Shown piece after piece: positions 1 through 64,000 of a DNA stretch of 64,000 bases; positions within the stretch are counted from its first letter, which is position 1; each line of letters starts with the position of its first letter. The stretch is taken from positions 1 through 64,000 of the forward strand of contig CAJSZV010000014.1 in the NCBI GenBank assembly GCA_910574345.1, written 5' to 3'. A program made the translations under genes and the position numbers. Under the pieces are notes generated by a model. It was not told the origin of the DNA and ran no database searches. It saw nothing but the letters and a program-made list of their open reading frames with translations. Origin of the DNA: Clostridiaceae bacterium. GTDB lineage: Bacteria > Bacillota > Clostridia > Lachnospirales > Lachnospiraceae.

Positions 1-25
1 TTATATTAAGCAATATATTTGGCTG

Positions 26-43
26 ACCACAATATATAGTGGT
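26..43. promoter_or_regulatory. Operator-like inverted repeat, copy 1
   Basis: An 18-bp site has the form ACCAC-N8-GTGGT with an AT-rich centre. The same form and length recur at 228-245 inside a strong promoter, so both probably bind the same regulator. The regulator is not identifiable from this window. Confidence 0.4.
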
Positions 44-117
44 GGCTCTCAAGCTTTTAAATACACTGGATTCGGGTGGCTCTCAAGCTTTAAATTAGTG
101 GCTCCCAAGCTTTAGAA
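42..117. repeat. Three short direct repeats
   Basis: Three near-identical 19-20 bp units lie at 42-61, 76-94 and 98-117. The consensus is GTGGCTCTCAAGCTTTAAA. The start-to-start distances are 34 and 22 bp, so spacing is irregular. They sit directly after the stop codon of the truncated signal-peptide ORF. Confidence 0.7.
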
Positions 118-120
118 TAA

Positions 121-177
121 TCATGTAAGCGACAGTGCCATGGCTCCTGCCAGTAACATTGATAATACCTTGCGCAT
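121..177 (-). pseudogene. Truncated lipoprotein signal peptide (18 codons)
   Basis: An ORF of 18 codons begins MRKVLSMLLAGAMALSLT and stops with TGA exactly where a lipobox cysteine would be expected. A good ribosome site (GGGAGG, seven bases upstream) and a canonical promoter precede it. This is the N-terminus typical of clostridial solute-binding lipoproteins, but nothing of the mature protein follows in any frame; only short repeats are present down to base 1. I infer a gene whose body was lost by deletion or rearrangement. A genuine tiny peptide is less likely. Confidence 0.6.
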
Positions 178-222
178 AAATGTACCTCCCTTTGATTTTT
201 TGGTTTTTTGTTGGTTGTTTGA

Positions 223-251
223 ATTATACCACATATTTATGTGGTTTTCAA
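223..251 (-). promoter_or_regulatory. Sigma-A promoter with built-in operator
   Basis: On the minus strand TTGAAA and TATAAT are separated by 17 bp, with an extended -10 (TGG before the hexamer). An 18-bp near-perfect palindrome ACCACATATTTATGTGGT (228-245) fills the spacer. This is a classic repressor position. The transcript would start near 216 and lead only into the truncated ORF at 121-177. Confidence 0.75.
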
Positions 252-324
252 TTGGTTTTTTGTTGATTTTTGTTGATTTAATTTTTTTCTTGAAATTTCT
301 CGTTAATATATTCCACAATTTTCC

Positions 325-359
325 AACAAAAAAGGCCATGGCTTTTTAACATTGCCATG
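325..359 (-). terminator. Terminator after the DeoR gene
   Basis: On the minus strand the arms CATGGC and GCCATG are separated by 11 bases and followed by CCTTTTTTG. It lies about 120 bp past the stop of the DeoR-family gene. The stem is only 6 bp, so the call is moderate. Confidence 0.5.
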
Positions 360-478
360 ACCTGATATGGTCCCGTATGACTGAATTCCCCAATCGTCCT
401 TATATCTGCTTTCCGCATAGATTTGTCTTCCCGTCTGCGTCCACTGCTCTTCGTATGTCTGCCGCTGTGACTGCACTG

Positions 479-1348
479 TCACTCTGACTGCACCTGTCGC
501 TTTGCCTGAGCATGCTCCCCTGCCTGGGTCTGCCGCTTTGCCTGGGTTTGCTCCCCTGTCTGGGTCTGTCCCTCACACTCCATGTATTCTATGTGCTCCC
601 CCTGAAAAAAAGCCCTCCACTCGTCATCCAGCTTCCGGTCCGTGATCACGCAGTTGATATCCTCAAAACCGCAGGTCTGGATAAACACGGATCTGCCGAA
701 CTTGGAATAGTCGGCCAGAAGGCAGATAAACTCGGAGCTGTTCACAATGTTCCTGCGCATGTCCGCCACCATCTCCTCCGCATCGCTTAGGCCGTGGCGG
801 ATATCCAGGGTGCGGCAGGACAAAAAGGCCTTGTCCAAACGGTAGCGCTTTAAGCTTCTCACCGCCTCCAGCCCGAAAAATCCCTGGCTGACGATGTCGA
901 AATTGCCGCCTAAGGTCACCAGCCTGATATTGGCCGACTCTGACAGCCGGTTCATCACTGGAAGGGAGTTGGTCATCACCGTCAGAGGCAGGTGCGCGAT
1001 CTCCTCACACATCTCGTAGACCGTGGTGGAATGGTCCAGGAAGATACAGTCATTAGGCTTTACAAACCCCGCCGCCCGCTTGGCCATCCGCCGCTTGCTC
1101 TCCAGCATAAGGCCTGACTTGATCCTCTGAGAGACCACTGTCCCCTTCCGGGGTGCTAAGGTAGCTCCCCCGTAGGACTTCTTCAAAAATCCCTCGTCGC
1201 TCAGCATGTCAAAGTCTCTCCGTATGGTCTCCGTGCTCACCTGAAACAAGGCGGCGATCTCCGCCACCGTTACACTCTTCTTCTCCAACAATATGGTTCT
1301 GATCCGTTCTCTTCTCTCCGCAGAAATCAACCTTGTCTCTTCCTCCAT
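479..1348 (-). CDS. DeoR-family transcriptional regulator with Gln-rich repeat tail
   Basis: This 289-residue protein has an N-terminal DeoR helix-turn-helix (residues about 9-65, with VSTETIRRDFDMLSDEGF typical of the recognition region). A DeoR sensor domain follows (about 80-250), which in this family binds phosphorylated sugars. Family members usually end near 250-260; here the last 30 residues are a low-complexity tail with two 12-residue repeats of the form QTQxGExxQAKR. It is the last gene of the rel-side operon, 67 bp after hemZ, with a hairpin in the gap. No sugar gene is adjacent, so the target is unknown. Confidence 0.85.
   Translation of the reverse strand: MEEETRLISAERRERIRTILLEKKSVTVAEIAALFQVSTETIRRDFDMLSDEGFLKKSYGGATLAPRKGTVVSQRIKSGLMLESKRRMAKRAAGFVKPNDCIFLDHSTTVYEMCEEIAHLPLTVMTNSLPVMNRLSESANIRLVTLGGNFDIVSQGFFGLEAVRSLKRYRLDKAFLSCRTLDIRHGLSDAEEMVADMRRNIVNSSEFICLLADYSKFGRSVFIQTCGFEDINCVITDRKLDDEWRAFFQGEHIEYMECEGQTQTGEQTQAKRQTQAGEHAQAKRQVQSE
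498..569 (-). repeat. Two 36-bp in-frame tandem repeats
   Basis: Copies at 498-533 and 534-569 differ at only a few bases and encode the Gln/Ala/Lys-rich 12-residue units at the DeoR C-terminus. The 36-bp period keeps the reading frame, so copy number can change without a frameshift. Confidence 0.8.
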
Positions 1349-1366
1349 ATATTTCTGTAAGGTATG

Positions 1367-1393
1367 GTTTTACCGCTGCTTTTGCGGCAAAAC
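1367..1393 (-). other. Intercistronic hairpin between hemZ and the DeoR gene
   Basis: On the minus strand GTTTTGCCGC and GCGGTAAAAC form a 10-bp stem with one mismatch and a 7-base loop. No U-run follows, so it is more likely an RNA-processing or stability element than a terminator. Confidence 0.4.
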
Positions 1394-1415
1394 TTCTATT
1401 CCATTCTCAATTTTC

Positions 1416-2933
1416 TCAATTGTATATGGAGTCTCCGAGACTGCTTAAGATCCGCCTCTTCCTCCCGACCATTTCCTCCACTCTCTCCATATACTGCCCC
1501 ACATCCTTCACATTCTCCGCCCGCTCGATCCGGTTCTCCTCCCGGTACAGCACCTTGGTAGTGGTCCCGGCGCCGCAGGCCATGATGGTCTGCTGTTCCT
1601 CCATAATCAGTATATTATAAAGACATGCCTTCCCCGGCCGGGCATAACCCACATTCTCAAAATTCCCCGCCATATTCTTCTGGCGGTAAAGATAATAAGG
1701 CTCCATCCCCATATCCGCCGCGTACTTAGCGGTTAAGTCGATCATCTCCTGAGTCCCCACAATCTTTAAGTCCTTGTACACTTCCTTCATGGTATTCAGT
1801 CTGGCCGCCCGCTTGACAGCCAGGGAATGAACCGTAATGCTGTCAGGAGCCAGGGCCCGAATCTGCTCCATGGTATCCCTTACATCCTCCATATCTTCCT
1901 GGGGAAGTCCCACAATCAGGTCCATGTTAATATTATCAAAGCCCATATCCCTGGCCATAAGGAAGCAGTTCTTTACCATATCCACCGTATGGCGGCGTCC
2001 GATTAAGTCAAGGGTTCTCTGCTGCATGGTCTGGGGGTTGATGGAGATTCTGGTGACACCATGATTTTTAAGGGTCATAAGCTTCTCCCTTGTAATGCTG
2101 TCCGGCCTGCCTGCCTCCACGGTCAGTTCCTTTATATGGCTTAAATCAAAGAGTTCTTCCAACTTGCTCAAAAGCTGATCCAGTTCTTCTGCTGAAAGAG
2201 AAGTAGGCGTACCGCCTCCAAAGTATACACTGTCCAGAGTTTTCCCCTTTATTTGATCTGCCACTGCCCCCATCTCATGATACAGGGCTTCCAGATAAAG
2301 ACCCGTACGCTCTTTCCATTTTTCTATAGGATAGGAGGTAAAGGAACAATACAGACAGGTGGTAGGACAGAAAGGAATTCCTATGTACAGACTGCATCCG
2401 TTCTCATAGTCCATGGCACCAAGGAGCTCTCTTTCATAAAGGGCAGTCTTAATAGCCAGCTCAATTTTCTGATGGCTGGTGTAGTAAGTCCTCTTCATAT
2501 AGGAAGCAATCTCGCTCTGGCTCATTCCTTCTCCCAGCTTTGTCATGACAATCTTGGTGGGGCGAATGCCTGTCAGGGTTCCCCATGGAAGAAGCCTTCC
2601 TGTCCGAAGCACCAGAAGAGCATAAAGTCTCCCTTTAATCCGGCTTTTTGTCTCCGTGCGGTTATCATAATCCACCTTAATGGGTTCCTCCGCATGAGCC
2701 AGTTCCTCTTCCACCCCTTCATCCAAATCCGGAGGAAGCTCTGGAAAGTCCTGCTGTCTGTGGCTGATTATTTTCAGAGAAAACCATTCCCGCCCTTTAT
2801 CTATGATGCCCTCCACCGAGAATTCTGTGTCCGGCGACGGTTCATACGCAAATGTCTCTCCGGGATAAAAGGCCATAAGAAGTTCCCGGATATCCTGCTC
2901 ATAAGCTCTGTCATTTAACAAAATCTCTATCAT
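1416..2933 (-). CDS. hemZ: HemZ-type coproporphyrinogen dehydrogenase (radical SAM)
   Basis: This 505-residue radical SAM protein carries the cluster motif C189-x3-C193-x2-C196 within GIPFCPTTCLYCSF and a glycine-rich YFGGGTPT segment, as in HemN/HemZ enzymes. The family performs oxygen-independent oxidative decarboxylation of coproporphyrinogen III using S-adenosylmethionine in the cytoplasm. The 180-residue N-terminal extension is characteristic of the HemZ branch in Firmicutes. The start lies 8 bp after the upstream hydrolase stop, which suggests translational coupling. No other haem gene is in the window. HemZ is often annotated without haem synthesis in clostridia, so its real substrate here is open. 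Confidence 0.88.
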   Translation of the reverse strand: MIEILLNDRAYEQDIRELLMAFYPGETFAYEPSPDTEFSVEGIIDKGREWFSLKIISHRQQDFPELPPDLDEGVEEELAHAEEPIKVDYDNRTETKSRIKGRLYALLVLRTGRLLPWGTLTGIRPTKIVMTKLGEGMSQSEIASYMKRTYYTSHQKIELAIKTALYERELLGAMDYENGCSLYIGIPFCPTTCLYCSFTSYPIEKWKERTGLYLEALYHEMGAVADQIKGKTLDSVYFGGGTPTSLSAEELDQLLSKLEELFDLSHIKELTVEAGRPDSITREKLMTLKNHGVTRISINPQTMQQRTLDLIGRRHTVDMVKNCFLMARDMGFDNINMDLIVGLPQEDMEDVRDTMEQIRALAPDSITVHSLAVKRAARLNTMKEVYKDLKIVGTQEMIDLTAKYAADMGMEPYYLYRQKNMAGNFENVGYARPGKACLYNILIMEEQQTIMACGAGTTTKVLYREENRIERAENVKDVGQYMERVEEMVGRKRRILSSLGDSIYN

Positions 2934-2941
2934 ATGCTGTC

Positions 2942-3604
2942 CTATCGCCTGCTGCGGCAGATTACATTGTATGTTTTCTCGTGCTCTATGGTTGTATCCT
3001 GGTCATGACCCGGATACACTTTTGTGTTCTCAGGAAGAGGGAAAAGCTTCCTGGTCACCGACTCAATAATATCCATGGGACTGGCTGTAGGAAGATCGGT
3101 CCTTCCCACAGACTCCCGAAACAGCGTGTCGCCGCTGAAGAGCACACCTTCTTCCTCCACATAAAAGCACATGCTTCCAGCCGTATGCCCCGGAGTATGG
3201 AGAGCTTTCCATAAGGTTCCTATAAGCTTCACTGCCTCGCCGTCCCGAAGCCATCTGTCTGCTGTGAGAGACACCGCCTCTCCAAAGGATGCGCTTAAAT
3301 TCATATCCGGCTCTTCTAAGAGAGCCATTTCCTTTTCGCCGGCCAGAATGGGAATATGGAATGCCCGTCTCACATCCTCCGCAGCCAGAATATGGTCAAA
3401 ATGGCCGTGGGTCAGCAGGATGGCCTCCGGCCTTACCCGTAACTCCCGGCATTTGTTAAGAATAAAAGGCGCATTGTCCCCCGGATCAATGATCACACCG
3501 GGCCTCAATTCTTCTGCATCCTCCTCCTGCTGCGTTCGGTATACAATATAACAATTGGTGCTGACCATTCCCAGCACACAGCTTCTGATTATAAAATCAT
3601 TCAT
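2942..3604 (-). CDS. Metallo-beta-lactamase fold hydrolase (glyoxalase II-like)
   Basis: This 220-residue protein has the metal-binding signature THGHFDH (H66, H68, D70, H71), a further ligand in HTPGHTAG (H136 or H140) and D159 in FSGDTLF. These define the metallo-beta-lactamase superfamily, close to hydroxyacylglutathione hydrolases that cleave thioesters. The start at 3604 (MNDFIIRSC) is chosen over an upstream in-frame ATG because a strong ribosome site (AAAGGAGGG) precedes it and the upstream codons lie in repeat sequence. It sits between rel and hemZ, a common clostridial order, but its physiological thioester is unknown. Confidence 0.88.
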   Translation of the reverse strand: MNDFIIRSCVLGMVSTNCYIVYRTQQEEDAEELRPGVIIDPGDNAPFILNKCRELRVRPEAILLTHGHFDHILAAEDVRRAFHIPILAGEKEMALLEEPDMNLSASFGEAVSLTADRWLRDGEAVKLIGTLWKALHTPGHTAGSMCFYVEEEGVLFSGDTLFRESVGRTDLPTASPMDIIESVTRKLFPLPENTKVYPGHDQDTTIEHEKTYNVICRSRR

Positions 3605-3631
3605 ATATTTCCCTCCTTTGTGAGTCAACAA

Positions 3632-3683
3632 CCCCGCTGCAAACAACGGGGCATCAAACTTGCAGCGCTGCAGAGCAGCGGGG
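3632..3683. repeat. Intergenic folded repeat element
   Basis: A 9-bp inverted repeat (CCCCGCTGC at 3632-3640, GCAGCGGGG at 3675-3683) encloses a perfect 12-bp palindrome TGCAGCGCTGCA (3661-3672). The segments starting GGGGCAT at 3649 and 3680 are near direct repeats ending in TGCAG. The element lies in the 163-bp rel-hydrolase gap and resembles REP-like intergenic palindromes. Confidence 0.6.
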
Positions 3684-3709
3684 CATTTGACCCTGCAGGC
3701 AGTCGCCAA

Positions 3710-3754
3710 GGTCAAGCCGGCTTGACCTTAGCTCGTTGCCTTCGCGAGAATAAA
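3710..3754 (+). repeat. Dispersed 45-bp palindromic repeat, copy 1
   Basis: The perfect 18-bp palindrome GGTCAAGCCGGCTTGACC (3710-3727) is followed by a small CTCG/CGAG hairpin and GAATAAA. A second copy at 22639-22683 matches 41 of 45 positions, counted by eye. Both copies are intergenic and next to gene 3' ends. Confidence 0.8.
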
Positions 3755-3767
3755 GAGAGAAAGCAGT

Positions 3768-6047
3768 TTACCCTGCTGTTCTCTCTATATCCAACACGCC
3801 TTCAATCTGTCTTAACTTGTCTGTTACCCTGGTCAGTTCTTCCTTGCCCCGGATATCGAATGTCATAATAATAGTAGCCTTCCCCTGTTTGCTGGTACGC
3901 ACATTCATAGAGGTAATATCAATCTGACGCTCTGTAAATACCTTGGAGATATCCACAAACATGCCGATTCGATTGTTGGCATAGATCTGGATCTCTGTGG
4001 AATACTTCTCCTTATTCTCCTCTCCCTCAGGCTGCTGCCATTCTGCGTCAATAAGCCGGACCCTTTCCGCTTCGGGAAGATTGATCACATTGATGCAGTC
4101 CGTTCTGTGAATGGATACTCCTCTGCCTCTGGTGACAAATCCCACAATCTCGTCACCGGGCACCGGGCTGCAGCATCTGGAAAACCGAACAGCCACGTCA
4201 TGGATTCCCTTCACTACGATGCCGCTTTTGGACTTTTTCGCTGCCGGAACCTTGCTGGTCATCTCTTCAATGCCGTCCAGGATATTCGTATCCGTCACTT
4301 CCCGCTTCATTTTCTTGTCACGGGCCTCCAACATCTTGTTGATAACCTGGCCTTCCTTTAGCCCCCCGTGGCCGATGGACGCCAGCACGGAATCCCAATC
4401 CTTAAAGGCATAGCGCTTCATAACCTTTTCCATATATTCAGGCTTATTAAGCTCCGGATAATTGATGCCTTTGGCCTTGCAGTACCGGTCTATCAGATCC
4501 TTTCCCCGAAGAATGTTGTCTTCTTTTAATTCCGTCTTGAACCATTGGTTAATCTTGTTCTTGGCCTGGGTGCTTTTTACCAGCTTCAGCCAGTCCCGGC
4601 TTGGTCCTTTGGAATTCTGGGAAGTGATAACCTCAATTCTGTCCCCGTTCTGGATGACATAATCAATATTCACCAGCTTTCCGTTAACTCTGGCGCCAAC
4701 CATCTTATTGCCTACAGCGCTGTGAATCGAGTAAGCAAAATCAATGGGGGTGGAACCGCTTGGAAGAGCCTTCACATCACCTGTGGGAGTAAAACAATAT
4801 ACACTGTCGGAAAACAGATCCAGATCGCTTTTAATCAGACTTAAAAATTCTTTGTTGTCCGACATATCCCGCTGCCATTCCAAAATCTGTCTCAGCCAGC
4901 TGAGCTTTGCTTCCTCGTCTCCCGCCGCCACCTGGCCGCTGCCGCTCTCCTTATACTTCCAATGGGCGGCAATGCCATATTCGGCAGTACGGTGCATCTC
5001 ATAAGTCCGAATCTGGATCTCAAAAGGCTGACCGTTGCTGCCAATCAGGGTAGTATGAAGGGACTGATACATGTTGGGCTTGGGCATGGCGATATAATCC
5101 TTAAATCTGCCGGGAATGGGCTTATACAATTCATGGATGACTCCCAGGGCCCCATAACAGTCTTTCACTGTCTCCACAATAATCCTTACCGCAAACACAT
5201 CATAGATCTGCTCCAGAGTCTTATCCTGCTTCACCATCTTCTTGTATATGCTGAAGAAGTGCTTCACCCGGCCCTCTACAGACGACTCAATCCCTGCGTC
5301 CGCCATGTGATGTTTTACTTCCTCCACAATATCGTTGACAAATGCTCTCCTGGCAGCTTTGCTCAGAGCGATCTTCTCTGACAAGTCATGGTACACTTCA
5401 GGTTTTAAATATTTCAGGGACAAATCGTCCAGTTCTACTTTAATCTTGGAGATGCCAAGCCTGTGGGCAATGGGAGCATAGATATCCATGGTCTCCCTTG
5501 CCTTCTCCCTCTGCTTCTCCGGCTTCATATACTGCAAAGTTCTCATATTGTGGAGCCGGTCCGCCAGCTTAATAAGGATTACTCTGATATCCTTTGCCAT
5601 GGCAAGAAACATCTTTCTGAGATTCTCCGCCTGAATCTCCACCTTGTCCATAGACCAGGATAACTGGGTCAGCTTTGTAACACCGTCTACTAAAAGAGCC
5701 ACTTCAGGACCGAATTCCTTTGTGATCTCGTCCAGAGTCATCACCGTATCTTCCACCACGTCATGGAGTATTCCCGCAATAATGCTTTCCTTATCAAGCT
5801 CTAAGTCCGCCAGTATAATGGCGACGCAAAGAGGGTGAATAATATAGGGTTCACCCGATTTCCTCTTCTGATCCTTGTGTGCTTCTCTGGCAATGATATA
5901 TGCCTTCTCCACCATAGTAATATCATCGGAGGGATGATACTTGTAGATGCTGCGGATCAGATCTTTATATAAAACTTCCTGACTGGTAAAGGAAGCCGGT
6001 GCTTCCAGTTCCTGCTCCAGTCTTTCGTCAATATAGTCTTGTGCCAT
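3768..6047 (-). CDS. rel: Bifunctional (p)ppGpp synthetase/hydrolase Rel
   Basis: This 759-residue protein has the full long-RSH order. The HD hydrolase domain includes H56, H71 and the pair H95-D96 in HDVVEDT. The synthetase domain (about 240-370) includes GRFKDYIAMPKPNMYQS. TGS (about 405-465), a Cys-rich zinc-finger-like region (RCCSPVPGDEI) and a C-terminal ACT domain (about 680-759) follow. It makes and degrades the alarmone (p)ppGpp at the ribosome during amino-acid starvation. Both catalytic domains keep their key residues, so it should be bifunctional. The start has an AAGGTGAT ribosome site and a good promoter at 6082-6110. The name relA is also used. Confidence 0.95.
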   Translation of the reverse strand: MAQDYIDERLEQELEAPASFTSQEVLYKDLIRSIYKYHPSDDITMVEKAYIIAREAHKDQKRKSGEPYIIHPLCVAIILADLELDKESIIAGILHDVVEDTVMTLDEITKEFGPEVALLVDGVTKLTQLSWSMDKVEIQAENLRKMFLAMAKDIRVILIKLADRLHNMRTLQYMKPEKQREKARETMDIYAPIAHRLGISKIKVELDDLSLKYLKPEVYHDLSEKIALSKAARRAFVNDIVEEVKHHMADAGIESSVEGRVKHFFSIYKKMVKQDKTLEQIYDVFAVRIIVETVKDCYGALGVIHELYKPIPGRFKDYIAMPKPNMYQSLHTTLIGSNGQPFEIQIRTYEMHRTAEYGIAAHWKYKESGSGQVAAGDEEAKLSWLRQILEWQRDMSDNKEFLSLIKSDLDLFSDSVYCFTPTGDVKALPSGSTPIDFAYSIHSAVGNKMVGARVNGKLVNIDYVIQNGDRIEVITSQNSKGPSRDWLKLVKSTQAKNKINQWFKTELKEDNILRGKDLIDRYCKAKGINYPELNKPEYMEKVMKRYAFKDWDSVLASIGHGGLKEGQVINKMLEARDKKMKREVTDTNILDGIEEMTSKVPAAKKSKSGIVVKGIHDVAVRFSRCCSPVPGDEIVGFVTRGRGVSIHRTDCINVINLPEAERVRLIDAEWQQPEGEENKEKYSTEIQIYANNRIGMFVDISKVFTERQIDITSMNVRTSKQGKATIIMTFDIRGKEELTRVTDKLRQIEGVLDIERTAG

Positions 6048-6081
6048 GGAATCACCTTCTTAAGTGCGTAATTATTTAATC

Positions 6082-6110
6082 ATTATAAGTTTTCTTATGG
6101 GAAAATGCAA
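6082..6110 (-). promoter_or_regulatory. rel promoter
   Basis: The minus strand shows TTGCAT, 17 bp, TATAAT. The initiation point would be near 6075, giving a leader of about 28 bases before the rel start at 6047. Confidence 0.75.
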
Positions 6111-6131
6111 GAAAAACCTGGCGTTTTTCTT
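6109..6131. promoter_or_regulatory. Inverted repeat between rel and map
   Basis: Perfect 9-bp arms AAGAAAAAC and GTTTTTCTT flank a 5-base centre. The site touches the -35 element of the rel promoter, so it could be an operator. A bidirectional hairpin without a coding role is the alternative. Confidence 0.4.
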
Positions 6132-6216
6132 AATATGCCAAATTTTCTCTCCCCCTTTTCTCTGGCCCGTGGTATACTGAAAGCATAAAATTTTTAACCA
6201 TAAGGAGCAGATTCCC

Positions 6217-7089
6217 ATGCATTTTATTAACCGTAATAATCCCTGCTGGTGCGGCAGCGGACTAAAGTATAAAAAATGCCACTATGACTTTGACCAGAAA
6301 ATAGCACAGTATAGACATCAGGGCCATATAGTTCCTTCCCGTGACATGATCAAAACCCCGGCCCAGATTGAGGCTGTCCGAGAGAGCGCCAAAGTCAATA
6401 TCGCAGTGCTGGATTACATTGCCGAGCGTATAAAGGAAGGCGTCACCACAGAAGAGATCGACCGCTGGGTCTATGAACAAACCACGAGATACCACGCCAT
6501 CCCCGCCCCTCTTCATTTTGAAGGATTCCCCAAAAGCGTCTGTACTTCCATCAATGAAGTCGTATGCCACGGCATTCCGTCGCCTGATGTGGTACTGAAA
6601 GACGGGGATATTGTAAATGTTGACTGTTCCACCAATTTAAACGGATATTATTCCGATTCCTCACGAATGTTCTGTATCGGCAATGTATCTCCGGAAAAGA
6701 AAAAACTGGTTGAAGTGACTAAAGAGTGTATGGAACTGGGGCTTAAGGAGGTTCGCCCATGGGGTTTTATGGGGGATATGAGCCAGGCCATCAACGACCA
6801 CGCCAGAGCCCATGGATACCGGGTAGTAAAAGATATCGGAGGACACGGAGTGGGGCTTGAATTCCATGAGGACCCATGGGTCAGCTATGTGGCGCCCAAA
6901 GGAACCGAGATGCTTATGGTTCCCGGCATGATGTTCACCATTGAACCTATGATTAACATGGGGACTGATGAGGTCTTCGTCGACGAGGAGGACGACTGGA
7001 CTGTGTTTACAGATGACGGAAAGCCTTCAGCCCAGTGGGAGATCCAGGTTTTGGTGACAGAAGACGGACATGAAGTCATTGCGTATTAA
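6217..7089 (+). CDS. map: Methionine aminopeptidase with N-terminal SEC-C zinc motif
   Basis: This 290-residue type I methionine aminopeptidase removes the initiator methionine from nascent proteins. The catalytic core (about 45-290) shows NVDCST and YYSDSSRMF (metal-ligand aspartates), GGHGVGLEFHEDP (histidine ligand) and FTIEPM (glutamate ligand). Residues 9-22 form a SEC-C-type zinc motif (C10-x-C12-x8-C21-H22), known from SecA tails and from longer clostridial MetAPs, possibly a ribosome-docking element. An AAGGAGCAG ribosome site precedes the ATG. It stands alone, divergent from rel, and ends at a strong terminator. Confidence 0.93.
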   Translation: MHFINRNNPCWCGSGLKYKKCHYDFDQKIAQYRHQGHIVPSRDMIKTPAQIEAVRESAKVNIAVLDYIAERIKEGVTTEEIDRWVYEQTTRYHAIPAPLHFEGFPKSVCTSINEVVCHGIPSPDVVLKDGDIVNVDCSTNLNGYYSDSSRMFCIGNVSPEKKKLVEVTKECMELGLKEVRPWGFMGDMSQAINDHARAHGYRVVKDIGGHGVGLEFHEDPWVSYVAPKGTEMLMVPGMMFTIEPMINMGTDEVFVDEEDDWTVFTDDGKPSAQWEIQVLVTEDGHEVIAY

Positions 7090-7092
7090 CGG

Positions 7093-7124
7093 AAAAAGGA
7101 CTGCCCAGACGACAGTCCTTTTTG
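7093..7124. terminator. Bidirectional terminator between map and the MATE gene
   Basis: AAGGACTG and CAGTCCTT form an 8-bp stem flanked by an A-run on one side and a T-run on the other. It serves the two convergent genes. Confidence 0.85.
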
Positions 7125-8507
7125 TTATTGTATGGCTTTCTTTTTCCATCTTCCCAGCCGGTAACAGATCATGGTAATGGCTGCTCCCAGTATCCAGGAG
7201 ATCAGAAGGGAAACCCAGATGCACTCATATCTTCCCTGAGGAAGCTCATGGGTTCTTGTGGCAGCGGCTATCCCATAGGCCAGAGGCACACGGATGGCAA
7301 CTGTGGTAATCATGGAGATCCACATGGGAGTCATAGTATCTCCGGCTCCGCGCATCACGCCTGACAGGCTCTGGGTTATGGCCATGGCAATATATCCCAC
7401 TGCCAGAATCCCCATCATATTGGCGCTTAAGACTACCAGCTCCGCAGTATTGGTAAAGATCGCCATAAGATGCCGGCCAAGCAAAAGTATCATTCCCGTA
7501 ATGACGGCAGAGGTTCCCACAGCAATAAAAGTCCCCTGCTTTGCCCCCTGTTTTACCCGGTCAAGTTTCCTGGCCCCCACATTTTGGCCTGCATAGGTAG
7601 TCATGGCTGTACCGAAGGAAAAATTGGGCATCATGGCAAATCCGTCCACCCTCATAATAATCACATTGGCAGCAATGACCATTTCTCCAAAGCTGTTGGT
7701 CAAAGACTGCACCACTACCATGGCCAGGGAAAAGATAGCCTGAGTAACGCCGGAGGGAAGCCCCAGACGCAGAACCATGGCAAGATTCTCCTTGTTGGGT
7801 TTCAGATACCTGAATTTCAGATCAAAAAGATCGGTCATCTTCCGCAGTTTGAATACGCAGAGGATGGCGGATATCATCTGGGCAATCACCGTGGCCAGGG
7901 CCACACCGGCTACTCCCAGGTTAAGTCCTGCCACAAACCATATATCCAGAATAATATTGATTACCGTAGCCACCAAGAGATAAATAAGGGCCGACAGAGA
8001 ATCCCCCAGCCCCCGCAAAATACCGCACAAAATATTATAATAAGCCGATCCTGAGATGCCCATAAGCCAGATAAACAGGTAGGCAGCGCACCAGTCCATA
8101 ATGCTGTCCGGCGTATTCAGAAGGCGGAGCACAGGCCTTATGATCATGGACACAAAGACCATGAGAAATAGGGAAGCCGCGGCTGTAAGTGTAATGGAAC
8201 TCCCCACGGTTCGTGACAGATTCTCCCGGTCCTTAGAGCCGTAATACTGGGACACCATAATACTTGCCCCCATAGCAATTCCCACAAACAGCACCAGAAT
8301 CAGATTCAGCATGGGGCTGGCGCTTCCCACAGCAGCCAGGGCATTATCCCCTACATATTTTCCCACTACAATACTGTCCACCGTATTATATAGCTGTTGG
8401 GCGATATTGCCGATAAGCATGGGGATGGTAAATGCAATGATCTTCTCCCATGGCCTGCCCTCCGTCATATCAACCTGCGCAAACAGCTGTTTTATCTTTG
8501 TCAGCAT
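7125..8507 (-). CDS. MATE-family multidrug/cation exporter
   Basis: This 460-residue protein has 12 predicted membrane segments. The family signature appears near the N-terminus (PMLIGNIAQQLYNTVDSIVVGKYVG), with a related half repeat in the second part (GLPSGVTQAIFSLAMVVVQSLTNSFG). MATE proteins use Na+ or H+ gradients to expel cationic drugs or metabolites across the plasma membrane. It probably forms a unit with the 47-codon gene just upstream (19 bp gap). The substrate cannot be read from sequence. A second, distinct MATE gene lies at 52293-53657. Confidence 0.9.
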   Translation of the reverse strand: MLTKIKQLFAQVDMTEGRPWEKIIAFTIPMLIGNIAQQLYNTVDSIVVGKYVGDNALAAVGSASPMLNLILVLFVGIAMGASIMVSQYYGSKDRENLSRTVGSSITLTAAASLFLMVFVSMIIRPVLRLLNTPDSIMDWCAAYLFIWLMGISGSAYYNILCGILRGLGDSLSALIYLLVATVINIILDIWFVAGLNLGVAGVALATVIAQMISAILCVFKLRKMTDLFDLKFRYLKPNKENLAMVLRLGLPSGVTQAIFSLAMVVVQSLTNSFGEMVIAANVIIMRVDGFAMMPNFSFGTAMTTYAGQNVGARKLDRVKQGAKQGTFIAVGTSAVITGMILLLGRHLMAIFTNTAELVVLSANMMGILAVGYIAMAITQSLSGVMRGAGDTMTPMWISMITTVAIRVPLAYGIAAATRTHELPQGRYECIWVSLLISWILGAAITMICYRLGRWKKKAIQ

Positions 8508-8525
8508 AGATTCTCCTCTTTTTGA

Positions 8526-8669
8526 TTAGTTTCCATCTTCACGCATGGTTTGGAAAATATCTTTTAATTCCTGTAATCCCTTATTATCCGGAGATTCTTC
8601 TAATGCTCTTTCAATCTGCGCCAAAGTGAGACGGACAAAACCTTGAAACTGCTTATTTGTCATTCCCAT
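8526..8669 (-). CDS. Small hypothetical protein (47 aa)
   Basis: A short ORF begins MGMTNKQFQGFVRL and ends QTMREDGN. AGAGGTGATA is placed well for an ATG at 8669; an ATG at 8663 is the alternative start. The composition is that of a soluble, amphipathic helical protein (QIERALEESPDNKGLQEL), without a signal or membrane segment. Its stop is only 18 bp before the MATE start, so the two are probably cotranscribed. I do not recognise the family. Confidence 0.6.
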   Translation of the reverse strand: MGMTNKQFQGFVRLTLAQIERALEESPDNKGLQELKDIFQTMREDGN

Positions 8670-8782
8670 ATTATCACCTCTTTTCTATCCTGCCACATCA
8701 CAATCAGCTGCTTATCTATATTATAATGGAGAATGAAAAAGATGTAAAGTTATTATGTTTCCGACAATAAAAAATCCCCCTC

Positions 8783-9376
8783 TCACTCACTCATCAGTCT
8801 CTCAAGCTTTTCCTCCGCTCCCACCCTGTTCTCAAAAAATACTGCCAGCTGGTCAACAGGCCCTTCTGTCATGGGAATCATCACCATGTCCTCTTCCTTT
8901 TCAATGACGCCCGCTACAATAAACCGCTCCTGTCCCACCTTGACGCACTCACCTGCCACTTGTGTACTTCCGAACAGGTGACTGGCCAGGCCGCTGCACA
9001 GGACACAGTAATCTCCATCCACATCCAGACCATAGCGCCCGCAGAGAATGTCCGCCTTTTCCACCAGCTCCATGGAGCCATATACAGACACCACCTTTGT
9101 CGTTCTCCTTCTTCCTGTACTGACGGAACAGACAATCTGCTGTTCGTCCACTCTCCAGCCGGCCATGTTGACAATGCCTAAGTAACCCTCCTCCTCTCTT
9201 TCCTCCCACCTCTTCATGGTTCCGGCCTCCACTCTTTTGCCCCTGCAGTCAGCCTCCATACGGCAGGGCATACGGAACATGTAGTTCCAGTACACCATTC
9301 CTCCTATAACCATAACTGCCGCTGCCAGCAGGATTCCTGCCAGGCCCTGGACCGCACTTCTCCTTTTCCTGTTCAT
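8783..9376 (-). CDS. MacB-like extracytoplasmic domain protein
   Basis: This 197-residue protein has one N-terminal membrane segment (about 9-30) and an external domain. The segment SHLFGSTQVAGECVKVGQERFIVAGVIEKE resembles the periplasmic core of MacB/FtsX-type ABC permeases, where a 'G..v.i....f.VvGv' strand pair is common. The usual C-terminal three membrane helices and an ATPase are absent. The start at 9376 follows GGGAGAGG. It is the last gene of the solute-binding/permease/fusion-protein cluster, 22 bp after the fusion protein gene. I infer an accessory partner of that protein; domain assignment is by eye. Confidence 0.6.
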   Translation of the reverse strand: MNRKRRSAVQGLAGILLAAAVMVIGGMVYWNYMFRMPCRMEADCRGKRVEAGTMKRWEEREEEGYLGIVNMAGWRVDEQQIVCSVSTGRRRTTKVVSVYGSMELVEKADILCGRYGLDVDGDYCVLCSGLASHLFGSTQVAGECVKVGQERFIVAGVIEKEEDMVMIPMTEGPVDQLAVFFENRVGAEEKLERLMSE

Positions 9377-9398
9377 CTTCCTCTCCCATTGCCATGAC

Positions 9399-11063
9399 CT
9401 AAAATTCTGACACGGGCCGCACTCTGGCGCCCTCCCATATTCCTTTGTTTTCGCCGACAATCACACGATCACTGTCAAAAATGGATCCCTCCACGGCTGC
9501 CTCCTGATTTCCCTGGTACAGCACCTGCACTTCCACCCGCTCTGCCCGGAACTCTTCTCCCAAGATCGTTGACACCGGCCTGGCTACCAGACAGTAATAC
9601 CCTTTCATGTCCTTCCTGAGCCCTTCTAATGGGATCACTTTGTCAAATACATCGGACTGCCTGCTGCATGAATAGGAGGTGACAGTACCAAGAAGCCACT
9701 GGGAACTTTCCAGATCTGCCTGGAAGATTCCCTCTGTCTCCCCCAGAAGATTCATCCGTGCGATTTTTGCCTCCTGGATCTTCTGAGTTCCCGGAACGGC
9801 GATCTCGATCATATCCCCTATGGACAATTCCTGGTCTTCCTTTATAAATCTGCCCTCAAACTGGGTATTGCCTGCTGTCAGAGACAAAAGCTCCCCTCCT
9901 GTAGTTTCCTTTCCTTCTATAAGTTCCATATCCGCCACCACTCCAGGCAACGATGTCCTTACGGCGCCTCCTGACTCATCAAGTTCTGTGATTGTTCCAA
10001 GTTCCTTTTCCTTTTCCTTCCGGTTTAACTCCAGTTCCCTTATGGTAAGCCGGGAGATTCTAACCTGCTGTTCCCTGGCGGATTCCTGGGCTGCATCCTG
10101 TTTGCGGGCCCCCTCCGCCTGCCACCGGACTTTCTCCACAGCCTTGTTCAAAGCCTCCAACTCCTTCTCGGCCGCTTTCATCCGTTCATTTTCCTGTTTC
10201 ACAGCCTCCTCATAACTTTCCCTTCTGGCCTCCTGGACACTGGTCTGTCCCAGGCGAATCCGATCCTCCTGATATTCCAGAAAATCCAGTTGGGATCTGG
10301 CGCTTCTGATCTGATCTTCCCAGGAATCTTTCATATCGCTCAAATCTTTTCTGGCTCTTCTCAGCTGCTTTTCCAATTGTCCTCTGCCTTCCTTATCCTC
10401 CTCGGAAAGACCATTCAATTGCTCCTCCAGATCCTCTATCTTCCACTCCTGCTCCTTCAAAGCCGCCTCTCTTGAATTTCTCACGGTATCCAGCTGTTCA
10501 CTGGCTGTCTCCCAGTCTTTCTCCTGCTGATGCCACAACTCTTCTTCCGCCAGGTTAAGCTCCCTCTCGTATTTTTCTTCCAGGCGTCTCAATTCCTCTG
10601 CGTGGTCTGCAGCTATTTCCTGAAATTTCGCCTGTCCTTCCTCCAATTCTCTCTGTGCCAGCCCCAGTTCCCAGAGAGCGGTCTCCGTCTGGGTAAGGCC
10701 ATCATAATTTTCCTGGGATATCTGCTCCTTCTCTATGTTTAAGTCAATCTGTTCCAGTTCCTTCTCAAGTTCCTCTTTTCTCTCAAGAACGGACTCCGAA
10801 TCATACCAAAACAAAATATCCCCCTCCTTTACCTGGCTTCCCGGTATCACCATAACCTGCCTTATCATCAGTCCGGGCTCAATATGGCAGAACTCCTTTT
10901 CCTTTACCTTGACGGTTCCAGTTCCTTCAATATACGTTTCCACCGTTTTCCGCTTTGCCGTGGCGGTTATCACCTTCGGCACTGTCACACTGTCATAGAC
11001 TCTGGAAATCGCGGTGCATAGGATCATAAAAAGGAAAAAACCGGCCAAAAGATATCTCTTCAT
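9399..11063 (-). CDS. HlyD/MacA-type membrane fusion protein with long coiled coil
   Basis: This 554-residue protein has a signal anchor (residues 3-20) and a split biotinyl-lipoyl-like half (VETYIEGTGTVKVKEKE to VKEGDILFWYD). A charged coiled coil of roughly 250 residues (about 78-345, rich in E, K, Q, R) follows. The second lipoyl half (TSLPGVVADMELIEGKETTGGELL) and a beta-barrel-like C-terminal part complete it. Such adaptors bridge exporters to the envelope. In a Gram-positive cell it would project into the wall. An adaptor inside a sugar-importer-type operon is unusual. RBS GAGGTGA; 18 bp after the upstream permease gene. Confidence 0.8.
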   Translation of the reverse strand: MKRYLLAGFFLFMILCTAISRVYDSVTVPKVITATAKRKTVETYIEGTGTVKVKEKEFCHIEPGLMIRQVMVIPGSQVKEGDILFWYDSESVLERKEELEKELEQIDLNIEKEQISQENYDGLTQTETALWELGLAQRELEEGQAKFQEIAADHAEELRRLEEKYERELNLAEEELWHQQEKDWETASEQLDTVRNSREAALKEQEWKIEDLEEQLNGLSEEDKEGRGQLEKQLRRARKDLSDMKDSWEDQIRSARSQLDFLEYQEDRIRLGQTSVQEARRESYEEAVKQENERMKAAEKELEALNKAVEKVRWQAEGARKQDAAQESAREQQVRISRLTIRELELNRKEKEKELGTITELDESGGAVRTSLPGVVADMELIEGKETTGGELLSLTAGNTQFEGRFIKEDQELSIGDMIEIAVPGTQKIQEAKIARMNLLGETEGIFQADLESSQWLLGTVTSYSCSRQSDVFDKVIPLEGLRKDMKGYYCLVARPVSTILGEEFRAERVEVQVLYQGNQEAAVEGSIFDSDRVIVGENKGIWEGARVRPVSEF

Positions 11064-11081
11064 TTACTCAGTCACCTCAAC

Positions 11082-11927
11082 TCACTGTTTCACGCCTGAC
11101 GCCGCCACTCCCTGTTCCAATTCCTCCTGGCAGTTTAAGTAAATAAGCACCGGCAGAAGACAGGTAATCAACGCCGCCGCAAATGCCACCGACGCCTTAT
11201 CCTTTGCGATATCAGGCAGGTACAGAGCAATGGGCCACAGATTCTTGTCTTTCAGGTAAGTAACCGGCTGTTCCAGAGCATTCCAGCCGTCAAGAAAGCC
11301 AAGCATCAAAGCCGTGGCAATGCCCGGATATCCCAGAGGCAGGCCCACATGGAAAAATGTATAAAATTCCCCGGCCCCGTCCAGATAAGCGGCTTCCACC
11401 AGGGCATCAGGTATGGTCTCAAAAGATTTTGTCATAATAAAGACCGGAAGTGTGGACCAGATTCCCGGCAGAATCAGGGACCAGTGGGAATTCAAAATTC
11501 CCATTCCGTCAAGAACAAGATAGTTGGACACCTGGGTCACCTGGAAGGGCAGTATCATGAGAATGACATAGATTCCAAACAGAAGCCTTTTTCCGGGAAA
11601 ACGGAATCTGGCAAATGCCCATGCAGCCGGAGCGGCTGCCAGAAATTGACCTGCAGCCATGGGAATCACCTGAATACAGGCATTCCAGAACATGACAAAG
11701 AACCCCGGAGAGCGGATCAGCAATTCCCCAAGGGAGTCCCCTGACGGGTAGGAAGGAATCAAAGCGGCCCTCACTCTGTCCCTGCCCAGCCCCAAGGGGG
11801 ACAGATAACGCCAATACAGCTCGTCTTCCGGCATCAGGGCCCCGGCTCCCATGATGAGGAGAGGTACCCATATCAGAAAACAGGCTCCATACAAAAGGAT
11901 GGTGTGAAAGACATGTCTCTTTTTCAT
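11082..11927 (-). CDS. Carbohydrate-type ABC permease (MalG-like)
   Basis: This 281-residue protein has six membrane segments and the cytoplasmic EAA loop EAAYLDGAGEFYTFFHVGLPLG, which docks the ATPase in MalG/UgpE-type permeases. The start at 11927 overlaps the previous stop as ATGA and has AAAGGGA upstream; a longer start at 11951 is possible. It pairs with the MalF-like permease next to it. No ATPase is encoded in the cluster, so if it is an importer it would need a shared ATPase such as MsmX, as is common in Firmicutes. Confidence 0.87.
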   Translation of the reverse strand: MKKRHVFHTILLYGACFLIWVPLLIMGAGALMPEDELYWRYLSPLGLGRDRVRAALIPSYPSGDSLGELLIRSPGFFVMFWNACIQVIPMAAGQFLAAAPAAWAFARFRFPGKRLLFGIYVILMILPFQVTQVSNYLVLDGMGILNSHWSLILPGIWSTLPVFIMTKSFETIPDALVEAAYLDGAGEFYTFFHVGLPLGYPGIATALMLGFLDGWNALEQPVTYLKDKNLWPIALYLPDIAKDKASVAFAAALITCLLPVLIYLNCQEELEQGVAASGVKQ

Positions 11928-12775
11928 GCTTTTCCCTTTCTCCATATCCAAAGAACGGCTGTGGGCAGAAGAAATGCTGCAGTTACCATCACGGCTGCCG
12001 CAGTCATCTTCTGTATGTCCAGATTCAGGAACCAGTGGGCAAACAAGTGAGGAATCATATAAATGGAGGAATCCGGGTAGGATCCTGCCAAAAGGTAAGC
12101 CTCCCTGTACACCCGAAAGGAATTGACCACGGACAGAATACCCGTCAGACAGAAGGTTCCATGGAGCTGGGGAAGGGTGATATACCGCAGCTGTGCCAAA
12201 CTCCCTGCCCCGTCCATCCTGGCCGCCTCATAGAGCTCTCCCGGAATTGTGCCAAGACCGGCCAGCCACAGAATCATATCATATCCCGTATGTTTCCACA
12301 GATACGTCATAAGCAGCATGGGAAACGCATATCCGGAAAATGCCCAGTCGATTTCCCACCTCTGTCCTGTAATCCCGGACAAAAATTGATTAAACACTCC
12401 CTCAGGACAAAGAAATATCTTCCAGACCAGCACCATGCTGGCGGCAGGGACAGCCATAGGCAGAACCATGGTAGTTCTGATCACCCCATAGCCGCCGCCC
12501 CCTTTTGCCATTCCTGACAGAATCAGGGCCAGCCCCAGGGAAACCGCCATTAACGCAGGGATACAGACTGCCAGGAAATGCAGAGTATTGCCTGCCGCCA
12601 GCCGGAATGCCTCATTGTTCCACACCGCCCGGTAATTGTCCCATCCCAAAAATGTCGTGCCCATGGCGTTTAAAAACGACCGTCTCACCACATCTAAAAA
12701 AGGAATTCCCATAAACACCATGACTCCGGAAAGGCTTGGCGCCAGAAACAGCCAGGGAATCATTTTCTTTCTCAT
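11924..12775 (-). CDS. Carbohydrate-type ABC permease (MalF/UgpA-like)
   Basis: This 283-residue, six-helix permease carries the EAA loop EAARMDGAGSLAQLRYITLPQL. It starts 3 bp after the stop of the solute-binding lipoprotein gene and overlaps the next permease by 4 bp, so the three are translated together. It would form the heterodimeric channel with the MalG-like protein. Similar pairs move oligosaccharides, glycerol phosphates or sugar acids; the substrate is unknown here. Confidence 0.87.
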   Translation of the reverse strand: MRKKMIPWLFLAPSLSGVMVFMGIPFLDVVRRSFLNAMGTTFLGWDNYRAVWNNEAFRLAAGNTLHFLAVCIPALMAVSLGLALILSGMAKGGGGYGVIRTTMVLPMAVPAASMVLVWKIFLCPEGVFNQFLSGITGQRWEIDWAFSGYAFPMLLMTYLWKHTGYDMILWLAGLGTIPGELYEAARMDGAGSLAQLRYITLPQLHGTFCLTGILSVVNSFRVYREAYLLAGSYPDSSIYMIPHLFAHWFLNLDIQKMTAAAVMVTAAFLLPTAVLWIWRKGKA

Positions 12776-12778
12776 AGG

Positions 12779-15076
12779 CTACTCCGCCAGGTAGATGGAT
12801 AGCTTTCTTAAGATTCCCTCCGCCGCCTGTTCCACAGACTCTTTGCCGTCAAAATAGTTTTGAGAGCCTTCTGTGACCATATTCATCACGGTTTCATCCA
12901 ACATCACAGGAACAGTCAGCCCGTCCATCATAGCCGCTACCTCTCTCCTTACTTCCAGGGAAGGATAAGGGGCGCTGATATGATAACCGTCTCCCCAGCC
13001 CACTCCCTCGGAATAAGGTCTGTCCGTCTCCACTATGGTTTCCAGGGCCTTTTTGTTCACCGGCAGCCCGTCATAGAGTTCTTCCCGCTGGACCTCATAG
13101 GACAAAAGACAGCGGATAAACTCTTTTGCCATATCCGCATTTGCCGTGGAACGATTGATTCCCGCTATAGAAGAAGGTATATAGATGTCCCCTGCCGCTG
13201 CCATCTTGCTTTCCGGATTTCGATTCCTCACTTCCGCCGGAATAAGAAGACTCGTATATCCGTCCATGAATTCCACGCCGCTGTCGCTCCTTCCTGCGTC
13301 ATAGAGGACGGACCGCCCTGTAATTCCTGTAGGCGCCACATGGTTGGACACCCAGTTTACTTCCATCTCATCCTGGGAGAACACGGTTTTGCTTCCTCCG
13401 GCATCTCCCAAAGTCTTTACGGACTCCAGATACCTTATGAGCGTATCCCTGTCCGCCATGCCTTTTCCTTCCGCAAACAGTTCTTTGTACTGCAATGTAG
13501 CCACAAGCCGCAAAAGGTTTCCATAGTTGTCTGTTGGTATTAAGGGTTTCTCCCCCTGGTAGTCTGTCATGTCCTTTAGGCTGGAATATGCCGAAACAGC
13601 CTTTTCTCCGCCCAGTATCAGAGGAAATCCCATTCTCGTCGGCAGCATATGGACAGAACCGTCTTCTTCCTTAAATCCCTCCAGAATATTGTTGAACATA
13701 TCACCGGAACTTTCCAATTCTGCTGCTATATCCTTAAGATCTAAGAGAACGCCTTTTTCTATATAGGAAGCTGCGGGAAGCCCGTCCAGAATCAGGATAT
13801 CCGCGCCCTTGCCGCTTAAGAGTTCCGTATTCAGCCCCTGTATCATCTCTTCCGTCACGCTCTGGCCGTCTTCTGCCGCTGTGCGCACCTCTACCCATAT
13901 ATCCGGATGTTCGCTCTGAAACTGGGAAGCTGCCTGCCTTACAGTGGAATGATCTTCCAGACTGTATACTGTCAGAACCGACGGCGGAACCGCTGCCATG
14001 TCCGGGTCATATTCATAATGGCATATCTGGATACCTTTTCCCAAGTCGCCGGCATACACTCCGTAGAAATCTCCCTCATCCCCTTCCAGGAAGCCTCTCA
14101 TACTCAGGCTGCGCATCCCCATACGGTTTAAGTTGCCGTCTATGAGGACCTCCCACATAGTCCCTCCCCGGTTCACATGGGACAGCCCCACTTCCGTGGC
14201 CAGGTAGATCCCGCCCTCACCGTCTCCAAACAGTATTTCAGCGCCGTCTCTGCCGCCTTTCACCTCGTCACAGACTATGGTTTCCATTATCTTTCCTGTC
14301 TTTCTGTCATATCTCACTACGCTGCCGTCCAGGAATGTCACAAACTCCCCGCCTTCGCAGAATCCTCTGGAATCCCTGTCATAGCCGGAGAAATCTCTTG
14401 TCATGGCTGTAAGCCTTTTCCCGGTCGAATCATAGATGTCTGCTTCGCTGTAGTCGTAAAGCAGGAAATTCCCATCATCAAGCACCTGGAATTTCGGCGG
14501 GGTCATGCCGTAAGTACTCCCCTCCCGGGGGGCAAACACCTCTTCTAAAAGCTTTGTCGCACTTCCGTCCTCTTCCAGTCTCAGAAGATGATAACGGTAA
14601 TCCTCCTTATCAACGCCTCCGATATAATAGGCTCCGTCAGAACCGTACTCCACACAGAACAGTTCCAAACGATGCTCCGCCGCCGCTGCAGTTCCCTGCC
14701 AGTCCTCCGTCTTTGTCCAGGTCCCGTCCTCATACACATACTGATAAACCGCTGTGTCATTGCCTTGGGAATCCTTTTCTGTTGTATACAGTTCCAGTCT
14801 TCCCCCCTCGCCTTTCAAGAATTGAAGGACGAATTGATCTTCCGCTTCCCCCGGCAAGTCCACTAAGGTCTCCCTGTACCGCCCTTTGGCCTCCTGCTCC
14901 TTTGAACCCTCTTTGGCCTCCTGGCCGTTCTTCTCCTTTCCTGTCTCGCTCTCCCGGCTCGCCTGGGCTGTATGATTCTCTGTACCTTTGCCGCCTAGCT
15001 GGCAGCCGCCAAGGAGACTTGCCATAAGTCCTGCCACAGCCAGCCACGCTCCATATTTTTTCAATATTCCTTTCAT
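12779..15076 (-). CDS. Large solute-binding lipoprotein with N-terminal propeller-like domain
   Basis: This 765-residue lipoprotein has a signal peptide with lipobox LLGGC (C25) and a charged linker (about 30-65). A region of roughly 300 residues with repeated short beta-strand/'DG' motifs (for example YGSDGAYYIGGVDKEDYRY, LDDGNFLLYDYSEADIYDSTGK) resembles a beta-propeller. A family 1-type solute-binding domain runs from about 375 to 765 (LTVYSLEDHSTVRQAASQFQ, ILDGLPAASYIEKGVLLDL). Ordinary sugar-binding lipoproteins are 420-550 residues, so the front domain is an addition. It heads the cluster and diverges from the two-component system. It may sense as well as bind. Confidence 0.82.
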   Translation of the reverse strand: MKGILKKYGAWLAVAGLMASLLGGCQLGGKGTENHTAQASRESETGKEKNGQEAKEGSKEQEAKGRYRETLVDLPGEAEDQFVLQFLKGEGGRLELYTTEKDSQGNDTAVYQYVYEDGTWTKTEDWQGTAAAAEHRLELFCVEYGSDGAYYIGGVDKEDYRYHLLRLEEDGSATKLLEEVFAPREGSTYGMTPPKFQVLDDGNFLLYDYSEADIYDSTGKRLTAMTRDFSGYDRDSRGFCEGGEFVTFLDGSVVRYDRKTGKIMETIVCDEVKGGRDGAEILFGDGEGGIYLATEVGLSHVNRGGTMWEVLIDGNLNRMGMRSLSMRGFLEGDEGDFYGVYAGDLGKGIQICHYEYDPDMAAVPPSVLTVYSLEDHSTVRQAASQFQSEHPDIWVEVRTAAEDGQSVTEEMIQGLNTELLSGKGADILILDGLPAASYIEKGVLLDLKDIAAELESSGDMFNNILEGFKEEDGSVHMLPTRMGFPLILGGEKAVSAYSSLKDMTDYQGEKPLIPTDNYGNLLRLVATLQYKELFAEGKGMADRDTLIRYLESVKTLGDAGGSKTVFSQDEMEVNWVSNHVAPTGITGRSVLYDAGRSDSGVEFMDGYTSLLIPAEVRNRNPESKMAAAGDIYIPSSIAGINRSTANADMAKEFIRCLLSYEVQREELYDGLPVNKKALETIVETDRPYSEGVGWGDGYHISAPYPSLEVRREVAAMMDGLTVPVMLDETVMNMVTEGSQNYFDGKESVEQAAEGILRKLSIYLAE

Positions 15077-15101
15077 AATGACCTCCTTCTGATTATTAAT
15101 T

Positions 15102-15112
15102 CTATCATAGCA
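15102..15112 (-). promoter_or_regulatory. Extended -10 promoter of the lipoprotein cluster
   Basis: On the minus strand TTGCTATGAT gives an extended -10 (TG, one base, TATGAT; hexamer 15104-15109). No good -35 is visible at 17 bp, which fits a promoter that needs an activator. Confidence 0.45.
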
Positions 15113-15141
15113 ATTCTTTCTCTAAAAAAACTGGAAACTCC

Positions 15142-15179
15142 ATTTTAATTTTTAAAGATTTTTTAGAGATTTTTATGAT
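15142..15179 (+). promoter_or_regulatory. Direct repeats, candidate response-regulator site
   Basis: Units ATTTTTAAAG (15148-15157), ATTTTTTAGAG (15158-15168) and ATTTTTATGAT (15169-15179) recur with a 10-11 bp period, after a partial unit at 15142. OmpR-family regulators bind such helical-phase direct repeats. The last unit runs into a TATACT -10 (15177-15182) for the regulator gene. Confidence 0.5.
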
Positions 15180-15230
15180 ATACTTTTTCATAGATGTTGA
15201 AACGAAAGCACACATCCCTGGAGGGAGCAT

Positions 15231-15917
15231 ATGAAAATTCTCCTTATTGAAGACGACCGGGATCTCTCCCGGCTGATCTGCCTGTCCTTACATCAGGCCG
15301 GCTACGACACGGACACCTGCTATACCGGAAATGACGGCCTCTTCTACGCAAAAAATCAAGTCTATGACGCGATTATTCTGGACCGCATGCTGCCGGAGAT
15401 CGACGGCCTCACGGTTCTCGAAGCCCTGCGACGCACAGATATCAAAACTCCTGTCATACTCACCACCGCCCTGGGCAGTCTTCATGACCGTGTAGACGGC
15501 CTGGATGCAGGCGCCGATGATTATTTGGTAAAACCCTTTGCCCTGGAAGAACTTATGGCCCGAATCCGGGCCGTGACCAGAAGACCTGGCAATCTTCAAA
15601 CTTCTTCCGCCCTGTCCGTCTGGGGTCTCAGCCTGGAGCCTTGTGAGCGCCGCCTCACTCTTAAGGATCGGTCCCTAAGACTCTCCAAAAAAGAGTCCGC
15701 CCTTCTTGAATATTTTATGAAAAATCCCGGACAGACTCTGCCCCGCTCCATGATTCTTTCTTATGTATGGGGAGCCTCCTCAGAAGTAGAAGAGGGAAAT
15801 TTAGACAACTATATTTATTTTCTGCGCCGACGCCTCAAATCCTTAAATGCACCGGTTAAACTTACCACTGTCCACGGGACAGGATATCGGCTGGAGCACA
15901 GGGAAGACGAATATTAG
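15231..15917 (+). CDS. OmpR-family response regulator
   Basis: This 228-residue protein has a receiver domain (1-115) with acidic residues D8-D9, phospho-acceptor D51 and K101 in DYLVKPF. A winged-helix DNA-binding domain follows (about 128-225; LRLSKKESALLEYFMKNPG, VEEGNLDNYIYFLRRRL, VHGTGYRLE). It would be phosphorylated by the kinase 21 bp downstream and bind direct repeats upstream of promoters. It diverges from the lipoprotein/permease/adaptor cluster across a 154-bp gap, which makes that cluster the likely target. The ribosome site is GGAGGGAG. Confidence 0.93.
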   Translation: MKILLIEDDRDLSRLICLSLHQAGYDTDTCYTGNDGLFYAKNQVYDAIILDRMLPEIDGLTVLEALRRTDIKTPVILTTALGSLHDRVDGLDAGADDYLVKPFALEELMARIRAVTRRPGNLQTSSALSVWGLSLEPCERRLTLKDRSLRLSKKESALLEYFMKNPGQTLPRSMILSYVWGASSEVEEGNLDNYIYFLRRRLKSLNAPVKLTTVHGTGYRLEHREDEY

Positions 15918-15938
15918 ATAAAAAAGAAAGGAACTGCC

Positions 15939-17234
15939 ATGAACACTCTCCGCAGACGCCTGGCCGGGCTTTATACCATTACCGCCGGAACCATCCTCCT
16001 ACTTGTTATGGCGGCATTCTGTCTGTTTTCCCTGAGAGAAGCCGAACACAGCCAGTTGGAGCAGTTTCAGCTTATCTGGAGTTCCCTATCTTCCAGATTC
16101 CAGTCCTCCACTATGTTCACCCACGGCTTTCTTGCCCGGACGGAAGCCGACTATAACCTGATTATCCATATCCGGGAAAACGGCATTCCTTTCCGGTTTC
16201 AGGGTTCCTGGACTCCTGCAACAGACCGGGATACCCTTATCCGCCGAGCCATGGATACCGCCGGAGACCAGGGAGTCTACATGGATGTGGCTCCCATATC
16301 CTCCACCGTAAACATGTCCTCCCTCATCACCATAAGCGGTGACCACAGCGACAGGTATTACGCTAAAATTCTGTCCCTTGCCGCCGGAAAAGGCGTAAGA
16401 AGTATCTGTGTAATCTCCAGGATCCCGCCTGTAATCCAGTCTCTTGGAGGAACCATTCCTTATGTGTGCGTCTTAAGTGTCCTGGGAATCGGCGGTCTGT
16501 GGCTCATGAGCTGGTATTTTGTGGGATGGTCCTTAAAGCCTGTGGAAGAAAGCAGAAAAAAACAGGCCGGTTTTATTGCCGCTGCGTCCCATGAACTGCG
16601 CTCTCCCCTTGCGGTCCTGAAATCCGCCGCCCATGCTATGAACGCCTCCCCCTCGGACACAGACGCTCTCCTTCCTCTCATCGACCAGGAGTGCAGCCGC
16701 ATGTCGCGGTTGGTAGATGATATGCTCCTTCTGGCCTCCTCCGATGCCGAAACCTGGAGCGTGCACAGGGAAGAAGTTGATATGGACACCCTCCTTATCG
16801 ACCTTTTTGAATTCTTTTGCCCTGTATGTAAAGAAAAGGGGGTCTCCCTTGGCCTGGAACTTCCCGAAGAACCTTTGCCTGTCATAAGCGGGGATCCCCA
16901 GAGACTCCGCCAGCTTCTCATGATTCTTCTTGACAATGCGAAAAATTATACTCCCGCCGGCCGGTCCGTCACAATGAGCGCCGCGACTGACCATAAAAAT
17001 AAGGCCCTGATCCTTGCGGTAACGGACCAGGGCTGCGGAATTCCCGACGAACATAAACCTTATATTTTTGACCGGTTCTACCGGGCCGACTCCGCACGGG
17101 CAGATAAAGAACACTTCGGACTGGGCCTTAGCATTGCGAAAGAACTTGCAAGGCTTCATCATGGCACCATCTCTGTGAAGGATGGAGTTCATGGAGGGAC
17201 CTGTTTTGTGGTTACTCTTCCCTGGTCAGCTTGA
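15939..17234 (+). CDS. Sensor histidine kinase
   Basis: This 431-residue membrane kinase has TM1 (about 11-32), an external sensor region of about 140 residues and TM2 (about 172-196). A HisKA domain with H218 in SHELRSPLAVL and a HATPase_c domain (N-box near LLDNAKNYTP, G1 DQGCGIPDE, G2 GLGLSIAKEL) follow. No obvious HAMP domain separates TM2 from HisKA. The external region could read the state of the adjacent lipoprotein or adaptor. It is cotranscribed with the response regulator. Confidence 0.92.
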   Translation: MNTLRRRLAGLYTITAGTILLLVMAAFCLFSLREAEHSQLEQFQLIWSSLSSRFQSSTMFTHGFLARTEADYNLIIHIRENGIPFRFQGSWTPATDRDTLIRRAMDTAGDQGVYMDVAPISSTVNMSSLITISGDHSDRYYAKILSLAAGKGVRSICVISRIPPVIQSLGGTIPYVCVLSVLGIGGLWLMSWYFVGWSLKPVEESRKKQAGFIAAASHELRSPLAVLKSAAHAMNASPSDTDALLPLIDQECSRMSRLVDDMLLLASSDAETWSVHREEVDMDTLLIDLFEFFCPVCKEKGVSLGLELPEEPLPVISGDPQRLRQLLMILLDNAKNYTPAGRSVTMSAATDHKNKALILAVTDQGCGIPDEHKPYIFDRFYRADSARADKEHFGLGLSIAKELARLHHGTISVKDGVHGGTCFVVTLPWSA

Positions 17235-17326
17235 GTTCATATCCAATCTCATTTAGATAATTTTTATAAATCATTCCTTATATTCTCCTCCAAAATGTGA
17301 AACAATATAACTGTTACAGCCGAATT

Positions 17327-17356
17327 TTGACTTGCAATAAATATTATTTATATAAT
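17327..17356 (+). promoter_or_regulatory. Upstream promoter of the GntR-LacI-type regulator
   Basis: TTGACT and TATAAT are separated by 18 bp. The -10 abuts the inverted repeat at 17355-17376, so the regulator may repress its own gene. Confidence 0.65.
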
Positions 17357-17376
17357 TTGCCTAATATACGGCAAAT
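17355..17376. promoter_or_regulatory. Operator-like inverted repeat
   Basis: ATTTGCC, 8 bp, GGCAAAT forms perfect 7-bp arms and covers the start region of the upstream promoter. The likely binder is the regulator encoded immediately downstream. Confidence 0.55.
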
Positions 17377-17399
17377 TTGCCTATTTTTATTTGTATAAC

Positions 17400-17428
17400 T
17401 TGTCTTATTAATTTAATTCAGATATAAT
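17400..17428 (+). promoter_or_regulatory. Second promoter of the regulator gene
   Basis: TTGTCT and TATAAT are separated by 17 bp. A start near 17435 would leave a very short leader that still includes the ribosome site at 17437-17443. Confidence 0.45.
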
Positions 17429-17448
17429 AAGCCCATGAGGTGAGAGAT

Positions 17449-18540
17449 ATGTTGCGGTATAAGGAGATTAAACGGCAGCTTTTAAACCTGGCAGATCACA
17501 TGTCTCCCGGAGAAAAGCTTCCGTCAAGGCTTTCCCTTTGTAAAAAACTTGATACCAACCGGCGGACTCTGGATAAAGCCATTGGGGAATTGTGCGTGGA
17601 AGGGGTTTTCTATTCTGTGAAGGGAAGCGGCACCTTTATCAATGCCTTTAAAAAAGAAATCATATACACAGCAGAAAACTGGGGATTAATCCTTCCCAAT
17701 GTCAGGATGCCGGTTTTTGCCAATATTGCAGAGGCTATCGAAAGCTTCGCGAACTCCAAAGGAATCAATCTGATTCTTTGTAATTCGGACGAAGATATCG
17801 AGAAACAGGAAGGATATATTCAGAGATTAAGCAAATCACCTATATCCGGTTTCATCATGATTCCCGTAGTTGTGGATGATATTTTTACCAATATAAACGT
17901 TTATACAAGATTGCTGGAAACCAAAATTCCTCTGGTATTTTGCAGCCGGGTTGTACCCAATATCAATGTCCCCGTTGTCATGATCAACAATTTCTACGGC
18001 GGCTATATCGCCACAAAGCACCTTTTAGATCAGGGATACCATAATATCGCCTTCATAGCCATTCACGATCACAACAAAGGGTCTGTCACCAAAGAACGAT
18101 GTCAGGGATACATCAGCGCATTGATGGAATCGGATATTCCCGTAAACTACCACTGGATTCTTGCAGAAAATGAAATCCAGGATTCCAGAGCTGCATACGA
18201 AAGAATCCGGAAGCTTCTAAAATCCAGCAAAGAAATTGATGCTATCTTCGGCAGCAATGACGAGACTTGCAAGATCGTCTATCAGGCCATAAAAGACAGC
18301 AGACTGAAAATATCCGATCATATCGGCGTAATCGGTTTTGATAATACCCTTCATTGTATGAATATGGTTCCGCCTTTGTCTTCTCTTACTTATAATGGTG
18401 AAGATATCGGTTCCATAGCCGCCGAAATCTTATGGAATATCACTCAGGGCACCTACTTATCTCCTGATTATCCCCATTATTTCTGTAAGCCTCAGATTGT
18501 GTGCCGTGAAAGCTGTATGGGACCTATCCATAAGCCATAA
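17449..18540 (+). CDS. GntR-type winged-helix / LacI-type sensor regulator
   Basis: This 363-residue regulator combines an N-terminal GntR winged helix (about 1-70; KLPSRLSLCKKLDTNRRTLDKAI, VKGSGTFI) with a LacI/periplasmic-binding-type sensor domain (about 85-355; GLILPNVRMPVFANI, LVFCSRVVPNINVPVV, DHIGVIGFDNT). This is the AraR-like architecture, in which a sugar releases the repressor. The ATG at 17449 is preferred over GTG at 17440 because GAGGTGA lies five bases upstream of it. It heads a sugar transport operon and probably controls it; candidate operators are at 17355 and 18578. Confidence 0.88.
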   Translation: MLRYKEIKRQLLNLADHMSPGEKLPSRLSLCKKLDTNRRTLDKAIGELCVEGVFYSVKGSGTFINAFKKEIIYTAENWGLILPNVRMPVFANIAEAIESFANSKGINLILCNSDEDIEKQEGYIQRLSKSPISGFIMIPVVVDDIFTNINVYTRLLETKIPLVFCSRVVPNINVPVVMINNFYGGYIATKHLLDQGYHNIAFIAIHDHNKGSVTKERCQGYISALMESDIPVNYHWILAENEIQDSRAAYERIRKLLKSSKEIDAIFGSNDETCKIVYQAIKDSRLKISDHIGVIGFDNTLHCMNMVPPLSSLTYNGEDIGSIAAEILWNITQGTYLSPDYPHYFCKPQIVCRESCMGPIHKP

Positions 18541-18577
18541 ACCATATTTTGAATTACTGTATTTTATTTCCGATTCG

Positions 18578-18594
18578 GCAATTGGCGCCATTGC
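18578..18594. promoter_or_regulatory. 17-bp near-palindrome upstream of the transport genes
   Basis: GCAATTGGCGCCATTGC is symmetric at all but two base positions, including the centre. It lies in the 106-bp gap between the regulator and the solute-binding gene and could be a second operator. Confidence 0.4.
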
Positions 18595-18646
18595 TGCTTT
18601 CGGAAGTTTAATAGAAAAAACAACAAGCCTAAAAGGAGAGAGCACT

Positions 18647-20005
18647 ATGAAAAGAAAGATAACGGCCATATTGCTGGCAGGATGTTTTTTGATCGGAAGC
18701 CTTGCGGGGTGCGGAAATAAGAACACTGCAGGCAGTAATAACTCTGATACCTCCAAAACTGACGCCGCTCCCACAAGCACAGCTGCCGGCGGGACCGGCA
18801 ATACAGCAAGCAGCCCGTCGGGTGATATCCAAAACGAAGACATAACCATCACCCTTTGGCATCGCTGGAGCAGTTTGACAGAGGAAGCCCTTATGAATCT
18901 TATTGCTGAATTTGAGGAGGCCAATCCCAATATCCACGTAGAAGTCACGGCGAAATCCGGAGAATATTTTACTCTCCTTCAGTCCATGATTGCCGATGCC
19001 GCCGCTGGCAATGACCTGCCTGATGTATTTGTAGGCGGATACAACCTATTAAATTATATTGCAACGGAACTAAAACCAACTGTCATAGATGAACTGGCCC
19101 CATCTCAGAATGATCTGGACAAGTTAACCTCCTATTTCCAGCCTGGTATGATGGAACTGGCCCAGTATGACGGCAAACAAGTAGGGCTGCCCTTTGCAGT
19201 CAGCATCATGCCCATGTACATCAATATGGATTTGTTTCGGGAAGCCGGATTGACGGAAGCTGATATTCCCACGACCTGGGACGAGGTATTTGAGGTTGCC
19301 GAGATCATTGAAAAAAACACCAGTGCCGCCGGCGTCCAGATTCACAACATGGCAGACGCATGGGGAGATCAGGCACTTGTTTTCTCCCGAGGGGGGCAGC
19401 TGCTTACAGACGACAAGCAGAAATGTAATTTCACCAATGAGGGATGTATCGCCGCACTGACCATGTGGCAGGATCTCTACAGCAAGGGATACGCCACGGA
19501 GCTTTCCTCCAGTGAGATTCAGTCAACCTTTACATCAGGAAACCTGGCAATATACTGCACCTCCATCATGTCTGTAAACACCATTGTGGAGTACAGTGAT
19601 TTTGAAGTGAAAATCTGCAAAACTCCTTCCTTCAAAGATCATGACTTAAAACTCCCCTCCGGCGGAGCGGCTCTCATCTCCTTCAGCAAACAGCCGGAGA
19701 AACAAAAGGCTGTCTGGGCTTTCTTAGACTATGCCAGCAGCAAGGGAATGGTCAACTGGGCCAAGGATTCCGGATACCTGTGTCCTACCAATGTGGATCT
19801 GGAACTCAACGATTACATGAAAGCCGCATATGAATGTCTTCCTTACAGCGTTGCATGGGAATGCTGGCCCGGCGGTTCTGCGGGTATGGAAATCGACAGC
19901 ATGTGGATCACCACCCGCAACGAGATTCTCTGGGAAGGCGCCGATGTGACAAAAACGCTGACGGAATTAGAAGAAACGTGCAATATGATGTTGGAGAACA
20001 AGTAA
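18647..20005 (+). CDS. Sugar ABC transporter solute-binding lipoprotein
   Basis: This 452-residue extracellular binding protein has a signal peptide with lipobox LAGC (C22), a Ser/Thr/Gly-rich linker (to about 62) and a family 1 solute-binding domain beginning ITITLWHRWSSLTEEAL. It would be anchored outside the membrane and deliver a carbohydrate to the two permeases at 20867-22610. The start at 18647 follows AAAGGAGAG and gives a proper signal peptide. The binding motif is generic, so the sugar is unknown; the neighbouring isomerase suggests a monosaccharide or inositol-like compound. Confidence 0.9.
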   Translation: MKRKITAILLAGCFLIGSLAGCGNKNTAGSNNSDTSKTDAAPTSTAAGGTGNTASSPSGDIQNEDITITLWHRWSSLTEEALMNLIAEFEEANPNIHVEVTAKSGEYFTLLQSMIADAAAGNDLPDVFVGGYNLLNYIATELKPTVIDELAPSQNDLDKLTSYFQPGMMELAQYDGKQVGLPFAVSIMPMYINMDLFREAGLTEADIPTTWDEVFEVAEIIEKNTSAAGVQIHNMADAWGDQALVFSRGGQLLTDDKQKCNFTNEGCIAALTMWQDLYSKGYATELSSSEIQSTFTSGNLAIYCTSIMSVNTIVEYSDFEVKICKTPSFKDHDLKLPSGGAALISFSKQPEKQKAVWAFLDYASSKGMVNWAKDSGYLCPTNVDLELNDYMKAAYECLPYSVAWECWPGGSAGMEIDSMWITTRNEILWEGADVTKTLTELEETCNMMLENK

Positions 20006-20031
20006 CTGCAGACCTGGAGGAGGAAAGAAGA

Positions 20032-20850
20032 ATGAATTTTATTTATAATAAAAATGAATACGCAGTTACTACCTGGACCCTGGAACATATGACCTTAAAG
20101 GATGCCTTAAATGTCTTTGACCGGTACGGTTTTAAGAATATAGAAATCTGGGCCGATACGGTACACCTGGATCCGCGGTGCAGCCCGGATATCAAAGAAA
20201 TAAAAAATCAGATCCGCAGCCTCGGCATGCAGGTGCACTCCGTCCATGGCCCTTTCCGGAATTATAAAAATCCGCCGTCAGAGGAAGAAGCCTTCCGTCG
20301 TTTCCGCACGGATACCCTTAAAAAGACCATTGATTATGCATATGAACTGGGATGCTCCATTCTGGTCATGCATGCCCTGGACCGGAAAGAATACAACTAT
20401 TCCGTGGAGCAGATTCCCATGGTGCAGGATTATGTAGGCGAAATCGCCCGCTACGGAGTTCAAAACGGCGTCCAACTGGCAATCGAAGACATCCCTCCCG
20501 GCAAGAAGTCCGACGAGATCTGCACCACCCTGGAGAATCAGAAAAAAATATTTGGCCATTTGGGCGTAAAGTATTGTCTGGATATCGGACATGTCCCGCT
20601 TTTGGGGGCGGACCTGTTTCGGGAGACCGATGCTGCCGGATCGGATCTCATTACCTTCCATATCCATAACAACAGCGGTATATCCGACGATCATTATCTG
20701 CCGGACAACGGCATCATCGACTGGCCGCAGCTCCACGACTATATCCGCAGCACGGGCTTTCAGGGTGAATTTGTGTTGGAGATATACGGCGGAACCGACA
20801 AAGAAGGGGAACTGGATACGTTGAGACGAATGGACAGTCTCTTTAAATAG
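20032..20850 (+). CDS. Sugar isomerase/epimerase, xylose-isomerase-like TIM barrel
   Basis: This 272-residue protein shows the AP-endonuclease-2/xylose-isomerase-like fold. Key segments include VHGPFRNYKNP, VMHALDRKEYN, LAIEDIPPGKK (metal-ligand Glu), YCLDIGHVPLLGADL (Asp and His), ITFHIHNNSG (His) and FVLEIYGG (Glu). These match the divalent-metal site of the family, which includes inosose isomerases, tagatose epimerases and hydroxypyruvate isomerases. It starts 26 bp after the binding-protein gene with GGAGGAGG. It lies between binding protein and permeases, so it likely acts on the imported sugar or its product. Confidence 0.87.
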   Translation: MNFIYNKNEYAVTTWTLEHMTLKDALNVFDRYGFKNIEIWADTVHLDPRCSPDIKEIKNQIRSLGMQVHSVHGPFRNYKNPPSEEEAFRRFRTDTLKKTIDYAYELGCSILVMHALDRKEYNYSVEQIPMVQDYVGEIARYGVQNGVQLAIEDIPPGKKSDEICTTLENQKKIFGHLGVKYCLDIGHVPLLGADLFRETDAAGSDLITFHIHNNSGISDDHYLPDNGIIDWPQLHDYIRSTGFQGEFVLEIYGGTDKEGELDTLRRMDSLFK

Positions 20851-20866
20851 AAAGGGGATTGCAATT

Positions 20867-21787
20867 GTGTCAAAAAATGAGAATTACACACCGGCCAGAA
20901 GGAGACCCTTTAGCCGGGAGGACGCCTGTTTCTGGCTGTGGCTGATTCCCGTCATAGCAGCTTACGGGTTATTCAAGTATTGGCCCATGATTTACAGCTT
21001 TATCTTAAGTTTTGCCAATTGGAACTTTATCTCTGATTTTACGTGGGTAGGGTTTGGCAACTATACCAACATGTTCTCAAAGACCATGTTTATAAAAGGT
21101 ATGGTCAACACCTTAAAATATATTGTTTATCTGTTCCCGTTTTTTGTGATCCTGCCTTTGCTGCTGTCGGTTATGCTTTTGAATGTCCGAAATAAATTTG
21201 CCCAGGAATTATACAAAACCCTGTTCTTTATTCCGAATATACTGGCTCTCTCCATTGTTTGTATGGTATGGCTGTGGATATTTTCATCCTCCTACGGATT
21301 ACTGAATAACTCTCTGACCAAACTGGGCATTGCATCGGTAAACTGGCTTACCAACAGCAAAACCGCCTTTTACTGTATCGTAGCTGTATGCGGGTGGAAA
21401 TATCTTGGAATGAATATGATCCTGTTTATCGCAGGACTCCTGGGTATCTCCCAGGACTGCGTGGAAGCCGCATATATTGACGGCGCCAGCGGCTGGCAGT
21501 GCTTCTGGAGCATCAAAATGCCCTTGCTGGCGCCCACAACAGTCTATGTAGTGATTACCTCCGTTATTTTTGCGGCGGAGCGCGCATTTACGGCAATCAG
21601 TGTTCTCACCTCCGGCGGTCCCTCCTACACAACTACTAATTTGTCCTATGTGATTTATGAATTTGCCTTCAAGTACTATAATATCGGCACTGCAAGCGCA
21701 ATTTCAACCTTCACATCTGTCTTTTTCCTGCTGCTGACGGTTATTATGATGCGTACTATGGGAGGCTATGGATATCATGAAGAATAA
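20867..21787 (+). CDS. Sugar ABC permease (MalF/UgpA-like)
   Basis: This 306-residue protein has six membrane segments and the EAA loop EAAYIDGASGWQCFWSIKMPLL. A GTG start at 20867 is used here because AAAGGGG precedes it and no nearer ATG keeps the first helix. It overlaps the next permease gene and lies in the regulator-binding-protein-epimerase-permease operon. Its ATPase must come from elsewhere in the genome. Confidence 0.88.
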   Translation: MSKNENYTPARRRPFSREDACFWLWLIPVIAAYGLFKYWPMIYSFILSFANWNFISDFTWVGFGNYTNMFSKTMFIKGMVNTLKYIVYLFPFFVILPLLLSVMLLNVRNKFAQELYKTLFFIPNILALSIVCMVWLWIFSSSYGLLNNSLTKLGIASVNWLTNSKTAFYCIVAVCGWKYLGMNMILFIAGLLGISQDCVEAAYIDGASGWQCFWSIKMPLLAPTTVYVVITSVIFAAERAFTAISVLTSGGPSYTTTNLSYVIYEFAFKYYNIGTASAISTFTSVFFLLLTVIMMRTMGGYGYHEE

Positions 21788-22610
21788 AAAAAGATTACTG
21801 TCTCAGAGCCTGCTCCATGTTGTCAGCCTTGTACTGCTGATTATTATTCTCTTTCCCCTTTTATGGATGGTTTCATCATCCTTAAAGACACCGAAAGAGC
21901 TGTTTTCCAACGGCATCAATCTGCTTCCAAAGCAGATTACCCTGGAGAATTACCGGTTTGTTCTGGAAAAATACGATTTTGTTCAGTGGCTTCTCAACAG
22001 TATTGTCACTACCTTCGGCATCTTTATCCTGCAGGTATTCATTTCCCTTATGGGTGCCTTTGCACTCAATTATTACAGGACCAGATGGAACCGCATCATG
22101 TTCTACTTTGTGCTGATCACCATGGTAATCCCTTTTCAGGTTACCATGATCCCCAATTATATTCTGATCAGCAATATGGGCCTGGTAGATACACAGATTG
22201 CCGTGATTCTTCCCTATGCTGCCAATGCGACCACTTTCTTTTTCATATATCAGCAGGTGCGCAGCATTCCGAAGTCCTACTATGAAGTCGCCCGTATAGA
22301 AGGCGCTCATTCCTTCTGGGTATTTCAGCATGTAATGTGCGGACTGTGCAAGGGCTCCATTGCAGCCGTATCGATTCTGACTATCATTGATGCCTGGAAT
22401 CTTTACTTCTGGCCGCTGTTAGTGCTGTCCTCACCGAAGTCACGGACACTGACCATTGCTTTAAAACAGTTTGCCGATTATGAGGTAGGCGATAACTGGG
22501 GACCCTTCATGGCCACGGCCAGCCTAGCGTCTCTGCCCGTAGTCCTGGCCTATACCTTTTTCCGGCGTCATATTATTGATGCCTTTGTTTCCTCAGGCAT
22601 CAAAGGCTGA
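21777..22610 (+). CDS. Sugar ABC permease (MalG/UgpE-like)
   Basis: This 277-residue six-helix permease has the EAA-type loop EVARIEGAHSFWVFQHVMCGL; the usual Ala-Ala-Asp-Gly core is changed to Ala-Arg-Ile-Glu-Gly. The ATG at 21777 has GGGAGG 11 bases upstream, while the ATG at 21768 is too close to that site. It is the last gene of the operon and is followed by the dispersed repeat and a hairpin. Confidence 0.87.
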   Translation: MKNKKRLLSQSLLHVVSLVLLIIILFPLLWMVSSSLKTPKELFSNGINLLPKQITLENYRFVLEKYDFVQWLLNSIVTTFGIFILQVFISLMGAFALNYYRTRWNRIMFYFVLITMVIPFQVTMIPNYILISNMGLVDTQIAVILPYAANATTFFFIYQQVRSIPKSYYEVARIEGAHSFWVFQHVMCGLCKGSIAAVSILTIIDAWNLYFWPLLVLSSPKSRTLTIALKQFADYEVGDNWGPFMATASLASLPVVLAYTFFRRHIIDAFVSSGIKG

Positions 22611-22638
22611 GAGGCAAAAACTTTCACGTTCTAACCAC

Positions 22639-22683
22639 AGTCAAGCCAGCTTGACCTTGGCTCGTTGCCTTAGCGAGAATAAA
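22639..22683 (+). repeat. Dispersed 45-bp palindromic repeat, copy 2
   Basis: This copy has the same orientation as that at 3710-3754 and 41 of 45 matching bases. The 18-bp palindrome core has two changes, at its first base and within the centre. It lies between the convergent ends of the permease and argH genes. Confidence 0.8.
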
Positions 22684-22685
22684 TT

Positions 22686-22705
22686 GGGCTGCCAGCCGGC
22701 AGCCC
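22686..22705. terminator. Hairpin between convergent permease and argH genes
   Basis: GGGCTGCC and GGCAGCCC form a perfect 8-bp stem with a 4-base loop. T-rich tracts follow on both strands, though neither is a pure T-run. It is probably a shared terminator. Confidence 0.65.
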
Positions 22706-22710
22706 TCTCT

Positions 22711-24084
22711 CTACTCTTCCATTCTCCTGCGGCAAAGCTCAATGACCTGCCTCATAGCCGCCTGCCCCGGCGCCCCGATAGTAACCCTCTTCTCCACGCA
22801 AGTCTTTAAGCTGATGGCCTCATACACATCCTCCTCAAACACCGGGCTCACCGCCTTAAACTCCTCAAGGGTCATATCTTCCAAAGCCATATCCCTCTCA
22901 ATGCAGTAAAGCACCAGCTGCCCTACTATACCGTGGGCATCCCTGAAGGGCACTCCGTGATTGACCAGATAATCCGCCGCGTCCGTAGCATTGGTAAAGC
23001 CATTCTTCGCGCTTTCCTCCATCACATCCTTTCTGAATGTCATGGTGGATATCATCCCTGTAAAGAGGGCCAGACACCCCTTAACCGTGTCAATGGCATC
23101 AAAGGTCAGTTCCTTATCCTCCTGCATATCCTTGTCATAAGCCAGGGGAATTCCTTTCATGGTGGTGAGAATGGACATCAGCGCCCCATAGACCCGCCCT
23201 GTCTTGCCCCGCACCAGCTCCGCAATATCCGGATTCTTCTTCTGAGGCATAATGCTGCTTCCTGTGCTGTAGGCATCATCCAGTTCCACAAAGCGGTATT
23301 CGTTGCTGTTCCAGATAATGATCTCCTCGGAAAACCGGCTCAGATGCATGGCAATGGTGGACAGGGCGCTTAACAGTTCGATCACATAATCCCTGTCAGA
23401 CACCGAGTCCATGCTGTTCAGTGTAGGCCCATAAAACCCCAGAAGCTCCGCCGTATATTCCCGGTCCAAAGGATACGTGGTTCCCGCCAGCGCTCCGCAG
23501 CCAAGAGGACAGTAGTTCATCCTCTCCCTAACATCATAAAGCCTGGTTCTGTCCCTGTAAAACATTTCAAAATAGGCTCCCATATGGTGGGCCAGGGTCA
23601 CGGGCTGGGCTTTCTGAAGGTGGGTAAATCCGGGCATGCAGGTATCCGCATGTTCTTCCATAATCTTTAAGATTGCCCCCAAGAGCCCCTTCACCAGACG
23701 ATCAATCTCCTCTATCTCATCCCGACAGTACAGCTTCATGTCCAAAGCCACCTGATCATTGCGGCTCCGCCCCGTATGAAGCCTTTTTCCCGCCTCTCCG
23801 ATCCTCTCGATGAGATTCGCCTCCACAAAAGAATGAATATCCTCATGTTCCTTCGTAAAGCTTAACCTCCCCTCATCCAGTTCCTTAAAGATCTCCTCTA
23901 ATCCCCCGATGATCTTGTCTTTATCCTCTTCTGACACGATCCCCTGCCTTGCCAGCATGGTTACATGGGCAATGCTTCCCCTGATATCCTGGCGGTAGAA
24001 TTTCTGATCAAAGGATAATGACTCATTAAAATTATGCACCAGCTGGTTCTCTTCTTTTGTAAAGCGTCCGCCCCAAAGTTTCAT
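22711..24084 (-). CDS. argH: Argininosuccinate lyase
   Basis: This 457-residue fumarase/aspartase-superfamily enzyme carries the signature GSSIMPQKKNPD and the N-terminal KLWGGRF motif. It splits argininosuccinate into arginine and fumarate, the last step of arginine synthesis, in the cytoplasm. Length is usual for the family (about 460). The start overlaps the yfhO stop as ATGA, an odd partnership; no argG is in the window. Confidence 0.96.
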   Translation of the reverse strand: MKLWGGRFTKEENQLVHNFNESLSFDQKFYRQDIRGSIAHVTMLARQGIVSEEDKDKIIGGLEEIFKELDEGRLSFTKEHEDIHSFVEANLIERIGEAGKRLHTGRSRNDQVALDMKLYCRDEIEEIDRLVKGLLGAILKIMEEHADTCMPGFTHLQKAQPVTLAHHMGAYFEMFYRDRTRLYDVRERMNYCPLGCGALAGTTYPLDREYTAELLGFYGPTLNSMDSVSDRDYVIELLSALSTIAMHLSRFSEEIIIWNSNEYRFVELDDAYSTGSSIMPQKKNPDIAELVRGKTGRVYGALMSILTTMKGIPLAYDKDMQEDKELTFDAIDTVKGCLALFTGMISTMTFRKDVMEESAKNGFTNATDAADYLVNHGVPFRDAHGIVGQLVLYCIERDMALEDMTLEEFKAVSPVFEEDVYEAISLKTCVEKRVTIGAPGQAAMRQVIELCRRRMEE

Positions 24085-26792
24085 GAATAGTCTTCCTCCT
24101 CTTCCATGATTTCCCTATAAATGGTGTCCTTCTCGTCTTCCCACAGTTCTCCTTTTTGAAATTCCTCTTCTTCCATAAGGGCTTTCCCTTTTCTGCGTCC
24201 CAGAAAACATGTTCCAAGGAGGCAGAGAATGCTAAAGGCCGTTACAGCCGCGCCTGCCCTCAGTCCCTCCGGCTCATAGGACATCTCTATGATATGGCGC
24301 CCCGCCGGAATATCCACGCTCAAAAATGTATCAAAAATCTTACCCGGTTCCTGTTTTATTCCGTCCACTTTCAATGTCCATCCCTTATCATAGGGAATGC
24401 TGGTAAACAAGACTCCCGGCTGACCTGCCTCGATCTCTCCGTTCACCTTTGTATCCCGCCATCTGGTGATTTTCAGCGGATACCTGTTCAGTCTCTCGCA
24501 GACGGACCGAAGGCCCTCATTGGAAAAACGGTAGATTCGGGCATTTAAGTCTTCGCTGTCCTCCTCATTTTCAATGCGAATCTCCACATCCGCCCGGCAT
24601 ATTCCAAGTTCCAGCAGAAACCCCCGGTTCACGTTTTTGAAGGTCTGAGTGTCTTCCCCCATGGTCACCTTCACTTCTTTTACCTGCTTGTTGGCAATAT
24701 ATACATAATAGTCGCCATCCTCTGTCGGTGTATACCGGAATGTGGTGCCGTAGTTTTCCCCGCCTCCGTCCAAAAGCACACGCTCCGCACCGATTACATC
24801 GCATAAGTTATTCTGAACTTCCGCCGGATTCCCCAGATCCCGCTGCCAGTCCGTCTCCAGGTCAGAGGCCACCAGAAAACCAAGAGGAAGGGTAGCCTCG
24901 CGTTCATACAGCCAGGTATCCCCGCTCATGTCAACCAGATTCAGCATGTCATTGTCATTCTGTTCCGAAGAATAAAGACCATATTTTACAGAAAAGAGGG
25001 AATCCACCAAAGGCGTGCTTCCCGTAATGCTGTAAGCGTTGGTATTTCCTTCACATCCCACGCTTTTAAAGAAATCCGTCAGGTTTGCATTGGCGGTAGA
25101 GGAAAATAAAGACACAGAGGGGAAATTCATCCAGGCTCCGTCATTTTTCGTCTTGCGGGTTACCTTCTCAATCCGGTAAAATGTATCACTGGGAACCAGA
25201 GATTTTGTCAGTTCCCTTACGTCCTCATTATCCTTTATATAACTGGTTCTGCTGGTGGTGGTAACACTGGTCACCGTGGTATTCACAGCCGCTTCCACAG
25301 ATACCGTCAAAAGTCCCAGGGCCATTAAGGTGCCGTAACTTGTCCGCCCATGTTTGTAAAGCCAGAGAATCCCACCGTAGAGCGCCAAAAACAAAATAGC
25401 CACATAATAAACAGCGAAATGGAAATCTTCCTGCTCTACCAGCTTCTCCGCCAGAATCACGAAAATCACTGCCCCCCAAAAAGCAAGGGCAATATGCTTC
25501 CATGGAGTGGTGTCCAGATTCATGTAAGCCCTGTAGCAGATTAAGAGCATTAAAAAAATATAGATAAAGGACTGCCGGCAGGGAAGGCTGTTGGGAAAAT
25601 GGAATCCGTGCCAGATGAAATTCAGGGCATTGACGGAAAAGCTGGCAAAGAACAGCAGAAGCAGGCCGCAGTACACCGCTTTCTCCCGCAGGCGGATCCT
25701 TTTGCAGCCCAGATACAGCAAAAAGAACATGAGAACTGCCACGCCGCAGTAGATATTGGGCCAGTGGTCCAGCCCGATCTCCGTCTCAACATTGCCTATA
25801 TGTCTTGCAAACATATCAAACATGGAAAAATAGGAGTTCCATGTCTTTGGAAACGTGGATTCCGCCGATGCAGTCATCTGCAGGGCATAAATTTCAGGAA
25901 GCAAAACCACTGCCGCCATGCCTCCCGAAAGCAGGGAGTACCCGGTAAACCGCCCTATATGGCCCATATAATCCCTGAGCCCTTTTCCCTTTTTGGCTGT
26001 CAAAATCAAAAGGGCCAGAAAATATATGACCATAAAAATACAGATCATAATGGAGATGTAATAGTTTGACAAAATGCTTAAGCCTAAGGCGACACAGTAC
26101 ATCATGCCGCTCTTTTCATTAACCAGCCCTTCCAGTCCAAGCATAATAAGGGGGAACAAAAGAATACAGTCCAGCCACATAATATTCCAGCTGTATGCAG
26201 CCATGTATCCTGACAGCGCATAAAAAATCCCGAAAAATCCTGCCCCGAAATCATCCTTTCCGCAATGCCTTCTCAGATAATACGTGAAAGTCAGCCCTGA
26301 GAGGCCGATTTTTAAGACAATGGAATAGGTCATAAATTCGATAACCAGCCCCTTGGGACACAAGATCAGAAGCCAGTTAAGAGGACTGGCCAGATAGTAG
26401 GCATAAAGGGCGGAAAAATTAACGCCCATGCCTATATCCCAGCTGTAGAACAGACTTCCGCCCTGGCTTAATTTATACTGGAACTCGGAAAAAAAGGGCG
26501 CATATTGATGGTACATATCCGTTCTCAGAAAGCTCTGCTCCCCGAAGGGAAAGATTCCCCTCTGGGCAAAGATAACAATCATAACCACCACCGGAATGCA
26601 AAAAGCAGCCCACAGCCCATCAGAAGGTTTAAAACACCCCTTAAGCGCGGCTGCCGGCTTTATGGTCCACTGCATTCTTTTTTTCTTTCTGCTTCTCGGC
26701 CGTTCCGTCCAGTCCGGCGTCCCGTCAGTCACAGATCCGCCCAATATCTCCTCCAGCTCATCCGATACTTTTCTTATCTCTTCATTCTCCAT
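24081..26792 (-). CDS. yfhO: YfhO-family integral membrane protein
   Basis: This 903-residue protein has a cytoplasmic N-terminus and about 12 membrane helices (about 55-480). A large external domain follows (about 500-850; TFYRIEKVTRKTKNDGAWMN), then a last helix and a charged tail. YfhO proteins resemble C-type glycosyltransferases and in Firmicutes glycosylate lipoteichoic or wall teichoic acids using lipid-linked sugars. The GtrA-like flippase candidate directly upstream fits this role. The overlap with argH is 4 bp. Confidence 0.88.
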   Translation of the reverse strand: MENEEIRKVSDELEEILGGSVTDGTPDWTERPRSRKKKRMQWTIKPAAALKGCFKPSDGLWAAFCIPVVVMIVIFAQRGIFPFGEQSFLRTDMYHQYAPFFSEFQYKLSQGGSLFYSWDIGMGVNFSALYAYYLASPLNWLLILCPKGLVIEFMTYSIVLKIGLSGLTFTYYLRRHCGKDDFGAGFFGIFYALSGYMAAYSWNIMWLDCILLFPLIMLGLEGLVNEKSGMMYCVALGLSILSNYYISIMICIFMVIYFLALLILTAKKGKGLRDYMGHIGRFTGYSLLSGGMAAVVLLPEIYALQMTASAESTFPKTWNSYFSMFDMFARHIGNVETEIGLDHWPNIYCGVAVLMFFLLYLGCKRIRLREKAVYCGLLLLFFASFSVNALNFIWHGFHFPNSLPCRQSFIYIFLMLLICYRAYMNLDTTPWKHIALAFWGAVIFVILAEKLVEQEDFHFAVYYVAILFLALYGGILWLYKHGRTSYGTLMALGLLTVSVEAAVNTTVTSVTTTSRTSYIKDNEDVRELTKSLVPSDTFYRIEKVTRKTKNDGAWMNFPSVSLFSSTANANLTDFFKSVGCEGNTNAYSITGSTPLVDSLFSVKYGLYSSEQNDNDMLNLVDMSGDTWLYEREATLPLGFLVASDLETDWQRDLGNPAEVQNNLCDVIGAERVLLDGGGENYGTTFRYTPTEDGDYYVYIANKQVKEVKVTMGEDTQTFKNVNRGFLLELGICRADVEIRIENEEDSEDLNARIYRFSNEGLRSVCERLNRYPLKITRWRDTKVNGEIEAGQPGVLFTSIPYDKGWTLKVDGIKQEPGKIFDTFLSVDIPAGRHIIEMSYEPEGLRAGAAVTAFSILCLLGTCFLGRRKGKALMEEEEFQKGELWEDEKDTIYREIMEEEEDYS

Positions 26793-26793
26793 A

Positions 26794-27219
26794 TCAATCG
26801 TTTTTCTTATTACCCTTCTTAAAAATAAACAGTTTGCTCAAAATATAATTCAACACCAAAGAGACCGCCGATACCACCAGTTTTCCAAAAAACTCATTCC
26901 AGTGAAGCACGTCCACCATAATGATCATTCCCACCATGGTAATCACGCCTGTAGCCGCCCTGCATGCCACGAAAGAGACAAACTCTTTCCACAGATAGTT
27001 CAGACGGATGTCAAAGCTTCGGAACACAATAAATTTGTTGGTAATAAACGCAAAGATCACTGCCGCCGCCCAGCTTAAGGCTGTGGACACCCGATAGTCC
27101 GCACCCGCAGCCCAGAGCACAGCATAAGTGACCCAGTCTACGGCTGTGGTCAGCACTCCGAAGATAATATAGGTGATGCTTTCTCTGTTGCATAGCTTAT
27201 TCCATATGGTTGAAATCAT
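26794..27219 (-). CDS. GtrA-family membrane protein
   Basis: This 141-residue protein has four membrane helices and the family opening (ITYIIFGVLTTAVDWVTYAVLW, KFIVFRSF, LNYILSKLFIFKK). GtrA-like proteins are thought to flip undecaprenyl-phosphate-linked sugars to the outer face. The gene ends one base before the yfhO start, so the two likely supply and use the same lipid-linked sugar in envelope glycosylation. Confidence 0.88.
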   Translation of the reverse strand: MISTIWNKLCNRESITYIIFGVLTTAVDWVTYAVLWAAGADYRVSTALSWAAAVIFAFITNKFIVFRSFDIRLNYLWKEFVSFVACRAATGVITMVGMIIMVDVLHWNEFFGKLVVSAVSLVLNYILSKLFIFKKGNKKND

Positions 27220-27265
27220 GTGCGGCGGCTCCTGTGTGTATTTTTTAAATCAGCGGTATCATTTT

Positions 27266-28555
27266 CTACTGCATATCTTTAAGAAGTCTGTCCACGCTTA
27301 CTAATTTTACACATAAGGCAAACAGTTCCATGGCCAGTTTCAAATCACCGAGAGGCGGATAGGAAGGCGCAATGCGGATGTTGCTGTCATGAGGGTCTTT
27401 TCCGTAAGGATAGGTGGCCCCAGCCCCGGTCATAATCAGACCTGCCTTCTTGCATCTGGCCACAATACTCTTGGCGCATCCGTCCAGGGAATCAAAGGCC
27501 ATAAAATATCCGCCCTTTGGCGTGGTCCAGGTTCCGATTCCCAGCCCCTCCAGTTCATTGGTCAAAATCTCGTCAACTGCCTCAAACTTCGGCCTCATAA
27601 TGTCGGCATGGAGACGCATGTGCTCCACCATGCCGTGGATGTCCCCGAAGAACCGCACATGACGCAGCTGGTTTACCTTATCATGGCCGATAGTCTGAAT
27701 TCTCAGCTGCTTTTTAATATCCACCAGGTTGTTCTGCGATGCCGCTATGGCGGCGATACCGGAACCCGGAAAACTGATCTTTGATGTGGAGGCAAACTTG
27801 TATGCCAGATCAGGATTGCCGGCCCTCTTGCACTCCGCCAGAATCTCAATAAGATGATCCTGCTCATGGTCATAAAGGTGATGGATGGTATATGCGTTGT
27901 CCCAGTAAATCCTGAAATCCTTGGCTGCCGGTTTCAGTCGCGCAAAACGGCGCACCGTATCATCAGAATAGGAGATTCCCTGAGGATTGGAATACTTGGG
28001 CACACACCAGATTCCCTTGATGGCCTCATCCTCAGCCACCAGCTTTTCCACAAGCTCCATATCCGGCCCTGTCTCCAGCATGGGGACTGTGATCATATCA
28101 ATACCGAAATATTCAGTAATGGCGAAATGTCTGTCATAGCCCGGCACCGGACAGAGAAATTTTACCTTGTCCAGCTTGCACCAGGGAGTATTGCCCATAA
28201 CGCCGTGGGTCATGGAACGGGAAATAGTGTCATACATAACATTCAGGCTGGAGTTTCCATAGATAATAATCTGATCCGGATGGACTTCCATCATATCCGC
28301 CAGCAGTTCCTTGGCCTCGCTGATACCGTCCAGAACACCATAATTACGGCAATCGGTTCCGTCGTCACAAGTTAAGTCGTCATCACTGCTGAGTACATCC
28401 ATCATCCCCATGGACAAGTCCAGCTGATCCACACTGGGCTTTCCTCTGGACATATCCAGCTTCAAGTCCTTTCCCTGAAATTCCCGATACTTTATCTTCA
28501 ATTCTTTCCTCAATGTCTGCAGTTCTTCCCGTGTCATCTCCGCATATGGTTTCAT
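27266..28555 (-). CDS. Aspartate aminotransferase, class Ic
   Basis: This 429-residue pyridoxal-phosphate enzyme shows KLDMSRGKPS, RNYGVLDGI, CPVPGYDRHFAITE, YWDNAYTIHHL and the likely PLP lysine K259 in STSKISFPGSG. These closely follow the actinobacterial/clostridial class Ic aspartate aminotransferase. It interconverts aspartate plus 2-oxoglutarate with oxaloacetate plus glutamate. The start at 28555 follows GGAGAGG. It lies 52 bp after gatB with no visible terminator, so it may be the fifth gene of the T-box operon and feed aspartate to the AspRS. Confidence 0.88.
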   Translation of the reverse strand: MKPYAEMTREELQTLRKELKIKYREFQGKDLKLDMSRGKPSVDQLDLSMGMMDVLSSDDDLTCDDGTDCRNYGVLDGISEAKELLADMMEVHPDQIIIYGNSSLNVMYDTISRSMTHGVMGNTPWCKLDKVKFLCPVPGYDRHFAITEYFGIDMITVPMLETGPDMELVEKLVAEDEAIKGIWCVPKYSNPQGISYSDDTVRRFARLKPAAKDFRIYWDNAYTIHHLYDHEQDHLIEILAECKRAGNPDLAYKFASTSKISFPGSGIAAIAASQNNLVDIKKQLRIQTIGHDKVNQLRHVRFFGDIHGMVEHMRLHADIMRPKFEAVDEILTNELEGLGIGTWTTPKGGYFMAFDSLDGCAKSIVARCKKAGLIMTGAGATYPYGKDPHDSNIRIAPSYPPLGDLKLAMELFALCVKLVSVDRLLKDMQ

Positions 28556-28607
28556 CTCGGTCCTCTCCTTCCGCATTATCCGCTCATTTAGCTAATTTAC
28601 CCTATCT

Positions 28608-30047
28608 CTACTGTTTCGTCAAGAGTTCTTTTACAATCTTATTCACCAGCCCCGGATCTGCCTTGCCTTTCATGGCTCTCATGGTCTGGCCTACCAGATA
28701 TCCCATAGCCTTTTCTTTTCCGCTGCGGTAGTCTTCCACTGACTGAGGATTAGCGGCTATGATTTCCTCTATCGTCTTCTGAAGGGCTCCCTCATCACTG
28801 ACCATTCTAAGGCCCTTCTCCTCCACATATTGCTCCGGATCCACATCATGAATAAATATTTCTTCAAAAACCGTTTTTGCTACGGTTCTGTTAATGGTTC
28901 CTTTATCCACCAGGCGAATCAGCTTTGCCAAATTTTCGGGGCTGAAAGCAATATCCTCCGGATCCTGTTCCTTCTCTTTCAAAAGGCGCATAGTCTCCAC
29001 CATAAGCCAGTTGGATGCCTCCTTTGGTCTTCCGCAGAGAGCCGCTGTCTCCTCGAATACATCCGCCATATGCTTGGAGGAAGTAAGAATCTTCGCGTCA
29101 TATTCCGGAATCTGAAACTCCTTTTCATATCTCTCCATTTTTTCAGGCTGCAGTTCCGGCTGGCGGCTGCGGACTCTCTCAATCCACTCATGGCTTATGA
29201 CTACGGGCATCAAATCCGGATCTGGAAAATATCTGTAGTCCTGAGCGTCTTCCTTGGAGCGCATAGCATAGGAACTCTCCTTGTTGTCATCCCACCTTCT
29301 TGTCTCCTGGATTACCTTTTTCCCCTCCTCGATCCGTTCAATCTGTCTCTTTCTCTCCCCTTCAATGGCTCTGGCTATGGCTTTAAATGAATTTAAGTTT
29401 TTCATCTCTGTCCTTGTGCCGAAAGCATCCGACCCTACTTCCCGGACGGACAGATTCACATCAGCTCTCATGGACCCTTCCTGCAGCTTGCAGTCCGATG
29501 CCCCCAGATATTGGATCATCATTCTGAGCTTGTCAAGATAGGCGATAACCTCCTCTGCATTTCTCATGTCCGGCTCCGATACAATCTCGATCAATGGCAC
29601 ACCGCTGCGGTTATAGTCAACCAGGGAACAATCCTCCCACTCGTCATGAATCAGCTTTCCCGCATCCTCCTCCATATGAATCTCATGAATCCCGATTCTC
29701 TTTTTCCCTGCTCCCGTCTCGATTTCCACCCAGCCGTCATGGCAGATAGGCAGATACAGCTGGGATATCTGATAGTTCTGAGGATTATCGGGGTAAAAAT
29801 AATTCTTTCGGTCAAATTTACAATATTGATTGATCTCACAGTTCGCCGCCAGGCCTACTGCCAGAGCATACTCTACCACCTGCTTGTTGAGAACGGGAAG
29901 GGATCCGGGCATACCGGTGCACACAGGACATGTGTGGGTGTTGGGCTCTCCCCCGAACTCTGTGGAACATCCGCAGAAAATCTTCGTCTTTGTCGCCAGT
30001 TCTACATGAACTTCAAGGCCGATTACGGTTTCATACTGTCTGCTCAT
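28608..30047 (-). CDS. gatB: Asp/Glu-tRNA amidotransferase subunit B
   Basis: This 479-residue protein opens with the GatB signature (ETVIGLEVHVELATKTKIFCGC, CPVCTGMPGSLPVLN) and ends in the helical tail domain (MGYLVGQTMRAMKGKADPGLVN). GatB activates mischarged Asp-tRNA(Asn) or Glu-tRNA(Gln) by phosphorylation for amidation. The zinc-type cysteine cluster CGC/CPVC is present. It starts directly after the gatA stop, completing gatCAB. Confidence 0.97.
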   Translation of the reverse strand: MSRQYETVIGLEVHVELATKTKIFCGCSTEFGGEPNTHTCPVCTGMPGSLPVLNKQVVEYALAVGLAANCEINQYCKFDRKNYFYPDNPQNYQISQLYLPICHDGWVEIETGAGKKRIGIHEIHMEEDAGKLIHDEWEDCSLVDYNRSGVPLIEIVSEPDMRNAEEVIAYLDKLRMMIQYLGASDCKLQEGSMRADVNLSVREVGSDAFGTRTEMKNLNSFKAIARAIEGERKRQIERIEEGKKVIQETRRWDDNKESSYAMRSKEDAQDYRYFPDPDLMPVVISHEWIERVRSRQPELQPEKMERYEKEFQIPEYDAKILTSSKHMADVFEETAALCGRPKEASNWLMVETMRLLKEKEQDPEDIAFSPENLAKLIRLVDKGTINRTVAKTVFEEIFIHDVDPEQYVEEKGLRMVSDEGALQKTIEEIIAANPQSVEDYRSGKEKAMGYLVGQTMRAMKGKADPGLVNKIVKELLTKQ

Positions 30048-31490
30048 CTATCTCCCCTCCCCTGTCTGTTCCCATGCATAGGCTGCCCGGATGATTTTTT
30101 TCTCCTCAAAGCAGTCTCCCATCAGCTGCAGGCCGATTGGAAGTCCTTTGGAATCCCGGCCGCAGGGCACGGTCATGGCCGGAAGCCCTGCCAGATTGAC
30201 GGAAACCGTATAAATATCTCCCAGATACATCTTAAGAGGATCCCCAAGGGACTCGCCGAGACGGGGAGCCGTAGAAGGAGCCGCAGGCCCCAGAATCACA
30301 TCATACTGTTGAAACGCCTTGTCAAAGGCCTGTTTGATCAATGCCTTTGTCCGCAGGGCCTTCAGATAGTAAGCGTCATAATAACCGGAGCTTAAGACAA
30401 AAGAGCCCAGCATAATGCGCCTTTTCACCTCAGGGCCGAATCCTTCAGAACGGCTCCTCTTATACATCTGATGAAGCCCTTCATATTCCTTAGCCCTCAG
30501 GCCATATTTCACGCCGTCAAACCGTGACAGGTTGGAGCTTGCCTCCGCCGAAGCGATGACATAATAGGCCGGAATGGCATACTCCGTAAGGCTTAGATCA
30601 AACTCCTCCACTATGGCTCCTTTTTCCTCCAGAACCTTGGCTGCCTTAAGAACCGCCGCCTTCACTTCCTCATCCAGACCTTCCCCCAGATAATCCCTGG
30701 GAATCCCGATTTTCATTCCCTTTACATCATCTGCCAAGGCTTCGGTGAAATGCAAATCCTTTCTCGGAACGGACGTACTGTCCTTTTTGTCGTAGGAAGC
30801 TATGGTCTCCAGAACTGCCGCACAGTCAGACACATTTTTCCCAATAGGCCCTATCTGGTCCAGAGAAGAACCATAAGCGATCAATCCGTACCTTGAAACA
30901 GTGCCGTAAGTAGGCTTTATGCCCGTTACACCGCAGAACGAACTGGGCTGCCGGATTGAACCTCCCGTATCAGAGCCCAAGGCATAAAAGCATTCGTCCG
31001 CCGCCACGGCCGCGCAGGAACCGCCGGAAGAGCCTCCCGGCACATGGTCAGGATTCCATGGATTCCTGGTGACCCCGAATGCTGATGTCTCCGTGGTACT
31101 GCCCATGGCGAATTCATCCATATTGGTTTTCCCTATGATGACAGCCCCTGCTCTCTCTAAGTTCTCCACAGCCTGAGCCGTATAAGCAGGCACAAAATTA
31201 TATAAAATATGGGAACTGCATGTAGTCAGCAGCCCTTTGGTACACAGATTATCCTTCACTGCCACAGGCACGCCGGCCAGAGGATTTGCCAGAGTACCGT
31301 CTTCTATCATAGCCTGAACTTTCTCTGCCCTTTTTAATGCGCCTTCCTCATCCACCGTCACATAAGCATGAATCACCGGTTCTTTCTCTTTGATCTGCTT
31401 AAGAACCGCCTCTGCGGCTTCCACAGCGCTTATTTCCTTCTTCCTGATCTTCTTTCCCAATTCCAGGGCGCTTAACTCCAATATACTCAC
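30048..31490 (-). CDS. gatA: Asp/Glu-tRNA amidotransferase subunit A
   Basis: This 480-residue amidase-signature protein releases ammonia from glutamine for GatB. The Ser-cisSer-Lys triad is visible: Lys in VAVKDNL, and both Ser in the GGSSGGS and DTGGSIRQPS region. A GTG start at 31490 (VSILELSALELG) is chosen over an upstream ATG because AAGGAGAA precedes it and the length then matches the family (about 485). It follows gatC by 31 bp. Confidence 0.96.
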   Translation of the reverse strand: MSILELSALELGKKIRKKEISAVEAAEAVLKQIKEKEPVIHAYVTVDEEGALKRAEKVQAMIEDGTLANPLAGVPVAVKDNLCTKGLLTTCSSHILYNFVPAYTAQAVENLERAGAVIIGKTNMDEFAMGSTTETSAFGVTRNPWNPDHVPGGSSGGSCAAVAADECFYALGSDTGGSIRQPSSFCGVTGIKPTYGTVSRYGLIAYGSSLDQIGPIGKNVSDCAAVLETIASYDKKDSTSVPRKDLHFTEALADDVKGMKIGIPRDYLGEGLDEEVKAAVLKAAKVLEEKGAIVEEFDLSLTEYAIPAYYVIASAEASSNLSRFDGVKYGLRAKEYEGLHQMYKRSRSEGFGPEVKRRIMLGSFVLSSGYYDAYYLKALRTKALIKQAFDKAFQQYDVILGPAAPSTAPRLGESLGDPLKMYLGDIYTVSVNLAGLPAMTVPCGRDSKGLPIGLQLMGDCFEEKKIIRAAYAWEQTGEGR

Positions 31491-31521
31491 ACCGATTCTC
31501 CTTCCCGGCACTCTGCCTCTC

Positions 31522-31821
31522 TTATCCCTGCTCCATAGTCCCCGGCACCTTAAATGCTCCGTCTTTCTGCTCCGGAGCATTTGCCAGGATATTCTCCCTG
31601 TCGTCCCCATTGACCACCGCATCCTCCCGGAAAACATTATTCATAGAGAACACATGGGACATAGGCTCCACGCCCTCGGTGTCCAGTTCATTGAGCTTAT
31701 CAATATAATCCAGCATTCTGCCCATATCCCTCTTCGCTTCCTCCTTTTCTTCGTCGGAAAGCTCCAGCTTCGCCAGAATGCCCACATACTCTATCGTCTC
31801 ATTGCTAATCATATTTGCCAT
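31522..31821 (-). CDS. gatC: Asp/Glu-tRNA amidotransferase subunit C
   Basis: This 99-residue protein ([55 protein letters not shown]) is a typical GatC, the belt that holds GatA and GatB together. The start at 31821 is preferred over an upstream ATG by homology length and a GGTGGGAAG site. It lies 97 bp downstream of aspS, in the order aspS-gatC-gatA-gatB. Confidence 0.95.
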
Positions 31822-31918
31822 CTTCCCACCATCCTTTCTCTCTCTGCACAAAGGCAGCCTCACTGCGAACCCATAGACTCAAACCGGATATTCTCTCAGC
31901 GTTCCCCCTCACACCCCG

Positions 31919-33250
31919 TCATGGCTCCAGCCTGGTCACATCCCTCGGAAACAGAGATGTCTCCCGCACATTCTGTTCATCCAAAAGACGCATGGTAAGT
32001 CTCTCCAGCCCAATCCCCAATCCTCCGTGGGGCGGCATACCGTATTTGAATATCATCAGATAGGAAGCTATATCTTCCGGCTCCATATGTCTCTTCTCCA
32101 TCTTGGCCAATATTTCCTGGTAATCATGGATTCTCTGGCCTCCCGTGGTCACCTCAAGCCCCTTGAACAAAAGATCAAAACTTAAGGTAAATCTGGGATC
32201 CGCCGGGTCCTCCATGGCATAAAAGGGACGTTTCTTTGCGGGATAATGGGTGACAAACACAAAATCCCTGTCATACTCTTCCTTAAAATACCGTCCGATG
32301 AGCAGTTCCTCCTCCGGTTCCAGGTCATATGGGTTTTTTATCTTCCTGTTGTATTTTTCCGACACCAGTTCCTTGGCCTTGTCAAAACGCACAGACGGGA
32401 TTTTGTCAACAGCCGGAAGGCTCACATCCAGCATCTTAAGTTCCTTATGGTACTCTCTTTCCAGAAGTTCCATGGTGTACTGAAGAAACCCTGTCTCCAT
32501 GGCCATAACGTCCTCAAAACCGTCAATATAGCCCATCTCAAAATCCAGACCTATATACTCATTTAAGTGCCGCGTGGTGTTGTGCTTCTCCGCCCTGAAT
32601 ACGGGAGCCACCTCAAAAACCCGGTCATAAACGCCTACCATGGTCTGTTTATAAAACTGAGGGCTCTGGCCAAGCTCCGCCTTTTTGTTGAAATAATCAA
32701 GGCGGAATACATTGGAACCGCCCTCCGCTCCCCTGGCCACTATCTTGGGTGTGTGAATCTCCGTAAATCCCTGGCTGTGAAGGAAATCCCGAAAGCCTCT
32801 TACGAGCCCTTCCTGTATCCTGAACTTCGCCCTTTCCCTCACGTTCCGCAAAGACACAGGGCGCATGGCCAGCCTTGCCTCCAAAGAAGTATGCATTTTA
32901 TACTTGTTCACGGCAATAGGCAGCACCTCATCTGGCTTTGACAATACTCTTACACTTTTAAGGCGAATCTCAAATCCAAAGGGCGCCCTTTCCTCCATGG
33001 CCACCACACCAGACGCTTCAATTGCCGATTCTTCTTTCAGCTCTTTTATATTAAAATCCGTTTTTCCTTCCTCGTAAACACACTGTACCAGTCCGTCGGC
33101 TTTCCGCAGAATAAGGAAAGCCACGTCCCCCATATCCCGGATATTATGAACAGCTCCGTTTATCTTCACGCATTTCCCCTTATAATCTCCCTCCAGAATT
33201 TCCTGAATTCCCACAGTTTCCTTTTGTTTTACTCCTGTTAAAAATTCCAT
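31919..33250 (-). CDS. aspS: Aspartyl-tRNA synthetase, archaeal (non-discriminating) type
   Basis: This 443-residue class II synthetase lacks the roughly 110-residue GAD insertion of bacterial AspRS (about 590) and so belongs to the archaeal/eukaryal genre. It has an OB-fold anticodon domain (about 20-110), motif 2 around FRAEKHNTTRHLNEY and motif 3 GGLGIGLERLTMRLL. Such enzymes in Firmicutes charge both tRNA(Asp) and tRNA(Asn) with Asp; gatCAB then amidates Asp-tRNA(Asn). The upstream T-box reads Asn. Three ATGs are in tandem; the third (33250) has the best spacing from AAGGAG. Confidence 0.93.
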   Translation of the reverse strand: MEFLTGVKQKETVGIQEILEGDYKGKCVKINGAVHNIRDMGDVAFLILRKADGLVQCVYEEGKTDFNIKELKEESAIEASGVVAMEERAPFGFEIRLKSVRVLSKPDEVLPIAVNKYKMHTSLEARLAMRPVSLRNVRERAKFRIQEGLVRGFRDFLHSQGFTEIHTPKIVARGAEGGSNVFRLDYFNKKAELGQSPQFYKQTMVGVYDRVFEVAPVFRAEKHNTTRHLNEYIGLDFEMGYIDGFEDVMAMETGFLQYTMELLEREYHKELKMLDVSLPAVDKIPSVRFDKAKELVSEKYNRKIKNPYDLEPEEELLIGRYFKEEYDRDFVFVTHYPAKKRPFYAMEDPADPRFTLSFDLLFKGLEVTTGGQRIHDYQEILAKMEKRHMEPEDIASYLMIFKYGMPPHGGLGIGLERLTMRLLDEQNVRETSLFPRDVTRLEP

Positions 33251-33276
33251 CATCATCTCTCCTTACCTGAATGTAA

Positions 33277-33375
33277 TGATGCCAGGGTCAAAAGGTCGTG
33301 TATGACATGCTTGCATGTCAATACATGACTTTAGGATTGCGGGAGCATGAAATGCGAAGCAATCCGTAGGCATCA
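33277..33375. ncRNA. Compact folded element in the aspS leader
   Basis: TGATGCC (33277-33283) and GGCATCA (33369-33375) enclose two hairpins. The first, at 33295-33329, has a near-perfect 16-bp stem around a CATGC/GCATG core. The second, at 33334-33365, pairs GGATTGC with GCAATCC and nests GCAT/ATGC inside. The result is a three-way junction of about 99 bases. It lies downstream of the T-box terminator and upstream of aspS. It could be a structured RNA or a mobile palindromic repeat; I do not recognise a known class. Confidence 0.5.
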
Positions 33376-33451
33376 GGGCTCAAAAAACCTTTTAACTCCA
33401 ACATCATATAATACTGTGATTCCGGTGAGGATTTCCCGTTTTATGACAAAC

Positions 33452-33824
33452 AAAAATCCCGCCCCGGAATACTGTTACATACTCCGGGACGGGACATTCT
33501 ATATGGTGTCGTGGCCCTCTAAAGGCCTTGACCCTGGCGGGCTTTCACCCACTTCCTGTCATATCATGTTCCGCGGTACCACCCGCATTGAGACCGATCC
33601 TGGCAAAAACCGATGCTCCTCTCTCGACACGTAACGAGTGTCAAACGGATATCCCTACTTACTTTTACTTTCGCAGCCAAAGGTTCGAAATACCGGCTCC
33701 GGAGTGTTCCCTTACAGCCTGGCCCAACCTGACAGCGCTCTCAGCCGGTGACGCCGTCTTTCTGTCGAAGTTCCGTAGGCAAGAGTCTCCTTCTCAGCCT
33801 TTTGGTGCTTTGCCGCACTAAATT
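33452..33824 (-). ncRNA. T-box riboswitch, tRNA(Asn) type
   Basis: The T-box bulge GGGTGGTACCGCGGAAC lies at 33568-33584. Stem I elements and a strong terminator follow the usual order; CCCGTCCCGGAGTA pairs with TATTCCGGGGCGGG before a T-run at 33452-33456. The specifier position, just before ACTCCGGAGC on the 3' side of stem I, reads AAC (33706-33708), an Asn codon; GAC is not seen there. Uncharged tRNA(Asn) should pair with AAC and the T-box and allow readthrough into aspS-gatCAB. The codon choice rests on manual alignment. Confidence 0.85.
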
Positions 33825-33830
33825 GGAATT

Positions 33831-33859
33831 ATAGTAGCACAACTTTATTTTGATTGCAA
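33831..33859 (-). promoter_or_regulatory. Promoter of the T-box/aspS operon
   Basis: The minus strand has TTGCAA, 17 bp, TACTAT with an extended TG before the -10. Transcription would begin near 33824, at the 5' edge of the T-box leader. Confidence 0.65.
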
Positions 33860-33897
33860 TGGATATTTTTCACAAATAAGATAAAAATATCCTCCTA

Positions 33898-35559
33898 TTA
33901 TCCGGCAAACATCATGCCGTCAAAAATGTCCATAGCATCTTTATCCCCCGCACCTCTGATTCTGCCGGGCCATTCCGTCTCTTCCATATAGACGCGGCAG
34001 CGCCGGTCGTCTTCTGTTACAAACTCCACATATTCCCCGTCGGTCCGTACAATCCACAGTTTTGTACCCGCCGGAAATTCTTCCGTCTCTTTCGTATCCC
34101 CCACTTCCATTTCAAGAGGCACTAAAAGGGTCAGAGGATAATCGCTTCTGTCCACCTCATACCAGGGCTGTTCCGGTTTCAGGTATCCTTCCCCTTTGGC
34201 CTCCTCACAGAACCCGTACCATCTCTCTCCGTAGTAGGTGCTGAGAAGTTCCATCCGGGTAATGAGGCAAAAATGATCCGGATTGGAAAACACTTCATCC
34301 CCGTATTCGTATGTGCCGTCTTCCTTCTCTTCCGAATAAGCAGAAAATCCCGTGGCCAAAAACTGCCATGGTGTGCCAAATTCCGGGCTCTCCGTATCCA
34401 GATTATAGACCGTAAATACTACGTAGTCATTATCCGACACTGTCTCCGTCACCAAAAGTTCCGTGTCCAAACGGTCTGAATACACCAGGTAGGGAGTATA
34501 ATTGTAAAACCACATGTCCTTCTGAACACATTCCTGTCCGTTGACAGAGATCATAAAGGAATCATACACATCCTCCATCCCTTCGGAAGACGCCCATGCC
34601 TCAATACTGTCCAGGGTCCCGTCCTGATTCAGATCATACTCGGCGCCGGGAGACAGACGGACAGCCCAGGCCGTGGGAACCTGACAAATCTCACGGGCAA
34701 ATAAATCCGGTTCTTCTTTATACAGAATGGTAATCGTCTGGGAACCGTCAGCATAGGGCGCCAGTTCATAGGGACTGAAATAGAAGGTAATCCCGTCATA
34801 TCCTAAGGTCCAGGTAAGGGTGTTATCCTCCAGTTCCTTTAAAAGAACGTCCTTGGGCGGCTCAAAAAACTGGACTTCCGGGTATTTCTCCGTCAGACGG
34901 TCCGCCGCCAGTTCCGCCAGACGGCGGGAATCCCCGGACACATCCTCCAGCTTCATCTGTCTTCCGGTTTCGGAATCAAAAGTAATGCCGGTATATACAT
35001 AATACCCATGAGCCCCGCCGGCGTAAGAAGATCCCATCTTTAATATACTGGTCATCTGGCTGTCGGCTCTGGTCACCCACAGTTTTTCTTCCCAGAACAG
35101 TCCCGGAAAATATTCCATATCCTTCATCTCCCTGGCATTCTCCTCCAGTTCCCGGATAGACGCGCCTGCACTTTCTTCGGCCTGAGCATTCATCTCTTTT
35201 AGAGCCTCTGCCAGTTCGGGAAAGGCCTCCGCCCCGGTTACGGCGCTGGTATCTTCTCTGGTATCCAGCCAGATCTTCTGATAGTCGGTATAACAGAGCA
35301 TCTGTTCTTCTTCCCATACAGGATTGTATTCCGAACCGGTTATGAGGGACAGCGTGTATGGTCTTACCGGCTCTTCTGATTCCTCCGGCGCCTCTTCTGT
35401 CTGGGAACTGCCTGTCTCCTGCTCTTTGTCTTCTTCCTGTTCCCTTTGTTCTGCCTCTGTGGACTGCTTTGATTCCCGTTTCTCCGACGCCGGAGTGCAG
35501 GCCCCCAGAAAAAGGCATCCTGCCATCAGGCACAGGGCTGTAATTTTGATCTTTTTCAT
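33898..35559 (-). CDS. Lipoprotein with DUF4163/DUF3298-like (RsiV/PdaC-type) domain
   Basis: This 553-residue lipoprotein has lipobox LGAC (C21) and an acidic Glu/Gln/Ser-rich linker (about 25-75). A middle region (about 150-300) contains SSYAGGAHGYYVYTGITFD and LAELAADRLTEKYPEV, which match DUF4163/DUF3298 domains of anti-sigma RsiV and deacetylase PdaC. The C-terminal 250 residues are unassigned and contain a calcium-loop-like DLNQDGTLDSIE. The start at 35559 gives a proper signal peptide after GGGAGAA. It stands alone and its function is unknown. Confidence 0.75.
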   Translation of the reverse strand: MKKIKITALCLMAGCLFLGACTPASEKRESKQSTEAEQREQEEDKEQETGSSQTEEAPEESEEPVRPYTLSLITGSEYNPVWEEEQMLCYTDYQKIWLDTREDTSAVTGAEAFPELAEALKEMNAQAEESAGASIRELEENAREMKDMEYFPGLFWEEKLWVTRADSQMTSILKMGSSYAGGAHGYYVYTGITFDSETGRQMKLEDVSGDSRRLAELAADRLTEKYPEVQFFEPPKDVLLKELEDNTLTWTLGYDGITFYFSPYELAPYADGSQTITILYKEEPDLFAREICQVPTAWAVRLSPGAEYDLNQDGTLDSIEAWASSEGMEDVYDSFMISVNGQECVQKDMWFYNYTPYLVYSDRLDTELLVTETVSDNDYVVFTVYNLDTESPEFGTPWQFLATGFSAYSEEKEDGTYEYGDEVFSNPDHFCLITRMELLSTYYGERWYGFCEEAKGEGYLKPEQPWYEVDRSDYPLTLLVPLEMEVGDTKETEEFPAGTKLWIVRTDGEYVEFVTEDDRRCRVYMEETEWPGRIRGAGDKDAMDIFDGMMFAG

Positions 35560-35602
35560 AAATTTCTCCCATCTTTGATAATACAATTACCGTTCACGGG
35601 GC

Positions 35603-35911
35603 GTGGAAAAGCGGATAAACGCAGAGATGCCCTCCTCCGTAAACATAATATGCGGCAGCATTTTGTATACTACTATAGCACAGCATTTGGTTCTGCACAA
35701 GATTGTCTTCTTGAGAATAGGCCGGCATGTTGCAAATGCATTGGGTAATTCTTTCCTGACGCCTAATGGAGAAGCTTTTGTACAGACAATCAGAGATGAA
35801 GGACGGTATCTTTCGCTGCAGAGTCTGATGCAAAAGGCTGTCATGCCATTGGCGGAAGCCATGGAAATCCTTGGTTTTTCCAAAAATGAGAAAGATGGAT
35901 ATGAGACATGA
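35603..35911 (+). pseudogene. Possible gene fragment (102 codons)
   Basis: The only long frame in the 430-bp gap between the lipoprotein and rubrerythrin genes. The C-terminal half (LSLQSLMQKAVMPLAEAMEILGFSKNE) looks like real protein, but the first third is basic, hydrophobic and has no ribosome site. I take it as the 3' end of a lost gene or a chance frame. The family was not recognised. Confidence 0.25.
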
Positions 35912-35943
35912 GTAAAGACCAATAAAAATATCTGATAAACCAA

Positions 35944-35974
35944 ACAGGCAGCCGGCTCAACGCTGACTGCCTGT
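35944..35974 (-). terminator. Rubrerythrin terminator
   Basis: ACAGGCAG and CTGCCTGT form an 8-bp stem; on the minus strand TTGGTTTAT follows. It lies 19 bp after the rubrerythrin stop. Confidence 0.6.
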
Positions 35975-35992
35975 CACACAAAATCCCTCTAT

Positions 35993-36529
35993 TTAGTAAT
36001 TCTCCGCCTTAATCTGGAAATAGCTCTGGGGATGGGCGCATACGGGACATACTTCCGGCGCCTTTTTGCCTACACAGATATGTCCGCAGTTGGTGCACTG
36101 CCATACCATATCACCGTCTCTTGAGAATACCAGATCTCCCTCAATATTAGCAAGAAGCTTTCTGTATCTCTCCTCATGTTCCTTCTCGATAGCAGCTACT
36201 CCCTCGAATAATTCAGCAATTTTATCAAATCCTTCTTCCCTTGCTTCCTTGGCAAATGTGGCATACATATCTGTCCACTCGTAATTCTCTCCCTCTGCCG
36301 CTTCCTTTAAATTATCCACGGTAGAGCCGATTCCGCCGCTTAAAAGCTTATACCACATCTTGGCATGCTCTTTTTCGTTATTAGCTGTCTCCTCAAAGAT
36401 AGACGCGATCTGGACATATCCCTCTTTTTTTGCCTTTGAGGCAAAATATGTATATTTATTCCGCGCCTGTGACTCCCCCGCAAAAGCTGTCATCAGGTTC
36501 GCTTCCGTCTTACTTCCCTTTAATTCCAT
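35993..36529 (-). CDS. rbr: Rubrerythrin
   Basis: This 178-residue protein has a ferritin-like di-iron domain (1-135; [34 protein letters not shown]) and a C-terminal rubredoxin domain with C-x2-C pairs in [12 protein letters not shown] and [13 protein letters not shown]. It reduces hydrogen peroxide in the cytoplasm of anaerobes. The ATG at 36529 is eight bases from AGGAGG and is preferred over one at 36535 only two bases away. It has its own strong promoter and terminator. Confidence 0.96.
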
Positions 36530-36571
36530 TGTCATTTCCTCCTGTATATTATAATATTAATAACTATTACT

Positions 36572-36600
36572 ATTTTATCTCATTTTCCATATTCTGTCAA
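36572..36600 (-). promoter_or_regulatory. Rubrerythrin promoter
   Basis: The minus strand has the consensus TTGACA, 17 bp, TAAAAT. The start point would be near 36565, giving a leader of about 36 bases. Confidence 0.8.
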
Positions 36601-36628
36601 TACTATAAATCGGATTTATAAAATGAGA

Positions 36629-36657
36629 TTGCGATTCCCTGCATAATGTTATAAAAT
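36629..36657 (+). promoter_or_regulatory. mntP promoter
   Basis: TTGCGA and TAAAAT are separated by 17 bp (an overlapping TATAAA is at 36650). The leader to the ATG at 36700 is only about 36 bases, too short for a yybP-ykoY manganese riboswitch. Confidence 0.6.
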
Positions 36658-36699
36658 GATACCAGAATATTTACAGAATCAATGTAGGAGGAAATCTGC

Positions 36700-37257
36700 A
36701 TGTCACTTCCGGAACTTTTTCTAATCGCCCTGGGTCTGTCCATGGATGCCTTTGCCGTCTCCATCTGCAAGGGTCTGTCCATGTCAAAGATAAATCCTCG
36801 TCATGCACTGATTATCGGTCTCTATTTCGGCGGGTTCCAGGCTTTCATGCCTCTTATAGGCTACACTTTAGGAGTTCGTTTTCAGAACGCTATCACTGCT
36901 TATGATCACTGGCTCGCCTTCATCCTTCTAGCCGTCATTGGCGGCAACATGATAAAAGAAGCCCTAAATCCTGAAGAAGATACCTGTGATGCCTCTGTGG
37001 CATTTCGGGATATGACAGTGCTGGCAGTTGCTACAAGTATAGATGCCCTTGCCGTAGGCGTTACCTTTGCCTTTCTCAGAGTGAAGATTGTTCCGGCAGT
37101 ATCATTTATAGGTATCATAACCTTCCTTCTGTCTGTAATCGGTGTAAAAGCAGGCAATGTATTTGGTTCTAGGTATAAATCAAAGGCTGAATTTGCCGGA
37201 GGCCTGATCCTTATTCTTTTAGGCGCCAAGATTCTTTTGGAGCATTTGTTTTTTTGA
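36700..37257 (+). CDS. mntP: Manganese exporter MntP
   Basis: This 185-residue, six-helix protein has the duplicated motifs [17 protein letters not shown] and [18 protein letters not shown], where the membrane aspartates bind Mn2+ in the MntP/YebN family. It exports excess manganese. The ribosome site is AGGAGGAA. It is divergent from rubrerythrin, and both genes serve metal and oxidative homeostasis, but each has its own promoter. Confidence 0.93.
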
Positions 37258-37317
37258 GAGATTGGAAAAGAGGGGAGATGATATGCGCCACAGACCTTAT
37301 CCCCCTTCAAACCGTTT

Positions 37318-37938
37318 CTACCGCTTATTCCCGCTCCGTTTTACAGAAGGCAGCGTCTTTTGATTAACCCTTACTGTTATATCGGTAATATAGAGTACAT
37401 CGTAGTCGGATATGATTTTATTTTTCAATTCTTCTAAAAACCGGTCTTTATTCTGCATGAGAATTCCGAGATCACTGCCTTCATAGCTTGCTGTCAGCCG
37501 TAATTCTCCAAGATCAACCGGCTTTCCTTCCTCAAAATCCTGATCGGTCCCCTGGCTTTCCTCCCCATCAGCTCTACCTTCCTCTTCCGGCTGCAAAGTC
37601 TCTGACTCCTCATTCTCGTCAAATCTCAAATACGGTGTCACCAGCTTTTCATTATAAGTAACCTCATATCTGACGACACCGAAAGGCACGGTGTTGTCAA
37701 CCTGAATCTCCGACGCCTGATTTCTGTTCAGATAAAAATCATCCCCTAAGGTTACCATGTTCTCTCCGGGTTCAAATTCAAAATCGAAATATCTGGTTAC
37801 CAAATTCTCTTCACCAATCAGATGCTCTCCCCCATAGGATAAGGAAGAATATTCCACCAGTGCAATGCCTGTGCCGACTCCTCCAAGAATCACACCTCCC
37901 AGAAAAACTCCTGCCAAAATCATCTGTATCCTTCGCAT
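37318..37938 (-). CDS. Hypothetical single-pass membrane protein
   Basis: This 206-residue protein has one N-terminal membrane segment (about 5-28), an external beta-rich region and an acidic Glu-rich stretch (about 110-140). It starts 4 bp after the stop of the DUF1700 gene, so it is translationally coupled. Proteins in this slot of padR-DUF1700 operons often carry DUF4097-type sheet domains, but I cannot confirm that here. Confidence 0.65.
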   Translation of the reverse strand: MRRIQMILAGVFLGGVILGGVGTGIALVEYSSLSYGGEHLIGEENLVTRYFDFEFEPGENMVTLGDDFYLNRNQASEIQVDNTVPFGVVRYEVTYNEKLVTPYLRFDENEESETLQPEEEGRADGEESQGTDQDFEEGKPVDLGELRLTASYEGSDLGILMQNKDRFLEELKNKIISDYDVLYITDITVRVNQKTLPSVKRSGNKR

Positions 37939-37942
37939 ACTG

Positions 37943-38803
37943 TCACCCCTCTTCTCCTTCCTCAGCTAATGCTCCCTCTTCCCGTATCCAGTTATTCCCT
38001 GCTTTTCTTCTCCCTGCGGTTTTCTTTCTCCACATAAAGCTTACTCCCAGGCCAGCCGCCGAAAATGCGCACATCACAAGTCCTAAGCATCCCACCAGCA
38101 CTCCTGTCAGAGGATATCCCTGCATGAGCAGAATCGCCAAAATCCCCAAGCCATAAAGACTGAAAAGCCCAAATACAACAGCAAATAAGGAGAACAGTCC
38201 CCAGCATCCGTTCCAGATCATTCGAACACCCCAAATTATGACCTTCCTTAAAAATTCAAACAGTCTTTTGATTTCTTCCCCCATACCAGCCATAAGTCCT
38301 GAAATCCCTGTGCCCTCTTTTACCTCTTTTGTCATCTTCCTTTCCCCTTCTCTCCCTTGAATCAGACTGCGTCTTCCAGACTGCTTTTTCCACACTCTCC
38401 CTGCCCAGAGAAACGGGCGGCAAAACTGATGCCAGAGCCATAAACCGCTTTTTTGCAGTTTTCCCCCCATTCTCCTAAGCATTTCCTTTGCCGGAAAGTC
38501 CTTTCCCGCCTCCCTCAGCTTTCCTATGACCGCCAGACTTTGTTCACCCTGTCCCTTGTCAGCCTTTTCTTTCACTCTCCTGGAGCCTGCTGCATAATCC
38601 GCTCTCACATGATATGCCTCCAGAATCTCGCCAGTCAGTTCTTCAAAGCTGCCGAAATCGGCAATGGCCTCTTCCTCTGTCAGACCCTTTTCCACTTTCA
38701 TATCAATGTGCTGTTCATATTCACTGATAATGTCTCGAAGCTCATCTTCCTGCAGTATGGAAAGAGCCCTCTCCAGCCGTGATAAAAATTCTCTTTTATC
38801 CAT
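37943..38803 (-). CDS. DUF1700 (HAAS) domain membrane protein
   Basis: This 286-residue protein begins with the HAAS/DUF1700 signature (MDKREFLSRLERALSILQEDE, EYEQHIDMKVEKGLTEEEAI). A basic linker and two or three membrane helices (about 190-255) follow, then a basic tail. These proteins accompany PadR regulators in Firmicutes and are thought to sense envelope state. It lies 65 bp after padR. Confidence 0.85.
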   Translation of the reverse strand: MDKREFLSRLERALSILQEDELRDIISEYEQHIDMKVEKGLTEEEAIADFGSFEELTGEILEAYHVRADYAAGSRRVKEKADKGQGEQSLAVIGKLREAGKDFPAKEMLRRMGGKLQKSGLWLWHQFCRPFLWAGRVWKKQSGRRSLIQGREGERKMTKEVKEGTGISGLMAGMGEEIKRLFEFLRKVIIWGVRMIWNGCWGLFSLFAVVFGLFSLYGLGILAILLMQGYPLTGVLVGCLGLVMCAFSAAGLGVSFMWRKKTAGRRKAGNNWIREEGALAEEGEEG

Positions 38804-38868
38804 AATGCTCTCCTTATAAAATAATCGCTGTCCTGCGAAAAAAATATGGTTGCATATTCATCTCTTTT

Positions 38869-39198
38869 TTAAGTTCCCTCTCCTGAGCCATTCTGCTTGA
38901 GGAACTTCCAGACCCGGTCTGACAGTTCGGTCCACTCCCTCTCCAGCTGATCCCGGTAAAGGACTCCTGCCGCCGTTACATGATAATATTTTCTGGGCGG
39001 ACCTTCCGTAGATTCCCGCAAATATGTCTCAAAATAGTGTTCATTGGTAAGGCGCTTTAGCAGCGGATAGATAGTGCCTTCGTTCACATCTACCACTTTA
39101 GAAACCTCTTCCACCAGTTCATATCCATACATGTCCCGCTGTCGGACGGACTCAAGCACAATCAGTTCCAGAACTCCCTTTTTAAACTGCGCATTCAT
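38869..39198 (-). CDS. PadR-family transcriptional regulator
   Basis: This 109-residue regulator has the winged helix YGYELVEEVSKVVDVNEGTIYPLLKRL and the wing GPPRKYYHVTAAG, followed by a short dimerisation helix. It belongs to the compact PadR-s2 subfamily. It heads an operon with DUF1700 and a hypothetical membrane protein. Its promoter contains an inverted repeat, indicating autorepression. Confidence 0.92.
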   Translation of the reverse strand: MNAQFKKGVLELIVLESVRQRDMYGYELVEEVSKVVDVNEGTIYPLLKRLTNEHYFETYLRESTEGPPRKYYHVTAAGVLYRDQLEREWTELSDRVWKFLKQNGSGEGT

Positions 39199-39226
39199 AT
39201 GGGCCTCTTCCTTTCTGTGGTTTTAT

Positions 39227-39256
39227 ATTATACCAGCTACTTGGCAATGTCAAGTA
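39227..39256 (-). promoter_or_regulatory. padR promoter and operator
   Basis: On the minus strand TTGACA (39248-39253) and TATAAT (39227-39232, extended TGG) are 15 bp apart. The inverted repeat TACTTG-N7-CAAGTA (39238-39256) overlaps the -35 and spacer. The short spacer and placement suggest tight autorepression by PadR. Confidence 0.6.
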
Positions 39257-39421
39257 CTAATTTTTAAAGAATAGTCTGTGAAAACGTAAACAATTTTTAA
39301 TGATTCTTTTGTTTCTAATATTTTCCAAATTTGATATACTGAATTATAGAAAGCCGATACCCGGTCTGTATGGCCGTTTAACCCTGGTATCACAATATGG
39401 CAGAAGGAGCAGACAAGAATT

Positions 39422-40297
39422 ATGACAAACTCTGTAAAAGCATTTTTGGCGTGTCTCTGTACCGCCGCTGTTTTTGCCGCCGCCGCTGCGGACACTTATG
39501 GAGCGGCCAGCCTTTTAGATCCCATCCGCATTTGGGGACCTGTTGCCAAGACGGATGCAGGCGGTGATGATGTAAGATTTCTTTCTGTGAACAATCAATC
39601 CGGTTTGGCCTATGACGGCGAACTTCAGATTACCGTTTCCAACGTCTACACCCGTATTCTTGATGCCACTACCGGTCTTCCCTACTCTTACGAGAACATT
39701 CGGGAAGGCGAGACCGCTTATATATACATTGGTCCGGCCATGACCATGAGCATAAACCCTATGGCTAATGCCTCCCTGATCCTCTGCAATGTTCCTGCGG
39801 GATACAAGGTTCCTGACTACATTAAGGTGGAGAGCCTTTCCTGGAATACATTTAAGACCCAGGCCACTCTGACAGCTACCAACGGCTCTGTATACACCAT
39901 ACCAAAAGACTGTGAAACCACTCCCTACCTAAGTTCCAATATTGTCACACTTTATGATCTGACTCCGGGAAGTTCTTGTCTTTTGTGGTCTGATCAGGAG
40001 AATACGGCTTCAAAAATCATTAATTTCTCTAATCCGGGCAAGCCTATCGAAGATATTCCTATGGAACCCGGCTGGCATAAATTAAATGGCAGCTGGTACT
40101 ATTACGATGAGAACGGCGCCATGGCCCACGGCTGGATTACGGATATGGGGAAACAATATTACTTAGACCCTGAAACCGGAGTTATGCATACGGGATTCCT
40201 TACTCTGGAGGACAGCACTTACTATCTCCTGCCTGACGGCTCCCTTCTTACATCTGCCAAGATGTTTGTGCCTGATGAGAACGGGGTTCTGCATTAG
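39422..40297 (+). CDS. Secreted protein with C-terminal cell-wall-binding-like repeats
   Basis: This 291-residue protein has a signal peptide (about 1-27, cleavage near AAADTYGA) and a unique domain of about 180 residues. Three degenerate choline-binding-type repeats follow (WHKLNGSWYYYDENGAMAHGW, KQYYLDPETGVMHTGF, TYYLLPDGSLL). Such repeats attach proteins to wall teichoic acids or polysaccharides. The unique domain was not recognised. An extended -10 (TGATATACT, 39332-39340) lies upstream, and the gene ends at a strong terminator, so it is monocistronic. Confidence 0.8.
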   Translation: MTNSVKAFLACLCTAAVFAAAAADTYGAASLLDPIRIWGPVAKTDAGGDDVRFLSVNNQSGLAYDGELQITVSNVYTRILDATTGLPYSYENIREGETAYIYIGPAMTMSINPMANASLILCNVPAGYKVPDYIKVESLSWNTFKTQATLTATNGSVYTIPKDCETTPYLSSNIVTLYDLTPGSSCLLWSDQENTASKIINFSNPGKPIEDIPMEPGWHKLNGSWYYYDENGAMAHGWITDMGKQYYLDPETGVMHTGFLTLEDSTYYLLPDGSLLTSAKMFVPDENGVLH

Positions 40298-40326
40298 CAT
40301 CAAGCATTTCCCCATATACAGGAAAA

Positions 40327-40370
40327 GGGGATACCATATAGAAAAACATACGGTATCCCCAATCTTTTTC
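40327..40370. terminator. Bidirectional terminator
   Basis: GGGGATACC and GGTATCCCC form a 9-bp stem, flanked by CTTTTTC on the plus strand and CCTTTTCC on the minus strand. It separates the convergent secreted-protein and DUF1015 genes. Confidence 0.85.
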
Positions 40371-40388
40371 ATATTTTCTCAATCCGGC

Positions 40389-41636
40389 CTACAGCCTGTG
40401 AATAAAAATCCCGCTGCGCAGCTTGGGCTCAAACCAGGTGGATTTCGGCGGCATCAGCATCCCGGCATCAGCCACGGCAAACAGCTCTCCAATTGAGGTG
40501 GGATACATGGAAAATGCCGCCGTCATTCCCTCATCTACCCTTCTCTCCAATTCATTCAGCCCTCGGATTCCCCCGATAAAATCAATACGCTTATCCACTC
40601 TCGGATCTCCGATTCCCAGAACAGGCCCTAAAAGGTAATCCTGTAAAATGGACACATCCAGTCCTTTTACCGGGTCCAAACTCCGAAATTCGTCCTTAAT
40701 CTTTAAAAGATACCATTCCCCTTTAATGTACATGCCAAAGGTACCTTTTTTAGCAGGGGAGTAGGCTTCCTGCCCCATTGGGGCCACATCAAAGCTTTTA
40801 TGAACCGCCGTAAAAAATTTCTCCATGGACAAACCGTTTAAATCTTTTACCACACGGTTGTAGGGCATAATCATCAGCTGGTCTTCCGGAAATAATACGG
40901 ACAGGAAATAATTGTAAGGTTCCTCTCCCGTCACCTGGAGTCCTGCCTCTTTTCGGGCCTCTCTCCGTCTCAATCCCACCTTCACCGCTGAAGCTGCCCT
41001 GTGATGGCCGTCTGCAATGTAGGTGGCAGGAACCTTCAAAAAAGCCTCTTCAATTGCCTTTACCCTGCTGTTTTCCGCAATCCTCCACACCTTATGCCCG
41101 ATTCCGTCCTCTGACACAAAATCATAAAGAGCACCTTGTCCCATGACCTCTTCCATAATCCGTGCCAAATCCTCATTCTGGCGGTATGCCAAAAAGATAG
41201 GGCCTGTGTGGGCGCCTGTCACCTCCACGTGACGTATCCTGTCCAGTTCCTTGTCCTCTCTGGTGTTCTCGTGCTTCTTCACAATTCCGTTTACATAGTC
41301 GTCCACGGAAGAGCAGGCCACAATTCCGGTCTGACTCCGCCCATCCATAGTCAGCTGGTACAGATAATAGCAGGCCTTTTCCTCCGTCACAAAGGTTCCG
41401 TCCTGAATCTCCATATCCAGCAGTTCCCTGGCCTTTTGATACACCCTCTCGTCATATGTATCCACCTCTTCCCCGAACTGGGTCTCTGCCCGGTCAATGT
41501 TCAGGAAGGAAAGGGGATTGCCTTTCACTGCCTCACAGGCTTCCTTCCGGCTGTACACGTCATAGGGAAGAGCCGCCACCCTGGACACCATTGCCTCAGC
41601 CGGTCTTATACACAAAAATGGTTTTACTGCTGCCAT
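40389..41636 (-). CDS. DUF1015-family protein in a serine operon
   Basis: This 415-residue cytosolic protein has the family opening (VKPFLCIRPAEAMVSRVAALPYDV, NPLSFLNIDRAE), the KHENTREDKELDR block (about 121-133) and a DGHHRAA motif (209-215). It is the last gene after serC and serA. No phosphoserine phosphatase (serB) is present, so a role in serine metabolism is a fair guess. DGHHR resembles the active-site loop of ParB/SerK-like folds, but this is inference. A hairpin precedes it at 41649-41682. Confidence 0.85.
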   Translation of the reverse strand: MAAVKPFLCIRPAEAMVSRVAALPYDVYSRKEACEAVKGNPLSFLNIDRAETQFGEEVDTYDERVYQKARELLDMEIQDGTFVTEEKACYYLYQLTMDGRSQTGIVACSSVDDYVNGIVKKHENTREDKELDRIRHVEVTGAHTGPIFLAYRQNEDLARIMEEVMGQGALYDFVSEDGIGHKVWRIAENSRVKAIEEAFLKVPATYIADGHHRAASAVKVGLRRREARKEAGLQVTGEEPYNYFLSVLFPEDQLMIMPYNRVVKDLNGLSMEKFFTAVHKSFDVAPMGQEAYSPAKKGTFGMYIKGEWYLLKIKDEFRSLDPVKGLDVSILQDYLLGPVLGIGDPRVDKRIDFIGGIRGLNELERRVDEGMTAAFSMYPTSIGELFAVADAGMLMPPKSTWFEPKLRSGIFIHRL

Positions 41637-41648
41637 ATTTTCTCCTTT

Positions 41649-41682
41649 AAAACAAGGGATCTACAACGGTCTGCAGATCCCT
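41649..41682 (-). terminator. Attenuator-like hairpin between serA and DUF1015
   Basis: On the minus strand AGGGATCT and AGATCCCT form an 8-bp stem with a 12-base loop, followed by TGTTTT. It should reduce, but perhaps not abolish, expression of the DUF1015 gene. Confidence 0.6.
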
Positions 41683-41698
41683 CTGTTCCTTATTCTTT

Positions 41699-42862
41699 TT
41701 ATTTTACCACACGTACCCGGCAGACACCTTTAATCCCATTTAATTTTTTGATGGTGGCATCTTCCACTTTGCTTTCGAGATCCAGAAGGGTATAGGCAAA
41801 TTTATCCTTGCTCTTGTTGGTCATATCGGAAATATTCACCCCGTCTGCCGCCAGAATTCCTGTAACCTGGCCGATCATGTTGGGAATATTCTGGTGGAAC
41901 ACCGCAATACGGTTGGCTCCCCGGCACACTCCCATATCGCAGGACGGGAAATTCACGGAATTCTTGATGTTTCCGTTCTCTAAGTACTCCATCATCTCCT
42001 TCACGGCCATCTTTGCACAGTTATCCTCAGACTCCTCTGTAGATGCTCCAAGATGGGGAATGGCGATGCACCCCTTCATATTCACCGACTTGGGGTTGGG
42101 GAAATCAGTCACGTATCTGGCGACTTTTCCGCTGTCCAAAGCTGCTGCCATAGCATCGTCGTTTACCAGAAGATCCCTTGCGAAGTTCAGAACAATCACG
42201 CCGTTTTTCATCTTCTCTATAGTCTCTGCATTGATCATCTCCTTTGTGGCATCCATAAGCGGTACGTGTACGCTGATATAGTCACACTCCTCATAGATGG
42301 TGTCCGCGGAAGTAATATGCTTCACATCCCTGGTCAGGCCCCATGCCGCATTGACAGAAATATATGGGTCATAGCCGTAAACTTCCATGCCAAGGGCCGC
42401 CGCCGCATTGGCAACTTCCGCTCCTATGGCTCCCAGACCAATAACGCCCAGCTTCTTACCCTTAATCTCGCACCCGGCAAAATCTTTCTTGCCTTTCTCC
42501 ACAGTCTTTGCAATGTTAGGATCCTCTTTGATCCCCTGGCACCAGTTAATGCCTCCCACCACATCACGGGAAGCCAGGAAAAGACCTGCCAGAACCAGTT
42601 CCTTCACGCCGTTTGCATTGGCTCCCGGAGTATTGAACACTACGATTCCTTTTTCCGCACATTTCTCCAGAGGAATATTATTGACACCGGCCCCGGCTCT
42701 GGCCACAGCCAGAAGTCCCGCCGGAAGTTCCATATCATGCATGGAAGTACTGCGCACCAGAACCCCCTGTGCATCTTCCATGGAATCTGTCAGAATATAA
42801 TCCTCTGTCAGCAGATCCGTTCCGCATTTGGAAATATTATTGATACAGTGAATCTTTCTCAT
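41699..42862 (-). CDS. serA: D-3-phosphoglycerate dehydrogenase
   Basis: This 387-residue enzyme has the split substrate domain, an NAD-binding core with GVIGLGAIGAEVANAA and a His in PHLGASTEESEDN. A C-terminal ACT domain (about 318-387; VFHQNIPNMIGQVTGILAADG) suggests serine feedback. It oxidises 3-phosphoglycerate in the first step of serine synthesis. The catalytic Arg region reads LNFARDLLV. It overlaps the serC stop by 4 bp. Confidence 0.94.
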   Translation of the reverse strand: MRKIHCINNISKCGTDLLTEDYILTDSMEDAQGVLVRSTSMHDMELPAGLLAVARAGAGVNNIPLEKCAEKGIVVFNTPGANANGVKELVLAGLFLASRDVVGGINWCQGIKEDPNIAKTVEKGKKDFAGCEIKGKKLGVIGLGAIGAEVANAAAALGMEVYGYDPYISVNAAWGLTRDVKHITSADTIYEECDYISVHVPLMDATKEMINAETIEKMKNGVIVLNFARDLLVNDDAMAAALDSGKVARYVTDFPNPKSVNMKGCIAIPHLGASTEESEDNCAKMAVKEMMEYLENGNIKNSVNFPSCDMGVCRGANRIAVFHQNIPNMIGQVTGILAADGVNISDMTNKSKDKFAYTLLDLESKVEDATIKKLNGIKGVCRVRVVK

Positions 42863-43944
42863 GCCTTATGTGCCTCCTCAAACTCTTCCATAAATGCAAC
42901 CAGCTTTTCCACGCCCTCAATCGGCATGGCATTATAAATGCTGGCCCTCATACCGCCTACGCTTCTGTGCCCCTTCAGATTTACAAATCCTGCTGCCTCC
43001 GCCTCTTTTACAAACAAGGCATCTAAGTCCTTATCCCCTGTGACAAAAGGAACATTCATGAGAGAGCGGTCCTTTTTCTCCACAGTTCCCTTAAAGAGAC
43101 TGTTATTGTCCAGATAATCATAGAGAATCTTCGCCTTTTTCTCATTATAGTCTTTCATGGCGGACAGGCCGCCTTTTGCCTTTAACCATTTAAATACCTT
43201 GCCGCAGATATAAATACCATATGCTGGCGGAGTATTGTACAGAGATTTGGCATCTGCATGAGTCTTGTACTGGCACATGGTGGGAGTGCCGGGAAGCACA
43301 TCTTCCGTAATCAGATCCTCTCTGATAATAACGATAACCACGCCTGCAGGACCTACATTCTTCTGAACGCCGCCGTAGATCACTCCGTATTTCGTCACAT
43401 CCACAGGTTCTGACAGGAAGCAGGAGGACACATCCGCCACCAGAGTTTTCCCCTTGGTATTGGGCAGTTCTTTAAACTTCGTTCCGTAAATGGTATTATT
43501 TTCACAGATATATACATAATCCGCATCCTCTGAGATGGGAAGATCGGAACAATCCGGAATATAACTGAAGGTCTTATCCTCGCTGGAAGCGACAGCGGTG
43601 GCCCTGCCATATTTTTGTGCTTCTTTGAACGCTTTCTTGGCCCACTGTCCGGTAATGATATAATCTGCCGCTCCGTGTTTCATAAGGTTCTGGGGAATCA
43701 TGGAAAACTGCAAATGGGCTCCTCCCTGTAAAAACAGCACTTTATAATTATCGGGAATTCCCATAAGCTCCCGAAGATCGGCTTCTGCCTCCTGAATAAT
43801 GGTCTCAAAAGGTTTGGAGCGGTGTGACATCTCCATCACCGACATCCCTGTTCCTTTGTAGTCCAGCATTTCTGCTGCTGCCTCTTTTAACACTTCCTCC
43901 GGCAATACTGCCGGTCCTGCTGAGAAATTGTACACTCTGCTCAT
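42859..43944 (-). CDS. serC: Phosphoserine aminotransferase
   Basis: This 361-residue PLP enzyme shows YNFSAGPAVLPEEVL at the N-terminus, the PLP lysine in YGGVQKNVGPAG and the conserved ending GGMRASIYNAMPIEGV. It makes phosphoserine from 3-phosphohydroxypyruvate and glutamate. Length is usual. It sits 29 bp after ilvB and overlaps serA, within the leuB-ilvD-ilvB-serC-serA operon. Confidence 0.95.
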   Translation of the reverse strand: MSRVYNFSAGPAVLPEEVLKEAAAEMLDYKGTGMSVMEMSHRSKPFETIIQEAEADLRELMGIPDNYKVLFLQGGAHLQFSMIPQNLMKHGAADYIITGQWAKKAFKEAQKYGRATAVASSEDKTFSYIPDCSDLPISEDADYVYICENNTIYGTKFKELPNTKGKTLVADVSSCFLSEPVDVTKYGVIYGGVQKNVGPAGVVIVIIREDLITEDVLPGTPTMCQYKTHADAKSLYNTPPAYGIYICGKVFKWLKAKGGLSAMKDYNEKKAKILYDYLDNNSLFKGTVEKKDRSLMNVPFVTGDKDLDALFVKEAEAAGFVNLKGHRSVGGMRASIYNAMPIEGVEKLVAFMEEFEEAHKA

Positions 43945-43973
43945 AGCTCGTTCCCCACTCTCCTCTGAATTTT

Positions 43974-45653
43974 TTACAATTTTAAATCTTTATCATCAAA
44001 TGCGTCCGAAATAGCCGCACCTGGAGATACCATTGGAAATACTTTATCGTCACAGTGGATCTGACAGTCGATAACCACTGGTATATTAAGGCTCATGGCT
44101 TCCTCAAGCACCGGCTTTAACTCCTCCTTTTTGGTCACCCGGCAGCCCTTAGCACCCATGGCTTCTGCTACTTTCACGAAATCCACATGATCATTCAATA
44201 TTGTATGTGAATAGCGCTTTCCATAGTACAGCGTCTGCCACTGACGCACCATCCCCAACACATGGTTATTGACCACTACCTGAATCACGGGGATATTATA
44301 TCTGGTTGCTGTGGCAATCTCGTTCATATTCATGCGGAAGCAGCCATCCCCTGCAATATTGAATACATATTTGTCCTTTTTACCCATCTTGGCCCCGATG
44401 GCGGCGCCCAGGCCATAGCCCATGGTTCCAAGGCCACCGGAGGTTAGAAGGGTATGGGGATTCTTATACTTATAATACTGTGCCGCCCACATCTGGTGCT
44501 GGCCTACCTCGGTGACAATAATTGCATCGCCCTTTGTCACCTCATAGATGGCCTCCACCACTGCCGGACCTGTCAGAATGTCTTTATTATAATTTAATGG
44601 ATACATGTCTTTCAGGCGTTCAATATGGCTGATCCATTCGTCATGATTCTGAGGATCCAGACGGGCGTTTAATTTCCTTAAAATCACTTTCAGGTCGCCG
44701 ATGACGCTGGCATCTGTCCGCACATTCTTGTTAATCTCCGCCGCGTCGATATCCAACTGGAGGATCCTGGCATTCTTGGCGAATTTGGCCGTGTTTCCGG
44801 TGACACGGTCGCTGAACCTGGCTCCCAGGACAATAAGAAGGTCACACTCCGTGATGCCAAAGTTGGAAGTCTTGGTTCCATGCATTCCCACCATACCAGT
44901 GTACAGTTCATCCGTACCGTCAAAGGCGCCTTTGCCCATAAGGCTGTCCGCCACAGGGGCATGGACCTTCTTTGCAAAAAGCCGCACTTCATCTGCCGCA
45001 TCCGCCAGATTGGCTCCGCCGCCTACGAAAATAAAAGGCTTCTGGGAATTCTTGATCATCATAAGGGCCAGTTCCAAATCCTCTTCCTCAATGGTGTCAG
45101 ACTGTCTCGGCACCGCCTCCGGTTCCTGATACTCGTAATCATAGGAATTGGCGGTCACATCCTTGGTAATATCCACCAGAACCGGACCTGGACGGCCTGA
45201 CTTGGCGATAACAAAGGCTCTCCTGATCACGGACGCCAGTTTGGTAATATCTTTTACAATAAAGTTATACTTGGTAATAGGCATGGTAACGCCGGCAATA
45301 TCAATCTCCTGGAAGCTGTCCCGCCCCAGAAGGCTTACTCCCACATTACAGGTAATGGCAACTATGGGTATGGAATCCATATATGCCGTTGCAATTCCCG
45401 TCACCAGATTGGTGGCCCCAGGCCCCGAAGTAGCCAGGCATACGCCTACCTTTCCCGTCGCCCTGGCATAGCCGTCAGCCGCATGGGCCGCTCCCTGCTC
45501 ATGAGAAGTCAGGATATGGGTGATCTCATCCTGATGCTTGTAAAGAGCATCATAAATATTTAAAATCGAGCCGCCTGGATACCCGAACACCGTGTCCACA
45601 CCCTGTTCTTTCAGGCACTCTACTACAATCTCTGCTCCTGTCAAAATTTGCAT
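43974..45653 (-). CDS. ilvB: Acetolactate synthase large subunit
   Basis: This 559-residue thiamine diphosphate enzyme has the N-terminal glutamate motif (DTVFGYPGGSILNIYDAL), the FAD-associated middle domain and the ThDP motif GDGCFRMNMNEIATATRYNIPVIQVVVNN. It condenses pyruvate (or with 2-oxobutyrate) in valine, leucine and isoleucine synthesis. The regulatory small subunit ilvN is not next to it nor in this window. It lies 48 bp after ilvD with AAAGGAGAG. Confidence 0.95.
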   Translation of the reverse strand: MQILTGAEIVVECLKEQGVDTVFGYPGGSILNIYDALYKHQDEITHILTSHEQGAAHAADGYARATGKVGVCLATSGPGATNLVTGIATAYMDSIPIVAITCNVGVSLLGRDSFQEIDIAGVTMPITKYNFIVKDITKLASVIRRAFVIAKSGRPGPVLVDITKDVTANSYDYEYQEPEAVPRQSDTIEEEDLELALMMIKNSQKPFIFVGGGANLADAADEVRLFAKKVHAPVADSLMGKGAFDGTDELYTGMVGMHGTKTSNFGITECDLLIVLGARFSDRVTGNTAKFAKNARILQLDIDAAEINKNVRTDASVIGDLKVILRKLNARLDPQNHDEWISHIERLKDMYPLNYNKDILTGPAVVEAIYEVTKGDAIIVTEVGQHQMWAAQYYKYKNPHTLLTSGGLGTMGYGLGAAIGAKMGKKDKYVFNIAGDGCFRMNMNEIATATRYNIPVIQVVVNNHVLGMVRQWQTLYYGKRYSHTILNDHVDFVKVAEAMGAKGCRVTKKEELKPVLEEAMSLNIPVVIDCQIHCDDKVFPMVSPGAAISDAFDDKDLKL

Positions 45654-45701
45654 GGGGTCCTCTCTCCTTTATGTGTGTATCGTTCTATGTATGGAATCCC
45701 T

Positions 45702-47360
45702 CTAATCCTCCAGCACAGCCCCTCTGTCGGCGCTGGTTACTGATTTTCTGTATCGTTTTAAGTATCCGCTTACTTCTTTTGTCTTGGGAGTCCAGTCTGC
45801 GCGGCGTTTTGCCAGTTCCTCATCAGACACTTTCATGTTGATGGTATTGGCGTCAATATCAATGGAGATGATATCTCCTTCCTCTATCAAACCGATGGGA
45901 CCCCCTGCAGCGGCCTCCGGACTCACATGGCCAATGGAGGCGCCTCTGGAAGCGCCGCTGAAACGTCCGTCCGTGATCAGGGCTACAGAGGAACCTAAGC
46001 CCATTCCGGCAATGGCGGATGTGGGATTTAACATTTCTCTCATGCCGGGACCGCCTTTAGGTCCTTCGTAACGGATCACCACTACATCTCCAGCCACAAT
46101 CTTACCGCCTTTGATGGCAGCGATGGCGTCTTCCTCGCAGTCAAACACTCTGGCAGGCCCCTCATGCTTTAACATCTCAGGAACAACTGCGGAGCGTTTT
46201 ACCACACAGGAATCAGGTGCTAAGTTGCCTCTTAAGACAGCGATGCCGCCGGTCTTGGAGTAGGGATTCTCCACTGTACGGATAACTTCCGGATTCTTAT
46301 TTGTACATCCCTTAATATTCTCTCCCACCGTCTTTCCTGTAACAGTCATGCAGTCCAGGTTCAGAAGGCCCAGTTTTGCAATCTCATTCATAACTGCATA
46401 AATCCCGCCGGCCTCGTTCAGATCTTCCATATATGTAGGCCCTGCCGGTGCCAGATGGCACAGATTTGGAGTCTTTGCGCTGATCTCATTGGCGATATCT
46501 ACGTTGATCTCCACACCTGCCTCATGGGCAATAGCCGGAAGATGAAGCATGCTGTTGGTACTGCAGCCAAGAGCCATATCCATGGTCAGGGCGTTGTAAA
46601 AAGCATCCTTTGTCATAATATCTCTCGGACAGATATTTTTCTTCAGCATATCCATAACAGCCATGCCTGCATGCTTGGCCAGACGAATTCTCTCTGAATA
46701 TACCGCCGGAACCGTGCCGTTGCCCTGAAGGCCCATACCCAGGACTTCTGTCAGGCAGTTCATACTGTTGGCCGTATACATACCGGAACAGGAGCCGCAG
46801 GTAGGACATACCTTGCACTCAAATTCCTCTACGTCTTCTTCCGTCATAATCCCCGCTGCATAAGAGCCAACTGCCTCAAACATACTGGACAGGCTTCTCT
46901 TTTCTCCCTTGACACGTCCGGCAAGCATGGGACCTCCGCTAACAAACACTGTAGGAATATTGAGACGGGCCGCAGCCATAAGAAGCCCCGGCACATTCTT
47001 GTCGCAGTTAGGAACCATAACCAGGGCATCAAACTGGTGAGCGATGGCCATACATTCCGTGGAATCAGCGATTAAATCCCTGGTCACCAGGGAATACTTC
47101 ATTCCCTCATGTCCCATGGCAATACCGTCGCACACGGCAATAGCCGGGAACACAATGGGGGTTCCTCCTGCCATAGCCACCCCCTGCTTTACAGCCTCCA
47201 CAATTTTATCCAGATTCATATGGCCCGGTACTATCTCGTTATAGGAACTGACCACACCCACCAACGGCCTTGCCAGTTCCTCCTCGGTCAGTCCAAGGGC
47301 ACGGTATAGAGACCTGGCCGGTGCCTGCTGCATTCCTGATTTTGCATTGTCACTTCTCAT
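45702..47360 (-). CDS. ilvD: Dihydroxy-acid dehydratase
   Basis: This 552-residue Fe-S enzyme carries [12 protein letters not shown] and [17 protein letters not shown] (cluster cysteines) and the C-terminal [15 protein letters not shown] block. It dehydrates dihydroxy acids to 2-keto acids in branched-chain amino acid synthesis. Length matches the family. It follows leuB by 36 bp and shares its promoter. Confidence 0.97.
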
Positions 47361-47396
47361 AATGACTCCTCCTTGATATTAGATTCCTGCCTGTAT

Positions 47397-48482
47397 TCAC
47401 TTCACTGCCGCCGCTACCAGATCACCCATCCGGGTTGTTCCCACTTTCGTGCAGCCCTCTGCCCAGATGTCTCCCGTACGGTATCCATCCTCTAAAACCT
47501 TTTGCACCGCCTTTTCTATGGCTGCCGCTTCTTTATCCAAATCGAAGGAATACCGAAGCATCATAGCAGCGGAGAGAATGGTGGCGATGGGGTTCGCCAG
47601 ATCTTTGCCTGCAATATCCGGTGCGGAACCATGGCTTGGCTCGTAAAGTCCGAACTTGCTTTCATTTAAACTGGCGGAAGACAGCATGCCGATGGAACCG
47701 GTTATCATACTGGCCTCATCAGACAAGATGTCGCCGAACATATTCTCTGTAAGAATCACATCAAACTGTCCCGGATTCATCACCAGCTGCATGGCGCAGT
47801 TGTCCACCAGCATATGGGAAAGCTCCACTTCCGGATAATCCTTTGCCACCTCTTCCGTCACCTTTCTCCAAAGTCTGGAAGAATCCAGCACATTGGCTTT
47901 GTCTACGCTGGTGACTTTCTTTCTTCTCTTCATGGCAATGTCAAATGCCTTCACTGCGATACGGCGAATTTCCTTCTCATTATAAGTCAGGGTATCCACT
48001 GCCGTCAAAACTCCGTCTACCTCTTTTGTATGCCGCTCTCCAAAATACAGCCCTCCGGTCAGCTCCCGCATGATCACCATATTAAACCCGTCTCCGATGA
48101 TATCCCGCCTCAGAGGGCAGGCCTGTGCCAGTTCTTTGTACAGATAAGCTGGGCGGATATTGGCAAAGAGATTTAAGCCCTTACGGATAGCCAGAAGACC
48201 TGCCTCTGGCCTTAAGTTGGGCGCCGCATCGTACCATCTGGAATTCCCTACATCGCCGCCTACGGCGCCCAGAAGCACTGCATCGCTTTTCTTAGCCGCC
48301 TCCAGGGCTTCCTCTGTCAGCGGTACCCCGTAGGCATCAATGGAGCAGCCGCCCATAAGAATCTCCGTATACTGAAAAGAATGCCCGAATACCTGCCCTA
48401 TCTTGTCCAGAACCTTGCATGCCTCCCTTACAATCTCCGGCCCTATGCCGTCTCCCGGTATGGTGACTATCTTACAATCCAT
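47397..48482 (-). CDS. leuB: 3-isopropylmalate dehydrogenase
   Basis: This 361-residue enzyme opens [15 protein letters not shown] and has the signature [26 protein letters not shown] plus the conserved [18 protein letters not shown]. It oxidatively decarboxylates 3-isopropylmalate in leucine synthesis. The start at 48482 is set by GGGGAGAAAAAGG and family length; an upstream in-frame ATG would add a basic, non-conserved extension. It is first in the operon. leuA, leuC and leuD are absent from the window. Confidence 0.96.
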
Positions 48483-48558
48483 GTCCTTTTTCTCCCCTTT
48501 TGCTCTTCTATCGCTAAAATACAGTCCTTTTCTTCCCGGACTGCAATTGTTTCTCTTC

Positions 48559-48587
48559 ATCATATCTCATTTGGGCCGAGATTTCAA
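48559..48587 (-). promoter_or_regulatory. Promoter of the leuB-ilvD-ilvB-serC-serA operon
   Basis: The minus strand has TTGAAA, 17 bp, TATGAT. The start point near 48552 gives a leader of about 70 bases with a short GCAGTCC/GGACTG hairpin but no T-box and no leucine-rich leader peptide. Confidence 0.75.
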
Positions 48588-48650
48588 TAATCTATGATAA
48601 ATTATCCTAAAGATATTTGGAATTTTTGGCATAACCTGGAGGTATGGGAT

Positions 48651-48691
48651 AAAAGAAACGAACCCTCAGCAGCAACTACTGAAAGTTCGTT
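48651..48691 (-). terminator. Terminator after the GntP permease
   Basis: On the minus strand AACGAAC and GTTCGTT pair, with a second inner pairing TCAG/CTGA, followed by TCTTTT. It isolates the permease from leuB. Confidence 0.75.
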
Positions 48692-48719
48692 CTTATAGGT
48701 AAATCTTTTAACCAGACTG

Positions 48720-50153
48720 TCAGATAATCCCAACCAAACTCCCTGCCATAAGCATAATCATGTCGCACACAGCACCGATCATTGCCATAGGAGACACATA
48801 TTTCAGGTACTGAGGAAGATCTACATTGAACACCTCCTGGCACATCCAGCAGCCCGAATCATTGACATGGCCGAACATCATGGTTCCTAGTCCGATTGCC
48901 AGAGTTACGGCTACAGGGGATAAGCCTAAGGCTGCCATAATAGGCATGCAGATGCCGGCAGCCGCCATACCTGCCGTTGCCATGGAACCGGCGGCTGCGC
49001 GCATAACAGCAGATATGATGAACGGAATCAGGATCATGGGTATACCGGAATTAGCCACCATATCGGCGATCTCGGAAACCACGGGCTGGCTGGACAAGAT
49101 AGAGGCAAAAGCAGCTCCCATTGCCGTGACCAAGAGCACCATTGCAGACACATCAATGGCTCTTTTCACCCAGTTTCCCATTCCCAGTTCCAGAAGGGAT
49201 GCCTTTTCACCGATAGGTTCCGTCTGGTTGGCATTGCGAAGCATCTTGCCTTTGATCTTTGTGTTAGTCAAAAGCAGAATAATAATACCGATGAGCATAG
49301 CCAAGGACTTATTGCCGATCACATTGGCCACTGCCAAAATGGGACTTTCTTTTGGAAGAACCATACTGCAGATAGAAGCCAAAGTGATAAGACCTGCCGG
49401 AACCAGCAAAGGCAGAAAAGCTACCAGGGCATTGGGAAGTCCTTCTTCATGAATCAGCAGTTCTTCCACAGTTGCACTTTCCCCTACCGGTTCAATTCCC
49501 ACGGTAAACTCAGGCTTTGGCTCCGCATAAGAAGCATTCTTTGTCATCCACCCGATCGTAAGAAAGTAAGTAACTAAAAGGGAGGCCAGACAGATCAAAA
49601 TTCCCCAGAAAATCACCATGCCCACGTCTGCCCCCAGCATAATGGCGATAGCCAGAATTCCCGCTGAAGGCGGCACCACACCGTGGGTAAACCACACCGC
49701 CGCGATGACATAGCTGGTCACGACTGTCATATTCATATTCTTACGCTTTGCAATGGTTGCCGCAATGGGCGCTGTCAGAAGCTGGGAGATATCCCCAAAC
49801 ACGGAAATAGCCATAACAAATGCCGTCAGGGCCGGAGCCAGTTCCAGACGTTTCCCCTTAAACAGTTTTACAAAAAAGTTGCTGATAGCCACTGCCGCCC
49901 CGGAATCCTGAACGCCCATGGCAAGAATGGCGCCAAAGAGTACGGGCAGACCGATATTTCCTAAAGAATTACCGAATGCCCCTGTAATGGCATTGAGACC
50001 ATCCATGACGGAAGAGCCAAAAAATACGGCCAGGGCCAGAGCAGTAAAAAACAGAGCCATAAAACTATTCATTTTCAGTTTCAGAGTCAGCAGCAATAAA
50101 ATACCAATAGCCACAATGAGTGCAATCATATATACAACCGGCGTCATAGTCAT
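48720..50153 (-). CDS. GntP-family gluconate/organic-acid permease
   Basis: This 477-residue protein has about 12-14 membrane segments. Family-typical stretches are GLPVLFGAILAMGVQDSGAA, VFGDISQLLTAPIAATIAKR, GVVPPSAGILAIAIMLGADVG and MMFGHVNDSGCWMCQEVF. GntP proteins take up gluconate and related sugar acids with protons. It lies 14 bp after an enolase-superfamily gene, so its substrate is probably a sugar acid that the enzyme dehydrates. Confidence 0.9.
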   Translation of the reverse strand: MTMTPVVYMIALIVAIGILLLLTLKLKMNSFMALFFTALALAVFFGSSVMDGLNAITGAFGNSLGNIGLPVLFGAILAMGVQDSGAAVAISNFFVKLFKGKRLELAPALTAFVMAISVFGDISQLLTAPIAATIAKRKNMNMTVVTSYVIAAVWFTHGVVPPSAGILAIAIMLGADVGMVIFWGILICLASLLVTYFLTIGWMTKNASYAEPKPEFTVGIEPVGESATVEELLIHEEGLPNALVAFLPLLVPAGLITLASICSMVLPKESPILAVANVIGNKSLAMLIGIIILLLTNTKIKGKMLRNANQTEPIGEKASLLELGMGNWVKRAIDVSAMVLLVTAMGAAFASILSSQPVVSEIADMVANSGIPMILIPFIISAVMRAAAGSMATAGMAAAGICMPIMAALGLSPVAVTLAIGLGTMMFGHVNDSGCWMCQEVFNVDLPQYLKYVSPMAMIGAVCDMIMLMAGSLVGII

Positions 50154-50167
50154 TTCTCCTCCTATAT

Positions 50168-51340
50168 TTAAAATACCTGAATTTTTTCCACTGCGTCCCA
50201 GTCAATCTCTATACCAAGGCCCGGCAGCTGCGGCACATAAAATTTCATATGTTCATCATGTTCAAAAGGCGTCTTCAAAACACCTGTTTTCAGGAAATTG
50301 TCATTTTCCTCACTCTCTATAGCTTCCGTGTTGGGGAAGCCTGCCGCCAGCTGCAGACTTGCTGCAAAATGGATGGCCGAACCAAAAGAATGAAGGGAAA
50401 CCGGCTTTGAGAACCCCTGGGCCGCCAGACCGATCTTTCTCAGTTCAGAGATGCCGCCGCCCCAGCCCACATCGGGCTGTACGATATCCATAGCGTTCTC
50501 CTTCATAAGATTCACAAAATTTCTGCACCCTTGGGTCGTCTCATATCCCATAAGAGAAATATCAAGAAGTTCCCGTCGTATCTGCTTAAGCCCTTCCACA
50601 TCTTCGAACAGAATAGGCTCCTCCAGCCAATTAAGTCCCGCCTTGTGGAAATCCTCCGACGCACGAAGCACTTCCTCCACCGGCCATGCGGCATTAATAT
50701 CCGCGGCAAGGCGCCCTTCCTTTCCCATAATCTCACGAACAGTCCGGATTCTATCCATATCCTCCCCATAAGTCACGGAAAAATCTTTGCTCTGTGTATA
50801 CCGCACCGCATTACCAGTAATCTCAGGATTCCGTCCGATTTTGATCTTAATATCCCGGTACCCTTTTTTCTTATACCCTTCCACTTCCCTTTTCAGACCG
50901 TCCAGATCTTTTCCCGGCGCATAGAAGCCTCCGCTGGCATATGCCGGCACCTTATCCTGGTGGGCTCCCAGTAATTTGCTAACCGGTAAGCCTGCCGCCT
51001 TTCCCAGAATATCCCAAAGGGCAATGTCAATCCCGCTGATACATCCCATAACCAGTCCATTCCGCCCGTTTGGAACATTTCTCCAATACATTTTCTGCCA
51101 GAGGAGCTCAATATCTGTAGGATCCTCCCCTATAACAGCCGGTGCCAGCTGCTCCTCCACAATGTGTTTGGCAATGAGCAGAGGGCTCCCGTAGCAGAAC
51201 GCCTCGCCGATTCCCGTAATTTTCTTATCCGTCTCAATCTTAATCCACAAAGCCTGCCTCACCCTGCACACGGACATGGCGTCGCTCATAACCGGACACT
51301 CCCAACGCATGCCAATTGCTTTCACACTCACAATCTTCAT
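50168..51340 (-). CDS. Mandelate racemase-type enolase superfamily enzyme (sugar-acid dehydratase-like)
   Basis: This 390-residue enzyme has the MR-subgroup layout. The KxK base is K165/K167 in DIKIKIG. Metal ligands are D214 (ADIN), E240 or E241 (WLEEP) and E267 (GYET). D290 (VQPDVGWGG) and H317 (LHSFG) form the Asp-His dyad. It abstracts an alpha-proton from a carboxylate and probably dehydrates an aldonate or aldarate; racemisation is the alternative. The start at 51340 follows GGAGGGG. It pairs with the GntP permease. Its likely regulator, the divergent LysR gene, is broken. Confidence 0.88.
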   Translation of the reverse strand: MKIVSVKAIGMRWECPVMSDAMSVCRVRQALWIKIETDKKITGIGEAFCYGSPLLIAKHIVEEQLAPAVIGEDPTDIELLWQKMYWRNVPNGRNGLVMGCISGIDIALWDILGKAAGLPVSKLLGAHQDKVPAYASGGFYAPGKDLDGLKREVEGYKKKGYRDIKIKIGRNPEITGNAVRYTQSKDFSVTYGEDMDRIRTVREIMGKEGRLAADINAAWPVEEVLRASEDFHKAGLNWLEEPILFEDVEGLKQIRRELLDISLMGYETTQGCRNFVNLMKENAMDIVQPDVGWGGGISELRKIGLAAQGFSKPVSLHSFGSAIHFAASLQLAAGFPNTEAIESEENDNFLKTGVLKTPFEHDEHMKFYVPQLPGLGIEIDWDAVEKIQVF

Positions 51341-51580
51341 GTTAAATCCCCTCCTGTCCTTCTCTTTCGGGTTTCCCATATCCGGTGCTACAGGTTCCCG
51401 GTATTCCTATTTATAAAAAAATTATAAACTGAGGGGGAGCAGAAGACAAATTATTAAAATTGAATGTGGGAATTAGTAAAAATAAAGTTGAATGGAAAAG
51501 ATTAATTTGTAAAAAACATATATAGGAATTAAAATATAAGAAAACAGGATGTGCAAAACAGACAATGAGGAGAATTCATT

Positions 51581-52272
51581 ATGGATTTGCGATATTTGGA
51601 ATACATTGTTGAAATAGCGAACCAACACAGTATTTCCCGGGCGGCGGACAGTCTTTTTATTACTCAATCCAACCTAAGCCAATATCTTGGCAGACTGGAA
51701 GAAGAGCTGGGAATCAAACTGTTTGACCGGAAACGAAATGATATGACACTTACTATGGCAGGCAGACTCTATGTTGACGCCTGCCGTGACATACTGCTGA
51801 AAAAACGGGACTTGTATAATCAGATTTCAGATATTGCCCAAGCAAAAACAGGCAGTTTTTCTGTCGGCATTACGCCTCAGTGGGGAGCCGCAGCCTTTTC
51901 ACGGATCATCGGATCCTTTAAAAAGGCTTACCCTAATATTCATGTCTCAGTCCTGGAAGAGACAGCAGAACCCCTGACCTACGCTCTCCAGGACGGACAG
52001 ATCGATATGGCAATTATCCCTTTGGCCAACCCTTCCGCCCTCCCGCCTCCCTGTTCATGGTGGAAGAACAATTGGGAGCAACCTTTGTCCCTGTCTCCTG
52101 TGCCACCGCCTCCGACAAGATTCAGTATGCCCATGTGTCTCCCTCCGTTCAGTGGTTTGTAGCCATCGCCTTCCGCAAGAGCTTCACACCCAGACAGTCT
52201 GAGGAATACTTTATACAGCTTGCTCAAAAGTTTTATGATAATTCCTACAGTATAATCATGCCCGAACTCTAA
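51581..52272 (+). pseudogene. Broken LysR-family regulator
   Basis: The first part is a normal LysR N-terminus (winged helix MDLRYLEYIVEIANQHSISRAAD; NLSQYLGRLEEELGIKLFDR; effector domain to IDMAIIPLANPSAL). The frame then becomes non-protein-like (PPPCSWWKNNWEQ) and stops at 52162. The true C-terminus resumes in another frame from about 52049 (LFMVEEQLGATFVPVSCA to IIMPEL, stop 52272). Together they total about 228 residues against 290-300 for the family, so roughly 60-80 residues plus the frame were lost. It is divergent from the sugar-acid genes, which may now be unregulated. Confidence 0.85.
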
Positions 52273-52294
52273 AAGAGTCCGGGCATGTTTTTTT
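52257..52294 (+). terminator. Terminator of the LysR pseudogene
   Basis: CATGCCCG and CGGGCATG plus inner ACTCT/AGAGT form a long stem followed by seven T. It overlaps the former stop codon. Confidence 0.85.
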
Positions 52295-53657
52295 ATATCC
52301 TCACCTTCGTCCAAGCCCCCGACCTAAATCTCCATCTAGTCAGGATAAACCTGCAGAACTGATCACAGACAACGCCGAACCAGATGCCAATAAGCCCCAG
52401 GCCAAAGGTATAGCACAGGGCATAAGAACAAATGGTTCGGACAAAAGTAACGCTGATGGTAGAAGCCACCGTAGTAAAAAGCACGTCCCCGGCCCCTCTC
52501 AAGCATCCCATATAGATCACCTGGGAAATCTGCAGCACTACAATGATCACAATCACCCTCATGATCTCCACGCCCATGGCAATAATATGGGCCTCCTCAA
52601 AATACAGGCTGTACAGGAACTGTCCGCCCAGCAGATAGAACACTGCCAGTACGACGGATATAGCCAGCCCCATTTTCTGACAGATGGAACCATAGACCTT
52701 GGCCATCTCCGGCTTTTCCTCTCCAAGACTCCGCCCGATCAGCGCCACTGCCGCCACTTGCATACCGTCTCCAAAAGAAAAAGAAAGACTCATCACATTC
52801 ATACCCACCTGATGGGCAGCGAAAGCGTCTGTTCCCAGTTTTGCCGTCATGACTGCCACAGACATAAAACCGATCCTCATAAGGATCTGCTCCAAAAAAA
52901 TGTTGGAGCCAATGTGAAAGATTCCCCTGAGGGAGGTCATGCGGAATCGTAGTTTTCTCGCTATCATATAGGGAAGACTGACAAAACTGTCTTTTGGAAA
53001 AATTGATGCTATGCTCATGCCGCAGGCCACTACAGTCCCGAACACCGTAGCCAGGGCCGCCCCGTGAATGCCCAGCGCCGGAAATCCCAGATTACCGCCG
53101 ATCAGCAGGTAATTGCCAACCATATTCAATACATTGGCCGTCACATTGGTCTTCATGGCGATCTTCGTACGTCCGGCTCCCCTCTGCGCCGCATTGACCG
53201 CCAATGACACAATATTGAACATCATTCCGCCCATAATGATCTGAAAATAGATAACCGCCGCGTCATGGGTATCCTCGTTGGAACCGCAGAGCCTGATAAT
53301 GGGATCTGCCAAAATCACACACAAGATACTAACCGCAATCCCGGCCAGCACTACAAATGTCAGTGCTGCTATGAGCGTCTGGTTTGCCCCATCCCTGTCC
53401 TCCTGGCCCTTCCGCCGTGCCACAATGGCAGATACCGCCACGTTGGATGCCACAAAGGGCGCCAGACCGATAAATTTCGGCTGAGTCGTAAGCCCCACTG
53501 CCGCCACGGCATAGGCTCCGATGGAACTGACCATCAGGGAATCTATCATACCTGCCAAAGCCACAAAAAAAGACTCCAGAACAGCCGGCCAGGCCATCTG
53601 GAAGGTCTCTCGTACAATCGCTTTTGATTCAGACGTTTCTTTCTTTTGCTTTTCCAT
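52293..53657 (-). CDS. MATE-family exporter
   Basis: This 454-residue, 12-helix protein has family motifs in both halves (TFQMAWPAVLESFFVALAGMID; GIFHIGSNIFLEQILMRIGFM). It expels cationic compounds with an ion gradient. It differs clearly from the MATE gene at 7125. It lies 23 bp after a degraded membrane-protein remnant. Substrate unknown. Confidence 0.88.
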   Translation of the reverse strand: MEKQKKETSESKAIVRETFQMAWPAVLESFFVALAGMIDSLMVSSIGAYAVAAVGLTTQPKFIGLAPFVASNVAVSAIVARRKGQEDRDGANQTLIAALTFVVLAGIAVSILCVILADPIIRLCGSNEDTHDAAVIYFQIIMGGMMFNIVSLAVNAAQRGAGRTKIAMKTNVTANVLNMVGNYLLIGGNLGFPALGIHGAALATVFGTVVACGMSIASIFPKDSFVSLPYMIARKLRFRMTSLRGIFHIGSNIFLEQILMRIGFMSVAVMTAKLGTDAFAAHQVGMNVMSLSFSFGDGMQVAAVALIGRSLGEEKPEMAKVYGSICQKMGLAISVVLAVFYLLGGQFLYSLYFEEAHIIAMGVEIMRVIVIIVVLQISQVIYMGCLRGAGDVLFTTVASTISVTFVRTICSYALCYTFGLGLIGIWFGVVCDQFCRFILTRWRFRSGAWTKVRI

Positions 53658-53680
53658 ACTTCTCTTCCCTTCGTAATATT

Positions 53681-54070
53681 CTACAAAACTGAACTTGAAA
53701 AAACCATACCACCGGCAAAAGCCAGCACAATAGACGCAAAAATACCTAAAATAGTAATATATTCTTTCTGCATCTCTTCTTGCTTTTCCTGGACCCTGTT
53801 TGATAACTGTTTTGCAGCTTCAATCGTATCCTGAGATGCCTTTAAGGATTCCTCGGATATTTGAAGTTTTCCTTCTAATTCTGTAATAAGCAGCTTATTC
53901 TTGGCCAACTCTGACATAGTATCATTGGACATCGCCTTTGTATAGTTGATTCTTGCTATATCCAAATTCGTGTGATCATACAGCTTTACAATCTCTTTAC
54001 TGATATCAATCAGTTCCCCGTTCTCATCCGTATTTTTAGGAATATAACCTGCTCCCCTATCCTTTACTCC
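53681..54070 (-). pseudogene. Remnant of a coiled-coil membrane-anchored protein
   Basis: The open frame (about 129 codons) has no plausible start codon at its head (GVKDRGAGYIPKNT) but reads as protein throughout. It contains KEIVKLYDHTNLDIARINY, a coiled coil (LLITELEGKLQISEESLKAS) and a membrane helix (YITILGIFASIVLAFAGG). A TAG then cuts it at SSSVL, and codons NIT follow in frame. Related clostridial proteins, as I recall, continue into a second helix. Both ends therefore seem lost. It overlaps the 3' end of the DUF4065 remnant in another frame. Confidence 0.6.
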
Positions 54071-54189
54071 TTATTAAATTCTCTCTGGATATAGTATAAT
54101 ATTTTCTGTAACTGTAAATTGGAAATAGGGCTGTTCTCCTCTGTACATTTATCAATAATATATTTTGCAATCGTTAATGCCGAATACAT
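54064..54189 (-). pseudogene. Truncated DUF4065 (Panacea/SocA-like) antitoxin
   Basis: A 41-codon ORF with AGGAGG eight bases upstream encodes the first helices of a DUF4065 domain (MYSALTIAKYIIDKC; SPISNLQLQKILYYIQ). The full domain is about 150 residues; here it ends at REFNKE. DUF4065/Panacea proteins neutralise toxins encoded next to them. The remnant directly precedes the membrane-protein remnant, so a former toxin-antitoxin-like pair is possible. Confidence 0.7.
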
Positions 54190-54235
54190 CTTATCCTCCT
54201 TTCTCCAACCAAATTACATCCTATATTTATTATAT

Positions 54236-54877
54236 TCAAGAACACATGTTCTGCCAATCGTTATTTCCCTTCTTAAGCCCTGCCAGTACCTGCCTCAATC
54301 TCTCCACATCCCCGTCAAAGCAGTACCCGTCCATACCGCAGGCCCTTGCCCCTTCAATATTGAGAATCTGATCATCGATAAAAAAGCACTCCTCCGGCCT
54401 TAACCCAAATCTCTCAAACAGATGCCCATACATCTCCTTCTGAGGTTTTATGCACTTCTCCTCCGCCGAAAAGAACACGCCGTCAAAAAGCCTGATTCCC
54501 GGAATCACATCCAGGTAACAGTCCAGCATTCTCAGAGACGCGTTGGAGCAGAGATAAAGTCCGTACCCCTGGTCTTTCAGGGATTTCACCAGTTCCTCCA
54601 TCCCTTCTACGGGCCACATGCAATACTCATGCCAATGCTCTAAACACAATCTGGCCGCTTCCCTGGCATGACCCTCAGGCAGTCTCCCCTGCATCCTCTC
54701 CAAAGCCCTTTCCTCCGAGATGACTCCCATATCCAGCATAAGCCATTCCGGAGACACGAACACGGACGTATTCACCGCCCTCAGTTCTTCCTCGTCAGCG
54801 GCAAACTGCCTGCACACCCGGATCGGGTCATAATTCACCAGTACGGCTCCCATGTCAAACACAATATTCCTAATCAT
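54236..54877 (-). CDS. HAD-superfamily (subfamily IA) phosphatase
   Basis: This 213-residue hydrolase has the nucleophile D8 in NIVFDMGAVLVNYD, a helical cap and motifs II-IV (LYLCSNAS; PQKEMYGHLFERFG; EECFFIDDQILNIEGA). The DxG in place of DxD occurs in YihX-like sugar-phosphate phosphatases. It likely dephosphorylates a small cytosolic metabolite. It is the last gene after yajC. Confidence 0.88.
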   Translation of the reverse strand: MIRNIVFDMGAVLVNYDPIRVCRQFAADEEELRAVNTSVFVSPEWLMLDMGVISEERALERMQGRLPEGHAREAARLCLEHWHEYCMWPVEGMEELVKSLKDQGYGLYLCSNASLRMLDCYLDVIPGIRLFDGVFFSAEEKCIKPQKEMYGHLFERFGLRPEECFFIDDQILNIEGARACGMDGYCFDGDVERLRQVLAGLKKGNNDWQNMCS

Positions 54878-54966
54878 AACGCCCTCTCTCCTCCAAAAGT
54901 TAAAAAAATCCTCTGCCGGTGTCAGATGCGCATCTCAAACACATCCGGCACCGCAAGAGGCAAAAA

Positions 54967-55257
54967 TCATTCCGGTTTCTCTACCTGTACAATCGCAGTC
55001 TTCTGCATAGGAATCCGGCAGTTCTTATTGCTGCCGAACTCCACGATAACTGTATCATCCGTCATATCAATCACAACGCCGTAAAAACCGCTGGAGGTTA
55101 GAATCGTATCGCCTACTGCAATACTCTCCATCAATTCCGCCATTCTCTTCTTCTCTTTGTTCTGAGGACGGATGGCGATAAAATACATAAGCCCGATTAA
55201 AAAAGCCGCATAAACCACCCAGAATCCAACTCCGCCCATAGCGCTTCCAACTAACAT
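54967..55257 (-). CDS. yajC: Preprotein translocase subunit YajC
   Basis: This 96-residue protein has one N-terminal membrane helix (FWVVYAAFLIGLMYFIAIRPQNKEKKR) and a small cytoplasmic domain (VGDTILTSSGFYGVVIDM, IVEFGSNKNCRIPM). It works with SecDF at the Sec translocon. The start at 55257 follows AAGGAGG. The order secDF-tgt-yajC is a common bacterial Sec neighbourhood. Confidence 0.94.
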   Translation of the reverse strand: MLVGSAMGGVGFWVVYAAFLIGLMYFIAIRPQNKEKKRMAELMESIAVGDTILTSSGFYGVVIDMTDDTVIVEFGSNKNCRIPMQKTAIVQVEKPE

Positions 55258-55331
55258 AAAATCCTCCTTATCCGGTTTCTCACCGCCTCGCACGTAAACC
55301 TTACTCTCTCTGTTCATCATACGGCAGCTGT

Positions 55332-56477
55332 CTATTCTGGCTGCCTTTGTCCACTCATCATACCTTCCAGCTTATTGGCCTTATACTCAGCATAACGGTG
55401 CTCCTCGATTGCGTCGCGAATCTCTTCCATCATTTTATTATAAAAATACAAATTATGCAAGACACATAATCTCATTCCCAGCATCTCTTTTGCCTTGAGA
55501 AGATGGCGGATATAAGCCCGGCTGTAAGAACGGCAGGCCGGACACTGACAGCCCTCTTCGATGGGGCGGGGGTCCAATTCATATTTCTGGTTAAATAAAT
55601 TCCGTTTCCCCTCATTCGTATAGACATGGCCATGACGACCGTTTCGGGAAGGGTAGACACAGTCAAAAAAATCCACTCCCCTGTCCACAGCCTCCAAAAT
55701 ATTGGCCGGTGTTCCCACTCCCATAAGATAGGTGGGCTTTTCCTCCGGAAGATAAGGTACTGTCTCATCCAGTATCCGGTACATCTCTTCATGACTCTCC
55801 CCCACAGCCAATCCGCCTAACGCATAACCGTCCAGCTCCATGGCGCCAATCTCCTTTGCGTGGGCAATACGGATATCCTCAAAGGTGCCTCCCTGGTTGA
55901 TGCCGAACAAAAGCTGCTCCCTGTTAATGGTATCAGGAAGACTCTTAAGCCTTTCCATCTCCCGCTTACACCGCAAAAGCCATCTGGTAGTCCGGTCCAC
56001 GGAAGTTTGCATATACTCTCTGGTCGCCGGATGAGGCGGGCATTCGTCAAAGGCCATGGCAATGGTGGACCCTAAATTAGACTGGATCTCCATGCTCTCC
56101 TCCGGCCCCATAAAGATCTTTCTTCCATCTATATGAGAGTTGAAATACACGCCCTCTTCCTTGATCTTTCTCATGCCGGCCAGAGAAAACACCTGAAATC
56201 CCCCGGAATCCGTAAGAATGGGCCGGTCCCAGTTCATAAATTTGTGCAGCCCGCCAAAGGCTTTGATCAGCTTATCCCCTGTGCGCACGTGAAGATGATA
56301 GGTGTTGGAAAGTTCCACCTGAGTGCCGATACCCCGAAGATCATCGGTCGACACGGCGCCTTTGATGGCTCCCACGGTTCCCACATTCATGAACACCGGC
56401 GTCTCAATAATTCCATGAACCGTTTTTACCTGGGCGCGCTTTGCGCGCCCGTCCTTTGCTATTATCTTATATTCCAT
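55332..56477 (-). CDS. tgt: Queuine/preQ1 tRNA-guanine transglycosylase
   Basis: This 381-residue TIM-barrel enzyme has the nucleophile Asp in LTDSGGFQVFSL and FDCVYPSRNGRHGH, and a zinc site CQCPACRSYSRAYIRHL with a later His. It swaps guanine for preQ1 at the wobble position of GUN tRNAs. Length is usual (about 375). It lies between secDF and yajC. Confidence 0.97.
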   Translation of the reverse strand: MEYKIIAKDGRAKRAQVKTVHGIIETPVFMNVGTVGAIKGAVSTDDLRGIGTQVELSNTYHLHVRTGDKLIKAFGGLHKFMNWDRPILTDSGGFQVFSLAGMRKIKEEGVYFNSHIDGRKIFMGPEESMEIQSNLGSTIAMAFDECPPHPATREYMQTSVDRTTRWLLRCKREMERLKSLPDTINREQLLFGINQGGTFEDIRIAHAKEIGAMELDGYALGGLAVGESHEEMYRILDETVPYLPEEKPTYLMGVGTPANILEAVDRGVDFFDCVYPSRNGRHGHVYTNEGKRNLFNQKYELDPRPIEEGCQCPACRSYSRAYIRHLLKAKEMLGMRLCVLHNLYFYNKMMEEIRDAIEEHRYAEYKANKLEGMMSGQRQPE

Positions 56478-56490
56478 TCTGTTTCCTTAC

Positions 56491-58620
56491 TTATTCCGCC
56501 TTGACGGCTTTCTTTTTTGTAGTCAGGACATACCACAAGGCGCCTGTAATGCAGACGGAGGAATATCCGCCGAAGATAATGCCGGCCATGAGAGGCAGGG
56601 CAAATTCACGGATTGAGGAAACTCCCAGAAGGAACAGTACAAATACCATGATAAATGTGGTGATGGACGTATTGATGCTTCTGGTAAATGTCTCCGTAAT
56701 ACTTCTGTTTACAAGCTCCGCCAGAGTTTCCTTGTGGCTCTTTGTCTGCATATTCTCACGGATACGGTCAAAGATGACGATGGTAGCATTGATAGAATAA
56801 CCTACAATGGTCAGCATACAGGCAATGAAGGTAGAACCGACGGACCATTTTGCCACTGCATAGCAGGTCAAAACCACTAAAACATCATGAACCAGTGCCA
56901 GAACCGCGCTGGCAGCAAAACGGATATCCTTAAATCGGAACCAGATATAGATCAGCATGCAGACTGTGGAGATGACAACCGCCACCACTGCATCCTCCTT
57001 CATCTCTTTGCTCACGGCACCGGAGATACTCTCCGCTATAATCAGTTCCGCATCTACGCCGAACTGCTCCGCCAAAGCATCATTAAGGGCCTGTCTCTGG
57101 TCCACTGACAGCGTCTTGGTCTTAATGATCACCTCATTGGTTCCTGCCACTTTTTGTGTCTGAACTTCCGGATCGCCGGTCACCTGCTCCACCACCGGAA
57201 CTACCTTGGCGGAGATGTCGTCCAGGCTCATGTCCTCGTTAAATGTCACATTGGTGGAAGTTCCGCCTCTGAAATCCATACCATAGTTCAGCGCCCCGCC
57301 TCCGGAAGCGGAACCCATTCCCATGAACACCCAGCCTATGACAATGGCTGCAATGGAAACTCCGAAAAACACCTTCTTTTTCCCAAGAAAATCTCTGGGT
57401 GTAACTTCCTTTCTCACGCCGTAGAATTTCACATCGGAAAATCCTATGGCATACAAGGCATACAACGCTCCCTTAGTCACAAACAATGCGGTAAACATGG
57501 AAAGGATAATACCGATTGCCAGAGTGGAAGCAAATCCCTTCACCGTGCCGGAACCTCTCCAGAACAAAACTACCGCCGCAATCAGAGTGGTCACATTACC
57601 GTCGATAATGGCAGACAGGGCTTTGCTGAAACCGGTCTTAATGGCGGATCTGACTGTCTTTCCCACACCGATTTCCTCATTAATACGGGTAAATATAATG
57701 ACATTGGCATCCACAGCCATACCGATGGACAGGATAATACCTGCAATACCAGGCAGTGTCAGAGTCACCTCAAAGGCAGAAAGAAGAATTAACTCCAGAC
57801 CTACATATAACCCTAAAGCAAGGACAGAGGCCAGTCCCGGAATCCGGTACACGCCGATCATAAAAAGAGCCACAATAAGGAACCCGATAGCCGCCGCCCT
57901 GAGGCTTGTCGCAATGGCCTCCTGGCCAAGCTTCGCTCCCACTACATTCGAGCGGAGTTCCTCCAATTCCAGAGACAAGGAACCGATACGAATGGTAGCC
58001 GCCAGATTTTCAGCTTCCTCATAGGATTCCATTCCTTCGATATAACATTCTCCGCCGGTAATTGCAGTGTTTACTACAGGTGCGGATTTGATTTCATTAT
58101 CATAGATAATATAAATGATTTTTCCTATATTTTTCTCTGTCGCTTCCGCAAATGCCGACGTTCCGTCAGGTGTAAATGTCAAATTGACAATATTTTCCCT
58201 GATACCGTTCTTTTCTATGATGCCGGCCTTGGCACTTGCCACCTGGGTGCCTGTAAGAATAACCGTTCCCTCCTGATCTATGAACATAAGGGAGCCCGGT
58301 TTTCCAAGTTCCGCAAGAATGGCGTTGGCATCGGATTCGCCGGGGATGTCAATATTAATCCGGTTGCTGCCTTCCTGGTACACCTCTGCTTCCGTGCTGT
58401 ATCCCTGAGCTCTCTGCTGAAGCTTATACACGGTGTCGGACATATCCTCGGCAGATGGATTATCGGCCACTGCCTGATACGTAATGCTCACACCTCCTGC
58501 CAGATCAAGTCCCAGTTTAATGTCATCCATCGTGTCATAGCCAAAATACCCAAAGAGGCCCACACACAGCAGGATGGCTACCAAGCCCAGGAAGCCCTTT
58601 CCTTTACTACTTTTCATCAT
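56491..58620 (-). CDS. secDF: Fused protein translocase SecDF
   Basis: This 709-residue protein joins SecD (1-390; DIKLGLDLAGGVSITYQ, GIILSIGMAVDANVIIFTRI) and SecF (about 410-709; ALNYGMDFRGGTST, IVGYSINATIVIFDRIREN). Twelve membrane helices are expected. It uses the proton or sodium gradient to pull exported proteins across. It lies 19 bp after the SCIFF maturase gene, tying the ranthipeptide cassette to secretion genes. Confidence 0.96.
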   Translation of the reverse strand: MMKSSKGKGFLGLVAILLCVGLFGYFGYDTMDDIKLGLDLAGGVSITYQAVADNPSAEDMSDTVYKLQQRAQGYSTEAEVYQEGSNRINIDIPGESDANAILAELGKPGSLMFIDQEGTVILTGTQVASAKAGIIEKNGIRENIVNLTFTPDGTSAFAEATEKNIGKIIYIIYDNEIKSAPVVNTAITGGECYIEGMESYEEAENLAATIRIGSLSLELEELRSNVVGAKLGQEAIATSLRAAAIGFLIVALFMIGVYRIPGLASVLALGLYVGLELILLSAFEVTLTLPGIAGIILSIGMAVDANVIIFTRINEEIGVGKTVRSAIKTGFSKALSAIIDGNVTTLIAAVVLFWRGSGTVKGFASTLAIGIILSMFTALFVTKGALYALYAIGFSDVKFYGVRKEVTPRDFLGKKKVFFGVSIAAIVIGWVFMGMGSASGGGALNYGMDFRGGTSTNVTFNEDMSLDDISAKVVPVVEQVTGDPEVQTQKVAGTNEVIIKTKTLSVDQRQALNDALAEQFGVDAELIIAESISGAVSKEMKEDAVVAVVISTVCMLIYIWFRFKDIRFAASAVLALVHDVLVVLTCYAVAKWSVGSTFIACMLTIVGYSINATIVIFDRIRENMQTKSHKETLAELVNRSITETFTRSINTSITTFIMVFVLFLLGVSSIREFALPLMAGIIFGGYSSVCITGALWYVLTTKKKAVKAE

Positions 58621-58639
58621 GGTCTTATCTCCTTTTTCT

Positions 58640-60031
58640 TTACTCGGCCAATGCCGCTTTTATCATAATAGAACATTCTATTCTCTTTTTCTGCATCTCG
58701 CAGCCGATGTCATAGGCATCTGTGATGGAACCATGGAAGTTATAGGAATTGGCGGCACATCCTCCGCTGCAGTAAAAACGCGCAAAGCAGTCTCTGCACT
58801 TATCCTTGGCATAGACATTGCACAGCTTGAATTCATCTCTGACCGCTGTGTTGGTTATGCCTTCTTCCACATTGCCCAGAAGGAACTCCTCCTGTCCTAC
58901 AAACTGATGACACGGATACAGATCGCCCCAGGGGGTTACTGCCAGATATTCGGTTCCTGAACCGCAGCCTGACAATCTTTTCGCCACGCAGGGGCCTTGC
59001 TCAAGGTCTATCATAAAATGGAAGAAATTGAATCCTCTTCCTTCTTTTTGCCGCTTCACATACTCTGCTGCCAGTCTGTCATACTCCCCAAGGATCTGAG
59101 GCAGGTCCTCCTCCCTGATGGCATAAGGTTCCTCCGGGGAGGCCACCACTGGTTCAATGGACATCTGCTTAAATCCCAGGTCCGCAAAATGCAGAACATC
59201 TTTTGAAAAATCCAGGTTGTTCCTGGTAAATGTTCCCCTCACATAATAGTTTGTCTGATTCCTGCTCTCGGCAAATTTCTGAAATTTGGGAACGATCAGG
59301 TCATAACTCCCGGCCCCTTTCCTGAAAGGACGCATGTTGTCATTGACCTCTTTCCTTCCGTCCAGACTCAAAACCACATTGCTCATCTCACGGTTGCAGA
59401 ATTCCATAATCTCGTCATTGAGAAGAACCCCGTTGGTAGTCAGAGTAAAGCGAAAATGTTTATGGCGGGTCTCCTCCTGGGAGCGGCCGTATTCCACCAG
59501 CCGCTTTACCACTTCCCAATTCATGAGAGGCTCTCCCCCAAAGAAATCCACTTCCAGATTCCTTCTGTTTCCCGAATTGGCAATAAGAAAGTCCAGGGCC
59601 TTCTTACCCACTTCAAAGCTCATGAGGGCCCGGCGTCCATGATACTCTCCTTCTTCCGCAAAACAGTACCGGCAAGCCAGATTGCAGTCATGGGCAATGT
59701 GGAGACACAGGGCTTTCACTACGGTTTTCCGCTTTTTAAAGTCCACCACATAATCTTCATACACATCCTTGGCAAACAACTCTTCTCTGTCAATCAGCTC
59801 CTGAATGTCAGACAGAGCATCTTCCACATCCTGGGAAGGATAGATTGAGGAGAGCCGGACTCTGACCTCTTCCTTCAATTCTTCCGGAATCAGCTCTGGC
59901 TTCTCCATATCCGGCAGTTTTCCCGCCAGATATTCGATGGCGTCATACACCACGGGCTCCGTCACATGGACCGCGCCGCTGCTGACATCCATAACAATAT
60001 CATACCCATTATTTCTATACTGATGAATCAC
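58640..60031 (-). CDS. scfB: SCIFF ranthipeptide maturase (radical SAM/SPASM)
   Basis: This 463-residue enzyme has the radical SAM cluster C116-x3-C120-x2-C123 (CLHIAHDCNLACRYCFAEEGEY). A Cys-rich SPASM domain (CGSGTEYLAVTPWGDLYPCHQF; CNVYAKDKCRDCFARFYCSGGCAANS) follows. An N-terminal RiPP-recognition-like segment (about 1-95) comes first. Family members form thioether bonds from Cys to non-alpha carbons in the SCIFF peptide. The precursor is encoded immediately upstream, separated by a hairpin. Confidence 0.96.
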   Translation of the reverse strand: MIHQYRNNGYDIVMDVSSGAVHVTEPVVYDAIEYLAGKLPDMEKPELIPEELKEEVRVRLSSIYPSQDVEDALSDIQELIDREELFAKDVYEDYVVDFKKRKTVVKALCLHIAHDCNLACRYCFAEEGEYHGRRALMSFEVGKKALDFLIANSGNRRNLEVDFFGGEPLMNWEVVKRLVEYGRSQEETRHKHFRFTLTTNGVLLNDEIMEFCNREMSNVVLSLDGRKEVNDNMRPFRKGAGSYDLIVPKFQKFAESRNQTNYYVRGTFTRNNLDFSKDVLHFADLGFKQMSIEPVVASPEEPYAIREEDLPQILGEYDRLAAEYVKRQKEGRGFNFFHFMIDLEQGPCVAKRLSGCGSGTEYLAVTPWGDLYPCHQFVGQEEFLLGNVEEGITNTAVRDEFKLCNVYAKDKCRDCFARFYCSGGCAANSYNFHGSITDAYDIGCEMQKKRIECSIMIKAALAE

Positions 60032-60083
60032 TTATGTTCTCCTTTATCTGCAGTTTTTTTACACCGAATACTCCGTAACACAA

Positions 60084-60118
60084 GATACCCCTACAATCCT
60101 TCGGACCGTAGGGGTATC
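60084..60118 (-). other. Hairpin between scfA and scfB
   Basis: GATACCCCTAC and GTAGGGGTATC form a perfect 11-bp stem. No direct U-run follows. It may stabilise the precursor mRNA or lower maturase expression relative to the peptide. Confidence 0.65.
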
Positions 60119-60156
60119 CTCAAAACTGCCTTCCTTCCGAAATCCATCTCTCCCGA

Positions 60157-60303
60157 CTAACGGCTGCTGTTCTCACAGCTCTGGTTTCCCACGGTGCAGG
60201 AAGTCTTGCATGCGGACTGACAAGAGGTCTGGCACTCTCCGCAGCCGCCCTTTTTCATGGTGTTCTTTAAGGTGCTATTGCTTAATGTCTTAACTTTCTT
60301 CAT
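60157..60303 (-). CDS. scfA: SCIFF precursor peptide (six cysteines in forty-five)
   Basis: This 48-residue peptide begins MKKVKTLSNSTLKNTMKKGG and has six cysteines at 21, 24, 28, 32, 36 and 43. The nearly invariant core segments are GGCGECQTSCQSACKTSC and TVGNQSCE. The start at 60303 is fixed by GGAGGAAAG and by family length; a longer frame upstream is not conserved. SCIFF peptides are found in almost all Clostridia; their role is not settled. It has its own promoter. Confidence 0.96.
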   Translation of the reverse strand: MKKVKTLSNSTLKNTMKKGGCGECQTSCQSACKTSCTVGNQSCENSSR

Positions 60304-60351
60304 GGTTTGCTTTCCTCCATTCTCTGTAAGTGTGCTGCTACACTTCTTCTT

Positions 60352-60380
60352 ACTATAACACAACTCCCGGTTTCGTGCAA
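60352..60380 (-). promoter_or_regulatory. scfA promoter
   Basis: The minus strand has TTGCAC, 17 bp, TATAGT. A start near 60345 gives a leader of about 42 bases before scfA. Confidence 0.7.
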
Positions 60381-60462
60381 GCTCGTAATTCTTTGGGAAT
60401 CTTGTACATATCCCTGTGTGTGGCTGAATATATTGAAATTAAGAAAAAAACAAGGAGTTTCT

Positions 60463-60822
60463 ATGGAACCATCCGCTCCAAGAGTACTGCTGCGCTCGCT
60501 GCTCTTTTCCTATGTATTGTCCGGCCTTCTGCTGGCTGCCACTTCCTTTGCTCTTTATAAGTTCCATCTAAAAGAAAGCCAGGTAACTATGGCAGTGAAT
60601 CTAGTATACCTGCTGTCCTGCGCTCTGGCCGGCTTCCTTATGGGAAAAGGAATGGGACGACGGCGCTTCTTCTGCGGTCTGTCAGCAGGACTTTCCTACT
60701 TTCTCATTCTGCTTGCAGTATCCTTTATTCTAAATAAAGGAATCGTCTCGGATACTGCCCGTCTTCTTACCTCTCTGGCATTCTGCACTGGCAGCGGCAT
60801 CATCGGGGGAGTCTCAAGCTGA
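60463..60822 (+). CDS. TIGR04086-family membrane protein
   Basis: This 119-residue protein has four membrane helices (LLRSLLFSYVLSGLLLAATS; VNLVYLLSCALAGFLMGKGMG; GLSYFLILLAVSFIL; ARLLTSLAFCTGSGIIGG). It matches the small TIGR04086/DUF3792 family, which in clostridia commonly neighbours yajC and SCIFF genes. The start at 60463 follows AAGGAG. It is divergent from scfA and its last 9 bp overlap the convergent CorC-like gene. Function unknown. Confidence 0.83.
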   Translation: MEPSAPRVLLRSLLFSYVLSGLLLAATSFALYKFHLKESQVTMAVNLVYLLSCALAGFLMGKGMGRRRFFCGLSAGLSYFLILLAVSFILNKGIVSDTARLLTSLAFCTGSGIIGGVSS

Positions 60823-62094
60823 CTCCCCTGTGTCAGCTTCTTCCTTCACCGGCAGGATCATCCTGATGCGGTCAATTCTGTTTTTGTCCACGCTTTCTAC
60901 AATAAACCGGATTCCCTCGTCACAGACCTCCTCCCCCTCATCGGGAAGATGGTCCAAAAGGCCGATCACCAGACCCCCCACAGAATCATAGTCCTTGGAT
61001 TCCAATTCCAGGCCCAGGCGGTCGTTGATGTCATTGATCTTCATAGCGGCTGCCACTGAATACTCTCCGGGAGCTGATTCGATCAGGCTCTTTTCTTCAT
61101 CCTGGTCGTACTCGTCACGAATCTCACCTACAATCTCCTCCAGCATATCCTCCAGCGTAATAAGTCCTGCCGTAGCCCCATATTCATCCAGCACAATCAC
61201 AATATTATTAAAGGTCTTCTGCATCTCTACCATAAGCTCCGCTGTCTTTTTATACTCATAAGTATACATAGGCACACGCATATAATCCCGAATGCAGAAT
61301 TCCTTGTCATTGTCTATCAAAAGCAGATCCTTTATATTCATGACCCCGATTACATTGTCTGTGGTTTCCTCATAGACAGGAATGCGGGTGTATTTTTCCC
61401 GGCGGAAAATATCAATCAGTTCGTCATACGTAGCCTTCACATCCACAAATGTCATGTCGATCCGCGGAACCATAATGTCCTTTGCAAGAGAATCCCCGAA
61501 GTCAAACACATTGTTTATCATCTTTTTCTCTTCAGTCTCAATGACCCCTTCCTCATGGCTTACTTCCACAATGGTACGGAGTTCGTCCTCTGTAATCATC
61601 TCCTGCTTCTTGTTGGGATCTACCTTCATAAGCATAAGCACTCCCAGAGAAAGTCTGTTTACAATCCCTATAACCGGAGTCAGGGCGTACATCAGAGTAT
61701 AGATCGGCTTTGCGCTTCGCAAAGCTATGGTCTCGGCGGATATGGTGGACAAAGTCTTAGGCGTAATCTCTCCAAATACCAGGATGAGCAAAGTCAGCAC
61801 ACCTGTGGCCACGCCTACGGCCTTATTGCCAAAGAGATTTATGGTAAACGTCGTCAAAAGGGAGGAGGCCGACAAATTGACAAGATTATTGCCGATGAGA
61901 ATTGCGCTCAGCATCTTACCCTGCTGTTCTAAAATCTTTGACAAAATAACAGCTCTCTCCTCGCCATTCTCCGCCAGGGTTCTGATCCGTATTTTGTTCA
62001 CAGTGGTAAGGGCTGTCTCAGATGATGAGAAAAATGCGGATAATGCCAGTAAAACACCTAAAATAAGCAACTGTATGACGTCACTCGAATCCAA
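60814..62094 (-). CDS. CNNM/CorC-HlyC family protein with CBS domains
   Basis: This 426-residue protein has an N-terminal CNNM membrane domain (about 1-190; FFSSSETALTTVNKIRIRTLAE, LVFGEITPKTLS), a CBS pair (about 205-330; DIMVPRIDMTFVD, VIGVMNIKDLLL, VLDEYGATAGLITLEDMLEEIVGEI) and a CorC_HlyC domain (about 345-420). Members transport or regulate Mg2+ or Co2+; the 'haemolysin' label is historical. RBS AAGGAG. Confidence 0.92.
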   Translation of the reverse strand: MDSSDVIQLLILGVLLALSAFFSSSETALTTVNKIRIRTLAENGEERAVILSKILEQQGKMLSAILIGNNLVNLSASSLLTTFTINLFGNKAVGVATGVLTLLILVFGEITPKTLSTISAETIALRSAKPIYTLMYALTPVIGIVNRLSLGVLMLMKVDPNKKQEMITEDELRTIVEVSHEEGVIETEEKKMINNVFDFGDSLAKDIMVPRIDMTFVDVKATYDELIDIFRREKYTRIPVYEETTDNVIGVMNIKDLLLIDNDKEFCIRDYMRVPMYTYEYKKTAELMVEMQKTFNNIVIVLDEYGATAGLITLEDMLEEIVGEIRDEYDQDEEKSLIESAPGEYSVAAAMKINDINDRLGLELESKDYDSVGGLVIGLLDHLPDEGEEVCDEGIRFIVESVDKNRIDRIRMILPVKEEADTGESA

Positions 62095-62154
62095 AAAAAA
62101 TCACTCCTTGTAAACATATTTTAGGTGATATTGTACATGATATTCCCACGTTTG

Positions 62155-62622
62155 TCAATGTTCTCTCACCGATTCCACAATCTGCGCAGCTAACAGAATT
62201 CCCGCTCCCAAAAAGATACAGATATCTCCAAGATTAAACACAATCTTTTTAAGCTTTTTAAAGCGTATGCTGAAATAATCCACCACATACCCCCGCTTCA
62301 GCCGGTCATAAAGATTGCTTATTCCTCCTCCCAGCACCAGACAAGCGCCGATTTTCTCAGCCCAATATCCTTTCCTGGGATAAATCCAGAAAAAGATTCC
62401 CGCAACGGCGGATAACACTGCCAGGGGCACATTCTTCACCAGGTCCGGCCGGCTCTTTAAAATTCCCATGGGGAAACCGTCGTTGTGATTCCGGTAAAGC
62501 ATGATAAACCCCTTGCTGCCCTCCAGTTCTTTCGGAAACTCTGACGGGTCTGCCTTCTCTATGACGGACTTGATACCCAGATCTGTCAGTACAATTGCCA
62601 TAATCCCTAATATCAGCAACAT
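62155..62622 (-). CDS. Signal peptidase II-like protein
   Basis: This 155-residue four-helix protein resembles LspA. The two catalytic Asp boxes are present as SNLYDRLKRGYVVDYFSI and FNLGDICIFLG, although the second usually reads FNxAD. The early region (YRNHNDGFPMGIL) replaces the typical N-x-G-xAFG motif. LspA removes signal peptides from lipoproteins. The divergence suggests a paralogue that may have another substrate or reduced activity, so I do not give it the lspA symbol. Confidence 0.75.
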   Translation of the reverse strand: MLLILGIMAIVLTDLGIKSVIEKADPSEFPKELEGSKGFIMLYRNHNDGFPMGILKSRPDLVKNVPLAVLSAVAGIFFWIYPRKGYWAEKIGACLVLGGGISNLYDRLKRGYVVDYFSIRFKKLKKIVFNLGDICIFLGAGILLAAQIVESVREH

Positions 62623-62737
62623 GGTTCAACCTCCTAGATGTTTTTTTTATTTTACTATGATTATCTTCTTCCGTCCAGTAGGTTCCCATTCATTTTTTGC
62701 ATATACTATTAACAAAATATTGTTCAGGAGCCTGTCT

Positions 62738-64000
62738 ATGAGCATCTGCACTGCCAATGTAGCCAGTCAGGATTACGCTGATTTTATCTACCGGCACAGC
62801 TCCGCCACTTTGGAAGAGCTGTCCCGCATCCTTAAAACCGATTGTATCAGCTATGTGAATGAGTCATATGTTGTGTACTATCTGCCTCTTGATGAGGCCC
62901 TTCCCTTAAGCATTCCCAACCACTCCTACGAATCCCTTCCCACTCTGTTCGGCCTTATGGATACCACCAGTATGGAGTCTTCGGGAATCCTGTCTACCTT
63001 CCGCCAGCCCTCTTTAGGGTCCAGCGGTGAGGGGGTGATTATGGGGCTGATTGATACCGGCATTGACTACCAAAACCCCCTGTTTCGCAAGGCCGACGGA
63101 ACTACCCGCATTCTTGGACTCTGGGATCAGACCGCGGAGGACGGCGGTTTTGAACTGACAGGCAACCGCCCCTTTTCCTTTCCCTTTTACTACGGAAAGG
63201 AATATACTTACGAAGATATTAACAAGGCCCTGGCCCTTCCCGATCCTTTCACCTTGGTCCCCTCCTCCGATACCAACGGCCATGGAACCTTTCTGGCAGG
63301 GATTGCCGCCGGTGGCACCTCCATCTCCATTGATTTTACAGGAGCAGCACCGGAATGCAGTCTTGGAGTCGTAAAATTAAAGCCTGCCAAGCAGTATCTG
63401 AGAGATTATTACATGATTCCCGAAGATGCCGATGCTTATCAGAGCAATGACATTATGCTGGCCATTACCTACCTTACCCTTTTGGCGCGCCGTCACAGAA
63501 TGCCTCTTGTGATCTGCCTGGGTTTGGGGACCAACCAGGGCGGCCATAACGGTGCGTCTCCTGTCAGTGAAGTCTTAAACAGCCTGCGGTCTTATCAGGC
63601 AGTGGCCGCTGTCTGCGCCGCCGGCAATGAGGCGGGGCTGCGCCACCATTACCTGGGCAGAATCTCTAATCCTGCAGGCGGCTCCTCGGATTTTGATGAA
63701 ATCGAGCTTCGGGTGGCGGATCAGGAAAAAGGCTTTGTCATCGAACTATGGGCCAATGCCCCTGAAATCTATACCGTAGGTTTCGTATCTCCCACAGGCG
63801 AGACCATTCAGCGCATTCCTCTGACCCTTAACAGCGAAATTACTGTCCGCTTTTCCATAGAACCTACCACTATTGCAGTGGCCTATGCCACCACTCTCGG
63901 CTCGCAGAGCAGCTATCTTGCCTCCCTGCGCTTTGTTAACCCGATTCCCGGAATCTGGCGGATCCGGGTCTATCCCACCATTATATTTTCCGGAATCTAT
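62738..64000 (+). CDS. Csp-like subtilisin (S8) protease, 3' end outside window
   Basis: The first 421 codons of an S8 protease run off the window without a stop. D106 in GLIDTGIDY and H182 in NGHGTFLAGIAAG are two members of the triad; the Ser lies beyond the edge. An insert between them and the split jelly-roll-like region near the end (RVADQEKGFVIELWANAPE, GIWRIRVYP) match the CspABC group. Those proteases process the spore cortex lytic enzyme in clostridia. An AGGAG precedes the ATG by eight bases, and there is no signal peptide. Non-sporulation relatives exist, so the germination role is inference. Confidence 0.85.
   Translation, partial: MSICTANVASQDYADFIYRHSSATLEELSRILKTDCISYVNESYVVYYLPLDEALPLSIPNHSYESLPTLFGLMDTTSMESSGILSTFRQPSLGSSGEGVIMGLIDTGIDYQNPLFRKADGTTRILGLWDQTAEDGGFELTGNRPFSFPFYYGKEYTYEDINKALALPDPFTLVPSSDTNGHGTFLAGIAAGGTSISIDFTGAAPECSLGVVKLKPAKQYLRDYYMIPEDADAYQSNDIMLAITYLTLLARRHRMPLVICLGLGTNQGGHNGASPVSEVLNSLRSYQAVAAVCAAGNEAGLRHHYLGRISNPAGGSSDFDEIELRVADQEKGFVIELWANAPEIYTVGFVSPTGETIQRIPLTLNSEITVRFSIEPTTIAVAYATTLGSQSSYLASLRFVNPIPGIWRIRVYPTIIFSGIY

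Follow-up and report, generated by a model that had tools for sequence, protein, structure and literature searches.

The window, the whole 64,000-nucleotide stretch of DNA that was analysed, comes from a Hungatella-like genome and carries seven genes that very probably belong together as one dedicated system. With moderate confidence for the statement as a whole, we read them as an importer of the CUT1 kind, dependent on a binding lipoprotein (SBP), to which a MacA-type adaptor and a MacB-type domain are added as accessory subunits, and which would work by the wall-side mechanism proposed below.

Five of the genes form one tight operon on the minus strand. It begins with the SBP (15076-12779), a lipoprotein of 765 aa with a lipobox recognised by eye (LLGGC) and a match to the Pfam family SBP_bac_1, followed by a MalF-type permease (12775-11924; BPD_transp_1, EAA loop EAARMDGAG), a MalG-type permease (11927-11082; BPD_transp_1, EAA loop EAAYLDGAG), a MacA/HlyD-type adaptor of 554 aa (11063-9399) and a MacB-like extracellular domain carried by a single N-terminal helix (9376-8783; 197 aa, MacB_PCD). 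The plus strand carries, divergently, an OmpR/PhoB-type response regulator (15231-15917; Response_reg/Trans_reg_C) and a HisKA sensor kinase (15939-17234; HisKA/HATPase_c), whose extracellular region spans, as judged by eye, some 130-140 residues. The sequence-only reading had placed a binding lipoprotein, two permeases, an adaptor and a MacB-like gene in a single operon; all are indeed found there. The ATGA overlap and gaps of 3-22 bp that it described also agree with the coordinates, which give intergenic gaps of 3, 18 and 22 bp and an ATGA overlap between MalF and MalG, provided that the ATG at 11927, which overlaps the MalF stop, is taken as the MalG start. We adopted this start rather than the earlier TTG given in the ORF list and, for the MacB-like gene, the 197-aa frame rather than the listed 225-aa frame from a TTG.

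The system occurs in several families of the sampled phylum, gut bacteria included. Adaptor matches are present in 21 of the 26 genomes of the genus, and a separate collection contributed 30 loci with identical gene order as far as each contig extends. The order SBP-MalF-MalG-adaptor-MacB-like is kept in the genus and is somewhat rearranged in other families. A MalG-seeded search of 398 genomes of the phylum, with up to six candidates scored per genome, revealed a gap between scores above 340 bits and the next at 215 bits. All nine listed matches above the gap (8 genomes, 5 families) adjoin adaptor and MacB-like genes, and at all eight generic MalG loci fetched, chosen from the listed matches below it, both the adaptor and the MacB-like gene were absent, including by six-frame search. 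From the stronger matches listed by an order-level adaptor search 25 loci were fetched (L214-L238). MalG adjoins the adaptor in 21, and 20 of these also have the MacB-like gene; L238 has MalF, MalG and the adaptor, with no MacB-like match. In three further loci (L230-L232) a MacB-type ATPase is present but MalFG is absent, and L227 is a lone adaptor. The adaptors of L201 and L238 are overlapped by opposite-strand ORFs, and both were confirmed by tblastn. Chance co-location is ruled out by the 21 genus genomes, the 30 further loci and the phylum-level matches, and the presence of the set in many genomes likewise rules out an assembly or strain artefact.

The trees point in the same direction. 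In the MalG tree a single branch (98) splits 86 system rows from 12 generic ones, and the four subunit trees, compared over 79 loci, give distance correlations of r 0.78-0.89, with a permutation maximum of 0.14. As judged from these comparisons the parts of the hybrid cluster are co-inherited, and correlated trees can also stem from vertical inheritance within one operon. The 40 family-level loci were chosen from 93 matches, mostly as the best-scoring, and L090, which is canonical, was left out; L132 and L133, which appear to be duplicates of L067 and L045, were omitted from the four-subunit tree and are still counted in the EAA-motif counts, the MalG tree and the 97 hybrid loci. The sequence-only reading had called for a search for the families occurring together, and had named as the case against itself a permease trio and an adaptor pair that only ever occur apart. 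The co-occurrence of system-type MalG with both genes at every listed match above the gap, together with the correlated subunit trees, speaks for the joint machine.

An OmpR-type regulator and a HisKA kinase adjoin the cluster in several families. Between the regulator and SBP genes lie twin operator-like boxes in opposite orientation (15119-15169): the regulator-side box, at 15151-15169 on the minus strand, is an 11-bp direct repeat, TCTCTAAAAAA/TCTTTAAA, and the SBP-side box starts at 15119 on the plus strand. Among genus-type loci that have a regulator, the box precedes the SBP in 13 of 16, a count that is not independent since the pattern was derived from such loci; upstream of the SBP it is also found in 11 of 38 distant loci with a regulator and in none of the 23 without. 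This conserved box supports a two-component system predicted to be dedicated to the cluster. Across the window's genome, the pattern hits one site with one mismatch, the operon's own locus, and one A/T-rich site with three mismatches; the reversed control pattern gave five hits, so no regulon is shown beyond the operon's own locus.

The same arrangement could be read as a sensing or detoxification system resembling BceAB-RS, where the SBP, the adaptor and the MacB-like domain would catch an antimicrobial or wall-derived molecule, MalFG would remove it, and the kinase would sense through the transporter. The adjoining two-component genes and the conserved box before the SBP gene would suit such a role, as would the lack of any recurring catabolic or cargo gene beside the cluster among 70 loci, where the largest component in the neighbour-gene comparison consisted of ABC ATPases linked together (22 of 70). 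However, the cluster transports through MalFG instead of a BceB-type permease, the kinase could sense directly by its own extracellular region, and the regulator is missing from 23 of the 61 distant loci and from the genus loci L040 and L049, despite more than 5 kb upstream of the SBP being in view. We consider this reading rather unlikely.

The window's MacB-like protein matches MacB_PCD with 28.2 bits (cut-off 27), and of 11 relatives eight score above the cut-off, two below it and one has no match. Compared with the PDB, the family profile finds YknZ (5f9q, E 1.9e-7) and also MacB, so the cluster has the MacB-type extracellular domain of a Type VII system. The sequence-only reading had described this domain as lacking ATPase and permease helices, which holds: no FtsX permease domain was detected in the window protein or in any of 11 hybrid relatives, with canonical controls positive in 4 of 4, and no MacB/LolD-type ATPase was found in the window operon or inside any of 97 hybrid loci. 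The possibility that the cluster conceals an FtsX domain or an ATPase of this type was thus examined and rejected. The C-terminal helices of the protein are reduced in two clades, and a single loss maps to the window's clade (100); that one conserved clade, together with conserved motifs, rules out a truncated pseudogene. With no FtsX and no MacB-type ATPase in the cluster, and with MalFG beside them, the exporter-type parts are without the motor that normally drives them and accompany an importer.

That motor might instead be supplied from outside, the operon then encoding two machines: a conventional importer made of SBP and MalFG, and the adaptor with its MacB-like partner, served by an ATPase/FtsX unit elsewhere. 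The window's genome does contain two canonical YknXYZ-type loci with MacB-type ATPase and FtsX (L001, L002), and a MacB-type ATPase lies 1-3 kb outside the cluster in 4 of the 97 hybrid loci (L047, L137, L201, L222). Each canonical locus, however, has its own adaptor, so that neither appears to be the real partner elsewhere which the sequence-only reading had named as a possible refutation, and the cluster retains its own MacB-like partner, with FtsX not detected in any of the 11 relatives tested. The co-occurrence at the nine listed MalG matches and the separate MalG branch also argue against two machines, and we give this reading very little credence.

The importer half is of the CUT1 kind, combining an SBP with MalF and MalG that bear EAA loops. 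Its SBP_bac_1 match falls in the second half of the SBP; the N-terminal part, of about 330 aa, matches no Pfam family, and NCBIfam gives it a weak propeller-type match only. A strict EAA motif is present in 83 of 91 MalG and 63 of 90 MalF sequences of the family; one clade has a degenerate MalF loop (e.g. EVARLESAS), and the glycine of the MalF loop is substituted in 15 of 79. CUT1/MalFGK importers share MsmX/UgpC ATPases. There is no ATPase gene in the window's own cluster, the genome has eight MalK-like ATPases at other loci, and at ten related loci a MalK/UgpC-type ATPase is built into the cluster; two of these ATPases were checked against NCBIfam and score 504 and 448 bits (cut-off 432). 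That a MalK-type ATPase and MalFG instead drive a substrate outwards by way of the adaptor tube, loaded by the SBP, would suit the export-type adaptor and MacB-like domain, but is very unlikely given the EAA loops, the SBP and the UgpC-type ATPases, all importer features, and given that MalFG-type transporters are known as importers.

To our knowledge, adaptors of the MacA/HlyD family are otherwise known from export. The window's adaptor consists of an N-terminal helix, a lipoyl domain split in two (by eye), a two-arm hairpin and a C-terminal part. Pfam gives it no match at E 0.05, and in NCBIfam its matches to the RND_mfp and type I HlyD models fall below the cut-offs. In a PDB profile search the family-wide alignment matches MacA, EmrA and HlyD chains as well as 5xu0, and by this profile it is a MacA-type adaptor as in MacAB/YknXYZ-type (Type VII) systems; the genus-only alignment gave a single coiled-coil match. 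The sequence-only reading was right about a long coiled coil, but its length is nearer 270 residues than the 250 proposed, in two arms of about 130-137 each. The hairpin is proline-free across residues 75-372, has one internal insertion point in common (after residue 223) and a helical periodicity of 3.56-3.64, which was as high in only 3, 12 and 9 of 500 shuffles. Adaptors of the family vary between 388 and 789 aa in length, and no fixed wall-spanning height is therefore conserved.

The relatives of the host suggest that it is Gram-positive, in which case the machine would cross no more than the cell wall. We propose that the MacB-like domain may serve as a membrane-anchored platform for a ring of adaptors, whose long hairpins would extend into the wall as a tube or tether. 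A wall ligand could then pass to the SBP, which is large and lipid-anchored, and be taken in through MalFG, presumably driven by a MalK/UgpC-type ATPase encoded at another locus of the genome. The kinase would respond to the ligand or to the state of the transporter, and the regulator, acting at the twin box, would activate both operons. We see an even chance that the system imports and uses the adaptor as its wall-side conduit or tether. More tentatively, the cluster may represent a new class of envelope machine in the Bacillota, in which an importer takes up its ligand by way of an adaptor tube reaching into the wall, either through the tube or along it, with a MacB-derived base that has become motorless, a MalK-type ATPase as sole driver and its own two-component readout.

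The sequence-only reading knew of no described system with this set, and no matching description of a machine combining importer and exporter parts was found in searches of an open-access library; the system seems to be unnamed. CUT1/MalFGK-type importers share with it the SBP_bac_1 lipoprotein, MalF and MalG with EAA loops and, in some clusters, a UgpC-type ATPase, whereas the hybrid cluster has two extra export-type subunits, an SBP enlarged N-terminally by about 330 residues and its own MalG branch. BceAB-RS is similar in having a regulator and kinase beside a transporter with a MacB-type extracellular domain; a MacB review describes BceB as a ten-helix permease working with the ATPase BceA and no adaptor (PMC5985334). 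The hybrid cluster, in contrast, has MalFG, an adaptor and an SBP, and no BceB-type ten-helix permease or BceA gene is present in the window's cluster. The closest likeness on the export side is to the Gram-positive MacAB-like pumps YknWXYZ and Spr0693-0694-0695, where a MacA-type adaptor also stands beside a MacB-type extracellular domain. Compared with these pumps the cluster is without a MacB-type ATPase and a detectable FtsX, and the MacB extracellular domain, kept while the C-terminal helices are reduced, appears decoupled from mechanotransmission. Its adaptor arms would reach about 200 Å by calculation, compared with the 56 Å helical barrel and 154 Å apex height reported for Spr0693-0695 (PMC5768738). 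The MacB review asks why Gram-positive bacteria, which are without an outer membrane, have adaptor proteins at all (PMC5985334); with an adaptor tied to an uptake system and the usual motor absent, this question becomes testable by deletion.

The hybrid operon of the window has the parts that the sequence-only reading gave it: the genes for the SBP (the 765-aa binding lipoprotein), MalF, MalG, adaptor and MacB-like protein lie on the minus strand (15076-8783), with the regulator and kinase genes divergent from them (15231-17234), and the family labels are backed by Pfam and NCBIfam. The window protein alone gives the adaptor label weak support and the family profile gives it firm support: in the PDB the adaptor profile hits MacA, EmrA, HlyD and the pneumococcal 5xu0, and the profile of the MacB-like family hits YknZ (5f9q, E 1.9e-7) and MacB. 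We take the hybrid system as a single importer with a wall-side accessory module, in which the MacB-like domains would form the base of that module, the adaptor ring and hairpins a tube or tether, and the SBP the receiver; MalFG with a MalK-type ATPase would be the sole driven part, and the kinase and regulator would set expression. The draft genome that contains the window measures 5.6 Mb in 106 contigs, and its relatives place it close to Hungatella. A gene that by eye encodes a MATE-type transporter (7125-8507) lies immediately downstream of the operon; relatives of this gene lie near the cluster at 8 of 70 loci, of which four come from other genera. The protein at 39422-40297 has C-terminal repeats that, also by eye, resemble those of choline/cell-wall-binding proteins (GWHKLNGSWYYYDENGAMAHGW).

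An adaptor match was found in 21 of the 26 genomes of the genus, with MalG and the MacB-like gene adjoining the adaptor as far as the stretch examined extends. A separate named collection yielded 30 loci, whose sources include Hungatella hathewayi WAL-18680 and uncultured Lachnospiraceae; the order SBP-MalF-MalG-adaptor-MacB-like is common to all of these with a long enough contig, a regulator being visible in 18 of the 30 and a kinase in 14. In the family, 76 of 299 genomes have MacB-like profile matches; 40 loci were examined from the 93 matches listed, with adaptor and MacB-like genes in 39, MalF and MalG as well in 38, and an SBP in 37. The exceptions are a canonical (YknXYZ/MacAB-type) locus with a MacB-type ATPase (L135) and a 7-kb contig starting within the adaptor (L115). 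The hybrid system predates the genus. One genus genome carries a second MalF-MalG pair, 43-44% identical (L038, 58-2457), followed by a short adaptor-like protein with a weak adaptor match, nearest to the 388-aa adaptor type, and no MacB-like match within the 3.4 kb covered; it is possibly another variant of the system.

Two oppositely oriented operator-like boxes lie between the regulator and SBP genes (15119-15169), TCTCTAAAAAATCTTTAAA and TCTCTAAAAAAACTGGAAA, the former being an 11-bp direct repeat, a spacing typical of OmpR/PhoB-type sites. Allowing up to two mismatches, the box precedes the SBP gene in 13 genus-type loci of the 16 that have a labelled regulator and in 3 of the 4 that do not; among more distant loci it was present in 11 and absent in 27 of the 38 with a regulator, and present in 0 of 23 without; the reversed pattern, used as control, gave 0, 0, 1 and 0 hits, respectively. 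Elsewhere in the same loci (~1.48 Mb) the box has 4 hits and the control 2. In two loci (L040, L049) over 5 kb of sequence preceding the SBP gene contains neither regulator nor kinase, yet the box is present. The distribution of the box supports a dedicated two-component system for the window's branch of the family, with the box as putative operator. In a rival reading, the system would be a sensing and detoxification module resembling BceAB-RS.

FtsX (PF02687) is found in 4/4 canonical MacB/YknZ proteins and 0/11 hybrid MacB-like proteins. By a simple hydropathy count mapped on the MalF+MalG tree (79 loci), the hybrid proteins have several C-terminal helices in 43 cases, one in 19 (18 of which group together) and none in 17, which form one side of a branch with support of 100 and include the window's protein. 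The absence of FtsX and the reduction of helices therefore point to the extracellular domain as the retained part, and by domain content the exporter half is without its motor. In the one-helix group (L112, L119, L121-L125, L129-L131, L134, L137, L138, L199, L217, L233, L234, L237) a second SBP of ~800 aa often follows the MacB-like gene, regulator and kinase are mostly absent, and the MalF EAA loop is changed in most members. The longer MacB-like proteins, with several C-terminal helices (L100, L102, L104, L106, L114, L136), share a motif like IPTRWSDFEFW in their C-terminal half (alignment A5).

No MacB-type ATPase lies inside the hybrid cluster in any of 97 loci; four loci (L047, L137, L201, L222) have one 1-3 kb outside, which in L137 is part of a canonical cluster directly downstream (12237-15835; MacB-type ATPase, adaptor, FtsX-bearing permease). 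Ten loci (L099, L113, L199, L201-L205, L217, L226) have a MalK-like ATPase within the cluster. Both of those compared with NCBIfam exceed the UgpC cut-off of 432 bits (504 and 448), and a Pfam search, run on one, shows the MalK OB and TOBE domains. Those of L199 (11367-12668) and L217 (11825-13120) have 431-433 aa, against 357 aa in the UgpC model, with an extra C-terminal part. The window's genome encodes eight MalK-like ATPases elsewhere. By a strict pattern, the EAA loop is present in 83/91 MalG and 63/90 MalF proteins, the MalF loop being altered in one clade. A second rival reading is an export system.

Residues 75 to 372 of the window adaptor include no proline; the sole internal point with more than three inserted residues in total across 28 relatives follows residue 223 and is taken as the probable hairpin tip. 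The arms of 137 and 130 residues give a calculated length of ~200 Å (1.5 Å per residue). The pneumococcal pump is reported to have a helical barrel of 56 Å and an apex height of 154 Å, figures that the paper compares with the inner wall space (PMC5768738). It follows that the window adaptor could extend deep into the cell wall. Adaptors range from 388 to 789 aa in length.

With the system MalG as query against 398 genomes of the phylum (up to six candidates scored per genome), nine matches exceeded 340 bits, in eight genomes of five families, the next among the matches listed scoring 215 bits. Adaptor and MacB-like genes adjoin all nine (window, L112, L199-L205), against none of eight generic MalG loci chosen from the listed matches below the gap (L206-L213), and a six-frame search using ten proteins of each kind (adaptor, MacB-like) gave the same negative result; the proposed co-occurrence of permeases and adaptor pair is thus borne out. 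In the MalG tree, 86 system and 12 generic proteins, several of the latter on long branches, fall on opposite sides of one branch (support 98, FastTree). The MalG of a second, ordinary-looking window operon (17440-22610; by eye, LacI-type regulator, ~500-aa SBP, sugar isomerase-like protein, MalF/MalG) is on the generic side. The pairwise distances in the trees of the four subunits (MalF, MalG, adaptor, MacB-like protein) correlate at 0.78-0.89 over 79 loci (permutation maximum 0.14), which shows co-inheritance and not contact, since vertical inheritance alone can produce such a correlation. Two unrelated machines sharing one operon is the rival least compatible with the data.

Among the neighbours of 70 loci, no cargo or enzyme gene recurs that would point to a substrate. 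The open-access literature searched yielded no paper describing such an importer/adaptor combination. The hybrid system has the SBP and the MalF/MalG permeases with EAA loops that mark CUT1-type importers and lacks two features that define MacAB-type systems, the FtsX domain and a MacB-type ATPase in the operon; to our knowledge two of its subunits occur in no known importer.
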